Source: Manduca sexta (Eukaryota > Arthropoda > Insecta > Lepidoptera > Sphingidae). From it: 64,000 nt of DNA. A model generated the notes under the pieces. It was not told the origin of the DNA. It ran no database searches and was given only the letters and a program-made list of their open reading frames with translations. Shown piece by piece: positions 1 to 64,000 of this stretch (its first letter is position 1; each line of letters opens with the position of its first letter). Made by a program: the position numbers and the translations under genes. The stretch is from contig NC_051134.1 of assembly GCF_014839805.1 (NCBI RefSeq), positions 13,237,170 through 13,301,169 on the forward strand, read 5' to 3'.

Positions 1-1590
1 GGAGGCGCGGCCGGCGTGCTGCGCCTGGCGGTGTCGGTAGTTGTTTCCACTAGTGAGTGTGTCGGGTGGTGTGTCCTCAGTGCGTGTACTCACGTGCGTG
101 TTGAGCGCGACGGAGGCGCGGCCGGCGTGCTGCGCCTGGCGGTGTCGGTAGTTGTTTCCACTAGTGAGTGTCTCGGTGGTGTGTCCTCAGTGCGTGTACT
201 CACGTGCGTGTTGAGCGCGACGGAGGCGCGGCCGGCGTGCTGCGCCTGGCGGTGTCGGTAGTTGTTTCCACTAGTGAGTGTGTCGGGTGGTGTGTCCTCA
301 GTGCGTGTACTCACGTGCGTGTTGAGCGCGACGGAGGCGCGGCCGGCGTGCTGCGCCTGGCGGTGTCGGTAGTTGTTTCCACTAGTGAGTGTGTCGGGTG
401 GTGTGTCCTCAGTGCGTGTACTCACGTGCGTGTTGAGCGCGACGGAGGCGCGGCCGGCGTGCTGCGCCTGGCGGTGTCGGTAGTTGTTTCCACTAGTGAG
501 TGTGTCGGGTGGTGTGTCCTCAGTGCGTGTACTCACGTGCGTGTTGAGCGCGACGGAGGCGCGGCCGGCGTGCTGCGCCTGGCGGTGTCGGTAGTTGTTT
601 CCACTAGTGAGTGTGTCGGGTGGTGTGTCCTCAGTGCGTGTACTCACGTGCGTGTTGAGCGCGACGGAGGCGCGGCCGGCGTGCTGCGCCTGGCGGTGTC
701 GGTAGTTGTTTCCACTAGTGAGTGTGTCGGGTGGTGTGTCCTCAGTGCGTGTACTCACGTGCGTGTTGAGCGCGACGGAGGCGCGGTCGGCGTGCTGCGC
801 CTGGCGGTGTCGGTAGTTGTTTCCACTAGTGAGTGTGTCGGGTGGTGTGTCCTCAGTGCGTGTACTCACGTGCGTGTTGAGCGCGACGGAGGCGCGGCCG
901 GCGTGCTGCGCCTGGCGGTGTCGGTAGTTGTTTCCACTAGTGAGTGTGTCGGGTGGTGTGTCCTCAGTGCGTGTACTCACGTGCGTGTTGAGCGCGACGG
1001 AGGCGCGGCCGGCGTGCTGCGCCTGGCGGTGTCGGTAGTTGTTTCCACTAGTGAGTGTGTCGGGTGGTGTGTCCTCAGTGCGTGTACTCACGTGCGTGTT
1101 GAGCGCGACGGAGGCGCGGCCGGCGTGCTGCGCCTGGCGGTGTCGGTAGTTGTTTCCACTAGTGAGTGTGTCGGGTGGTGTGTCCTCAGTGCGTGTACTC
1201 ACGTGCGTGTTGAGCGCGACGGAGGCGCGGCCGGCGTGCTGCGCCTGGCGGTGTCGGTAGTTGTTTCCACTAGTGAGTGTGTCGGGTGGTGTGTCCTCAG
1301 TGCGTGTACTCACGTGCGTGTTGAGCGCGACGGAGGCGCGGCCGGCGTGCTGCGCCTGGCGGTGTCGGTAGTTGTTTCCACTAGTGAGTGTGTCGGGTGG
1401 TGTGTCCTCAGTGCGTGTACTCACGTGCGTGTTGAGCGCGACGGAGGCGCGGCCGGCGTGCTGCGCCTGGCGGTGTCGGTAGTTGTTTCCACTAGTGAGT
1501 GTGTCGGGTGGTGTGTCCTCAGTGCGTGTACTCACGTGCGTGTTGAGCGCGACGGAGGCGCGGCCGGCGTGCTGCGCCTGGCGGTGCCGG
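1..1590 (-). repeat. 111-bp minisatellite array 1, spanning the exon 13 donor of DIS3
   Basis: Head-to-tail array of a 111-bp GC-rich unit that continues left of the window. Read on the minus strand, each unit is 60 bp identical or nearly identical to the end of DIS3 exon 13 (encoding [20 protein letters not shown]) followed by 51 bp of intron beginning GTGAGT. Fourteen donor sites are present, the exon-proximal one at 1535-1530 and the last at 93-88. Units are nearly identical; exceptions are a substitution near 787 (Gly to Asp if translated) and a 1-bp shortening near 168-178 that makes one unit 110 bp. 111 is a multiple of 3, so the array is open in the DIS3 frame as far as the short unit. 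It is not a CRISPR: there are no unique spacers. Confidence 0.95.
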
Positions 1591-1704
1591 TAGTTGAGCG
1601 CGTCGCACTGCGCCTCCCCGCGGCGCGCGTCCACAAGCGCGGCGTGCGTGGTGTCGCAGCCGAGCGCCGCCGCCAGCAGGCGGTGCACCATCACGTCCGC
1701 GTAC
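1536..1704 (-). CDS. Dis3: DIS3 exon 13, ending in the minisatellite
   Basis: Follows GGTTGCAG. Encodes [17 protein letters not shown] and ends RASVALNTH at the first of many identical GTGAGT donors, matching the family segment RASVAFHTQ. The last 60 bp are the exonic part of the 111-bp minisatellite, so the downstream exon boundary is formally ambiguous: any of the repeated donors could be used in frame. Confidence 0.88.
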
Positions 1705-4700
1705 CTGCAACCAAACACATGCTTACGATTCAAACCCATTAAGGACCGATCGTTCAAATCAAAAACCAATCAAAATAACCCATGTGTAAACATGTTAAAC
1801 GAGGTAACCGATGACATAACTTACTTCATCCATTTACGAACGAATGGAAAAGTGATTGAAAAAAATTATCGATTTCAACAATGAATAGGTAAAACCGTAC
1901 AATCGTTTGCAAAAAAAACACTACACAGTAGCAGACCCTGTAACAGCTTTGATAAATTGAACATTTTTACTAACCTACGTATAGGCGAAGTGAAGTGTGT
2001 GTATATAGGACACGCGAGCCCGTAGTGGTAGTACTCGTCTTGTGAGACGGAGCCGCTGACGAAGTACACCGCTTGCTGCATGCATCGCGTCGCCATTATG
2101 CGCAGCAACGTGTTGAAGTACGGACGGCCCGGAATTACGGCTTCATCCAGTGATTTAGAGAATGCTTTGTTCGTTGACACGTCTATCTCGAAGCCCTGCG
2201 AATTGTCGAGTTTTGGTGGAGTTAATTTTTTTATTCCTGAGGGACATATCTAGAACTGTGCTTTATAATAATGTTGAGTAGACAATATTTTCCCCTCGTA
2301 TAAGAAAAGACTACCGATAGTAATAGTAAGCGCAGTATAGTTGAGATATATAAGTGATCTTAAGTGTTATTCAGAAATAATAAGAATTATTTTTATAATT
2401 TTTTTTGATGTATCAATAATGCAACTGTTCACCTACGTGATAAAAAAAAACATTATTAAAAACGAAAACATAATAATATTTACGAGGAAATAATATATAA
2501 TTAGAATATGAAATCATTGAGTACATAACAATTATATGTATGTATTATAAACCATCCAAGTGCTGGCGTTTTGTATTTATTGTACGCAGTACGACACTGC
2601 TGTTAGGTACCAGGTTCAAATTCTGGATCGGTGATATTAAGTACTAGACGTGAATTTAAATTCTTTACTTGCCAATACTTGTTTAGTTACCCAGATTAAA
2701 GGTGAAACAAAATGTATGAAAATGGACCGTGAGGTATCGCCTTAACTTCAGTTGTAACGAATGATTTCATTCGAAAACATGGAAGGGAACCTTTAAAATA
2801 GAAGACTCAAATACCATTCATTCAGTCACTCATTCATTCACTCGCCCCAAGAGTTGAGGAATGTTAAAACCGCGATAAAATCCGAAAAATAGTTTTATTT
2901 CGAGCAATGTTAAAGTTTACAAAATTTGTTGCAAGATATATTATAGCTATGGTAAACAATCATTACCTACTAGCAATTTGAAACAATATCTAGTATCTCA
3001 GGATGCAGAGTTTTATAATACAAACTAGCTTTTGCCCGCGGCTCCGCCCGCGTTATAAAGTTTTTCGGGCTAAAGTTTTCCGTTATAAAAGTCACGCTGT
3101 ATAATTTCCTGGGAGCCTATGTTCTTCACAGGGTCTCAAACTGTCTCCATACCAAATGTCATCTTAATACGTTGGATAGTTTTTGAGTTTAACACGTTCA
3201 GGCAGACAGATGCAGCGGGGGACTTTTGTTTATAATATATTTTGTAGAACTCTTTAAGAGGAACAATCCCGTCATACATTATTGTTGAATTACTTTAACC
3301 GTTTACGCAGCGCACGCAGCGGATGCTCTAAAAACTAATTAATACATTTTCCCCGTTTTTGCAACATGTTTCATTACTGCTACGCTCCTATCGGTCATAG
3401 CGTGATGATATATAGCCTATAGCACTCCAGGAACAAAGGTCTATCCAACACAAAAATATTTTTCAGGTCAAACCGGTTGTTCCTGAGATTAGCCATTACT
3501 GCTCCGCTCCTATTAGTCATAGCGTGATGATATATAGCCTATAGCACTCCACAAATAAAGGGCTATTCAACACAAAAATAATTTTTCAGTTCGAACCGGT
3601 AGTTCCTGAGATTAGCTACCACTGCTCCGCTCCCATTGGGTATAGCGTGATGATATATAGCCTATAGCACTCCATGACCCAAGGGCTATTTAACACAAAA
3701 ATAATTTTTCAATTTGAACCGGTAGCTCCTGAGATTAGCTATTACTGCTCCGCTCCCATTGGGTATAGCGTGATGATATATAGCCTATAGCACTCCACGA
3801 CCAAAGGGCTATCCAACACACAAAAGAATTTTTCAATTTGAACCGGTAGTTCCTGAGATTAGCTATTACTGCTCCGCTCCCATTGGGTATAGCGTGATGA
3901 TATATAGCCTATAGCACTCCACGACCAAAGGGCTATCCAACACAAAAAGAATTTTTCAATTTGAACCGGTAGTTCCTGAGATTAGCTATTACTGCTCCGC
4001 TCCCATTGGGTATAGCGTGATGATATATAGCCTATAGCACTCCACGAACATAGGGCTATCCAACGCAAAAAGAATTTTTCAGTTTGGACCGGTAGTTCCT
4101 GAGATTAGCGCGTTCAAACAAACAAACAAACAAACAAACTAACAAACTCTTCAGCTTTATATAATAGTATAGATTATAAGGGGATGGAACACACTTGGAC
4201 AAAATGGTCCGCGGATTGCACATTTGCCTACCTTCAGAGGCTAAGGCGTCAAATCCGTTTTGTTTTGTTTACATTTTTGTCACAGAAAATAGCTGTAAAA
4301 CGACTTAAGTGTTTGTTTAGTTTCAAGCAGACGGCGAAAATGTTATGTTAGGCTATTTTTCATTGTTATTTCCGATACCCTATTTTCACTGGAAAACAGT
4401 GGCGAATTGTGTAGTTGTCCAAAAGGGAACCCCGCACAATTAGATATTAATATGTATAAGAGCGGTCTGCAAATCGTTCTCACGATAATTAAATTGTACA
4501 TAAAGGAAAGCCGGCAAGAGTTGTATGGAATCTTCGCCACTGCTGGAAAATCGCTTTAAGATATAATTGTACGGGAAACCGGCGATACCCTAGTTGGAAG
4601 TGGAACGGACTGCCGAGACGAAAGTCCGCAGGTTCAAAACACAAGGGCACGCACCTCTGACTTCTCTAAAACTATGTGTGCATTCTTTGTGAATTATCGC

Positions 4701-7700
4701 TGGCTTTAGCGGTGAAGGAAAACATCGAGAGGAACCTGCATACCTGAGCAGTTCTCCATAATAATTTCGAAGGTATGTGAAGTCTACCAAGACGCACTAG
4801 GCTAGCGAGGAGGCCGGTGCCCAGCAGTGGGACAATATATAATACAGGGCTGATATTATTATATACTAGCTTCCGCCCGCAGCTTCGCCCGCGTGGATTT
4901 CGGACTTCAAAAATGAAGCCGGTCGCGAACGTTCGAGAATGTTCGTTTTACGAAGCAACTCGTTAGGTGATTCGCTAGCCTCTAGGTGCCAAGCAAGTCG
5001 CCTGCATGTGCGTTTGCGACCTTATATATATATACAAAAATAATCCTTATAGCATGATTCAGTATTCACGCATGATGGCTTATTATTAGCGTATCTCATG
5101 TATAACATTGGTGTTTCTATACCGATTTCTATGATTCTTTTTTATGGAATATTTAATAATGTTAACTTTTTAATTAGGAATGACTGAGAGTGTTATAAAC
5201 GTAAGAGTAGACAAATATAATGAGAAAGCTTCGAACTGCTAAGCTATCGGGAGTTACACGTGTTATTGTGAGTCAACCATAAAAGATAGACATATGCTGT
5301 CGTGGGATATTTTTACATAATTTTAAGGAGAACATTTCCGTCATACATGATTTCTGTGTAGCTTTAACCATTAAGGTTGCACACGCGACGGAAGCTTAAA
5401 AAATGGAGTAACTTCTCCCGTTTTCCCAACATTTCCCTTCACTGCTCTGCTCCTATAAATTGTAGCGTGATGAAAAGTATACTATAACCAGCACAGGAGT
5501 AGGACAAACAACTGTACCAAGTTTCGTTAAAATCTGTCGAGTAGTTTTTGTTTCTATAACGGTTATACAGACAGACAGACAGACAGACAAAAATTTTACT
5601 AATTGCATTTTTGGCATCAGTATCGATCCCTAATCACCCCCTGATAGTTTTTTTGGAAATATATTTCATGTACAGAATTGACCTCTCTACAGATTTATTA
5701 TAAGTATAGATAGATAGAAGATAGATATAGATATAGATAATTGTACGAGAAGAATAAGAACAATTAACATACACATTTTTATCGTGAAATGAATAATTCG
5801 ACCTTCAATGCGATTAAAATATTTAAATAAGGAAAGTACATAAGTACAATTATTGACACATATACCTTATATGCTCACCTACAGTGATAATAAAAGTAGG
5901 ATACACGTGGCGAGAAAACAAAAACAAATAATACTTCATGTAGGTAATTAGTCCGGAGGCTAGTCGGCCGCATCACTTTGCGACTCCGAAAACTCACTGG
6001 ATTGTGTAAGCGATTTAAAACAATTGCTAAACATCAGTGAGTATATTTATATATAAACTAGTTGACCCGACAGACGTTGTCCCGTCTTAACTATGAATTT
6101 GCAGCGCGCATTCTGTCAATCGCTGACAATTATTTCAAACAATTGACAGTTATACAATATAATTAATATTTTCGTTTTCTTACATTTTCTCTTTCATAAG
6201 AAGGTTTTCCTGACAATAACAAACACAACAAAAAAAATTGTGAAATCGGTCCAGCCGTTCACGCGTGATGGCGTGACCAAGGGAAATAGGTATTCATTTA
6301 TATATATATATATATATAGATTTTGTCTTTTATAGGTACTATCTTAAATGTATACGACGACTATTACGACTGCCTCGGTGGCGTAGTTGTATTGCACGTC
6401 CGGTACAATAGCGCTCTGAGGTCCTGGGTTCGAATCCCGGGTCGGGCAAAGTGATATTTGGGTTTTTCTGCTCAGTATCAGCCCGGAGTCTGGAATTTGT
6501 GCCCGATATGGCGATAGGCTCGCCCCCTATCACATCATGGGACGGATCATACTTGGCGAAAAGTGGGTGCCCTAGTTGCGCCTCTGCATACCCATTCGGG
6601 GATAAAATGCGTGATGTTATGTATGTATGTATGTATGTATGTATCTTAAATGTATTCACGTGCACGTACTATGTTTTTATATCTGTACGAACTCAGGTTG
6701 ACCGGCAGAGAATGCAGGTGTGGCAATCAGTCCGCCTTTACATGATAATATGTACAAAGTGCAATATATGAAGAAAATAAAGCAAGTCTCCGAAACGGTT
6801 TTTCTAAATAAGGTCATCGAAATTTTCTCGGCATGTCGGCAGGTTTGGTGGGTAAGCGTTTAATGTTACATTACTATCATTGGGGTCAAGGATTCGTGCA
6901 CTGTTTCTATAATAGTCCTTCCACCTGATTTTATTCCTCACCACTGTGGGATTGGCATAATTTTTTACAGTCTCGCCAAATTAAACCACTGCACCCTTAA
7001 GGGAGTAGGCTCGAAATAGAGCGTCGACATAAGAAAGATGCAAAAGTTACGACCTACCACTTTAACATGACGTATACTTACTTTGGAGGATCTAGTCCCA
7101 GGCTAATCATTTTAAAATCCCAAACAGTAGTTGCTCCAAGCATTTATACCCAGAGACCAGAATCCTCTAATCCACAGGCCATATATAAGATAAATTGTTG
7201 TATACTCAATGATTTTTTATGTTTACGCGAATGTTAGACATTAAAATCAAACTTTTTTTCTTATTTCTAATAGTTTAATTTTAATTGCTGTATACTGCAA
7301 AGCCGAAACACCCTAATTTGATTTTGGTGTAAAAGATCACATAAAAATACAAAAATAATAGTAACAATGAAAACTCCCGCGGAATTGATAAATCAAGTAC
7401 ACCGCCCGCGCCATGGCAAGGAACGAGCGGGACGTGTGCGGGGCCGCGGGGTGGGCAAGGAAGTGCTTGTAGCGGTCGGCTGTAGTAATAGCTATCAGGG
7501 AGCGACTGACATGCGCCGAACTTGTATCAATACGAAAGCTAACCAGCTTAACGAATTTTAAATATGCTTTTAGGATAAAATATAATATGTTAAAAATTAG
7601 GGCAATGGATTGTGCTAATAATTCTCGACAAACTAATTTCGGGTTTGTAATATACTAAATAAATAAATAATAATTATGTTGTTTATATCCTATGGAAAAA

Positions 7701-10700
7701 TACTTTTCAATTTATCTGTTTTAACTTAATTTATAAAGAAAATAGGTACCAATGTATAGTTTGAAGTGCACTCCTCATATATTATAATTGTTGTAGAACC
7801 TCTTGTTCTAATATAATTTAAAAATTAAAAACATAAATGTCTTATGTCAACTCGTGTAAAACAAGTGCTCAATGATATAAAAACATTCTCTGAATTTATC
7901 CGTATTTTTCATTTCACGTATAGTATTCCATTATTTTTACTACAATAATCTTATTCAAAATCTCCACAACTGATTACAAAAACAATAATAAATCACTTTC
8001 AAAATAAGCTGAAACCTTTATCGTCTGTTCTGACAGACGTTTGACATCATCTATATAGAACTACATAATCAAATCAGTTTCATCTTTAATCCCCTGTAGT
8101 ACTTGCACTTAGCAACATCGATGAACGAATATTAATATTTCGTATCCCTAAGTATTCCACCACCATCCCATCCCTAAATATTCCACTAATACTGTAGATG
8201 TGGTCCTGAAGTTCGAGAATTTTAGGAAGTTTATAAACCAATTTGGCTTATGTCATTGATTACATTTCGATGATTGGTTAAATATAAAAACGTATTACAT
8301 AAAGTTAATACATGGGCTACTTTTAATGTCGATAACGCGCTCACATAAGTCAATGGCACATAATATATTAGTGAATGAACTGAAATCTTATAGTTTTTAT
8401 ATAAAATTTTCTGATAAAATTGTACAACATCCGACTGTATTAATTAACAATTGATTTTTATAATGAACTTTGCGCAACGGACGTAGCTTCCGCAATTTTT
8501 ATCTCATCTTATATTTTGTTTCCGACCGGACAGTGACGAACAGACATATCCGGCCATTAAACGGCGCATGTTTCGACATGTTCACGAGTATATGAATCAC
8601 AACTCTAAACGCAAAAATGTGTATTTTTATATCTACTATAAGAGGAATACGAAGATTTTATAAGGCTTATACCACAGACCGGCAAAAACCGAGTTGGAAA
8701 GAAGGCTTACATTCCGTACGATGTGTGAGACTAAGTGTGAGTTAAGACTCTAACAACTCCTTTCCTATGTCTGTTTCCTTTCAAATAGACACACCATTTA
8801 CTTTAGAAGCGTCAGCGCGTTTATGAATTTATTCATATTGTAGACGAGGATATTATGGGCAGTAGAAATATTGGCGTATAGGCTACCGATATCGGAAGGA
8901 TCATTTACAAACTTATGCTATAAAAAAAAACTTTGCCCCCATAGTATAATAGAAACCACACGATATAATAACTTTGCTATATAGGGACACATAAATATCT
9001 TGCCTGTTGCCTAGCCGCTTTGAGGAAGGTGTCGAAGTTGGCAGGTGGGGGTGCGGGATGCCTCCTCAGGAGTGCACACTGCGGGAAGTCCTGCAACAAC
9101 TTCTCCGCCACGCTGATGTTGGCCAGCAACATGAACTCTTCCACCATCGAGTTCGTGTCTACCAGTTTCTTCGCCTGCACTTCTATAGGGTCATGCGTTT
9201 CGGAATCCACCTGTAATAATAAAACATTAAAAAAATATATATTTATAAAAATTCCAGGACGGGCAAAAGTGATATTGGATTTTTTACTCATTATAATCAG
9301 CACGGAGTCTGGAATTTCTGCCCAATATTTTAATATACTCGCCCCTATCATGGGGCGGAACACACAGGCGAAAAGAGTTGCCCTGTTTGCACCTCTGCTA
9401 TCCCTCGTAGCAAAAAATGATGTGACTATTTATATGTGCATCTATTAAAATAATAACAATTGTACTGCACGTGTTTTATTTTAATTTAGCACAATATATT
9501 CTAACATTTCGGACTAGGGACATCCAAGTCGCAACTTTGATGATAGATCTAATGATAGATTATATGGGCTAATACTATACCGGTCAACACTGTTTCTAAC
9601 AAAATTTGCCCAAAACAGGATGGCGTCACACATGGATAAAAGGATATATAGAAAAGAAAGAAAAGATATTTATTGTCACATCTGGTGAATACAATACATA
9701 ATAATACAAATGCAGCGCTACACCCCTGCGATGTGACAATTAGGTGGCCAGCTCAGTGCATATATACTATAACATGGCATAGTGCACAAATTTAAAACTT
9801 ATGATTCATTGTTATCACAATACATTATTGTATAAATCATTCGTAACAGAAGCAAAAAAATTACAAGAGTAATACGATAAGTCCCGACGCTATTATCTCG
9901 TAAGTGATGACGCATTACGTCCACGGAAATCGGTAATCGCAATTTTTGTTCCAATGCAATGAATAATAACTGATAATTAATTATCTGAGTTATTTATTGT
10001 GTAAATTAACATAAGTAATTAGACACAATTCGCGACCTTGGTATTTTAATCTATAGGAAATTAAAATTTGATACGTATATATTACACAGTATTTCCAAGG
10101 CATTTAAAATTGCATTGAGTTTGTTATACAATAGTAAAGATTTAAAAAAACAAAGGTAATACAATGCTCACATGCATCCTATCTTAGAATTTTACATATT
10201 AATTCCATACCATACCATTAATTTTATAATTTTCGTGTCAATAAATATATAAAATAAAAAAATAAATAAGCTCACGCCTGTACCCTGTTTGGTTAGGCAG
10301 GAACATACTAGTGCACACAAACTTCGCCTAGATCATCTAGGTCCAATATACTCCCCTACAATGTGAGAAAGGTCGATTTTGTCAACACCATACAAATAAA
10401 TAATTCCACGCCACGGTAGTGTTCAAATCATAACTCAATATTTTTTGGTTTTCCATTTAGACGTCGAAAAGATGACAGCAAGAGTACATTTGTTCTAGTA
10501 ACAATAAACGAGAGAATCCTAGATCACCAATTTTTAGATTAGAATTAGAAAAACCCAAACTATTTATCGCCACTAAAAAAATGTTTACTGGGCCCATATT
10601 CTGTATGGTAGTGTAAACGCGTAACGCGGCCGTGTCATGTTATCTTCGAGAAATGTGCGTGGAATGGTATTCTGTAAGCCAAATTTCTATAGTACTAAAC

Positions 10701-13700
10701 ATGATGCGTTGTGTTACGTGCTTGTTACGCACTGTCAAAATAACGTGCGGGATAGAGAATAAGGCCCCTGTTGCCAATTGACAACAGTCGATAAACTATC
10801 ATTTAGGCTGTCAGAAAGAATCTGATAAATTATAATTTACCGCCGGATTGGAGACAAAAAAATTATCAAAATATAAATTCAATGGATACCTTTGAGTAGT
10901 TTTCGCGAAAGTCGACTTTTGCAAGTTTTCTCTCTAATCTAAGCTTCGATTAAGATTGTTTATCTATGAGACCCACCTGGAACCTGATCTCTGGCGAGGC
11001 GAGGAGCAGGGCGCCCTGGTCGAGCCGCTTGCGCTTGAGTCGCTTGGCGAGTGCGTTGAGCGTGCGCAGGGACGTGGCCACCGCGTCCGCGCGGGACGAG
11101 TCGTCGATCGCGAGCTGCGCCTCCTCGTACGTCATCGCCGCAGCTGACTGGACACGTTCACATATAACTATTACTTTACTTTGTAGTTAGACATTGAAAT
11201 AAAAAAAAGTAGTAGAGGAGGCCCGTGCTCAGCAGTGAGCAAGTATATAATACAGGGCTGATATTATTTTTTATATATTATTATTTATTTATTTATTTAA
11301 ATTTCGATTATTGAAATAAAACCAATCTTGATGATTTTACCATTATTTTTTTTATTTCTAGTCACGAGGATGTGAAGGTTTCTAATCCTTCATCCAATCA
11401 CTCTATGACCGCTTTATTAATAATACTTCGCCTTAATATTTTTATATTAAAACTTAAAATTTTCCTTTCTACAAAGGGCATATCAATAATTTCCTACATC
11501 TCTCTATCTATGTATTTAATTAATTTCTTCGTGGGTTCATGAGATTAAACTGGTCGACCTTCATAGTTCGGGGTACTACAATGCGAGCCACTGTTGATCC
11601 CGTCGTACAGAAGTTACAATACACGAGTATGAGGGCGGGATAGTTTCGACTATTGTTTATTTGAATATGAATAAGAGATCCATTACATATGTTTTTTAAA
11701 TTTCACAAGTTAATCCCTTTCGCTTATATTTTTAAAATATGTGGAGTAATGCAAGATAAAATACACATAGTACTATTAAAACAAATATTTAAAGCTTATT
11801 TAGAATCCTAATAATCCGATATCAATCTATGTCGATGACGTAAAAAGCGGTTTAAAACATCGATAATATAGATATAAGGAATAGCCTTGGAAAGAATGGA
11901 AATTATCGCGACCTTACATAATGATTTTCCGAAACCTGAATACAATCAGTTTTGCTTACCGAGGTCAGTGCTAAACCGATAAGTTTTATCTAAACATCAT
12001 TTGCAAGTGATAATGCCAAAAATGTTAAGACAGCATACGAAATATAACTATCGTTTTATTTTGCAAATTGGTCATAACTTTTTTAGTTATTTTTTTTACT
12101 TTGAATAACGAGACGAGCTTGCCGTTCGCCTGATGGCAAGCGATACGACCGCCCATAAACAGTAGAAACACCATCCAACGTGTCAATGTTGTGTTCCGGT
12201 TTGAAGGACATTGTAGCCAGTAACTACTGGACATGATAAGACTTAACATCTCACGTCTCAGGATAGCGAGCGCAGTGGAATATCAAACAATACTTTGTAA
12301 TTCATGGTGTTGGATGGTGTTTCTACTGTTCATCATGCAAACGGCCAGCTAGTGTCGTCATTCAAAGCAGAAAAAAAAACCTTTTCGCTAGAATGTTTCC
12401 TATACTTTTTTTCATAGGGTGAAACGATTGTATAGAGGCATCTTGTCTAATGCTCCAGCACTTTCAAAGAAATAATACCGCCGTCCACAAATACCCGCAA
12501 TCACTAGAGAAACTTCAATGCGTATTTTTTTTTCATTTAAGCATTTTTACTTTTTAGGACAGGACATATTATAATCATAAGTGGCTTTGTAATTATTTTC
12601 ATGACTACCGAAGTACATAAAAATATAGCTAAGCTTACCTTTATGACGCTTTTGTGGAACCTCGTGGCCAAAATGTTAGCATTTTCATCAATCTCCCACA
12701 CGCAGGAGAAAGCAAGTCTCTCTTCACCGCCGCGCAACGAACACAAGTTGGAACTCAACAGATCTAACGGAAACATAAAAAAAACACAAATTTTAACCGA
12801 CTTCAAAAAAAGGAGGAGGTTCTCAATTCGACGTATATTTTTTTTAATGTTTGATACTTTATGACACCGGTCATTTATAAAACGATTTTTAAAATTATTT
12901 TTTTATTTTTACACAAAATTGTACAATAATTCACGAACAAATATATTTATTAATATTCAGTAGTGGACAGTTTTAAACAGGAAAAAAAGAAAAATACGAA
13001 CAAAATAATAAATTGCATAAAAAAAATGTAGTCATAACTTAACTTTTTTTTGTAACTATTCATTGTCAATCATTGCCAGACACGTGATCGAATACAATGC
13101 GAAAACAACTTATTTGTCATTACAATATTTGTTGCTAACCGCACGTCAGCTATATTTTATTTATATGTTATTCTGTATGACTGATTTTGGAGGTCAATTA
13201 TGTAATTAGTAACATTGTATTGTAGGATCCATTAAAAACTTCATGAAATTTTAAACTAGATGAATCCATAGGGTTTTTCTATTCAGTATCAGTCTAAAAA
13301 CTAGAATTTTTATCTGATAGGACTATAGGCGAAATGTGGGTGCACTCCTTGCGCCTCTGCCCACACCTTCAGGAAAAAAGCAACAATATGCCTGCGTGGA
13401 CGTGTGCCTGTGGGAGTGTGTGCCAGCGCTCACGCACGTGTTTCTGTATATTATCAATTAATAAATAAAAATGATCTTGATATACATATTGTCACGCCAC
13501 TGTGAATTAAATTCATTATTTATTTATACCTACCTGACTAGCCGCTACCGGCTACGAGTCAGCGCAATAACCGAGCAAAGTGACCCTCAAACGGATCCAA
13601 CCCTAGATGTTTTTTTTTCTAAACCTAATTGAATATATTATCTTCAAAGGTTGGTTTAATTTTACGTTACAAATTACCTGGAACCATATCGATCCTTCGA

Positions 13701-16700
13701 TCTACCAAGTACACGGTGGTGGACCTGGCCGCGGCCTCCTTGTCGAGCGGCGTGTCGGGGCGCACGAAGTACGTCACGTCCGCGATGTGCACGCCCACCT
13801 CGAACCTCTTGAGCCCGGCGCGCGTCGCGCCCGCCAGCGCGCGCGCGTGCAGCGCGTCGTCGATGTCCGTGCAGCCGGGCGGGTCCACGGAACACACGCA
13901 GGTCGAACGGAGGTCTACTCGTTTTTTTATTTCCTAGAATAAAATTGTTATTAAAATTGGTAATCATGGAACAAAGCTAAGTGAAATGAGAAGGCACTGC
14001 CTCTGCACACTTCGCACCTAACATAACACTTCAATGGTAAAAGCATCATGATAAAACAAGTAAGATATGTTCTTAAAAATCAAAAATATTATTTACACCT
14101 AGATAAAGACATGTCATGGTACCGAAAAAATTATGTTCTCTAAAACTTTCCAAAAAATAAAGAGAAAAAATTGTCATTCCTTTATTTATTTTTAAACTAT
14201 TCATTGTCAATCATTGCCAGACACGTGATTGTATAGAACGCGAAATTTTTTTTGGCATTTCAATTCTTGTTGCCAACCGCATCACAGCTATATTTTTTAT
14301 GGTCATATTTAAAAAAAATATGACAAGCTATTGTATTGTCTTATTAGTTCTAAAGGTCAATAACATTATATTGTAATATTAAACGACCTTCACAAAACAT
14401 ATTATTTAATGTCTTACGATGAATCCAGACATACGAGTATAATAGGATATTTATCGTGTGTATATAAAGATTTGCAAAGATGTTCATATGGTCAGAGAGG
14501 CCTTAAACCATTTACGGGGACAAATCCGTATTCGCAATGGAATCGGTGCTCTATTGAATGGACACCTTAGTGACTAAGAAAGTCTAGTGGATAGGTGTGA
14601 ACAAAATATGAGATTTTTAACTCTTTTTCCTAAATTGCTATCAAAGCTGTCCCTTGTTTATATGCCCCCGTCGAGAGAATAGAGCCTCTGACTATATGAA
14701 CTTTGTACAGATGTTTATTATAAATCAACTCATAAGCCTATAAGGGACAAATGCTTAAAAATCGGCAAAATACGAAATTTCAGTCTTTACCCGGAAATAT
14801 AGGAAACAAAATTATTTTGTGACATGTTTTTTTTCGAGGATCGAGTCAGTTTTAAAATATTTTTATTCATTTGAACATATTTGTAATAACCAATACAATT
14901 CTAATCGTATTTAAAAACAGATATCAACTCGCTTACCATTAAATTTATTAAAAACCGTGCCATATTGATATGTATACGAAAATGCAAACGTTGCGTGTAT
15001 GAGTACTTGTCAATCGTAGGTCGATCGATATACGGGACAGTCTGACCCGCAGGGACATTTCAAAATGAGCCTAAAATACGGCACGTCCCGGAAAATACGG
15101 GACGTCTGGCAACACTAAATATAGGTTAATTTTTTCTGGGATAAATGATTAATGGGTCGCGCGCAAAAATATCAATATAGTTACACATCAATAACCGGTT
15201 TCTAGTCACGTCTAAGTTCTAAATCTTTACTCGTGTCTATGAATATATTCATTAAATCAATCAAGTCATGACATGTTACACGTGTCGATCAAAATATATG
15301 TTTGGAACTATCAAAACACGTACCTACACGGATAATCTATCTAAGTATGCATATTATATTGCTTATTATTTTACCAATATTATAAATTCTAAACTTTGTG
15401 AAAATATGAAAACGATGAAAAAACTTAAAGGACTTGGATAAAATTTGACACACTAGTTGGACCATGGAACAATGGATTTTTTAAAATGAGATTCTAAAAA
15501 TGAATGCCGTTGGCGTAGTGTTTTAGGGACTTTTGCTGTGGAAACGCGGGCGCATGGAACCGCAACCAACACTTAGTCTTATACAATTAAGAGTAAAAAA
15601 AAATATTTATTTACCGCACATATTATATATTGAAAATTTACCGCACCCATTTCAATGGCGGCCTTAACTAGTGCGGGGCCATGACCCCCGTCCCCCTGGC
15701 TACGCCTCTGTTAACTTGAGTTTATCAACGGATGACGTGGATCGATGATTATGATCTAACAGTGATTATGATCTGACAGACAGCATCCAAATATAAATAG
15801 GTCTTAATATATCAAAGTCAAAACGAATTGTGTAAAAGTCGACCTGCATAAAGAAAACGTCCCATCATAAGCAATTGGACTTAAAAAATATCGCCTTCAA
15901 GAACATAGCATAGGCGTACCCAGTCCAGGTAAAAAGTGAGTCGAGATACAAAAAAACACATAGATTTGTTAATAATTAGATGCCTCAACATTTTGGGGTG
16001 CTAAATTCTTATGAGTACAACCTCTATTCCCCACCCCAGGTGTGCCTACGATAGGGACACGAATATCAAAAACAATGCTTACCTCTTCGGGTATCGTCCA
16101 GTTATCTGGAGGCAGACAAGACAGCACAGCTTCGCTGAATCGCGCATGAGGTACATCATGTTCTAGAAGGATTACTTCATTCTCCGCGTTCTTGTCACCT
16201 TTACGTAAATCAATTAACGTTATTAATTGTTTCAAGTATATTTGCAAACCTAGTTAATGTGTTATTTGTATGGGCGACCCTAGCTCTGAACTTATGGGGG
16301 GCAATTTTAAACTTTTGCTCTAGGGGGGACAAAGCAAAAATTTCATATATGTGGTCCTAATACATTAATATATTACACAAAAACGTATATGGAATATAAA
16401 GTACTTATGTGGAATCCCCGGGTGCTAGCTCCCCGCCCCCTTCCCCCCGGTGCGCTCGGTGCTGCGTGTATAGTAGTGCGGAGTGAGTAACGTGTATTGT
16501 GTGGCAGTTAGTGCGCGAGTGTACCGACCTATGGGTCCGAGCGCGCGCACGAAGTGTCCGAGCGGGTAGCGGCTGTTGCGCGGCCACGAGTCGAGCGCGA
16601 CGAGGATGCGCTGCGCCGCGAGCGCGTCGCTCTGCCGCGTCTCGATGCGCACGCGCGGGATGCGCTTCTCCGCCGGCGTGAACAGGTGACGCGTCGCGCC

Positions 16701-19700
16701 TTCACAATCAACAACTCGATCACAGTTTTATCATACAGGTGTGGCATATATGCGTTTGCTGAACTTTAAATTAAAAATAATTTTGAAATGCTGCCAATTG
16801 GGAACAATGAACGCTGAATAAAATAAATATGTTAACATATGAATGGAAAGTGACTGCCTCGGTGGCGTAGTTGTATTGCACGTCCGGTACAATAGCGCTC
16901 TGAGGTCATGGGTTCGAATCCCGGGTCGGGCAAAGTGATATTTGGGTTTTTCTGCTCAGTATCAGCCCGGAGTCTGGAATTTGTGCCCGATATGGCGATA
17001 GGCTCGCCCCCTATCACATCATGGGACGGAACATACTTGGCGAAAAGTGGGTGCCCTAGTTGCGCCTCTGCATACCCCTTCGGGGATAAAAATGCGTGAT
17101 GTTATGTATGTATGTATGTATGAATGGAAAGAAGGGCATAAACTATAAAGGAATTAAGTAGATGCGAATTTTCTTACAGCAATTGTATTTAAATATTTCT
17201 TAGCAAAGAACATTGAAATGACACGGGTTATAGGAGGTTAAATTGCCTGCATCTTCTTTTACACATATGTAATTTACTCATACTTCCATGGTGTTAAGAG
17301 AAGAAAAATTACCAGGTAACCGGCTCGGCATCAAAATACCGCAATATTGCCTCCATTTCCTTCTAATAATGCCAACCACTTTCCCTGTGGGAGTGATTTC
17401 TTCCTTCGCCTTATCAGCTTTCACCGAGTTTAAAAGAAGGGTCTCCTCCTCCAAAAAATCTCCAGGGTCATCAGCCTTGTCTTCTAAAACAATGTCACTA
17501 GGCCTACGCCATTCTTCTTCTGGTAGAAGTTCAATGGCAACTACATCACCATCTACAGCTCTGTTGATACCTATGTGCCCTTGTAGTAGGATCTGGTGAG
17601 ATTGTTTAAACACATGACTATATTGTTGTATTTCTAACAATAAATCTAATCTTATGTGAATGAAACCTACTATAATAAATAATACATTGTAGCGAAGAAA
17701 GCGTTGAAGAAATTTATCTACAACATTGTAAACATTATGAAGCATTCTGGCAAAAAGTAATAAGTTTTAAATAATTTATCTGCACCTGTACCACATCTAT
17801 CAATGTAATAAACACAACCTTATTGATATACCCTAGATATCATCTTAATCAATGAGAACAAAATGAAAACAATAAATAATTTACTCACAGGCTTATCAAA
17901 TCCATTGATGTTTGCAGTGCCCTCCAAGAAATTATCGCGGGACGCATGAAAGGTACCCTGATAAAGCTTGCCGTTCCTTATACCTTCGTGTACTTGTGTG
18001 GGTGTCAAGTGGGCTGGGTACAGAGCGTCCTTTGAACAACTTTCCGGTATAACATTCTTTGATAACTTATCACTGAGTCCAACAAACCCTGATACATTTT
18101 CTATATAATCTTTGACTGTAAATAAATCATACTACAATTAAAATACTTGAGCTCGCTCGTTACTCCTAAGATGTAAATATAGATCAATTCACTTACATTG
18201 ACAGTTAAACTAAACATGTAAGCTATTTGTAATGATCATAGTTCAGTGTTCATTTGACAAAGGTTAAGCCCATCAGAAAAGCAACCCCGGGAAGGTATTA
18301 TTTATCCTGTGAATTGAACCCAGAATAACATCAATACTTGCACAGACAATACTAGAATTGATTTATGTATTATGAAATTCGCTGATAAAATTTAATTTCC
18401 ACTGAATTGTTTAAAAATATAAAAAATAATTAAAAAGTTACATTATTAATAAGTGTAAAAAATCTTGTATTTAAATTGTACAATATTTTAAACAAATTCA
18501 AGTACCATTGCAACACACAATGCCTTCATTTTGAGCAATATTTCTGTTTTTTTCATCATCCGTCAGCAACACTATCCTCGGAGACTGTCCAACAACACTG
18601 TTTATATTCAAGTGCGTCTCATACCATGCAGAGGCCCGCCGAATAGCCCTGTCGTTTCTATCATTCTGTTTCTCGCCAGGATTTCGTTCAATGTAAGTGT
18701 CTCTTAAATAGAATTTAAAAGGGATAAAGTAGCAATAACAACAAATAAGTACTTAATTTCCAAATATACTGAAACAAAAATAATTTTGGGATGCAGTTTT
18801 ATGAATTAATCTTATAATAAAAATCTTAATCAAACAAAATGTTTTTAGTGGACTTGCAATGAATATTCAGTTACTATTTGGTATTCGGCTTCATGGGCTA
18901 TTTTTCTCCTATTTAATAAAATATAGAATACATGTTGTAGGCACATAATTGGTAAAATAAGATTTATTAATTTTCTTATAAAATTTTACAAATCATCAAA
19001 GTTAAAGAACATAATCAGCTTCCGTCTTATCTATACTATGATATAAAACCGAAGAGTTTGTTTGTATTTATGTTTATATTTGACCAAGGAGGCCTAAAAT
19101 ATTCCCAGAATTACAATCATATTTTTACCCAAGAATGTGATAAACCATTAGAGAAAATTGTATGCACATAATATCATTCAATTAAAAAAAACTGTTATAT
19201 TCTATAACAGTTTGGATAATAAATATTAAAAAACTCACTTATGGTGTTCATTGACAAATGAATAAAACTTCCTATTCTTATTGCTTATTATTTCTAACAA
19301 TCTCTGAAACACTGCTGTATTCCTGTGTTTCACTTCCTCCAATACAGTTTGCAGAATTATAACATTTTTCAATGCATCTTCTTCAAGAACATCAATTTGA
19401 TGTAGAACTACATTTGTGTCCAATATCAAATAGTGAGGGTAGTCAAACAATGCGCAGATGGATGTTGGTTCAGACTCCAAAACTAATTCATCGTCTTTAT
19501 GAGGGCAAGTGTTGCAAGCGGCAGAACCACACAGTAAATCATCCCGCAAGTAATGTTCCCTCACAATCTGCAAAAATATTGTTTGACACTGAATGCTAGT
19601 CCCGTTAGTATGCATGATAATCACATCATGGCAGTCTGCGTTTTTAATTTGTCTCTCAATCAATCACAAATATCAAAATTAATTAACCTACAAGTCACAA

Positions 19701-20229
19701 TTTTTGGGATATTCTAAGGGAGCTGGTGTTTTTTCTGTTCATTCTATCTTTAACATGTTGGTGTATAAAATGGCATAAATTACATGAAATAGTTATTAAG
19801 TAGTTTGTACAGTTAGTTCATGGTCCTAAAACAGAAACATAATAGTGAGCAAATTAGAACAACTCTCAAGGATTACAAAACATCAACATAATAGTATTAT
19901 TGCTTATCATAAATAAAAGTTAAAATTAATTAAAAGTAGAGACCGTGATGTCCCCACTTTTTAGTTACTGAGAACATTTTAAATTCTAAAATGTATGAAA
20001 AGATTTGCAGTAGCACAGTTCAACCACCCAATCAAACACTAAACGAAATAGAATATATGTATTCATAACATTCGCTAATGGTAGAAAATACGAAGTAAAT
20101 AAGAGCAAGTAGGTAATAATAGTACAAGTAAAACTTCGGTCTTAACTTTAAAATAGTTATAAAATATAACCTTACTTTTATTATGTTTCCGCGCTTTGTT
20201 TTGGTTAAAAACGTCTTTGTTGTCCACAT
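1536..20229 (-). CDS. Dis3: DIS3/RRP44 exosome exoribonuclease, copy 1 (3' end outside window)
   Basis: Catalytic subunit of the RNA exosome, combining endonuclease and processive 3'-5' exonuclease activities. Join of exons on the minus strand: 20229-20176, 19567-19239, 18702-18506, 18115-17889, 17592-17313, 16699-16529, 16198-16083, 13933-13678, 12763-12639, 11147-10977, 9210-9004, 2195-1975, 1704-1536. These give 841 codons with consistent phases and no stops; the family is about 950-1000 residues. Seen: CR3 cysteines C31, C36, C39; PIN domain with DTNVVLH (D68), NDRND (D145) and TDD (D176-177); cold-shock region about 200-440; RNB domain with [15 protein letters not shown] (473-487); [12 protein letters not shown] near 780-790. 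The S1 domain and C-terminus are missing because the window ends. Start chosen by homology (KTFLTKT) and an adenine at -3. All splice sites are GT-AG except intron 11 (GC-AG). Exons were assigned by eye against remembered family members. Confidence 0.95.
1975..2195 (-). CDS. Dis3: DIS3 exon 12 (RNB domain, HFTSPIRR)
   Basis: Follows ATTCGCAG. Encodes [35 protein letters not shown] and [15 protein letters not shown], the RNA-channel end of the RNB domain. Ends with two bases of the next codon at donor GTTAGT. Confidence 0.95.
2641..4175. mobile_element. composite insertion in DIS3 intron 11, with 121-bp internal tandem repeats
   Basis: Absent from the matching place in copy 2 (near 58440), where a SINE remnant is uninterrupted. 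It begins with a segment also found at 63795-63898 and contains CTTTTGCCCGCGGCTCCGCC (from about 3030), typical of a dispersed lepidopteran repeat that recurs inverted at 48905-49405. From about 3365 to 4110 there are six imperfect units of about 121 bp, each with ACTGCTCCGCTCC, GTGATGATATATAGCC and TAGTTCCTGAGATTAGC. It ends in an (AAAC)n-like tract near 4120. No coding capacity. Confidence 0.7.
4337..4866 (+). mobile_element. tRNA-headed SINE-like element with a GGGCTGATATTATT tail
   Basis: Ends AGGCCGGTGCCCAGCAGTGG ... ACAGGGCTGATATTATT. The middle has pol III-like boxes (TAGTTGGAAGTGG; GGTTCAAAAC). The same element with the same flanks is at 59050-59655 in copy 2, so the insertion predates the split of the copies. 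A third copy is at 31740-32262. Confidence 0.7.
4866..5737 (+). mobile_element. dispersed repeat insertion with a GATA-rich tail (copy 1 only)
   Basis: Starts ACTAGCTTCCGCCCGCAGCT and ends in an imperfect (GATA)n tract (about 5703-5740). At the equivalent position in copy 2 (about 59655) the flanks are joined directly, giving a filled and an empty site. An inverted relative lies at 38735-39230. No intact ORF. Confidence 0.7.
6055..6340 (+). mobile_element. dispersed repeat (GTTGACCCGACAGACGTTGT) with AT microsatellite end
   Basis: Starts CTAGTTGACCCGACAGACG and includes CCAGCCGTTCACGCGTGATGG before an (AT)n stretch at about 6297-6320. A truncated relative is at 60834-60900 in copy 2, at a different intronic site, so the two insertions are independent. 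Confidence 0.6.
6354..6642 (+). mobile_element. tRNA-derived SINE with target-site duplication
   Basis: Head TGCCTCGGTGGCGTAGTTG (A box) and GGTTCGAATCCCGGGTCGGG (B box), body with GCCCGATATGGCGATAGGC, tail (TATG)n. Flanked by ATCTTAAATGTAT at 6341-6353 and again at 6643-6655, read as the target-site duplication. Within DIS3 intron 11 of copy 1 and absent from copy 2. Confidence 0.85.
6656..9003. other. rest of DIS3 intron 11, including a conserved GC-rich patch
   Basis: No gene seen. Around 7385-7510 there is a GC-rich stretch (GACGTGTGCGGGGCCGCGGG) in otherwise AT-rich intron, matched at 60110-60230 in copy 2. The remainder aligns with copy 2 (7930-9003 with 60450-61570) apart from small indels. 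Confidence 0.6.
9004..9210 (-). CDS. Dis3: DIS3 exon 11 (RNB domain, [12 protein letters not shown])
   Basis: Follows TTATTACAG. Encodes [12 protein letters not shown] and [18 protein letters not shown], one of the most conserved RNB stretches. Ends ...AARQQ in phase 0 at a GC donor (CAG|GCAAGA). Confidence 0.95.
9262..9422 (+). mobile_element. degraded tRNA-derived SINE fragment (intron 10)
   Basis: Retains GACGGGCAAAAGTGATATTG, GGAGTCTGGAATTTCTGCCC and the GCACCTCTGC... end of the SINE at 6354-6642, without the tRNA head. Shared with copy 2 (61815-61978), so older than the duplication or haplotype split. Confidence 0.7.
10590..10768. mobile_element. short MITE-like element, GGGCC...GGCCC ends (copy 1 only)
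   Basis: About 180 bp in DIS3 intron 10. Left end GGGCCCATATTCTGTAT and right end (reverse complement) GGGGCCTTATTCTCTAT form imperfect inverted repeats. In copy 2 the sequence runs TTTACTGTTGCC without it (near 63230), an empty site suggesting a 2-bp duplication (CT). Confidence 0.7.
10977..11147 (-). CDS. Dis3: DIS3 exon 10 (RNB domain)
   Basis: Follows GTGTCCAG. Encodes [20 protein letters not shown] and [20 protein letters not shown]. Exactly 57 codons in phase 0, donor GTGGGT. The paralogous exon at 63921-64000 differs by Arg to Gln in ALAK(R/Q)LKRKR. Confidence 0.94.
11205..11275 (+). mobile_element. SINE tail fragment (GGGCTGATATTATT)
   Basis: Only the 3' tail of the element at 4337-4866: GTAGAGGAGGCCCGTGCTCA to CAGGGCTGATATTATT. 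In DIS3 intron 9, just upstream (in transcription) of exon 10. Confidence 0.7.
12100..12360. repeat. dispersed repeat (GCCGTTCGCCTGATGGCAAG), partly palindromic
   Basis: Contains GCGATACGACCGCCCATAAA and AGTAGAAACACCATCCAAC, then an inverted version (GTTGGATGGTGTTTCTACTG) near 12310. Relatives at 21085-21262 and 44275-44455. A common lepidopteran interspersed type; class not determined. Confidence 0.6.
12639..12763 (-). CDS. Dis3: DIS3 exon 9 (RNB domain)
   Basis: Follows TTTCCGTTAG. Encodes [20 protein letters not shown] and [10 protein letters not shown]. Phase 0 end at GTAAGC. A dispersed repeat fragment (AACCGACTTCAAAAAAAGGA, from about 12795) lies some 30 bp upstream of the acceptor. 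Confidence 0.93.
13055..13267. repeat. direct repeat flanking DIS3 exon 8, downstream member
   Basis: Starts AACTATTCATTGTCAATCAT and matches 14195-14428 over about 200 bp, with the same order of landmarks (CAGACACGTGAT, GTTGC(T/C)AACCGCA, GATGAATCCA). The pair brackets exon 8. Confidence 0.6.
13272..13385 (+). mobile_element. degraded tRNA-derived SINE fragment (intron 8)
   Basis: Headless remnant with TTTTTCTATTCAGTATCAGT and TGCGCCTCTGCCCACACCTTC, corresponding to the body and 3' part of the SINE at 6354-6642. Confidence 0.6.
13678..13933 (-). CDS. Dis3: DIS3 exon 8 (RNB active-site aspartates)
   Basis: Follows TTTTATTCTAG. Encodes [15 protein letters not shown], whose aspartates coordinate the catalytic magnesium ions in RNB nucleases, then [16 protein letters not shown] and [15 protein letters not shown]. 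Phase 1 end at GTAATT. Strongly GC-rich. Confidence 0.95.
14195..14428. repeat. direct repeat flanking DIS3 exon 8, upstream member
   Basis: Partner of 13055-13267, offset by about 1.14 kb. Diverged by substitutions and small indels. Confidence 0.6.
14429..16082. other. DIS3 intron 7, remainder
   Basis: AT-rich intronic DNA with no gene recognised. Some short GC-richer runs (for example ATGACCCCCGTCCCCCTGGC near 15681) resemble eroded repeats; none was identified. Confidence 0.5.
16083..16198 (-). CDS. Dis3: DIS3 exon 7
   Basis: Encodes [18 protein letters not shown] and [19 protein letters not shown], leading into the RNB domain. Ends in phase 0 at GTAAGC. Confidence 0.93.
16529..16699 (-). 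CDS. Dis3: DIS3 exon 6 (CSD2)
   Basis: Encodes [20 protein letters not shown] and [18 protein letters not shown], both highly conserved in DIS3. The acceptor has a weak pyrimidine tract (TGTGAAG). The donor is an atypical GTCGGT, but the phase joins exactly to exon 7. Much more GC-rich than its surroundings. Confidence 0.9.
   Translation of the reverse strand, partial: ARRVTCSRRRRSASRACASRRGRATRSRRSASSSRSTRGRATAATRSDTSCARSDP
16851..17121 (+). mobile_element. full-length tRNA-derived SINE in DIS3 intron 5, with target-site duplication
   Basis: Same family as 6354-6642 and nearly identical to it, including the A and B boxes and the (TATG)n tail. GAATGGAAAG is at 16841-16850 and again at 17122-17131, a 10-bp target-site duplication. 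Antisense to DIS3. The intact duplication and close similarity suggest a recent insertion. Confidence 0.9.
17313..17592 (-). CDS. Dis3: DIS3 exon 5 (cold-shock domains)
   Basis: Follows CTCACCAG. Encodes [20 protein letters not shown] and, near the end, [16 protein letters not shown], typical of the CSD1-CSD2 region. Phase 1 end at donor GTAATT. Confidence 0.93.
17889..18115 (-). CDS. Dis3: DIS3 exon 4 (PIN to CSD1 linker, start of CSD1)
   Basis: Follows TTTACAG. Encodes [11 protein letters not shown] and then the cold-shock segment [19 protein letters not shown]. Ends in phase 0 at GTGAGT. Confidence 0.93.
18506..18702 (-). CDS. Dis3: DIS3 exon 3 (rest of PIN domain)
   Basis: Follows acceptor TTTAAG. 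Encodes [21 protein letters not shown] and LLTDDEKN, which hold the remaining acidic PIN residues. Ends in phase 1 at donor GTACTT. Confidence 0.9.
19239..19567 (-). CDS. Dis3: DIS3 exon 2 (CR3 motif and start of PIN domain)
   Basis: Begins [10 protein letters not shown] after TTTTTGCAG. Contains the C-x4-C-x2-C CR3 motif and the first PIN aspartate in [14 protein letters not shown]. Ends FVNEHH plus two bases, at donor GTGAGT. Confidence 0.95.
20176..20229 (-). CDS. Dis3: DIS3 exon 1 (start codon, 18 codons)
   Basis: Encodes [18 protein letters not shown], matching the family N-terminus (KTFLxKT). Ends in phase 0 at donor GTAAGG (20175-20170). Confidence 0.9.
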
Positions 20230-21084
20230 TTTTGCAACATCTAGGGTTTACACTGAAGTTGTTTTAATAAATTACTATGAAAACTATTCTAATTTCATAA
20301 TATTAGGCAAAGAAATGTAAGATATATGATAAACTTCACACACGCTGTAAACTACGAAACAAACATTCTTTGGTCATTCATTCCCCTGAGAACTGACAAC
20401 TGACAAATGAAACAAAGTGCTGCCAACTCTTTTTTTGTCGAACCCGCAAAAAATTACTTCACACTAAAAGTAACACCTGTCACGAATCCACCAGACATCT
20501 ACTAAAAAAATGGGGCCTAATCCACCTTTTTTAACGATATAATCACAAAGTTGGTAGCACAAGTGCAAAAACTAACGAGTGATACAGGTGAAATAGTGTT
20601 GTAGGACATTCGAGAGGTAGTACAATTTTCCCCTACACGACGAAATAATATACATCGGGTCGAAACTTTATGTTACGTACCTATTATTAGGTTAGTTATT
20701 TATAATTTTATGGCACTTTCCTTTTTCCCCTTCATAATAACTTAAGATATATTTTATGTGTTTTATCGGGGGTTTTTTATATTATCATTTTCTCCCGACG
20801 TTTTACATGTTTTGCCATCACCCTAAAAGTGCTGCTTGGGAGGGCCAAACAAACTACTTAACGTCAGCTTATTGCAGCAAAGTGACATCTGAAGAACTTA
20901 AATAAATAACTAAGTAAGTACATATTTTATTTCCTAACTCTGTTCAGCGTCGATTAACAAACGATGATGCGTTTTTTTTTTGTATTGTAAGCAATTTGTA
21001 ACATTACGAAAAATTATGTTTAGGGTAAGTACTTAGTACCCAATTTCATCCAAGTAAATTATTAGATTATTTTTTTTTATCGTT

Positions 21085-21262
21085 TTGAATGATAAGACCA
21101 GCTAGCCGTTCGCCTAATGGTACCTAAGTAAGCGATACGACCGCCCATAAACAGTAGAAACAACATCCAACACCTTGTATCTTTAAAGTATTGTTTGGTA
21201 TTCCACTGCGCTTACCATCCTGAGACATGAGATGTTAAGTCTCATTATGTCCAGTAGTTGGC
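21085..21262. repeat. dispersed repeat (CGATACGACCGCCCATAAAC)
   Basis: Same family as 12100-12360: AGCCGTTCGCCTAATGG, CGACCGCCCATAAACAGTAG, ATGAGATGTTAAGTCTCATT. Lies between the two divergent genes. Confidence 0.6.
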
Positions 21263-21715
21263 AGCATATCAGAATGGCAGCGGCACGTGGGACGCGGCAC
21301 CTCGACGTTTACGGCGGCGAAAAAAGTCATTGACCTAAGTTACAATCTAACGATTCTGATTTCCTATCATAATAATATAACTAACAACTAGGTAATGTCA
21401 AGTTTTATAACTGTTCATCACGTAGGGATGACGGTCAAGTAGATAATATTGTAATTATAAAAACATTTATCACGTTTTAAAGAAAATACGCCACAACAAA
21501 CCTTATCATCGTCATTCACATTTTTATAACTCGCAGCTTACCTGATTTAAACGTAATATTTTTAGTAAATGATAAAAGTTGTCATTAATTTACATATTTA
21601 TATGTGCGTGTATGTACATAGGTTCATCGTCGGAAACTGAAGAACGTTCATCTTGTGGGGAGTCTCCTACGACTCGGACATTATCAAATGATAAAATAAA
21701 ATTGGATAATTGCCA

Positions 21716-21750
21716 TGCCGCGCCGCGTCGCGCCGCGCTACGTCACAACT
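21716..21750 (+). promoter_or_regulatory. CpG-rich patch with CRE-like TACGTCAC, possible promoter element
   Basis: CGCGCCGCGTCGCGCCGCGC followed by TACGTCAC, in otherwise AT-rich DNA about 290 bp upstream of the Patched-like start codon. Promoter role is inferred from composition and position only; no TATA box or initiator could be assigned. Confidence 0.3.
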
Positions 21751-22033
21751 TGCAGTCACATCTTTGGGGTGTTAGAGCAAAGATAACATTAGTAGTGGTC
21801 GGCGTGCGCTCGCCGCATGTTCATATTGACGATAAAAACACACACTACTCGAAACATCAAGTCGCTTTTGAGTTCGTTTTGCGTATAAAATTTTCAATCT
21901 AATATGAATTTCGATGACAGTTCCGCAAATAATATTGCTGTTTTGAAAATAATGATAAATAATAAAATATATTTTTGTGAACAATATTAAATAAACATTA
22001 GTGAATACAAAAAGTACAGTGAAATACAATAAT

Positions 22034-24862
22034 ATGCCTAAAAAGAAGACCATCAGAACACCGCAGCAATTGTGGGAAGCTGTCTCTTCAAAATCAGTGC
22101 ATTTTGTGGAAAGGTTGTTTTTCTCGCTTGGTGTTAATGTTGCGAGACATCCATGGAAGACAATAATTGGATCATTGTTGTTTGTGTGTATCAGCACTAT
22201 TTGTTTACTAAGATTTCATATAGAAAGAAATCCTTTAAACCTGTGGGTGCCTCCGGATTCGGACTATTATTATGACACGAACTGGTACATAAATACATTT
22301 GGTACGGGATTCCGTTTTCAAAAGGTGATAGTGACAGCAGACAATGTGCTCGAACCCGATGTGCTACGGACTGTCTACAACATCACCAACGCAATAAACT
22401 CCATTACAGTGACTCACGCCAGTGAAACATATTCTTTGTCGGATTTGTGTTACAAAATTCCAGTAGTTAACTTTTTTAGTATGGATACAAATTCTAGATC
22501 TGCAACGTCAAACGCTACGAACTCAGTGAACAATACAGGTAGTAGTGGTAGTGACTTTTCGGACCCGACGTTATGGGTCGAGGACGAGTTTTATTGTAGT
22601 TTCTTAGAAAGTTTTCAACTTGCTTGTCTCCAACACAATATATTAGACATCTGGAAAAACGATCTTAATGTGATTAGTAATATAAGTAAGGATGATATTT
22701 TAACAAAAGTTAATGATGTAAAGACAAATCCTGTAACGGGATTTCCTGTAGATTATGCAAAAACGTTGGGCGGTATCACATATGATACAAAGGGAAACAT
22801 TATCAGTGCTCGCTCCTTGATGCTAACATGGTTCACTCAAGTGAACATGTCAGAGGTTGATTTAAACGAGGTTGGAAATTTAGTCGGCACGGAAGATTGG
22901 GTGTCGGTTCCTTTAGCGTCATGGGAATCTGAATTTTTAAGAATAATGAAATCAATATCTGACAATAAATCGGACATCAAAATATTCTATGAAGCTGGGC
23001 GCAGTTTTGCTGATATAAGCGGCGAAGCGATGTTTCACGAATTAGATAAATTATTTTTAGGCATTTTATTAATGTTTTTCTATATACAATTTGCTCTATC
23101 ACGGTGTAACTGGCTAGAAATTAGATTGACTTTAGGCAGTGTAGGGTTACTCAATGTGGGTCTGGCGTACGTTTCAGCTGTCAGTTGGTGCTCTTTGTTC
23201 GGTGCCTCTTTTGGCCCAGTACATTCATCTTTACCATTTCTCCTAATGGGCCTCGGTATAGACGATATGTTTGTAATGAATGCCTGCTGGAAAAATCTTT
23301 CAGAGGCTGAATCCAAGAAAAGTTTGCCAGTAAAAGTAGGCCTTATGTTGAAACACGCTGGCGTTTCTATTGTTATTACCTCGTTTACTGACGTAGTGGC
23401 TCTACTTATCGGTGCTATTACAATATTACCCTCCTTGAAGTCTTTCTGTATATACGCCGCAGTGGGTGTGTTTTTTATATTCTGTTACTCTGTAACGTTT
23501 TATGTTGCTGTTTTTACATTAGATGTAATGAGAATAGAGGCTAAACGCAATGGTATTCTTTTTTGCTACAAGCATACAAAAGAAATTCGAATTTCAACCG
23601 AAAAAACGATATTGCAAAAAATGTTTGAATGTTTTTATAAAAATGTTGTTTTCACTATACCAGGGAAAGTATTTACTATTCTATTTACGTGTATCGTTAC
23701 GGGATTTAGCATTCAAGCTGTATTACGTTTAGAACAAAGATTTGATCCCAAGTGGTTTATTCCAGATGATACATATTACAAACAGTATCTCGATGCTGTC
23801 GATCGATATTACCCTGAGGAAGGTCACATGGCTCTAGTATTTTTAGGCGATCTAAATTATACACGTGAATTACCAAATCTACATAATATGATGTCAGAAA
23901 TAAGCAAAAAATCTTACGTTACTGATGTGGTTGCTTGGGAAGAATATTTTCAAAAATACGTTTTATCAAATTATGGTCGTGATTTAAGAAGCGGTAATAT
24001 AACAGAAGCGGAATTTAATGGATACTTATCGAGATTTTTGTACAGTCCGGTTGGAGGAAGATTTCAAGTTAATTTTAAGTTTGAAAAAAACTTTCAATGC
24101 GGTGAGCCTGCGACGCGAATTCTAGGATCCACTATGAATTTCAATTTTGCAAAATTTAAAGGACCTGAAGAATATATACCGGCAATGAATAAAGTTAAAG
24201 ATATTGTTAGAGAAACAAATATTACCACCGGTAACCGTTATCACAGCGTCTGGTCAAAAGTTTTCGGTAATTGGGTAACTGATGAGATCATAGCCGTTGA
24301 AGTAGAGAGAAATATAGAATTAGCCTTAGTGTGTGTAATGGTCTGTACAGTGATATTGATAACGAACCTACAAATGTGCTTGTGGATATTTATTTGTGTA
24401 GCGCTAACTATCCTCAATGTGTTAGGTTGGATGCAGCGATGGGGCATGACTGTAGATATAGTATGTTGTATTGGCTTAGAACTTGCTATAGGATTATGTG
24501 TAGACTACGCAGCCCATGTCGGCCATACATTTTTAACTGTTACAGAAGGTTCTCGTAATGACAGAGCTTTTAAAACAGTTACCTCGATAGGTACAGCCGT
24601 TTTACTGGGAGGTGGGTCTACGCTTCTCTCATTATCTCTTCTTAGTATGTCGAAAGCATACACTTTCCAATCATTCTTTAAAATTTTCCTTCTCGTAATA
24701 TTGTTCGGTCTATTTAACGGATTAATATTCTTGCCAGTTGTTTTGTCATTGATAGGGCCAAGCGCGTATAATTCAAATGAAAAAGATAAGGACACTATAA
24801 TAGAAACAGCAGAACTTAATGGGAAACATGAATTCAATACAAAGCAGATAGATGACGGATGA
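22034..24862 (+). CDS. Patched domain-containing (RND/NPC1-like) membrane protein
   Basis: Single-exon 942-residue ORF; the frame opens at a GTG (22001), but the first ATG is 22034 with an adenine at -3. Patched-related RND-superfamily architecture: N-terminal membrane segment (about 43-62), the family signature ERNPLNLWVPPDSD (about 64-77), a large Asn-rich extracellular loop, a sterol-sensing-like block of five membrane helices (about 340-520) with GLGIDD (406-411), a second loop, and a C-terminal helix block with GLCVDYAAHVGH (820-831). The acidic residues D410, D411 and D824 correspond to the proton-relay positions of RND transporters. Known relatives are insect Ptr/PTCHD3-like proteins, implicated in sterol or lipid handling and Hedgehog-related signalling; the substrate is unknown. 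The ORF is intact, and the C-terminal tail is short and acidic. Confidence 0.92.
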   Translation: MPKKKTIRTPQQLWEAVSSKSVHFVERLFFSLGVNVARHPWKTIIGSLLFVCISTICLLRFHIERNPLNLWVPPDSDYYYDTNWYINTFGTGFRFQKVIVTADNVLEPDVLRTVYNITNAINSITVTHASETYSLSDLCYKIPVVNFFSMDTNSRSATSNATNSVNNTGSSGSDFSDPTLWVEDEFYCSFLESFQLACLQHNILDIWKNDLNVISNISKDDILTKVNDVKTNPVTGFPVDYAKTLGGITYDTKGNIISARSLMLTWFTQVNMSEVDLNEVGNLVGTEDWVSVPLASWESEFLRIMKSISDNKSDIKIFYEAGRSFADISGEAMFHELDKLFLGILLMFFYIQFALSRCNWLEIRLTLGSVGLLNVGLAYVSAVSWCSLFGASFGPVHSSLPFLLMGLGIDDMFVMNACWKNLSEAESKKSLPVKVGLMLKHAGVSIVITSFTDVVALLIGAITILPSLKSFCIYAAVGVFFIFCYSVTFYVAVFTLDVMRIEAKRNGILFCYKHTKEIRISTEKTILQKMFECFYKNVVFTIPGKVFTILFTCIVTGFSIQAVLRLEQRFDPKWFIPDDTYYKQYLDAVDRYYPEEGHMALVFLGDLNYTRELPNLHNMMSEISKKSYVTDVVAWEEYFQKYVLSNYGRDLRSGNITEAEFNGYLSRFLYSPVGGRFQVNFKFEKNFQCGEPATRILGSTMNFNFAKFKGPEEYIPAMNKVKDIVRETNITTGNRYHSVWSKVFGNWVTDEIIAVEVERNIELALVCVMVCTVILITNLQMCLWIFICVALTILNVLGWMQRWGMTVDIVCCIGLELAIGLCVDYAAHVGHTFLTVTEGSRNDRAFKTVTSIGTAVLLGGGSTLLSLSLLSMSKAYTFQSFFKIFLLVILFGLFNGLIFLPVVLSLIGPSAYNSNEKDKDTIIETAELNGKHEFNTKQIDDG

Positions 24863-24954
24863 GGCAAGTTAATACCATGACATGGTACATTACAGTATAT
24901 TCACCGTAAAGTGCTTTAACTATATTTATATGCCTAATTGATTATTTAAGCATG

Positions 24955-24960
24955 AATAAA
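24955..24960 (+). terminator. candidate polyadenylation signal of the Patched-like gene
   Basis: AATAAA 93 bp after the stop codon, the first consensus hexamer downstream. Confidence 0.5.
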
Positions 24961-27639
24961 TATATCTCCTACTATTTAATAAGTTTAGAATATTTTCAAG
25001 ATTATTAATAATATTCTATATTTTGAAAAAGTGTACATACTGTATACATATATAATATGAAAGTGCTGTTACGTCATGATTACATAAGGTTAGGTATTAT
25101 AATACATATTTAGAGTTTTGTGATAGATAATAAAATTGCCTTATCACTTTACGATTGCATAAAATTGGGTTTCAATCACGCTACTCATTTATGAAATAGT
25201 GTAATTAAATGAATTGTTATTAGGTCAATTAGTGTATTATATTGGAATGTATTATTCATTTATATTTTTACTATAGTTGAATATCTTAGACTACGAGTCC
25301 GAGTAATCTAAATGAAGTAAGAACTAGTGGATAGTGTTTTATCACATACTTAATAATTCTTCACGATCTTTATTTTTAATCATCCAAATAAAAAATGTAT
25401 CCCATCCACTTTTTGAAAGGTCACCCGGCTAAATCGAGAGAGGAAGTATATAATTTATATCCGTTATTCAGAGCGTTGTATTATAAATTCTATTTATAGT
25501 TGTGATTTTCGCACAGATAGGACTTTTTTGGTGCAATAGTTTAAAAAAAACATTATCAATCTTTTATTTAAAGGTCAAAGATGTTAATCATAAAGTTGAT
25601 TCATAATAAATCACATGAATTAAACATAAACATAGCTTTTAAACCAGACTGCATCGAACAACATAGCAGGTACACTATTCGAATCATATTGACGCAGGAA
25701 CTAATATTAAGAGGTTTGTTATTTTTATGTTGGAATTATCTAGTGATAATTCCAATAAATATAGTTATTTGCTCAGAAATTTATAAACTTAGTCCATGAA
25801 TTATCACATTGGTAAAAATATATATAAACGCAATACATTTACTTACAGAACAATCTGATGAGATCTTTTACTGGCAGTCTGATTTTGTCTACTGACAGTC
25901 CAATACAGTCAATCATCTAAAAAATACTTTTAGACATATAAGATATACTGTGTACTGTTTTATAAACAAATAAATCTATTAATGTACTAATCTCATCAAA
26001 ATAATTTATGTTATGATTAACCTGTTTGTTCATTTTGTTCTACATTTACGTTTTTGTAAATAAATAAGCATTTATCACATAACTGTATATTATATTGGTC
26101 GTTTATGAGTAATATCACATCTAGCTTTAATAAATGTAAATAAATTCCTATATTATCATAAATGACATAGCATTGGTTATTAATTTTCAAGGTACCACTA
26201 GATATTAAGTATATTCGTGTTTTCGCGCAGTTTCTCAAAATTATACATATTATATTCTATCAGAAGGAAATTATAACATTTCAAGTTTGATTTGAGAATT
26301 GATTGATTATGATTTGAACCTGTTTATTACGGCGCTTCGATTTATTGAAAATTTTAATTTACCAAATTAAGGCGCTCCAATTAAGGCACGCTAATTGTAT
26401 TTTATGTGGGTTTTAGAAGCTATCTAATCGAAATTTCTAACTCATAGATAAAAAGAAATTAAACATCATATAACTACAATATGTTATCTTTACTTTGGTT
26501 GTTATTTTTTTTTATAATGTAGATATTGTTTATTCATTTCATAATGAAATTTCTACTAAAATTGATTGATTGTCACTAAAAATTTCATGCATCTGTTTAT
26601 AAAGTAGGTAGGTATACATTATTTTGATTGCAAGCAACACTATTAGATACACATTTCAATAAAGAAGATTTTGGTCGTTTAAAATTTTCAAACAGACCCA
26701 AATTGTTTTTTTTGAATAAATTATTTGTATATTTCCGCCCGTTACTCATGCGCCATAAAATAAATTTAACGAATACATAAGCCCGTTGGCTCGTGGGAGA
26801 GTCTTAAGTTATATATAATTTCGAGGAACAAAATGAATTCACGGATGTAATAATAATAAAAATAAGTTTGTAGCAAATGTTAATCTAAAAATAAAGTTAG
26901 ATATATATGTTTGATATATATCTACTAAACTGGATTGACTCAATGATACATTATCTGTAGCTAAATAAATTCAGAGTTACTTGTCCTCAGAATTTATTAA
27001 TCTTTAATTTAATTTATCTTTAGTTTATCTAATGAGTTTTTGCGAGTTTTCATTGATGCTTTCCGGTGCCTAATTTGTCCTAAGTCCCGAGTCCGACATA
27101 ACCTACTCGTCCGTATTCCTTACGTATTATGGTCGTTATATGCTCAGCGCCAAAAGAATGTATTGACAGGAACACATTTCAAATTAATTGAATTGTAAAA
27201 TGTACCTAACATATTAGGTCTTTATCCACGAACACATTCATTTGAGGCTGACTGTACCCATATTGTTGTACAGTTGTGCTGTCGAGGTGCTATTTAGAAA
27301 ATGGCCCCTGTCCCGCCTGATAAGCCAAAAATTTTATGATATATACATATTATGCAATCTTCCAATAACTCGTACTTGAATATTAATAAATATAATTGTC
27401 AACTTAGGTACTTAAGAATACATACTTATGTTTAAAATTCAAAAATGTATGTATTTTTATAAAAAAGGAAATGTCTTCTAACGGTAGAATTTTGCAAAGT
27501 TGTAAGATAAAGCGAAGCATAATGTTATAAGTGATGAGTACAGTAAATTGTGTTCATTTAAGTATAATGCAAACAAAATATGATGTTATTCATTGTTTTT
27601 AACAAAACAAATTCTGGTTTTGAAGTTATGCGAGCTTTT
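24961..27639. other. intergenic, no feature recognised
   Basis: AT-rich DNA with only short random-looking ORFs and no recognisable repeat. Some 3' UTR may extend into its left edge. Confidence 0.5.
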
Positions 27640-28180
27640 AAGGCTCTTATCATACTGGCAAATTGCGAATGAATCGACAGCGGAGCGGACGCGTAGCGAA
27701 CTCACTGCGACTTCGCAGCGAACACGTCGCGGGTGCAGATGCGTTTCACAGACGTCATTTTGGATACTCATACAACAATCCTTTTTTCCGAAGTATAACA
27801 ACTCATAAAAATAAATACTGACATTCGCATCTTGGAGCAAAATTTTCGTTCGTTTGCAAAATATCACTTGATAATCAGTTTTTATTTGTTTGTAAAAGAA
27901 AACATAGTAAACATTGTCTTCCAGTAAATTCGTTACAAATTTTCTTGAAAGATTTCGCGTTAATTTTAACTGACTTAGAATGAATAAAGTTAACAGCACT
28001 GTTTCCTCGTCGGAATCCATTCTGTTGGTGACTGGCCAAATCGCGGTATGTGCGCACAGCGTGTTCGCTGCGCATTCGCTGTACTTCCACTACGCATCCG
28101 TGGCGTGTTTATTACGAATTCGCTATGTCTTCTCTCCGCAATGAAATTGATCCCAATCCGCCAGTGTGGTAGGTCTCTAA
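27640..28180 (-). mobile_element. possible PIF/Harbinger-type DNA transposon remnant
   Basis: A minus-strand ORF starting at 28020 begins MDSDEETVLLTLFILSQ, resembling the acidic N-terminus of Harbinger transposases, but the rest does not continue as one. Both edges are GC-rich and share a loose inverted similarity (ACTGGCAAATTGCG versus ACTGGCGGATTGGG). Tentative. Confidence 0.35.
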
Positions 28181-29485
28181 GGTGGGGGTGTCAAAGGTGT
28201 GGGCTCTCTTATTATTAAGTATATTTGTTTAAAATAGGCTTACCATTTTATACTTATAAATACCGCGTCGAAATTTAGAGCAAGTTTTATTTTATACAGT
28301 GTAACAATAACAGCAAAAGTAAAATCCATAAAAAATGCCACATCACAAACAGCATAATTTTGTAAAAAACAATAATAACTTTGACCGCTGATCTCAATGA
28401 TATAACTGTCCGTTAGTAAACTGATCAAATTAAAACCAATCCACTTATATCACTTGTATTCATGTTTATTTTATTGATTTCATAATGTAAATTAATATTT
28501 GATATTTAAAATTTATAAATAAAACAAATGGCGTCAAAGAAAATACATTAATGGCCAGTATAATGTAGACTTAGATTTACTTTTAAATTGTCAAAATGAA
28601 TATATTACACAAGAAGCTTAGGTGTAAGCTTCTTGATGCTGTACCTCATGGAATTGCAAATTAGTCCATATAATATGGGACAGTTATAGATTTGTCTGGA
28701 TTGCCCGATATTAAAATCCCTCTTATGATCCATATTTTTGATTGTATCAGATCCACCGCATGGAAAAATCACTTGACCGCTGAGAAATACATACATATAT
28801 ACCTCCATTTTACGAATAAGTAAACATATAATCAGGTGATAAATTATTATAGTCTACTCGTTATGCCTCATTTAGACTATTGGCGAATAATTCGCACCAA
28901 TAACTTTGCGAATATTTTTTGCACGAATACGACTATGAATTATGAGTGAATACACCCGAATAAGCTGTTTACCCACTCGTGTTCGTGACTATTCGTCTGT
29001 ACTCGACAAATGCCAGCTGTTAATTCTTATCAGATCGGTTTATTCCAATGTAAATATTATATTAAGCTGTGTCTATTGTAACTAACGCGTGATAATAAAA
29101 CTGTCAATTACTAGAAGTCAGTGATATTATTAAGTATATTGTTGCGTTAAAAATACCTCAAAATAAAGTATGAAATTTATTACAGTTTTTCATTACCCTC
29201 CCGTTTGTTGACAAAATATTTCATCATTGACCATATTTTCCTAATTCCTAATTGTTCACAATGAGCCAGTACTCCACCAGTTATGATTAAAAATAGGCGT
29301 TATAAGAAAGATATTTATTCATATACGACGAAAAACTCTCAAGTAAGTACAAAAAAACATTATAGTACAAGATCCCTAGTACACTTCTCATCGTTTATTA
29401 CTATCAAGCTGATTTTTCGTGAGTAGCTTCCTTTTGACTAGACGCCCAAGTTTTTCCTTACAGTAATGTTGGTAAATGGTAGCTT
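28181..29485. other. intergenic, no feature recognised
   Basis: AT-rich; no ORF or repeat that I could name. Near 28610-28635 there is a short perfect-looking inverted repeat (AAGAAGCTTA / TAAGCTTCTT). Confidence 0.5.
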
Positions 29486-30719
29486 AATAGGGGTAGCAAA
29501 GATAAAATATGTTAATTTGGCGAATTGTAAAAATTTATTACTAACCGAATTTTTCTTTGTTAACTATCGAGATAATTATCTAAATAACGTGAAAAAATAT
29601 TTCTCCTACAAAATATAAGGTTTGGTTAGGGAGTCCCCTCTCTCAAACATGTATCATAAACAAGGTCATGAAAAATAATTACCTACGAGCAATTTTTTTT
29701 TATTGGTTAGCTAACATTTACATAGCTTACCTACCACTCACATTGTCCTACAAATTGCGTGGTATGTCATCTTGGTCCTTCGCTCAAAAGTTGTCAATAT
29801 CGCAGGACTTTTTTTTTATTAGTAACTGTAGGACAAAGCTAACACATGATAGGTTAATGTATTTGTAGTCCAAATAAAACAATGTCCTACAAAAAAAAGT
29901 TATGTTGTATTAGTCCTACAAGATTAGTCATTTTTGGGTATACAAAATGAAACGATTGAAAATTGAACTTACATTAAATTAATTCTTAGTAAAATATAGT
30001 TATATAAGAATATAAATTTAAATCATAAAGAAATTAAGTACATAAATTATTTTTCTATGCAATATAAAATGTATTGAATGGCAATTGATAATTTAATTTA
30101 CAGGCATTCTCGAAAACCATCGAGCATTTCCGAACATAACCGAACTCTCCGACTGTTAATGGAGTAAATTGATAACACGTGAAAAATTTTACTATTTTGC
30201 AAAATATATTTATAAATATATAAATTTTTATCTATTTTCAAATATCCTTTCTATAATTATTATTCAAAGAATACAGCAAAACTTATAAGATTAATATTAC
30301 TCCTTTTTTCCAGATAATTACGTAAAAATATGAACTTACAAAATTATTTATTATTTACTTAAAAAAATAAATAATAATCAATGGACTTAAGTACCTTTCA
30401 TAAGACAAATATTTAGATTTTACTCTTAATTGCTTGTAACAAGAGGAATGATAACCTATTATTTAATCATTCCAATTTTCAGGCAATACAAATGATAGCT
30501 AACCATTGAAAACAAAAATTGCTGGTTAGTAATTATTTTTCATCGCCTTGTTTATGATACATGTTGGAGAGAGGGGACTCCCTAACCAAACCTTATATTT
30601 TGTAGGACAAATATTATTTCACGTTATTTAGATAATTATCTCGATAATTAACAATGAAAAATTCGGTTAGTAATATTTTATTTTAATTCGTCAAATCAAT
30701 ATATTTCATCCCTATTATC
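29486..30719. mobile_element. 1.2-kb foldback-type element with about 200-bp terminal inverted repeats
   Basis: Left arm (about 29486-29700) and right arm (about 30515-30719) are inverted copies. Matching landmarks: GGTTTGGTTAGGGAGTCCCC at about 29620 and its complement GGGGACTCCCTAACCAAACC at about 30576, plus ACTAACCGAATTTTT / AAAAATTCGGTTAGTA. The interior (29700-30515) has no transposase. Probably a non-autonomous DNA transposon; family not identified. Confidence 0.7.
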
Positions 30720-31739
30720 TTAGTTATAAACCACAATCGAGAATTTTCGTACAAGAATTTGTTGGCGTCTCATTGCACGGGCCTAATGCCAACAGCAGAT
30801 AAAAGTAATTATACTGTGTTTAATTTGCTACGCTAGCCACTTTTAGATTAAATTATATACATGTTGAGTTTTCCTAACTTGGACTTACATTATCGCTATA
30901 ATATAATATTTAAATTATTTGAATTGTAGTGTTAAGTCTGCTGGAAAACCTAATAAATAAATACATCCGGTAAGGTTTACTGTATAATTTTAATTACATT
31001 CGCGCATTAATTCCCTTATGTAATTGTCATGTATCAATATTTTCTCATAGTACAAATATCTTTAGTGCGGTGGAGTCGCGAGAAAAAGTAAATAAAAAAT
31101 TATTATTGTGTAAGTTATTTGCATGGAACAAAATATATATTATAATATTATCCTGCTTGTACATGGTATATTTTGGGGATGGCCATAGTCCCTACCAATC
31201 TACAAATAGTAAATTAGAAACCAATGTTTGATTTTAGCCGTATATACCTATCTAATTAGGATGTGAATTATTGTTAACGTCCTATCAATATATTCAAGGC
31301 CCCGAACGCAAAGATAATGCATATCTGGTAGAATTCGTTGACCTATGCCTATCAATATAATGATTTCATATCACTGAGGTTACGGGGCCCTTAGAAAGAA
31401 TATTCTCGTATTTATTTCCAAAGCTTGTCGTGTTGTTTGCATTATTTTTCATACTATAATTTATTATTTAATTAAATTTTTAAATACCTCCAACGATTAC
31501 TATTACATGATGCTGACTACATTAAGATTTTTTTTCGTGGAAATCATGACCTTGTAAGTACTTTTGTATACCCGAAACTAATATTTGCGAATTATACATA
31601 AATTTTGTGTCATGTTTTCCAAAAAGTGTACACAATAGACCTAGAAATAAAATGGCCTACGTAGTATATGTTTCTGAGCATGGAAAACCAGTTTATGTAC
31701 GATATATCGCATGCTCAAAACAGACTGAACGACAGAGGC
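30720..31739. other. intergenic, no feature recognised
   Basis: AT-rich sequence without recognisable genes or repeats. Confidence 0.45.
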
Positions 31740-32262
31740 GAAAGGTGAAATTTTCCAGAAGGGAACCCGACACAACATATAGGTACTAATATTCATAAAG
31801 GCAGCCTGTAAATGGTTTTACTGGTAATTAGATTCCAGAGAATTTCTGCATAAAGCGAAGCCGGCAGGAATCGTGTTATATGGACCCTTCGCCATTGCTG
31901 AACGATCACAGTTTCGATCAGAAATGAGTTAAGCATACAAAGAGATCGTGGAACGGACTGCCGAGACGAATGCAAGCAGGTTCAAATTCCAAGGGCACAC
32001 ACCTCTAAATTTTCTAAAAACAAAATATTTGATTGTTTGTGAATTATCGCTTGTTTTAACGGTGAAGCAAAACATCGTGAGGAAACCTGCATACATGAGA
32101 AATTCTCTACAGGAATTTTCGAGGGTGTGTGAAGGCTACCAATCCGCAGTAGGCCAGCGTGGTGGACTAAGGCCTAATCCCTCTCAGTAGTAGAGGAGGC
32201 CCGCGCCTAACAGTGGGACAGTATATAATACAGGGCTGATATTATTATATTATTATACAAAG
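31740..32262 (+). mobile_element. SINE-like element with GGGCTGATATTATT tail
   Basis: Third member of the family at 4337-4866: GAACCCGACACAACATATAG, GGAACGGACTGCCGAGACGA, and the tail CAGTGGGACAGTATATAATA then CAGGGCTGATATTATT. Confidence 0.7.
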
Positions 32263-32374
32263 AGATTTGTCTTAACATTATCAATCTTCTTATCTCACAT
32301 TTTTTCGATACCTCAGTTCTACACAATACATCGGTATTTTCACTTTTCACACCCTGTAAGAAGTCAGTGATTTC

Positions 32375-32505
32375 ATCATCATCATCATCCTACAGCTGTC
32401 CACTGCTGAACATAGGCCTCCCCTAAAGCGCGCCACGCTATTCGGTCCTCCGCTCTCCTCATCCTGCGTCCACCGGCGATCTTACGAATATCGTAGTCAG
32501 TGACT
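32375..32505 (-). mobile_element. LINE 3'-end fragment with (ATC)n tail, reversed
   Basis: (ATC)n followed by CAGCTGTCCACTGCTGAACA, TAGGCCTCCCC and CGTCCACCGGCGATCTTACG. I recognise this stretch as the 3' end of common lepidopteran RTE-like LINEs. Confidence 0.6.
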
Positions 32506-32740
32506 TATCTATATCATTATGTTTCCGATGCTGTTAATTAAAAGAAAAGTAAAGTATTTTAAATTTGAGTTTAAATTTGAATTAAAAATGTTTTTATATA
32601 TTAAAATTTTAACTTTAAACTGTGTTAAAAGGCAATAAATTACTTTTAACAAAACATTGAGAAGCTAGAAAAAAATAAATATTAAAAGGTTACGACATAA
32701 TGGCATCAATTATTTGATACAATCCCATATTTTGATTGAC

Positions 32741-32931
32741 AGTGGCGGCCCTAAACGACGCTAGGCCTCAGGAGGAAGCAAAAAGAAACAGACGCGAGGC
32801 CCCGGGCAGAGTAAAAAACGTTCCCCTGCTTTTACATTTTCGTTGGTAAGATCGTAAAAAAAAGGTCCTGCGAGGCACCGCGCGAGACCCCAGGCGGTTG
32901 CCCGCTTCGCCTCCCCCAAAGGCCGCCTCTG
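32741..32931 (+). repeat. dispersed repeat (GTGGCGGCCCTAAACG...GGCCGCCTCTG), member 1
   Basis: About 190 bp, GC-rich, with CAGACGCGAGGCCCCGGGC and AGGCACCGCGCGAG. A close relative is at 39884-40091 in the same orientation. The ends are loosely inverted (GTGGCGGCC / GGCCGCC), suggesting a small MITE. Confidence 0.65.
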
Positions 32932-33267
32932 TTGATTCAAACATACGTAACATTAGCACCCTATAAAACAAGTACCTACTCTCATAAATTTAAACATAAT
33001 GAAGCACACTTAATTCACTATTATATTGTTAAAGGTAGTAAGTAACATTATAATTTGTTTGTTACGAGTCAGTTATTATCTTGTTATCACTGGATTAAGT
33101 AAATAAAATTATTCATAACTAGAACATCGTATTTAATAGGTATCGTAAAAATGTAACTCGGACATGTTTACGCGTTTGATAATTATTTGCTTCTAATAGA
33201 ATGTTCACTTATTTGTATCGTGGGATTTTGTAGCCCACATCGACAAATCAATGAAACAAAAATTAAA

Positions 33268-33526
33268 TAATAACACACACACCATCACTCATTTATCCCC
33301 GAAGGGGTATGCAGAGGTGCAACCAGAGTACCTACTTTTCGCCGAGTGCACTCCGTCCCCGGATGTGATAAGGGGCGAGCCTACCGCCATATCGGGCACA
33401 AATTCCAGACTCCGGGCTGTTATATAGCAGAAAAACCCAAATATCACTGCCCGACCCGTGACTCGAATCCAGGACCTCAGAGCGCTGTCGTACCGCGCAT
33501 GCAGTACAACTACGCCACCGAGGCAT
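33268..33526 (-). mobile_element. tRNA-derived SINE (minus strand)
   Basis: Reverse-oriented member of the 6354-6642 family: TTATCCCCGAAGGGGTATGC at its 3' end and, at the head, CCCGTGACTCGAATCCAGG (B box) and CAACTACGCCACCGAGGCA (A box). Confidence 0.85.
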
Positions 33527-33529
33527 TCA

Positions 33530-36399
33530 ATAATTAATACTACCTTATACCCATGTATTTAACTTTTTTAAAACTTAATTTAATGTTATGTCGCTTAGTT
33601 TTTGTATAACGCCATAGGACAAATATAGAATTTACACCGATTATTCGTGCCGCCATTTTTGCAGTCCAAAACACACCAGTAATATTGATTTCTTATGTTT
33701 ACGCGAATGTTAGACATTCCAAAAATGGTTCTCAAAAATGGTTAGTGTTATGAAAAAATGTGTAAGGACAATTTTTTAGATAATTGCATGATCTACAATT
33801 TTTGTCTGACATATTTTTTCATAAAACTTACCGTTTCGCTGAAAAATTCGAAAAACACATTTTTGCAACCTTTGACCTTGAATATTTTTTTTGCAGACAT
33901 GGGATCGATGGGGACTTTTCACAATTTTCATAATAATGGTGTTCCTAACATCTATGTAAATTTTCAGCTTTCTGGGAATTAATGCAAGGTTACCCCTATT
34001 TTTGGGCTAAATTGACCGGACTATTACTATACTCCCCACCAAGCATTTCGCACATAGCGAATGGGATATGTAATAGGTACTAAATATAGAGCCACGTTAT
34101 AAACATATCTTACGACGGCATAAATGTGCTGGACTTCTCGCATTATACCACTACCTCACTTTACTTATAGTCTCAAAGAAAAACCAACATAAAGCGACAG
34201 GTTCTGTTGCGTTTCGCATAGGGAGTAAGATTTTCATAAGCGTACATCCTTTTCCCAATTTCTAAACCTTGCGTTTATGCGTGGGCACGCAATGGATAAA
34301 TTGGATAGAAGTCATTTAACATTAGAAAACCTTTTTGTTCGTTAGCTAGCTTATGCTATAAAAAAATGTCTTATGTGAACAACGGAAATTCTACATATAC
34401 TTAGGTACGGTTATTGTCGTCCACGACGTTCGCTGTTCGTGGAATCTTTCCGACACAGTAAAGAACTATTGGAAACATGCCTCATTATCTGGGAACTGAT
34501 ATACCTATGGTATAAGTATACATATTGCTAACTTTATGTTATACAAACTTGTAATTTTGGGTTCTGGAATTTCGACGAAGGTAAACGCCAACTAAATAAA
34601 ATATTAATTGTTTGAGTTAATGCCCTAAGTCATAGAAAGGACACGAATTGTTTACAATATAAATATGCGATTAATGATTAATACAATGTAGCTCAGCCTT
34701 AGTATATTATAATAAATATATATAGTAACATTTACATTAAATAATATTATTACAGGCATGCAGATAAAATCGAAATATGTTATGAGGCGGAATTATCAGC
34801 ACGTGACCTAGTGACTGGGATTTTAGGCAAAGAACTTTATTCAACGGGTATTGGTAATGCTTCTTTATTCATTAATCACGCATTTATACGTTGGCATGTA
34901 ATCTCTATGAACTGATAACATCCAAACAAATAGGCCTAAGCTGGGCCTCAATTTAGATATCACGCACTAGTAAGAAATTTGTTGAAACATTGTGCGACGA
35001 AGCGTTTCCAGACAGATATAATGTTTAACTTTTTTATTAAAGTCTAACAAATCTATATCCTTATTCATTCTGTACTTCTATGTTTATGCATCGATGTACG
35101 TTTTGGCACTCAACATGCCATACTTTAGTAGGTAACAACGTTTTATTCATAGGCACTTTTATCACAATATTATGGTAAAACTTCAGATTTTCCAATATCG
35201 AGCGCATTGGCGTCTGCTTATTGTTTAATTTTTTACTTAAAATCACTAAGACTCCTTATTTTTCATACATAATTGTAATTACTTGCCGATTATTCAAACG
35301 AATGTTCTATCTAACACGCTTTTTCTGCATGATTCACCTATGCTTAACGCGCGTATTGTATAGAAATGATTAATTCAATTGATAATGTTGTTTACAATGC
35401 GGTCACTAATCTAGGAGCTGTAAGGCTTGACTTGTAAGAAATTATGAATACTTATAATAGGAATAGCGCCCGATATTAGAGAATTGGTCGCATAAACTAT
35501 TGTTACTATTAGATACCTACTTTTTTGTATAATAGTATTTATAAGTTAACAGATTTAATCTTAAACAGAAATCTTTATCATTCTCATTAATAGCTTATTA
35601 TCGCTTTTCTTAAAAGCATTAGATTGCCATCATGTTCATCACAAATATTTCGTGTATATGTAAATAGATGCACTTAAAAATTGTTATTTGATCTTAATGA
35701 TAAAAGAATGATTCATGCAATTTATGATAATTTGGTCTGCAAATTGGTCACCATTTCCTTTTGACGTCGGTTATTATCATACAGTATATATAATAAGGCC
35801 ATTGCGACGTTCAGTTTCCAATTAGTTGAGTTGTTACCTTTAGCGACCATATTTATAATGTGTCCTCGATATAGTATTGTTGTGAAACAAAATATAAAAC
35901 AACGCACTCCAGTCATAAATTATGATTAATAAGGGGCATGGTGCATTATGCATAAACAGCTAAAGTATTAGATAACGACCACTCATTTCAGTTTGATGAC
36001 CACTATTGTGTTAGATTGCGAAATTTACTTAAACAATAAAAATAAAGTAATAAAATAACTTATATGGAAATAAAATATGTTTTATTATTCTCTTTAACTG
36101 TAACATAAATAATAATTATAAATACGAATGGTATCTTATTTTACTTAATAATTACTTAATCACCTGGTCATTTTTTTTTTATTAAATATTTAAAACCAAT
36201 GATAAAAAATTATACCGTCTTCAAAAAATACTAAAACCCAAGTAATAATTTAAGATTACCGAATTAGTCACCGACTTCAAAATTGGTAACCAATATATAG
36301 GAAATGTTAAAAATGTATTTTTTTGGTTTTTGTGATTTTTGAAGGCGGTATAATTTTTTGTTAAAACGTTTTTAATTTTGCTTTTCTGTGTTTGTAAAA
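33530..36399. other. intergenic, little recognised
   Basis: AT-rich. A stretch near 33690 (TTACGCGAATGTTAGACATT) also occurs near 7223, indicating a dispersed repeat fragment. No gene seen. Confidence 0.45.
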
Positions 36400-36490
36400 A
36401 GTAGTCTGCCCGATGGGGTAGTCGTGTTGCGCACGGTACGACTATCGCGCTGACATGTTACGCCTCTGCCTACGCCTGAAAGGGGGAAAA
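36400..36490 (+). mobile_element. short SINE fragment
   Basis: CTGCCCGATGGGGTAGTCGT and CGCACGGTACGACTATCGCGC resemble a tRNA-type SINE head joined to ACGCCTCTGCCTACGCCTG from the 3' part, with the middle deleted. Confidence 0.45.
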
Positions 36491-37697
36491 TATATTATGC
36501 TGTATAAGTGTACATAAGTATGTAAAAAGTATACTCAATCAAACCCAACGCAAAAAACGAGAACAAGAAAGCAAAACTCGCAAATTTTATTTACTTGGAG
36601 GATAATTATTCTAGTTATTTTAATTTGAAAATCAAACTACTGCAGCGTTGTGAAAAATCTATGGGACTAATCTAGAAGTACTTATATTCTTAGAATAAAA
36701 AACGAATTCTCCAAATCGGTTCATAAATGACGGAGTTCTGTCTTCTGGCGGTGTAACAAATATAAAAAATAATACACATCGAAGTAAAATACGGTTAAAA
36801 TACTTGTCAGGAATCTCGTGGTTGATAGTAATCAACCACGCGTGGTGTATGTGTACCTACTCACGCAACTTATTTTAAATTGCGGTTATTATTTTTAAGC
36901 GTTTCATTCCTCAACAGGAATACTTATGGATCACTTTTGTCCATCTGTCTGTCATTCAAGGCACTTTTTCTGAAATTTATATCAAATACTCGGGACTACG
37001 GTCTTCAGCTGTGAAAAAATCAGTTGTAAATCAACGCGATCAAAGAATATGACCGTTTATATCGCATATTATAATAAATAAATAAATAAAACAAATATTA
37101 TCGTAAATATTTCGATTTAACAAGGCAATCAAAACCTATAGGGTACTTCTTGTACCACAATAAGTCCTTAAATTAGAACGTCACTTATTTCAAAAAGACG
37201 CATAAGCCCCCGTATGCAGCATAGGGCTCATAGCTATATATATCAGTTAGCGACTACTTATTTATGACCGAATGAGATAAAGTTATATCAAGGAAAAACG
37301 TGGTCGTTAACTAAATATTTGCATACTTAAGGCTTTTACAACTTCAAATACCTATACAACTTTATATAACCTTAAATAAAATATTCTGAACATACTAAGG
37401 AAAACAAAAAGAAGATGTAAGCCAGACAGACCACAGGGTCGCTTTGTGACGCACTAATAATAAGAATATTATGCGTACTTTGTACACATGTACATTGTAT
37501 AGGAGAAGAAAATATGCTAATATAACAACAACTTTTTAATTTTACAAAAACTGTAATAATTACAATGAACAAGACAATTTTATTTATTAATTTAAATTCA
37601 GACATTGACGAATGTTACTTCGCTCGGGGAATTGTAGTTTTTTATTTTCTTTGACATGGTTGATTCCAACAAGATGCCATTAAAAAAATCGTAGAAT

Positions 37698-38045
37698 ATG
37701 TTATTATATTTATTGAGTGTGCTGTTTTCTCATGGTAATGCCCCTGCTCATCGTTCGGAAGTAACGTTGAAGAAAATCAGTTATGCCGACTTCGATATCA
37801 TTGACCATCTACCATATTCTCTGGACTCCACCCCTAGGGATTTTCACTTATTCCCAAAATTAAAGAGGCATCTACGTTATACAACATTTTAGGAAGACGA
37901 CGCAGTTATGGCTGTGTGAAATGAATTTTTTGATAGTCAAGAAAACGATATTATTGCCGTAGGTATATGTAAGTTAGAAAAGCAATATTCTAAATGTATT
38001 AATTTAGAGGAAGATTATATCGAATCCAATACAATATTCTGTTAC
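37698..38045 (+). pseudogene. mariner-type transposase, C-terminal remnant
   Basis: One frame carries HGNAPAHRS, LPYSLDSTPRDFHLFPKLKR and, further on, EKQYSKCINLEEDYIE, the C-terminal half of a mariner DDE/D transposase. Stop codons interrupt the frame at 37890-37892 and 37917-37919. The usual HDNA aspartate is glycine, while the last catalytic aspartate (PRDFHLF) remains. No N-terminal half is visible upstream. An inactive fossil. Confidence 0.8.
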
Positions 38046-38734
38046 TTTAAGAGTGATTACAAGAACTTTTTGAATCACCCTCATTTTTTTTGTTCTTTTA
38101 CTACGTATTCACTGCCATTCTCTGTCAAACGTAAATTTAGGGTTATTTTTTTATTTTAGGTCGAACGGTTTGTAAGTCATTATTGCATATACTAAGCAAT
38201 AACTATTTAAATTAGGTTTTTATTTTGAAAAGAAAGCTATTATCTTCTATATATATAAAAATGAATTGCTGTTCGTTAGTCTCGCTAAAACTCGAGAACG
38301 GCTGAACGGATTTATCTTATCTTGGTCTTGAATTATTCGTGGAGGTCTAGGGAAGGTTTAAAAGGTGAGAAAAATTCGAATAATTGCCGGGAAAATCCTC
38401 AAAACAGCATTTTTCTATTTCCCATACAAACGTTTTATAACTAATACGTAGAGTCAATTTCAGCTTTATTGCTATTGTATAAAGTTCACTGTTGTCTAAG
38501 CAATGTAGGTGTGTTCCTAACATCAAAGCAGTGTGCGTTGGAGCACAGAATATAATAATGTAATGTCGCGTTCTGAAACTCAACAAAAGTGATATCGCGG
38601 ACCCGACTAAATTGAACAGTCACAAAATTTAATATATCATTAGTTATTTGGTTGGCTTCACGATATTATTTCTTTTGTTTTACTTTGAAATGCATGTTTT
38701 CGTTATGGACAATTTTTGAGCTACTTTTGCATAT

Positions 38735-39230
38735 CTATACTTATAATAAATCTGTAGAGAGGTCAATTCTGTACATGAAATATATTTCCAAAATAACTGG
38801 GGTGATTAGGGATCGATACTGATGCCAAAATGCAATTATTAAAATTTTTGTCTGTCTGTATAACGGTTATAGAAACAAAAACTACTCGACGGATTTTAAC
38901 TTAACTTGGTACAATTATTTTTCATACTCCTGAGCTGGTTATAGTATACTTTTCATCACGCTACAATTAATAGGAGCATAGCAGTGATGGAAAATGTTGG
39001 GAAAACGGGAGAAGTTACTCCATTTTTAAGCTTCCGTCATTTCGTGTGCAACCTTAATGGTTAAAAGTTCCTTCGATTTCACCAGGATCCCATCATCAGA
39101 CCTTGACCGGACAATCGGACCACCTGCATACCACCATAAATTAAAAAAACATCCCGACAAATTGAGCACCTTCTCCATTTTTGAAACCCGAAATCCACGC
39201 GGGCGAAGCTGCGGGCGGAAGCTAGTCCGT
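38735..39230 (-). mobile_element. dispersed repeat, inverted relative of 4866-5737
   Basis: Shares GGTCAATTCTGTACATGAAA, GGGATCGATACTGATGCC and, at its right end, CGAAGCTGCGGGCGGAAGCT, in the opposite orientation to 4866-5737. No coding capacity. Confidence 0.7.
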
Positions 39231-39883
39231 AATAAAAGTAATTTATTCAGGCACATGGTTGCTGACTGGGGGTGGTCGCAAAATTGGCGCATGATCCTAC
39301 GTTCCTAAAGTAACCTATCTATGCCATAAATAGCAAGATAATATTATTGGTGAATGTGTCAGTTTTTAGAAAAAAAATATTAAGTATATTACGAATAGTG
39401 GCTGTGCGACGAATTTGTGATCCTTCTGTCACGTATCTAGCTATTACAGCATGGTATTATATCTGAATCTGAATCGTTGCGCCCCTATAGTAACCCTGAA
39501 ATGTCAAAACTGAAATTTATGAATGCAGACACAAATTGATTTTTAGGGTAAGATTATGTAATATAAACTTCTCGTCAAGAATAAAGTGAGCCCCTAAACT
39601 TTCACCATTAACTACCAAAAGAAATATTATATTTAATAATTTTCACAGCTTTACATACTGATCTAACGGGCTGATACTTGATGTATATACCGGTTTATAG
39701 GGGACTGTCCCCTGCGAGACATAGCCCCTTTACGTCGCTGTTATTTTTATAAATAATATCTAATTTCACAGATTAAAAAATGATGATGATCTCATTGTGA
39801 AACCAATAACCAATTACACTTTTCTACTACTTAAGTAATAATAAATCTTCTAGATTCTTAATTTACATAATATTACGATATGC

Positions 39884-40091
39884 AGTGGCGGCCCTAAACG
39901 TCGCGAGGTCCCAGGCGGAAGCAAAAAGAACAGACGCGAGGCCCCGGGTAGAGTAATAAAACGTTCCCCTATTTTAACAGTTTCGTCGGTAAGACCGTAA
40001 AAAAAATGTCCTGTGAGGCACCGCGCGAGGCCTCAGTAAGCGCGAGGCCCCGGGCGGTTGCCCGGTTCGCCTCCCTCAAAGGCCACCTCTG
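39884..40091 (+). repeat. dispersed repeat (GTGGCGGCCCTAAACG...GGCCACCTCTG), member 2
   Basis: Relative of 32741-32931, with an extra GC-rich segment (GCGCGAGGCCTCAGTAAGCG). Confidence 0.65.
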
Positions 40092-41366
40092 ACGACATAA
40101 TTATACCTAATGTTACCGTGATACATTATTTTTGCATATATAATAATAAAATTAAGATAAAATCTAACCTAAGATGTGTATGGAAACATGTATTTTGCAA
40201 ATGAATTTTTAAATCGGTTATCAGCATATTTTGATATCTTATCAAGTGTAAAATAAAAAAGGTGTATGCTAAATTACATTTGTTGATTATACAGTAGAGG
40301 ATTTAATTTAAAACCCCTTCCCGAATAAATGGCTTTCAGCATTTGTTTTATATACAAAGACCTCCATAAAAATAATTGGTAGATCTTTTTAAACCGACTG
40401 CAAAGGCAGAAGGTTTATCTATTCGTCGTAATTTTTTAAATGTTTATTCAGAAGTATTTTTTGTCCCCATGGTCCGATTTAAATGTTTCTTTTGTTTAAT
40501 AAATTTGTTTTTGTAGAGATTGGGAGTAGCAGTACATTGGTATAGGACTTTGAACTTCGAAGATGCAGAGAGGAACTCTTCAAAATCAAAAAGGATTACG
40601 ATGAATCCTTTTATGTTAATTTCAGTTAGACGTATTTTACAAATAACAACAAAACAAAAACTAAAAAAAATCACAAAATCAACTCCAAAAACCACTACAA
40701 TCCATAAGATAATTTAACTTTACACGCACGCGCATTATAACCTCCTTTCCAATACGTGTGTTACGTTCATAAGTATGTACATTAAATATGTTTTTGGATT
40801 CGGTGCCTAATTTAAATTGCCAACTAAGCTACGTAACAAACAAATATACAAAAATAATGTTCAAAGATTTTAAACTACCAAATATTCCTTATTAAATTGC
40901 TTATCTGCTTGTTGTTGTTATTGTTGGTTGCGAAATGAAGTGATTTGTGTACTTTAGTAGGACATGCACGGAATAAAAAATTGTTGAAATCTAAATCTAG
41001 TTTTATATTCAGTCTTATATTTAGAATATACTGCACTTATGATGCAGCCAATTGTTTACTGGTATGTAATAATATATTCATGCTGTGACAGCCTGTAATT
41101 AAAACTGCACTGCAGCAATTATTTACTGTAATGTTACAAATAGTTATGTATGGTGTATGTTTTGTTGGTTGTCCAAATAAATACATTTTTAGAGCATTTT
41201 TATAATGAAATAATGCAATAATATTTATATTGTAAAATATTATATCGAACCATAGTAAAGACAACATTTACACACTTAAATATTGTTTATTATTTTTTCT
41301 AAATGTGTTAATAATTTCGGAAAAATCGTTTCTAAAATACGGTTAGCACGCCGTTTTATAGTTAAG

Positions 41367-41521
41367 AGCCTGTTTCACATGTTCCTAGTAAATTAGCTTA
41401 TGTAGATAGTACTCATGTTATGATTACCATTTATTTAGTAGCGTATATTAGAGTGACTTTTGTTTTTGTTCGGCTTATACATTTATGTGAGTAGCATTGA
41501 CTCAGAAATGTGAAACAGGCT
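41367..41521. mobile_element. 155-bp MITE with AGCCTGTTTCACAT termini
   Basis: Left end AGCCTGTTTCACAT and right end ATGTGAAACAGGCT are perfect inverted repeats of 14 bp. A fragment of the same family is at 46036-46122. Confidence 0.75.
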
Positions 41522-42479
41522 GTAATAAATCATTTATATATAAAGACCATGTCTGACCCATCGCCTGTCAGCAGCTATAGGCTTTCAGGTTATGTTTGAG
41601 TTAAACATTCAACTCTATTCAATCTTCATTCCAGATATTGTTGAAGGCACAAACAAACGCATCTTATTAATCATGACTAATATGTATTTTTACAATTGAA
41701 TAAAGTTTAACTATATATATAATTATATATATAGATACTTATATACATAATCTCAGTTCTGCATCAGTGTGTTTTTGTATTGTACAAGCTTGTAAAGACA
41801 AAAAATAGTAAAGCATTACATACGGCACAGCGCCGCAGACGATTACCGCGTTAACCTTGTAGCTTGGGAGACAGTTTAACGAGGCGAGCCATTTGTCTTA
41901 TCAATTTGCAATGGAAGTAACGGCATTGAAATTGTTGCACGAATTGATACCAGTAACTGACCTTTGATACAATTTTCAAAATAGTCCTTGATAAGCGTTC
42001 GAGAGCCTTATATTCTACCATAAAAATGTACTTAATATAGATATGCTTTGTTTCAGTGTTTAGTCTCTAAATCTTATCGTTGTCATTAAAAAAATATCTC
42101 AAGAAGCTCGTACGTAATAGAAACAGTGATATTACCCAAGATTACCATGTGATTTCGTAATCGCTAATGTGGCAAATATATTTTACTTTGAGTAAGGTAC
42201 ATACATCTGTTTGATAAACTTATCTTATCCGTAGGCATAAAACAGTTAAAAAAATGATAAGTCCTATAATAAATGTTCAGATGTTCAGATTAATTGCAAT
42301 TTATACCGGATAAGTAATTTAAAAAAGTTTCTTTGACGTAATAAGCATGTTATGCTGCATCGAGATATCGGAGCTGTTCGCCAAAAATAGCGCGAGTATG
42401 GGCAACAACGCCTATATGTGTGTGTCTATTTATTTATTCATGTATTATATGCGGTTCTACTCTTCTACTGCGGCGTCAC

Positions 42480-42605
42480 ATGATCCATCGTTTGGAATTT
42501 ATGCCCGATATGAAGATTTAGTTCACTTCATAGGAATCCATATGGGGAAACGTAGGTACCTTGATTGTACCCCTGCCTACCCATTTGAGAATCAAAAGTT
42601 GTTGT
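42480..42605 (+). mobile_element. degraded tRNA-derived SINE fragment
   Basis: GGAATTTATGCCCGATATGA and CCTGCCTACCCATTTGAGAA correspond to the body and 3' end of the SINE at 6354-6642. Confidence 0.55.
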
Positions 42606-44274
42606 GCGGTTTTTTTTATTAGAGCGACTTTCCCGTCTCCATATCCACCACTACAACTCTTGCAAGCCAGGATCAGCAGTGGCATTTTATGACACCGAGC
42701 AGTGAAGCTCAGCGAGTCTCGGGGAAAGTTCATTTATCAATTTTTTATTAGTTTTATTGTGTATCTATAAACAAGAAACACAACAGAATACATTGAAATT
42801 ATGTTGTAAACTAGAAACAGACATGATAAACGGGTCAACGGTGATGTAAGTTCTAATTTGTTGTCGCAGATAGTTTAGAGTGTGGCCTACAATTTAAATT
42901 TATCAAGAGCGTATTCTGATATGTTACACCCTTTGCCCCCGTCCACAGAGAGTGTATCCGATAAACATTGATGGGGTTCAGTTCAAGTCGTAGATTATGT
43001 GTGGACGCAGCATTAGAAGTAATGTAGTGGAGGAAGTAATTTTCGCGTAATTAAACCCATTAATTATAATAAATTACACGATTTATATACATTTCTAATT
43101 TACACGATATAGAATGAATCGGTGAACACGTGATAAAGCACTGTAAATCATGAAACTTTCACCCTTCTCACGTTATAATCGACCGCGATTTCCTCCTGTA
43201 CTTAATTTTCATAGTTTTTCTCTATATAATATTCGTTTTTAATAGAGGTACGCGTTTCGGTTTGGTCTACAAACACTCGCTAAAACGAGCTCTTTCTATT
43301 CAACTTTTGATCACTTTAATTAGTTTAATTAGATGGCGGTTAGGTGTGAACATTCGACTTGACTATTAATGTGTGTTCGTTTATACGTTATATTTAAAAC
43401 TATAAATAATAAATGAACCTCTATTTCCCTTGGTCATCGCATCACGCGTGAAAGGATGGAACAATTTGGGTAATTCTTTGTTTTTGTTAATTATTGTAAG
43501 GAGAAGGATCTTTTTAAAAATTAAGAAAGTTGAGCGAAACATTAGAAAATTTAAGATAACTTTACAACGATTTTAGCTTCGGTCGTTTGACAGTTTCCGC
43601 GTTTGATGAATGTAAATTTAGCAGATTCTTTTTTTTACTTCTGGATAAATAATTAGTTATAATCTTCTCTATGTGTGTATATCACTGAAGGCCTCCAAAA
43701 CAGTTGGACCGATTTCAAAGTTTTTTTTTTTTTTAAGTTTTATCGGGTGGGTCTTTGGATGGCCTTTTTAAGGCAGAACAACGATTGTCCAGACCGCTAG
43801 TTACTTATAATATAACTAACAGAATGTTGCGAAGCAGGACGGATAAAATTGTTCAATTTAGATTTAAAGCCCTAATATTTGAACCAACAGGTGGACCTTT
43901 TGGTAATAAATCAAAACCACCGCTTAAAAACATAAATAGACTGAGAAATTTTTGGACGAAAACTTAAATGAAGAAGAGTAGGAATTAGAAGGAGAAAATT
44001 ATGGATAAATAAGAAAACCTGCAATGCCACAGGAATACAATAGAAATTAGGAATATTAAAATATTTTAATAAGCGAGCGCTTGCTAGACATTGGAACAAT
44101 AGCGAAGGTCAGTGACAGCGAACGTTTTATAACATGTCACCCACACAAAACGTGTGTGAATTAACTGTCCGAAACGTTATTAAGATTTTTTTTTTGTGGT
44201 CAGCATAATCCAAACATCATAATCATAATCAAAACAAATACCTGAACCGTGTGCATATTTCGTTGGTTTACTTC
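42606..44274. other. intergenic, no feature recognised
   Basis: AT-rich; a 70-codon ORF at 43755 shows no family signature and is probably chance. Confidence 0.45.
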
Positions 44275-44455
44275 TATTACTACTGGACATAATAAGACTT
44301 AACATCTCATGTCGTAGGATGACGAGCGTAATGGAATACTAAACAATACTTTGTAATTCAAGGTGTTGGATGATATTTGTACTGTTTATGGGCGGTCGTA
44401 TCGCTTAATTCAGGCGAACGGCAAACTCGTCTAGTCATGCAAGGCAATAAAACAA
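44275..44455. repeat. dispersed repeat, inverted relative of 21085-21262
   Basis: ATAATAAGACTTAACATCTC, CAAGGTGTTGGATGATATTT and ATGGGCGGTCGTATCGCTT match that family in reverse. Confidence 0.6.
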
Positions 44456-46035
44456 AAAAAAATATGTCCTCCCCGTGTGGATGGTAGGAAAACAAATGCA
44501 ATATACCCCAGTGGGAGTTAATTCTTTACCACAAATTATCCTATTGTTCTAGGGAACACAAAGGGGCTATTTAATATGCAAGATTATAAAATAAGTGGTG
44601 CTTAATCGAAATGAGATTGTTAACCTCAATCGCTAGAAACAACTTTTACTACATAAGTAATTCTCTGAACTGGTGAAAAATTTTAACTTTTACAGTAACA
44701 TAACATTGCCGGGAGTCCAAACTATCTAGATCTCAACCTTGATCCCAGGTTCTACACAGTCAGATTTCCACAGCTACGTAATAACCTAAAGCACTGTATT
44801 ATCAGTCTTGAGGAAAATATATTTTACCTTGGGTAAGGGTGCAAAAGAAATTATCTTATCCAATAGGCATACATTGAAAATTGATAACGTTCAGTGATAT
44901 CTTGTTTAATCCACTTGCAGTTTTTATTAACTCTTATGGCCTTGGTTGTGATAGATAATACAATAAATTCCAATTTGCTAACTCAAGATAAGATGTTATA
45001 TTAAGGGGAAGTCCCCTGAAGTCAGACAGCACCCGGCATCGGACACTCGTACTTTCTTGGCACACCATATAGCACGTGTAATTAAAAGTCGTTTTAGATA
45101 GAAACCAGAGTGATACAGGATCACGGGATGTGGTTTTGTCTGTGACGCGATAGGATCAATTGGGACGAGCGAATTAGAGTACACCGGTACTCCAACCAAA
45201 AAATACTATCGTTCGGTGTAGTCAATATATTAGAGTATTTCTGCTAAGTTGTTGTATTTAATTCTTTACAATAAATTATAAAAGACGTGTTTCGTTAAAA
45301 CCATACCATATATATATTTGCTATAGAAAACCTAAATGGATATTCCCTATTACTTGGTTCCGGACACAAAATGGTCACTTAACGTCAGGCAATGATTAAA
45401 ATGTTTTCCCTTATCTATTTAAACTTAATCAGAAAATTATCCATGACATAGACTTATAAGTTGATTTAGACATTTAAAATAATAAAAATAACTTTTTGAA
45501 AGAAAATAAAAATGGCCCTTTTTTGATACAAGAACATAAGAGAAGGGAAAAGAAACTTAAGGTATGAAACTCAAAGGAATTTGGAGTGAAACTAAAGAGA
45601 AGGTAATATTGACTAAAATACTAAATATCTGCAAAACTATTTGCAGTTTGATTAAAGAGTCATGGTGAAGATTGGATTTATAGCTCCAGCTGTCAAGAAG
45701 GAGCTCACAAAACATATGTAAACATTCCTGAATGTTTAGGTGCCGCATATAATTATGATTGTACACAATGCTTTGAAGATGTCCGGTGTTGAGAGGCTTA
45801 TTTCGTGATACCTTTTTTTATTATCTAAGTATGTTATAGGTTTTTAAACATACTAAATGCAGAACTGGCATTTATCTTAACCTAACAAAGATTAAGAAAT
45901 TTATATAAAATCATATTTCCCGAAGGTGTCCATCGCTTGGGAATTTTCCCCCACTTACATAGTGATTTTATACGGAACTAGATTCTGTATGATTGCGATT
46001 TTGCCATCAAAATTTAATTTACAACTTAAAATGCT
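44456..46035. other. intergenic, no feature recognised
   Basis: AT-rich; no gene or repeat identified. Confidence 0.45.
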
Positions 46036-46122
46036 GAGGGCCTGTTCCACTTGTGAATTAATACTATTCGTCGCATAAATGTATAAGCCAACCAAATACA
46101 AAAGTCACACTCTAATATGATT
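46036..46122. mobile_element. fragment of the AGCCTGTTTCACAT MITE family
   Basis: GGGCCTGTTCCACTTGTG, then ATAAATGTATAAGCCAACC and AAAAGTCACACTCTAATATG, the complement of the right half of 41367-41521. Confidence 0.55.
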
Positions 46123-46129
46123 CTCTGGT

Positions 46130-46440
46130 AGCCTAATATTGGCCATGGCGGCCAATCTCAACAGATATCAGCCAGGTATGGAGGAGTTATGATAATGCAC
46201 AAGTGTGCGCGCAATACACAGGTGCACTTTCTGTTCCTTCACTATCATAGTCCATTGAGAAGTGGCTCAAAACCAACGGATTTACGTGCTTTCTGAGACA
46301 CGGGAGTCTCACACAGCCAACTTTCTGAATTCCGATCTGCGACTGAGTATTTTTTAAGATGGAAAAACTGTGTTATAATTATTTTTGGCCCGACCTGGAA
46401 TTTAAACCCAGGATCTAAGCGCGGTAGTCGTACCCGTTAA
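46130..46440 (-). mobile_element. second tRNA-derived SINE family, degraded
   Basis: Contains ATGGAGGAGTTATGATAATG, GCGCAATACACAGGTGCACT and TTTACGTGCTTTCTGAGACA, with a B-box-like end CCCGACCTGGAATTTAAACC. I recognise this as a lepidopteran SINE type distinct from the 6354 family. Confidence 0.6.
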
Positions 46441-48314
46441 TTGTAATAAAATGAGTCTACATTAGTTGTTTACGAAAACGGTCATATTAAATTTACTCAA
46501 AACTTCCGAAACATCTCCCTTAGGGAGATCTGATTAATCTTTCAATTATTGTAAATGCAAAAGATTTTTGAGAATATTAAAATGATGTTAAATGTAAACG
46601 CGATAGCCGCGAAACGGATCCGGCACACAGATAGACTATAATATCATTTTGGCTTTACTTAACAACTATACTACTTTTATCCCGAAAGCGTACCCAGTAG
46701 GACTTTAACATTGGGAAAGATCATTCCCGCGAGCGAAGCCGCAAGCAACGCTAATACTTTAACCATCCATATTTACACAATTCTACGTAGAATAAACAGC
46801 AATTTCCTCGGTCTCTTAGTCATTTTATTATGCTTATTTAAATAAGTGTATCGTTAATCCAGCCTAAATCTGTAATTCCTAATTTTAAAATGTGTATAGC
46901 AATAATTCAACCAAATACAAAAAGTGTTTATTTTTAAATTTTAAAGAAAAACGCTTGAAAAATATTTTTATCACATTACTTGAATACTTATAAATTTTCC
47001 ATAATAAATTATGTTGTAATATTTTATATCTACACTAAATTATTGTTACTTATAAAATATTTTGTTCGTTTTGTGATTAGTTATCAGTTATCACTGTTTT
47101 CTGGGAGCCGGATTTTTAGTACTTAGATAGGTATGCGTATGCCTAATGCCTCTGGCAGAGTCCGTCTGGGCAGGGGAAAATAAAATTTAAAACACTAATA
47201 CTGATATTGACCCAGTAGTTATTGATGATTTTATTTTATACAGATACATCAAAGGGACTTCATTGCACTTGATAGCAGGTAAGTGTGGTGGTGTCCAGAT
47301 AGTGTATCAATCGAAAATAGACAGTCGGCAGTCGACATCAGTCTTCAAAGTACTTTGTGGTCGATGCATCAAGTATGGCATGGACTTTTTAACCGGATAT
47401 ACATAAGGTGATCCTGGAATGCGTCGTACTTACGTAGGGAACTGTGATCCGTTTCGAATCTCAATCAGACTACCTTTATTTAATGTTTTAGAAATTCGTA
47501 CAAACTTCTAATAATCCCGTTATGGGCTTTACAGGCACTCATTAACTCATTCCGTTAACCCAATGACATAATTACTGTTGGTAGAAGGAAATGAACAGTT
47601 GTGTATTCGTTATACCCATCGGTAATACCCTATTTCTCGATACCTAACCCCGAACATTAATACACCAAAACTACAAAACCAAAGCTATTGTTCGTAAAAG
47701 ATTAAAAAACATATTAAAATTTGTTTAAAAACATATTGAATTTTATGTGTGGTTATACAAAACCAGACGATTTGATGATCAAAGAAGTTATAAAAAAATG
47801 TTCATTACAGATTGATTTTTACTGAATACAGTGAAAATTTGCTAAAAAATTCCACACTTCGACGGGTGCAAAGTGAAAAAAGTTAACTACAATTTTGAGT
47901 TTTTTTTATTATTGCAGTAACTAATTAAAAATATCATGTTCTACAACATGGTAAAAACAAAAATCAAAATGTCGCGCATTTCTAGTACTTTTGTCAAGTG
48001 AAAGAAGATAAGTACTCATATTTTCGTTTACTATTTATTTATACGTTTGATTGTTTATTTTTTATAGATTGTGCTTTTAAACCTGACGAGTGTAATCGCT
48101 CCTGCGGAATAAATGTTTGGTTCATCAATTATATAATAATAAGTATCTCTAAATTTAGATAACTGAATGTTATTTGTTTTTAATGCAGAAGCCAAATGGA
48201 AATTCAAGGACGGCGATAAATATGCAGCAATACAGAACATTCGATTAGAATGTCGTTATTGAGTTGAGAACGGAACATAAATAAAGTAGTATTGAAAACG
48301 AATACACTTGCAGA
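46441..48314. other. intergenic, no feature recognised
   Basis: AT-rich; no gene seen. Confidence 0.45.
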
Positions 48315-48535
48315 ACTGACAGGAGATGGTGCAAAAAAGTTTTCGAGCGGCGACCCCGTACCAACAAACGCAGCGTTGGATATCCACCTACAAGAGCACA
48401 GACGACTTGATAAAGGTAGGAACACTGCATGCGAGCCACTTTCGACAGGTCCGTCTGGAAATCTTTAGGAAAGGACCATGTTTAGCAGTGCCTTTCATAT
48501 GGCTGATGATAGTGATGATGGTGAAATACAAATAC
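48315..48535 (+). pseudogene. non-LTR retrotransposon (RTE-like) polymerase, C-terminal remnant
   Basis: Reading across frames with stops gives RRPRTNKRSVGYPPTRAQTT and DRSVWKSLGKDHV..QCLSYG, matching the usual C-terminal end of lepidopteran RTE-like polyproteins (RSVGRPPTRW ... DRSLWRSLGEAYVQQW). Followed by GATGATAGTGATGATGG. Degraded. Confidence 0.6.
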
Positions 48536-48904
48536 AATATTTTGTATATGTTTAATTTAACTCATGACTTGGAATATTGTAAAGCCTGTCTATAAAAGAT
48601 TTCGAAAATTTATTTCATTGACAATAATGTTGTATTAGCAGATCCAGTATCATTCAGTTGTAATTTGTAGAGCCACATTGCAGACATTTTCGTCAGCATG
48701 TACGGGCTGGTTGACCAGATCGGTACTTGTATTTAAGTGCGTACTTTACACGATATGAAGTGGAGTACCTATAATTACTTAAGTTCAATGATAAGCTTTT
48801 TAAGAACCGACTGGACAAATACATAGCTGTAAATGAAAAATTGTAGTAATAGCGAGATACGGGCATTATTAGTTGTCTCAACTGCCTGTCTGATTATATC
48901 TATA

Positions 48905-49405
48905 CTATAATATAAAGCTGAAGAGTTTGTTTGTTTGTTTGAACGCGCTAATCTCAGGAACTACCGAGTCAAACTGAAAAATTCTTTTTGTGTTGGATAG
49001 CCCTTTGTTCCTGGAGTGCTATAGGCTATATATCATCACGCTATACCCAATAGGAGCGGAGCAGTAATGAAACATTTTGCAAAGACGAGGAAAATTTATT
49101 AGTTTTGAGAGCTTCCGTTGCGTGCGCCGCGTAAACGGTTAAAGTTATACAACAATGACGCGATTGTTCCTCTTAAAAAGTTGTACAAAAATATATTATA
49201 AAACAAAGTTGCATCTGTCTGCCTGAACGTGTTAAACTCAAAAACTATCCAACGTATTAAGATGAAATTTGGTATGGAGACAGTTTGAGACCCTGGGAAG
49301 AACATAGGCTCCCGGGAAAATATATAGCGTGACTTTTATAAAGGAAAACTTTAGCCCGAAAAACTTTATAACACGGGCGGAGCCGCGGGCAAAAGTTAGT
49401 AGAAT
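48905..49405 (-). mobile_element. inverted, single-unit relative of the 2641-4175 element
   Basis: TAAAGCTGAAGAGTTTGTTT, AGGAACTACCG, one unit of the 121-bp repeat (CTATATATCATCACGCTATA), and the end ACACGGGCGGAGCCGCGGGC. It carries one unit where 2641-4175 has about six. Confidence 0.75.
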
Positions 49406-52006
49406 AATAATAAGGCTAATATCCATTATTTTCTCTACTGCGCCTTCAGCATTGACAAACCTTTTTCCTCCGTAACGTCGGCAACGCACCTATATCCATT
49501 CTGGCTGTACACACTCATTTCCTGTACATACCTTCTTCTTAATTTTTTTTCGGATTATATTATCATTAAAATGACTATGATTCTTCAGATTATAATCAAT
49601 GTAAATTGTAATCGTATGCAAAAATGAGAAGTCGGTGGAAAATATGCCCATGTGAAGCATGCGTGTCCAGTTATATACCGGTCACGGTGATGTGTATTGC
49701 CCGTGGACGTTATTTAGCAAATTCATAAATATATATTGACCCGTTCTATAACAAAGGTTGTTGACCAGGTAAGATATGAATGATACAATATTAGAAAATT
49801 ATGCAAATACAACGAAGAAATAAACAACAAGTAAAATATACGTTTCGGATTTTACAAAAATAAGAGTTAGACTTTATTTATTTTTAGACAAGTGGAATAT
49901 TTTTTTTAATATAGCTGCTGTTTCTTTTGCAGACGACAGTTATCTTAGAATAATAATATATCGGGGCCCTTACGTCACGTTTTGCCTCTCGAAACAAATT
50001 CGAACAAACATTAGTTTGTACAGTAAGTACTAATAAATTAGACAATCTTCTAGAGGGGTGAGGATGGGGAGGCTGTATGAAGTCGGTGCCACCCATCCGA
50101 TCTTGCGACTTCTACGTACGTGCGGGAGGTATTCCGCTCGTCTTTTTACATATGTAGTATGTACTTACCGACTCGGCAGTAACCCCACTATACTTCCCTG
50201 ATTGTAAATGAAGTGAAATCTCAACATCTGTAGTTCAGATACTAATGTTATTGAAAAAATTGTTCGGTGTGTAGAAACAGCTAATCTGATTTTGAGATTT
50301 TCATTACTAATGGAAATTACAAGTAAAGTGATACAAGCTTCTCAAGATCCTTACCCGGGTAAACTACCTTGAGCATTCTTTCCATATCTTTACGCCGCAC
50401 GATTGAAAGACGGAATCGAATATAAAGATTTAGGAATTATTTTTTATAAAAAAAAAATATTTTAGATCTCTTAGAAAAATTTAAACTACCAAAATAGTCC
50501 TTATCAAGATATTATCTAATAGCGTTAGTTACAAATTACAAATTAATTGGAACCTGGGGCCTCCCCCCATGAAGGGCTATGTTTTTTTTTAATTAATATG
50601 TAACTTGAGAGGCCTGACAATTTTTTGACCTACCTTAGAACCACGAAGTCACCTGTTTAGATTTTTAATTTAAAGTAGAAAATTTAAGTCATAATTCATA
50701 GATTAAAAGTTTTTCACTTTACACCAACATTTTCATTAAAGTTACGAAGCTGATTGTTTTTAACAAAAAAGTACAACAGAATGAAAATTTAGTTGCAACA
50801 AAAAATCTGGAAGAGTCTTCTACTTTTAAAAAAGAAACATTTAATTGTTCAAATTGAAAATTTTCAGAAATACAGTAAGATATTCATAACTCGAAATCTA
50901 TGAAAAATCGCGAAACATACATGGGGGTGATTCACATACCCCAAGGGGTGCTCGATCTCAGGATCTCCGAGGCTCTGCCTTACACTATTTTTTGGGACAA
51001 TCTGTATGAATATAAATACGCCACGTAAATTATAAAATAAAATAATTTATAATAAACGTGGTTGAGCCGCTCGGTGTCTCCTCAACGTAAGTCATAGTCG
51101 AGGGTAACCTCTGCGTACAATTACTCATCCGACCTTTTTAGCTTAGTTAGTAGATGCCGCCTCTTTCGACATAATACTGGCCGTTATGCTCAGATTGTTT
51201 GAAACGTAATATGAGATTGACTCTGCGTAAGAACAAGCTTCTAAAATAGCTACGAGCTCGGGTGACATAATAGAAATATCCGAATGAATTTTAAAACGTA
51301 CCCTAGAATTTGTTTGTGGGTCAAAGAAAGACGCACCAATATTCGCCTGAAATTTAGATCCATCTAAATTTCATTTGCTCTTAATTTTCACCTCTACCTC
51401 GCCGATCCTCACACCTCATCCTGCCGCATCGCCCGTGGACGGCAACCGGAGTATCGCCTGGCATCTCGGATCTTCTCTGCGGTGTGTGCCACGTGACTAG
51501 CTGCAAGATCGATGAGTAATTTTGCGCAGTATTATCTAGTAGCCCTTGCTCTCCTGCCTTGAGGGGATATCGTATGTTGTGCTTGTTCGACTTTGCTTTT
51601 CCTTGGCCCTCATCACGCTTTTTAATTTTTCTTGTTGGTTGGGCTATTTACATGTCCAACCAAAACGTGTGACCGTAGATACTAATAATATATGCTTATT
51701 ATATGAAAATATAAAAGGCATACAGTACAGCTCCTCTTTTTTTTCTTTACTACCCTTAGCGTAATAAATATGGCTCCTTTTTAACCAAAAAGGAACCAAA
51801 AATGAGTACCAAACTTGGTTAAGTTTGGTAGTCTTTTATGAATATTCTGAGTTTTGTGATATAGTACTGTTAGACCAACAGATATTAGTTATCACCATCA
51901 GATATGTTAAACACATTATTCTTGGAGCATTGACGCAGGTTTAGTTTCAGTCCAGATAAAATATAATTTAAATAATTTAAAAATAATGTCTTTTTATGTC
52001 AATATA
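49406..52006. other. intergenic, no feature recognised
   Basis: AT-rich with a more GC-balanced patch at about 51390-51500 (GTGGACGGCAACCGGAGTAT), possibly an eroded retroelement; not identified. Confidence 0.4.
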
Positions 52007-53307
52007 AGGTCAGTCGGGGCAAGTGCGCCGACGGGGTAAGTGCACCTACCCTAAATAAATCGAAAACTATTGATGTTATACAATTACCGCAATCTTATAT
52101 AGATGCTACTAACTGAAATAAAGTTCCACTAAAAAACATAAATGGCTATGTTCATTTTAATACGATTTATTCGCCATTTTATTTTAAGTGTCATTTAGAC
52201 CTGTAAACAGAGATGACCCCGTGAAAGATAACATCAAATATTTCAAGATATTTAACATATTTCTGTAAACCAGTAAGGTGAATACATAGTTTAAACCTTT
52301 TATTTTAACTTCCTGTCTGAAGTTTATTTATATATACTAAAATAAAGGATTTTTAGCAATGCGAAAAAATGTACTTAAAAATTGTCGAGTAGGGCAAGTG
52401 CGCCACAGTTAATAGTCGTATGGCGCACTTGCCCCTGATCCATATATAACCAACCTTTTTTGAGAATAAGTTTTACTAATATGAATTATTATTATAAAAA
52501 TGTTATACTTAACAGCAGAATTTTTGTACTCAAGGTATTTTGTTTCGAGCCGACTTAAATAAAAGGGCGTATTAATTAATTCGTTTTTTACAAAAAGAAA
52601 AACTGAAATACCTTGGTCTAGAGCAACTTTACGTGAATAGGTTCCAACTGTTCGATCAGGCACGTTATCTGGATATAATGCAGCTAAAACATATCAAATG
52701 TCATAAGGCCAAATTCTAAGTAATTGAGTTATAACGCATTCGAAATTGTTAATTTCTACATTTTTGTATGTTATTTTAGTTTTTAGAAATAAAATGGATT
52801 TTATATTAGGGCTACCATTTTTTATTTCAACATATCCGCACACAAAACTCTAATATAGCAAAAATCTTATATAGCAAAAAAAAATCTAAAATGTTTTGAA
52901 GCCCTGATTTACATATATATGGCGCACTTACCCCGAATTTCATTTGACAGCCATAGTTTGGTATAATATTGAGTGATTAAAAATTATCCAAGAGCATTGC
53001 GAGTAAAACTTATTTCTCTATGGACTAAAATGAGTGTTTTCTTTATAATGTTTCATATTGGCGTTTTTTTTTACACAGGCGCACTTACCCCATTTCCGGA
53101 GGCAAGTGCGCCTACCATTTTTTTTTACTTTGAGCAAAATATTATTAATTTATGGTCCAATTTCCTTGAATGGCTATAGGTTGTTATCACAAAATACCAA
53201 ATATTCTTAAATTAATAAAATTATATTCTTAAGTCAGCACAAAAAGAAATTATTTTGCATTGAATCCAGCTATGAAAATTTTATGGCGCACTTCCCCCGA
53301 CTCACCT
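52007..53307. mobile_element. 1.3-kb TA-flanked element with GGGGCAAGTGCGCC repeats
   Basis: Ends AGGTCAGTCGGGGCAAGTGC (left) and, reverse complemented, AGGTGAGTCGGGGGAAGTGC (right), flanked by TA at 52005-52006 and 53308-53309. The core GG(C/T)AAGTGCGCC recurs inside in both orientations near 52030, 52391, 52421, 52920, 53080, 53101 and 53284. A minus-strand ORF (52663-52409) has no clear transposase motif, so it is likely non-autonomous. TA target and TIRs suggest the Tc1/mariner/pogo group. Confidence 0.75.
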
Positions 53308-53388
53308 TAGTTTCCGATATTTTAATGTTGATAAAATTTTATGTGAATAATTTAAATAATGCACTTATCTGTAATTTAAAAGTATACA

Positions 53389-56300
53389 GGTAGTTGTTTC
53401 CACTAGTGAGTGTGTCGGGTGGTGCGTCCTCAGTGCGTGTACTCACGTGCGTGTTGAGCGCGACGGAGGCGCGGCCGGCGTGCTGCGCCTGGCGGTGGCG
53501 GTAGTTGTTTCCACTAGTGAGTGTGTCGGGTGGTGCGTCCTCAGTGCGTGTACTCACGTGCGTGTTGAGCGCGACGGAGGCGCGGACGGCGATCTGCGCC
53601 TGGCGGTGGCGGTAGTTGTTTCCACTAGTGAGTGTGTCGGGTGGTGCGTCCTCAGTGCGTGTACTCACGTGCGTGTTGAGCGCGACGGAGGCGCGGCCGG
53701 CGTGCTGCGCCTGGCGGTGGCGGTAGTTGTTTCCACTAGTGAGTGTGTCGGGTGGTGCGTCCTCAGTGCGTGTACTCACGTGCGTGTTGAGCGCGACGGA
53801 GGCGCGGCCGGCGTGCTGCGCCTGGCGGTGGCGGTAGTTGTTTCCACTAGTGAGTGTGTCGGGTGGTGCGTCCTCAGTGCGTGTACTCACGTGCGTGTTG
53901 AGCGCGACGGAGGCGCGGCCGGCGTGCTGCGCCTGGCGGTGGCGGTAGTTGTTTCCACTAGTGAGTGTGTCGGGTGGTGCGTGCCTCAGTGCGTGTACTC
54001 ACGTGCGTGTTGAGCGCGACGGAGGCGCGGCCGGCGTGCTGCGCCTGGCGGTGGCGGTAGTTGTTTCCACTAGTGAGTGTGTCGGGTGGTGCGTCCTCAG
54101 TGCGTGTACTCACGTGCGTGTTGAGCGCGACGGAGGCGCGGCCGGCGTGCTGCGCCTGGCGGTGGCGGTAGTTGTTTCCACTAGTGAGTGTGTCGGGTGG
54201 TGCGTCCTCAGTGCGTGTACTCACGTGCGTGTTGAGCGCGACGGAGGCGCGGCCGGCGTGCTGCGCCTGGCGGTGGCGGTAGTTGTTTCCACTAGTGAGT
54301 GTGTCGGGTGGTGCGTCCTCAGTGCGTGTACTCACGTGCGTGTTGAGCGCGACGGAGGCGCGGCCGGCGTGCTGCGCCTGGCGGTGGCGGTAGTTGTTTC
54401 CACTAGTGAGTGTGTCGGGTGGTGCGTCCTCAGTGCGTGTACTCACGTGCGTGTTGAGCGCGACGGAGGCGCGGCCGGCGTGCTGCCTGGCGGTGGCGGT
54501 AGTTGTTTCCACTAGTGAGTGTGTCGGGTGGTGCGTCCTCAGTGCGTGTACTCACGTGCGTGTTGAGCGCGACGGAGGCGCGGCCGGCGTGCTGCGCCTG
54601 GCGGTGGCGGTAGTTGTTTCCACTAGTGAGTGTGTCGGGTGGTGCGTCCTCAGTGCGTGTACTCACGTGCGTGTTGAGCGCGACGGAGGCGCGGCCGGCG
54701 TGCTGCGCCTGGCGGTGGCGGTAGTTGTTTCCACTAGTGAGTGTGTCGGGTGGTGCGTCCTCAGTGCGTGTACTCACGTGCGTGTTGAGCGCGACGGAGG
54801 CGCGGCCGGCGTGTTGCGCCTGGCGGTGGCGGTAGTTGTTTCCACTAGTGAGTGTGTCGGGTGGTGCGTCCTCAGTGCGTGTACTCACGTGCGTGTTGAG
54901 CGCGACGGAGGCGCGGCCGGCGTGCTGCGCCTGGCGGTGGCGGTAGTTGTTTCCACTAGTGAGTGTGTCGGGTGGTGCGTCCTCAGTGCGTGTACTCACG
55001 TGCGTGTTGAGCGCGACGGAGGCGCGGCCGGCGTGCTGCGCCTGGCGGTGGCGGTAGTTGTTTCCACTAGTGAGTGTGTCGGGTGGTGCGTCCTCAGTGC
55101 GTGTACTCACGTGCGTGTTGAGCGCGACGGAGGCGCGGCCGGCGTGCTGCGCCTGGCGGTGGCGGTAGTTGTTTCCACTAGTGAGTGTGTCGGGTGGTGC
55201 GTCCTCAGTGCGTGTACTCACGTGCGTGTTGAGCGCGACGGAGGCGCGGCCGGCGTGCTGCGCCTGGCGGTGGCGGTAGTTGTTTCCACTAGTGAGTGTG
55301 TCGGGTGGTGCGTCCTCAGTGCGTGTACTCACGTGCGTGTTGAGCGCGACGGAGGCGCGGCCGGCGTGCTGCGCCTGGCGGTGGCGGTAGTTGTTTCCAC
55401 TAGTGAGTGTGTCGGGTGGTGCGTCCTCAGTGCGTGTACTCACGTGCGTGTTGAGCGCGACGGAGGCGCGGCCGGCGTGCTGCGCCTGGCGGTGGCGGTA
55501 GTTGTTTCCACTAGTGAGTGTGTCGGGTGGTGCGTCCTCAGTGCGTGTACTCACGTGCGTGTTGAGCGCGACGGAGGCGCGGCCGGCGTGCTGCGCCTGG
55601 CGGTGGCGGTAGTTGTTTCCACTAGTGAGTGTGTCGGGTGGTGCGTCCTCAGTGCGTGTACTCACGTGCGTGTTGAGCGCGACGGAGGCGCGGCCGGCGT
55701 GCTGCGCCTGGCGGTGGCGGTAGTTGTTTCCACTAGTGAGTGTGTCGGGTGGTGCGTCCTCAGTGCGTGTACTCACGTGCGTGTTGAGCGCGACGGAGGC
55801 GCGGCCGGCGTGCTGCGCCTGGCGGTGGCGGTAGTTGTTTCCACTAGTGAGTGTGTCGGGTGGTGCGTCCTCAGTGCGTGTACTCACGTGCGTGTTGAGC
55901 GCGACGGAGGCGCGGCCGGCGTGCTGCGCCTGGCGGTGGCGGTAGTTGTTTCCACTAGTGAGTGTGTCGGGTGGTGCGTCCTCAGTGCGTGTACTCACGT
56001 GCGTGTTGAGCGCGACGGAGGCGCGGCCGGCGTGCTGCGCCTGGCGGTGGCGGTAGTTGTTTCCACTAGTGAGTGTGTCGGGTGGTGCGTCCTCAGTGCG
56101 TGTACTCACGTGCGTGTTGAGCGCGACGGAGGCGCGGCCGGCGTGCTGCGCCTGGCGGTGGCGGTAGTTGTTTCCACTAGTGAGTGTGTCGGGTGGTGCG
56201 TCCTCAGTGCGTGTACTCACGTGCGTGTTGAGCGCGACGGAGGCGCGGCCGGCGTGCTGCGCCTGGCGGTGGCGGTAGTTGTTTCCACTAGTGAGTGTGT

Positions 56301-57280
56301 CGGGTGGTGCGTCCTCAGTGCGTGTACTCACGTGCGTGTTGAGCGCGACGGAGGCGCGGCCGGCGTGCTGCGCCTGGCGGTGGCGGTAGTTGTTTCCACT
56401 AGTGAGTGTGTCGGGTGGTGCGTCCTCAGTGCGTGTACTCACGTGCGTGTTGAGCGCGACGGAGGCGCGGCCGGCGTGCTGCGCCTGGCGGTGGCGGTAG
56501 TTGTTTCCACTAGTGAGTGTGTCGGGTGGTGCGTCCTCAGTGCGTGTACTCACGTGCGTGTTGAGCGCGACGGAGGCGCGGCCGGCGTGCTGCGCCTGGC
56601 GGTGGCGGTAGTTGTTTCCACTAGTGAGTGTGTCGGGTGGTGCGTCCTCAGTGCGTGTACTCACGTGCGTGTTGAGCGCGACGGAGGCGCGGCCGGCGTG
56701 CTGCGCCTGGCGGTGGCGGTAGTTGTTTCCACTAGTGAGTGTGTCGGGTGGTGCGTCCTCAGTGCGTGTACTCACGTGCGTGTTGAGCGCGACGGAGGCG
56801 CGGCCGGCGTGCTGCGCCTGGCGGTGGCGGTAGTTGTTTCCACTAGTGAGTGTGTCGGGTGGTGCGTCCTCAGTGCGTGTACTCACGTGCGTGTTGAGCG
56901 CGACGGAGGCGCGGCCGGCGTGCTGCGCCTGGCGGTGGCGGTAGTTGTTTCCACTAGTGAGTGTGTCGGGTGGTGCGTCCTCAGTGCGTGTACTCACGTG
57001 CGTGTTGAGCGCGACGGAGGCGCGGCCGGCGTGCTGCGCCTGGCGGTGGCGGTAGTTGTTTCCACTAGTGAGTGTGTCGGGTGGTGCGTCCTCAGTGCGT
57101 GTACTCACGTGCGTGTTGAGCGCGACGGAGGCGCGGCCGGCGTGCTGCGCCTGGCGGTGGCGGTAGTTGTTTCCACTAGTGAGTGTGTCGGGTGGTGCGT
57201 CCTCAGTGCGTGTACTCACGTGCGTGTTGAGCGCGACGGAGGCGCGGCCGGCGTGCTGCGCCTGGCGGTGGCGGTAGTTG
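53389..57280 (-). repeat. 111-bp minisatellite array 2, about 35 units
   Basis: Same unit as array 1, with 35 GTGAGT donors from 57219 (exon-proximal) to 53446-53441. Every unit carries GGTGCGTCCTC and GGTGGCGGTAG, where array 1 has GGTGTGTCCTC and GGTGTCGGTAG. Irregular units: a 2-bp deletion near 54486, a 1-bp insertion near 53981, substitutions at about 53586-53592 and 54814. The left end joins unrelated AT-rich DNA at 53389 (TATACAG|GTAGTTG). Confidence 0.95.
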
Positions 57281-57388
57281 AGCGCGTCGCACTGCGCCTC
57301 CCCGCGGCGCGCGTCGACGAGCGCGGCGTGCGTGGAGTCGCAGCCAAGCGCCGCCGCCAGCAGGCGGTGCACCATCACGTCCGCGTAC
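57220..57388 (-). CDS. Dis3: DIS3 copy 2 exon 13
   Basis: [20 protein letters not shown] ... RASVALNTH, ending at the first of 35 donors. 169 bp as in copy 1, acceptor GGTTGCAG. Confidence 0.85.
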
Positions 57389-57658
57389 CTGCAACCAAAC
57401 ACATGCTTATTATTCAAACCCATTAAGGACCGATCGTTCAAATCAAAAACCATTCAAAATAACCCATTTGTGAACATGTCAAACAAGGTTACAGATGACT
57501 TAACTTACTTCATCCATTTACGAACGAATCGAAAAGTGATTGAAAAAGAATTATCGATTACAACAATGAGAAGGTGAAAGCGTACAATCACGAACAAAAA
57601 ATAACACCACTGCTCAGTCGCAGACCCTGTAACAGCTTTGATAAACATTTTTACTAAC

Positions 57659-57879
57659 CTACGTATAGGCGAAGTGAAATGCGTGTATATAGGACACGCG
57701 AGCCCGTAGTGGTAATACTCGTCTTGTGAGACGGAGCCGCTGACGAAGTACACCGCTTGCTGCATGCACCGCGTCGCCATTATGCGCAGCAACGTGTTGA
57801 AGTACGGACGGCCCGGAATTACGGCTTCGTCCAGGGATTTGGAGAATGCTTTGTTCGTTGACACGTCTATCTCGAAGCC
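57659..57879 (-). CDS. Dis3: DIS3 copy 2 exon 12
   Basis: 221 bp, as in copy 1; the translation matches copy 1 exon 12 as far as I can read. Acceptor ATTCGCAG, donor GTTAGT. Confidence 0.9.
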
Positions 57880-58340
57880 CTGCGAATTGTTGAATTTGGT
57901 GGAATTATTTTTTTTATTCCTGAGGGCACTATGCTTTATAATAATGTGGAGGAGACATCATATTTTCCCCTCATATGAGAAAAGGACTACCGATAGTAAT
58001 AGCAAACACTATCTAGACGAACTGTGCTTTACAATAATGTGGAGGAGACATGATATTTTCCCTTCATATGAGAAAAGGACTATTGATAGTAATAGCAAAC
58101 ACAATATAGTTGAAATATATAAGTGATCTTAAGTGTTATTCAGAAATAATAATAATTATTCTTATATATTGTTTTGACTATCATAAGTGCAACTTTGTTC
58201 ACCTACGTGATAAAAAAATAAACCTCATTAAAAACTAAAATATAATATTGACGAGGAGATAATATATATTATATTCTTAGAATACATACTTAGAACATGA
58301 AATCATTGAGTACATAACAATTATATTATGTATGTATTAT

Positions 58341-58590
58341 AAACCATCCAGGTTGCCTCGCTGGCGTTTTGTATTTATTGTACGCAGTACGTCACTGCTG
58401 ATAGGTACCAGATTCCAATTCTGGATCGGGGATATTAGGTATTTTCTGTTTAGCATCAGTCCAGAGTCTGGAATTTATCCAGATATGGCTTGCCCGTATT
58501 GTGATACGGGGACGGAATACACTTGGCAAAAATGATGCCTTGGTTGCACCGCTGCCTACCTTCGGAGGCAAAGGTGTCAAATGAGATTAG
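58341..58590 (+). mobile_element. degraded SINE remnant in copy 2 (uninterrupted)
   Basis: CGTTTTGTATTTATTGTACG, TGGATCGGGGATATTAGG, AGTCCAGAGTCTGGAATTTA and CACCGCTGCCTACCTTCGG: an old tRNA-derived SINE. The copy 1 equivalent is split by the insertion at 2641-4175. Confidence 0.6.
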
Positions 58591-59049
58591 TTTTGTTTAG
58601 ATTTTTGTCACAAAAAATAGCTGTAAAACGACATAAGTGTTTCTTTTTAATTATAAAAGAACGGACAATTTATGACAAAAAATAAAGCCCGGAGTTTCTT
58701 TCTGCCTTTCTTCTTCGGGTAGTCATCGCTTAGGTAGTTAATGAAAGGCTGGTAGGTTATCTAGGTTAGGGCTGTTATTGTCCTCACCGGTGAGGATCGC
58801 GACGCGTTTCTCCCTTATTGCTTATTTAAAAATACATATATACATCATTTTATTTTTTCTTCCCTGCCAGCCCGAGCTGGCTTCTTTGTTTACTAAGTAT
58901 ATTAATTCATTTATTTTATTTTCAATATAAATTGTCTTTGTTTATATAAGCTAATTTAATTAAGTAATAATTAAATATTCTCATGTACCTTGACTTATCA
59001 TAAGTGCAACTATGTTCGCCTACGTGATGAATAAAGCATTTTCATTTTT
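58591..59049. other. copy 2 intron 11 segment with no match seen in copy 1
   Basis: Contains GTCCTCACCGGTGAGGATCG, a perfect inverted repeat, and CCTGCCAGCCCGAGCTGGCT. Probably a copy-2-specific insertion, as copy 1 runs from about 4310 straight into its SINE. Family not identified. Confidence 0.45.
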
Positions 59050-59655
59050 ATTTTTTTTTTTTAGTTTCGAGCAGACAGTGAACAAGTTGTTAGGCTATTT
59101 TTCACTGTTATTTCCGATTCCCTATTTTTCGCTGGAAAACAGTGGCGAATGATGTAGTTTTCGAAAAGGGAACCCCGCACAACATATAGGTATTAATATG
59201 CATAAGCGCAGTCTGCAAATCGTTCTCATCATAATTAAATTCTTCAGAAACTCTACGTGAAGGAAATGCGGCAAGAGTCGAGTTATATGGACTCTTCGCC
59301 ACTGCTGGAAAATCGCTTTAAGATATAATTGTACGGGAAAGCGACGATAGCCTAGTTGGGAGTGGAACAGACTGCCGAGACGAATGTCTGGAGGTTCAAA
59401 ACCCAAGGCACTGACTTTTCTAAAACTATGTGTGCATTCTTTGTGAATTATCGCTGGCTTTAACGATGAAGGAAAACATCGTGAAGAAACCTGCATACCT
59501 GAGAAGTTCTCCATAATAATTTCGAAGGTATGTGAAGTCTCCCAAGACGCACTGGGCTAGCGTGGTGGACTAAGGCCTATTCCCTCTCAGTAGTAGAGGA
59601 GGCCCGTGCCCAGCAGTGGGACAATATATAATACAGGGCTGATATTATTATATAC
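59050..59655 (+). mobile_element. SINE-like element, copy 2 counterpart of 4337-4866
   Basis: Same element and position as in copy 1, with a better preserved tail: AGGAGGCCCGTGCCCAGCAG and CAGGGCTGATATTATT. Confidence 0.7.
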
Positions 59656-59868
59656 AATTGTACGAGAAGAATAAGAACAATTAACATACACATTTTTATC
59701 GTGAAATGAATAATTCGACCTTCAATGCGATTAAAATATTTAAATAAGGAAAGTAGATAAATATAATTATTGACACATATACCTTATATGCTCACCTATA
59801 GTGATAATAAAAGTAGGATACACGTGACGAGACAAACAAAAACAAACAATACTTCATGTAGGTAATTT

Positions 59869-59944
59869 AGTGCTTAAGTATTCTTTATAATGATTGTGTT
59901 CTGTGTTATGCCTTTGGTTAAATAAAAAAAAAAAAAAAAAAAAA
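59869..59944 (+). mobile_element. short poly(A)-tailed insertion, copy 2 only
   Basis: About 75 bp ending in AATAAA and a long A run; copy 1 lacks it (near 5950). Looks like a 5'-truncated retroposed tail. Confidence 0.6.
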
Positions 59945-60109
59945 CAAATATCCGGAAGCTAGTCGGTTGCAACACTTTGCGACTTAGAAAACTAACTGGA
60001 TTGTGTAAGCGATTTAAAATAAACGCTTGGCATCTGTGATTGAATAATTATATATTTATATATATTTTTACTTTTATAGGGGATATATATTGACGTGCAC
60101 AAGCACAAG

Positions 60110-60230
60110 CACACCGCCTACGCCACCGCAAGGAGCGAGCGGGACGTGTGCGGGGCCGCGGGGTGGGGAAGGGTGTGCTTTTAACGGTCGGCTGTAGTAG
60201 TAGCTATCACGGAGAGACTGACACGTGCTG
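60110..60230. other. GC-rich patch in copy 2 intron 11
   Basis: Counterpart of 7385-7510, with the core GACGTGTGCGGGGCCGCGGG identical. Function unknown. Confidence 0.5.
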
Positions 60231-60833
60231 ATTTTTTATTAATACAAAAGGTAACCAGCTTGACGAATATTAATATGTTTTTAGGATAAAACATAACATA
60301 ATATGTTAAAATTCAGTGCAATGGATTGTGCTAATGATTCTCGACAAATTATATTGTATAGACCCTAGAGAAAAAAAACCTTTCCATAAAGCTGTTTTAA
60401 TTTAATTTATAACAAAAAAACATAATTTGAAGTGCACACCTTATACAATATAATCTTATTCAAAATCTCCACAACTGATTACAAAAACAATAATAAATCA
60501 CTTTCAAAATAAGCTGAAACCTTTATCGTCTGTTCTGACAGATGTCTGACATCGTCTATGTAGAACTACATAATCAAATCAGTTTCATCTTTAATCTTCT
60601 GAAGTACTTGCACTTAGCAACATCGATGAACGAATATTAATATTTCGTATCCCTAACTATTCCACCACCATCCCATCCCTAAATATTCTACTAATACTAT
60701 AGATGTGGTGTAGAAGTTCGAGAATTCTAGGAAGTTATTAACCAATTTCGCTTTTTCCATTGATTATATTTCGATGTTTGGTTAAATATAAAATACGTAT
60801 TATATAAAGTTAACATGGCTACTTTTATTGTTG

Positions 60834-60900
60834 ACTAGTTGACCCGACAGACGTTGTCCCGTCTTAACTATGAATTTCCAGCGCGCATTTTGTCAAACGC
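60834..60900 (+). mobile_element. truncated GTTGACCCGACAGACGTTGT repeat, copy 2 only
   Basis: Same 5' end as 6055-6340 but cut after about 65 bp, and at a different intronic site. Confidence 0.6.
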
Positions 60901-61570
60901 CAATGGCACATAATATATTAACAAATAAATTGAAATCATAAAGCTTTATATATTGAACATTTCTGATAAAACTGTACAACATCCGACTGTATTGATTGAC
61001 AATTGATTTTTTATGAACTTTGCACAACGGACGTAGCATCCGTAAAACAATTTTTATCTCATCTTATATTTTGTATCCTACCGGACAGTGACGAACGGAC
61101 ATAACCACATCGCTAAGCATGTTTCGACGACATGCTTACGAAAATATGAGTTAAAACTCTAAACGCAAAAATATATATTTTGTATATCTGCTATAAGAGG
61201 AATACACGAAGATTTTATAAGGCTTATACCACTGACCGACAAAAACCGAGTTGGAAAGAAAGCTTACATTCCGTACGGTGTGTGAGACTAAGTGTGAGTT
61301 AAGACTCCAACAACCTTCTCTCCTTCCCTATGTCTGTTTCCTTTCAAATAGACATACCCTTTACTTTAGAAGCGTCAGCGCGTCTATGAATTTATACGTA
61401 TTGTAGACGTAGGTGTTATGGGCAGCAGAAATCATATTTATTGGCGTATAGGCAACCGATATCGGAAGGTTCATTTACAAACTTATGCTATAAAAACAAA
61501 CTTTAGCCCACACTATAATAGAAACCTCAAGATATAATAACTTTGCTATAAGGACAAATAAATATCTTGC

Positions 61571-61777
61571 CTGTTGCCTAGCCGCTTTGAGGAAGGTGTC
61601 GAAGTTCGCAGGAGGGGGGGCAGGATGCCTCCTCAGGAGTGCACACTGCGGGAAGTCCTGCAGCAACTTCTCCGCCACGCTGATGTTGGCCAGCAACATG
61701 AACTCTTCCACCATCGAGTTCGTGTCCACCAGTTTCTTCGCCTGCACTTCTATGGGGTCATGCGTTTCGGAATCCAC
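61571..61777 (-). CDS. Dis3: DIS3 copy 2 exon 11
   Basis: 207 bp encoding [12 protein letters not shown] ... AARQQ, with the same GC donor (CAG|GCAAGA) as copy 1. Confidence 0.9.
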
Positions 61778-61814
61778 CTGTAATAAACATTAAAAAAAAT
61801 ATTTATAAAAATTC

Positions 61815-61978
61815 CAGGGCGGGCAAAAGTTATAATGTTTCTACTCATTATCAGCACGGAGTCTGGAATTTCTGCCCAATATTTTAATATACTCGCCCCT
61901 TTCATGGGACGGAACACACAGGCGAAAAGAGTTGCCCTGTTTGCACCTCTGCTATCCCTCGTAGCAAAAAATGACGTA
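61815..61978 (+). mobile_element. degraded SINE fragment, copy 2 counterpart of 9262-9422
   Basis: GGCGGGCAAAAGTTATAATG, GGAGTCTGGAATTTCTGCCC and GCACCTCTGCTATCCCTCGT, at the same position as in copy 1. Confidence 0.65.
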
Positions 61979-63067
61979 CCTATTTAATTGTGCAGCTATT
62001 AAAATAATGACGATTGTCTTGCACGTGTTTTATTCTAATTTAGCACAAAATATTCTAAAATTTTAGACTAGGGACATCCAAGTCGCAAATTTGCTGATAG
62101 GTCTAATGACAGATTATATTTGCTTTGGGTAGTAGGTCTAGTGTGCTAATACTATGCCGGTCAATACTGTTTCTAACAAAATTTGCCCAAAACTGATCTC
62201 CCAGAACAGGATGGCGTCGCACGTGGATAAAAAGGGTATATACAAAAGAAAGAAAAGAGGTTTATTGTCACATCTGGTGAATGCAATACATAATAATACA
62301 AATGCAGCGCTACACGCCTGCGATGTGACAATTAGGTGGCCTGCTCAGTGCATATATACTATATCATGACATAGTGCACAATATTATAAAACTTATGATT
62401 CATTGTTATCACAATACATTATTGTACAAATCATTCGTAACAAGCAAAAAATTACAAGAGTAATACGATAAGTCACGACGCTATCTCGTAAGTGATGACG
62501 CATTATCACAATTTTTGTACCAATGCAATGAATAATAACCGATAATTATCTGAGTTATTTATTGTCTAGAATTAACATAAGTAATTAGACACGATTCGCG
62601 ACCTTGGTATTTCAATCGATATCAAATTAAAATTTGATATATATTACACATTACTTCGAAGGCATTTAAAATTGTTGAGTTTGTTATTCACAATTGTAAA
62701 GATTAGAAACAAAGGTAATACAGCGCTTTCGTGCATCCTATCTTAGAATTTTATACCATTATTTTTATAATATTCGTGTAGCCTTTATTGGAGATATTTA
62801 AATAGTAAACTAAAAAATAATGATTTAAATAACTTCACGCCTTTACCCTGTTTGGTAAGGCAGGAACATACTAGTGCACACAAAAATCGCCTAGATCATC
62901 TCGGTCCAATATACATCCCTACGATGTGAGAAAGGTCGATTTTGTCATCACCATACAAATAACAAATAATTCCACGCCACTGTAGTGTTCAAATCATAAC
63001 TCAATATTTTTTGGTTTTCCATTAAGACGTCGAAAAGAAGATGACAGCAAGAGTACATTTGTTCTAA

Positions 63068-63133
63068 TGACATAGTCGTGAAATAACGACCAAGCTCCTT
63101 AAATAAAGATTAAAAAAAAAAAAAAAAAAAAAA
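63068..63133 (+). mobile_element. short poly(A)-tailed insertion, copy 2 only
   Basis: About 65 bp, CATAGTCGTGAAATAACGAC ... AATAAAGATT then an A run; copy 1 lacks it (near 10502). Confidence 0.6.
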
Positions 63134-63645
63134 CAATCAACGAGAGAATCCTAGATTACCAAATTTTTAGATTAGAATTAGAAAAACCCAAACTACTTAT
63201 CGCCACAAAAAAAAAAAAATGTTTACTGTTGCCAATTGACAACAGTTGATAAACTATCATTTAGGCTATTAGAAAGAATCTGATAAAGTATAATTTACCG
63301 CCTGATTCGAGACAAAAAAATTAACAAAATATAAACTCAATGGATAGTTTTGAGTCCTATGAAATTTAAGAAGCGAATTTTTTTTAAATACGTTTACGTT
63401 AGATCTAAGAAAACAAAGCTTGAAATATTAAATTGAATTAAACCGCAATATTTCTATACAAATGCGACTTGCCGCAAGTCCTGCAAGTTTCGAAATTGCC
63501 AGAAGTCAATGCCGTGATTGTTTATACGGTAAAAACTTTTCGCGAAAGTCGACTTTTGCAAGTTTTCTCGCTAATCTAAGCGATTAGTTATAGGTTTATT
63601 TGTTTCAGTAATTAAACAGTTGACAGTAAAGAATTTACTTAGTGT

Positions 63646-63786
63646 TAGTTCTCGCAGTTGAAAGAAAAACGTAAAAATAATTAATATGCATGGATATTTC
63701 GGCCTTTAAAATTTCGTCGTATTAAATTTTAAAGGCCGAAATATCCATGCATTATTTTTACGTTTTTCTTTCAACTGCGAGAACTA
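63646..63786. repeat. near-perfect 141-bp hairpin, copy 2 only
   Basis: Arms 63646-63712 and 63726-63786 are inverted copies (TAGTTCTCGCAGTTGAAAGA ... GGCCTTTAAAAT) that differ by about 6 bp in the left arm (TTAATA) around a 13-bp loop. Absent from intron 10 of copy 1. Confidence 0.9.
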
Positions 63787-63794
63787 ATCACTAA

Positions 63795-63898
63795 CTAGAC
63801 GTGAATTTAAATTCTTTACTTGTCAATACTTGTTTAGTTACCCAGATTAAAGGTGAAACAAAATGTATGAAAATGGACCTTAAGCTATAACCTTAAGA
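63795..63898 (+). repeat. dispersed repeat segment shared with 2643-2745
   Basis: ACTAGACGTGAATTTAAATT ... ATGTATGAAAATGGACC, present here in intron 10 of copy 2 and inside the intron 11 insertion of copy 1: different sites, so it is mobile or was copied. Confidence 0.65.
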
Positions 63899-63920
63899 TT
63901 GATTTATGAATCACACTCAC

Positions 63921-64000
63921 CTGGAACCTGATCTCAGGCGAGGCGAGGAGCAGGGCGCCCTGGTCGAGTCGCTTGCGCTTGAGTTGCTTGGCGAGTGCGC
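63921..64000 (-). CDS. Dis3: DIS3 copy 2 exon 10, partial (window edge)
   Basis: Encodes [20 protein letters not shown] through PEIRFQ; donor GTGAGT, where copy 1 has GTGGGT. The 5' part of the exon is beyond the window. Confidence 0.9.

Follow-up and report, generated by a model that had tools for sequence, protein, structure and literature searches.

A minisatellite of serial 5' splice sites at a DIS3 exon end in Manduca sexta, and a tandem duplication whose breakpoint falls within the array

Introduction

The repeats of human F7 intron 7 are 37 bp long, and each carries a donor-like site. According to the accessible part of PMC6627357, normally only the most upstream donor is used; the accessible part of PMC3778950 did not mention the F7 repeats. 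Intragenic tandem duplication of sequence with splice signals is also known from ATP2A1, potato RdRp and fission yeast, in the last case as a 24-bp segment duplicated several times (cited in PMC4974935, part of which was accessible). In these cases the duplication gave rise to a new intron, whereas in the locus described here an existing donor has been multiplied and the position of the intron is unchanged.

We analysed two arrays of 111-bp units at exon 13 of two copies of the RNase gene DIS3 (RRP44) in Manduca sexta. Like the F7 repeats, both arrays start at an exon–intron junction and their units hold an exon end together with a donor. The downstream donors match the true donor (49 of 49 in the analysed window and 25 in the whole of the first array), and a protein model agrees with use of the most upstream one. 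The two systems differ in the unit, which is 37 bp and frame-shifting in F7 but 111 bp and frame-keeping in Manduca (23 and 35 copies), and in the setting, an insect DIS3 with the breakpoint of a segmental duplication inside the array. An initial annotation had taken a DIS3 array of this size to be new. As a class such arrays are not, given the F7 precedent; the DIS3 array itself was not found in the literature searched, which comprised the listed titles and beginnings of abstracts of open-access papers on donor repeats, DIS3 or Manduca repeats.

Results

The window, a stretch of 64,000 nucleotides, is part of a 470-Mb assembly of Manduca sexta (G000:C20:13237170-13301169). Positions to its left are counted 0, -1 and so on, position 0 being G000:C20:13237169. 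Leftwards from 20.2 kb, the minus strand carries a DIS3/RRP44 gene (copy A) whose start codon lies at 20229 (Table 1). All 818 compared exon-interior residues were identical to the NCBI protein 'exosome complex exonuclease RRP44 [Manduca sexta]' (P0001). This protein contained the domains PIN_4, Rrp44_CSD1, OB_Dis3, CSD2 and RNB above the cut-off, and Rrp44_S1 just below it (21 bits; cut-off 23). The S1 exons of copy A begin 1.2 kb past the left edge of the window, where the S1 part of P0001 gave tblastn matches at -1206 to -1349 and -1642 to -1899. Exon 14 starts at -1209, and the resulting intron 13 (2744 bp) is mostly array. Exon 11 ends in a GC donor (CAACAG/GCAAGA, the slash marking the junction) in both DIS3 copies. 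Intron 11 of copy A contains a 123-bp tandem repeat (6 copies, 3373-4109), which is probably transposon-derived; a stretch beside it (3024-3493) matches 48947-49400 at 88%.

Table 1. Positions of the DIS3 features in the window, and repeats in DIS3 protein models of other Lepidoptera
Feature	Position	Strand	Details
Array A, part within the window	1..1596	-	111-bp units; end of exon 13 and start of intron 13
First (most upstream) intron-13 donor GT, copy A	1534..1535	-	CAC/GTGAGTAC; donor implied by P0001
Exon 13, copy A	1536..1704	-	169 bp, of which the final 61 bp form the exonic share of the unit
Exon 12, copy A	1975..2195	-	
Exon 11, copy A	9004-9210	-	
Exons 1-10, copy A	10977..20229	-	Outermost positions, beginning at the start codon
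Candidate acceptor immediately beyond array B	53368..53370	-	AATTACAG/ATAAGT; first exonic base 53368; predicted
Tandem-duplication junction	53388..53389	.	Block end meets array B in mid-unit
Array B	53389..57280	-	111-bp units at the exon-13 junction of copy B; 35 units (TRF, 35.1 copies)
Exon 13, copy B	57220..57388	-	
Exon 12, copy B	57659..57879	-	
Exon 11, copy B	61571-61777	-	
Exons 1-10, copy B	63.9 to 79.8 kb	-	Largely beyond the right edge of the window
Achroia grisella P0010	Exon 13		40 extra residues ending SVALNTH
Arctia plantaginis P0039	Exon 11		KAARQQ 8 times; unit also read in other frames
Phthorimaea operculella P0002	Exon 4		35 residues, 5 copies ending GFEKP

The initial annotation had described a donor-spanning minisatellite at the end of DIS3 exon 13, with 14 donors in the window, a CAC/GTGAGTAC donor in each unit and a continuation to the left. 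All of this was borne out. TRF found a period of 111 in 1-1596 (14.4 copies, 99% matches), the identity with P0001 placed the array in DIS3, and the 14 donors lie at 1535, 1424 and onwards to 93, at unit spacing (111) but for one unit of 110. The whole of array A extends from 1596 to -991 (G000:C20:13236178) and comprises 23.1 copies. It holds 25 donors (GTGAGTACACG) in 23 units, because two units contain a nested 14-bp duplication of the donor region. A 6-bp word, CAACTA, is common to exon 13 (in the context CTCAACTACC) and intron 13 (after the last unit, AAACAACTATTC). Phased on this word, the unit consists of 61 exonic and 50 intronic bases; the 60 + 51 bp given previously are right within the ambiguity of this phasing. 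One sequence is common to 17 of the 23 units. The last unit is 113 bp long and ends in ACTTGTGCGGAAACAACTATTC, where the rest of the array has ACTAGTGGAAACAACTACC. The GC content of the unit was 0.65, compared with 0.37 in the window. The array is inserted after residue 841, hence between RNB (463-799) and S1 (851-914), as had been proposed.

A second and larger array (array B), absent from the initial annotation, occupies the corresponding junction in a second DIS3 copy (copy B), and 31 of its 35 units have one sequence in common. Exact copies of the 32-mer around the donor number 49 in the window, 14 in array A and 35 in array B, against a mean of 0.00 in 100 shuffles. The array unit had at least 59 matches in the genome, of which 56 were at the two arrays on C20 and 3, of 36 bp, elsewhere. 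By these counts, which are lower bounds, the array sequence is specific to the two loci, and a dispersed satellite was rejected.

The unit consensuses of arrays A and B differ at 2 of 111 sites, where 10.5 differences were expected from intron 12 (25/264; P 0.0013). For the 50 intronic sites alone there was 1 difference versus 4.7 expected (P 0.043). Since the consensuses are closer than intron 12 predicts, exchange between the arrays or some constraint is also needed. We read the similarity as exchange, the alternative being constraint: serial donors could raise U1 occupancy and the efficiency of intron 13 splicing, or the array could be kept for some other reason. The closeness of the consensuses and the absence of mismatches in the donor 32-mer of 49 units are in line with such a role. 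However, unequal exchange between arrays about 53 kb apart explains the same likeness, and 61 of the 111 sites have a coding function in exon 13 proper, while the intronic sites by themselves give only P 0.043. Since variants are few overall, an invariant donor block is also weak evidence, and the RNA of two units folded no better than shuffles (z 0.52), which excluded a structured RNA as a candidate. We therefore consider retention for a splicing role very unlikely. Known RNA families had 0 matches in the window at the gathering score.

P0001, the only Manduca DIS3 protein model seen, joins LNTH straight to ILFRHK with no 37-residue insert, so that this model uses the first donor. The acceptor before exon 14 fits the join in phase 0. 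Together with the F7 precedent, these two observations suggest that the first donor is the one used, P0001 being a computed model that leaves room for minor isoforms. By the F7 rule, the Manduca array would be silent.

The initial annotation had reasoned that 37 codons without a stop would allow more distal donors to lengthen the protein by multiples of 37 residues. The unit is open, but array A as a whole is stop-free only through donor 13. There the unit of 110 bp brings about a change of frame that leads to a stop at 92; donors 14-19 are out of frame, and donors 20-25 are in frame by offset but past the stop. In array B, the frame stays open from donor 1 to donor 25 and is lost beyond that point. 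The frame is broken by three indels whose lengths are not divisible by 3 (-1, -2 and +1; one in A, two in B) and, in A, also by the two nested 14-bp duplications. We thus see no sign of selection for a readable array and reject such selection. The proposed lengthening found no support in P0001. Use of distal donors at appreciable rates, which would yield DIS3 isoforms with extra 37-residue multiples between RNB and S1, would fit the identity of the 49 donors in the window and the open frames up to donor 13 of A and donor 25 of B. It would also fit the gene model of Achroia grisella, which has one extra in-frame copy (40 residues) at the same junction. Against these stand the insert-free P0001, the loss of frame past donor 13 in A with the three indels, and the preference for the most upstream donor in F7. 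We judge appreciable distal-donor use to be unlikely and keep to splicing from the first donor.

The sequence from array A to 53388 is collinear with that from 53389 to about 111.7 kb (window-relative), and collinear pieces of at least 200 bp in the two blocks were 74–95% identical. The 81 bp adjoining array B on its left (53308-53388) are 90% identical to 111616-111694, in a search whose query ended at 53388. Just after 53388 and 111694 the letters diverge, with array B starting mid-unit on one side and other sequence on the other. A weaker second copy (83%) of the 53308-53388 stretch lies at 112347-112418, so the block end could also be 112418. Whichever block end is taken, the left breakpoint of the tandem duplication, roughly 58 kb in size, is inside the minisatellite. 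Copy B has no exons 14-15, which encode S1; in a tblastn search of P0001 over 144 kb (E ≤0.001), S1 was found only beside copy A. The S1 loss may also be later than the duplication, if a larger duplication was followed by a deletion.

Block A alone carries an element of ~1.3 kb with inverted ends (AAGGTCAGTCGGGGCAAGTGCGCC ... GGCGCACTTCCCCCGACTCACCTT) at about 52008-53311, for which block B has an empty site near 111616/111617 (window-relative); the element is thus probably later than the duplication. Block A also contains an open 955-aa frame on the plus strand (21995-24862) resembling Patched/NPC1 (Sterol-sensing, Patched and NPC1_MLD). A second open Patched-like copy in block B (81532-84396, window-relative) is 98.4% identical over 955 aa.

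Both DIS3 copies lie on one contig of a single assembly, as they would if an expanded repeat or an uncollapsed second haplotype had been assembled in error. However, the two arrays have different fixed bases, the transposon-like element meets an empty site in block B, and block B has its own open Patched-like gene. Synonymous divergence between the copies was 0.096 over 818 codons and 0.136 over exons 10 (part) to 13. Divergence of this size, like an identity of 74–95% between collinear pieces, exceeds that expected of alleles. An allelic haplotig was rejected on these two grounds, and we regard an assembly artefact of either kind as extremely improbable.

All 13 of the 13 exons sought in copy B were found and are open, with 0 stops in 818 interior codons and with the splice-site dinucleotides kept. 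Over these codons, copies A and B differ by 51 synonymous and 14 non-synonymous changes, affecting 13 residues (dS 0.096, dN 0.0075, dN/dS 0.078). By arithmetic from these data, a neutral B branch would have gained about 85 non-synonymous changes since the duplication. From exon 10 (part) to exon 13, 2 were seen versus 32.0 expected were B neutral. The small number of non-synonymous changes points to constraint on copy B for most of its life, that is, to purifying selection over most of its history. If S1 was lost in a separate, later event, the constraint may predate that loss. Polarised with 27 chosen lepidopteran models, the 13 differing residues were B-derived (3), A-derived (1) or ambiguous (9), which makes a branch-specific test weak.

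Two 3' ends can be proposed for copy B from its sequence. Splicing from the first donor to the candidate acceptor past the array would give LNTH-ISALFKLFT followed by a stop, with ATTAAA at 53326. Reading through the array would instead yield 985 aa, counted from exon 13, before a stop at 54432. A newly evolved acceptor was ruled out, as a third copy of the stretch (112340-112418) has the same ACAG. No copy B protein was present among the best 120 of 3441 database matches (lengths about 461-1466), nor among the best 120 of 187 or the best 120 of 2063 matches (lengths about 153-488).

Repeats were surveyed in 152 fetched database matches of at least 850 aa, the criterion being a 12-mer repeated at least 30 residues apart. 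Seven of the 152 bore repeats: six among 36 named Lepidoptera and one, from a leafhopper, among the other 116, some of which may be Lepidoptera. Three of the repeats, in protein models of Achroia, Arctia and Phthorimaea, end at Manduca exon ends and resemble the Manduca case at the level of gene models (Table 1). In Achroia and Arctia the repeated peptide appears to run past the exon end as if into the intron, and the Arctia unit would be about 76 bp, to judge from the protein. Compared with Manduca, these models have different units and mostly different exons, so the lepidopteran repeats are probably independent. Two further repeats, of 57 residues in exon 10 of Papilio xuthus and of 69 residues in exon 11 of P. 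machaon, have the appearance of whole-exon duplications; the seven do not include P0023, a second model from P. xuthus. The Maniola repeat sits in the C-terminal tail. Two Mythimna separata models with consecutive locus tags and contigs of equal length (P0042 and P0182) share a run of 48 identical residues up to the last position of exon 11, perhaps another exon-end duplication that splits the gene model.

Discussion

The anatomy of the units, the two arrays with their identical donors, the tandem duplication with its breakpoint inside an array and the open exons of copy B can be brought together in one explanation, which we consider probable as a whole. It would begin with the tandem duplication of a short segment across the donor of DIS3 intron 13. 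The first duplication probably took place at CAACTA, and the presence of this word at both ends of the unit suggests slippage or microhomology repair. Expansion would then have produced the minisatellite that now occupies almost all of intron 13. The spliceosome would take the most upstream donor, that of exon 13 proper, and the remaining units would be lost with the intron. The array would thus be tolerated, as unstable DNA rather than coding sequence. Unit number differs between the Manduca paralogues (23 in A, 35 in B) within one assembly. Breakage within the array would finally have made copy B, a second DIS3 gene truncated before the S1 exons and constrained for most of the time since. 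A bolder version is possible but doubtful: that minisatellites spanning a donor arise repeatedly from the ends of DIS3 exons in Lepidoptera, and that the breakage in Manduca made an S1-less PIN + RNB nuclease kept by selection, ending in a novel tail, either ISALFKLFT or a long stretch translated from the array.

What is new here relative to F7 is the breakpoint of the tandem duplication inside the array, which would have left copy B without S1 exons. This breakpoint and the constrained S1-less second DIS3 are the most interesting part of the locus, and they lie outside the stretch that the initial annotation described. The Manduca array offers a natural experiment on donor choice by the spliceosome, with dozens of identical 5' splice sites in series. 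The gene belongs to core RNA decay, and since the unit keeps the frame, a wrong donor taken early in the array would lengthen the protein without breaking its frame. In addition, a minisatellite at an exon end seems here to have been the site of a break from which a shortened second gene arose. Copy B poses the question of whether DIS3 can work without its S1 domain.
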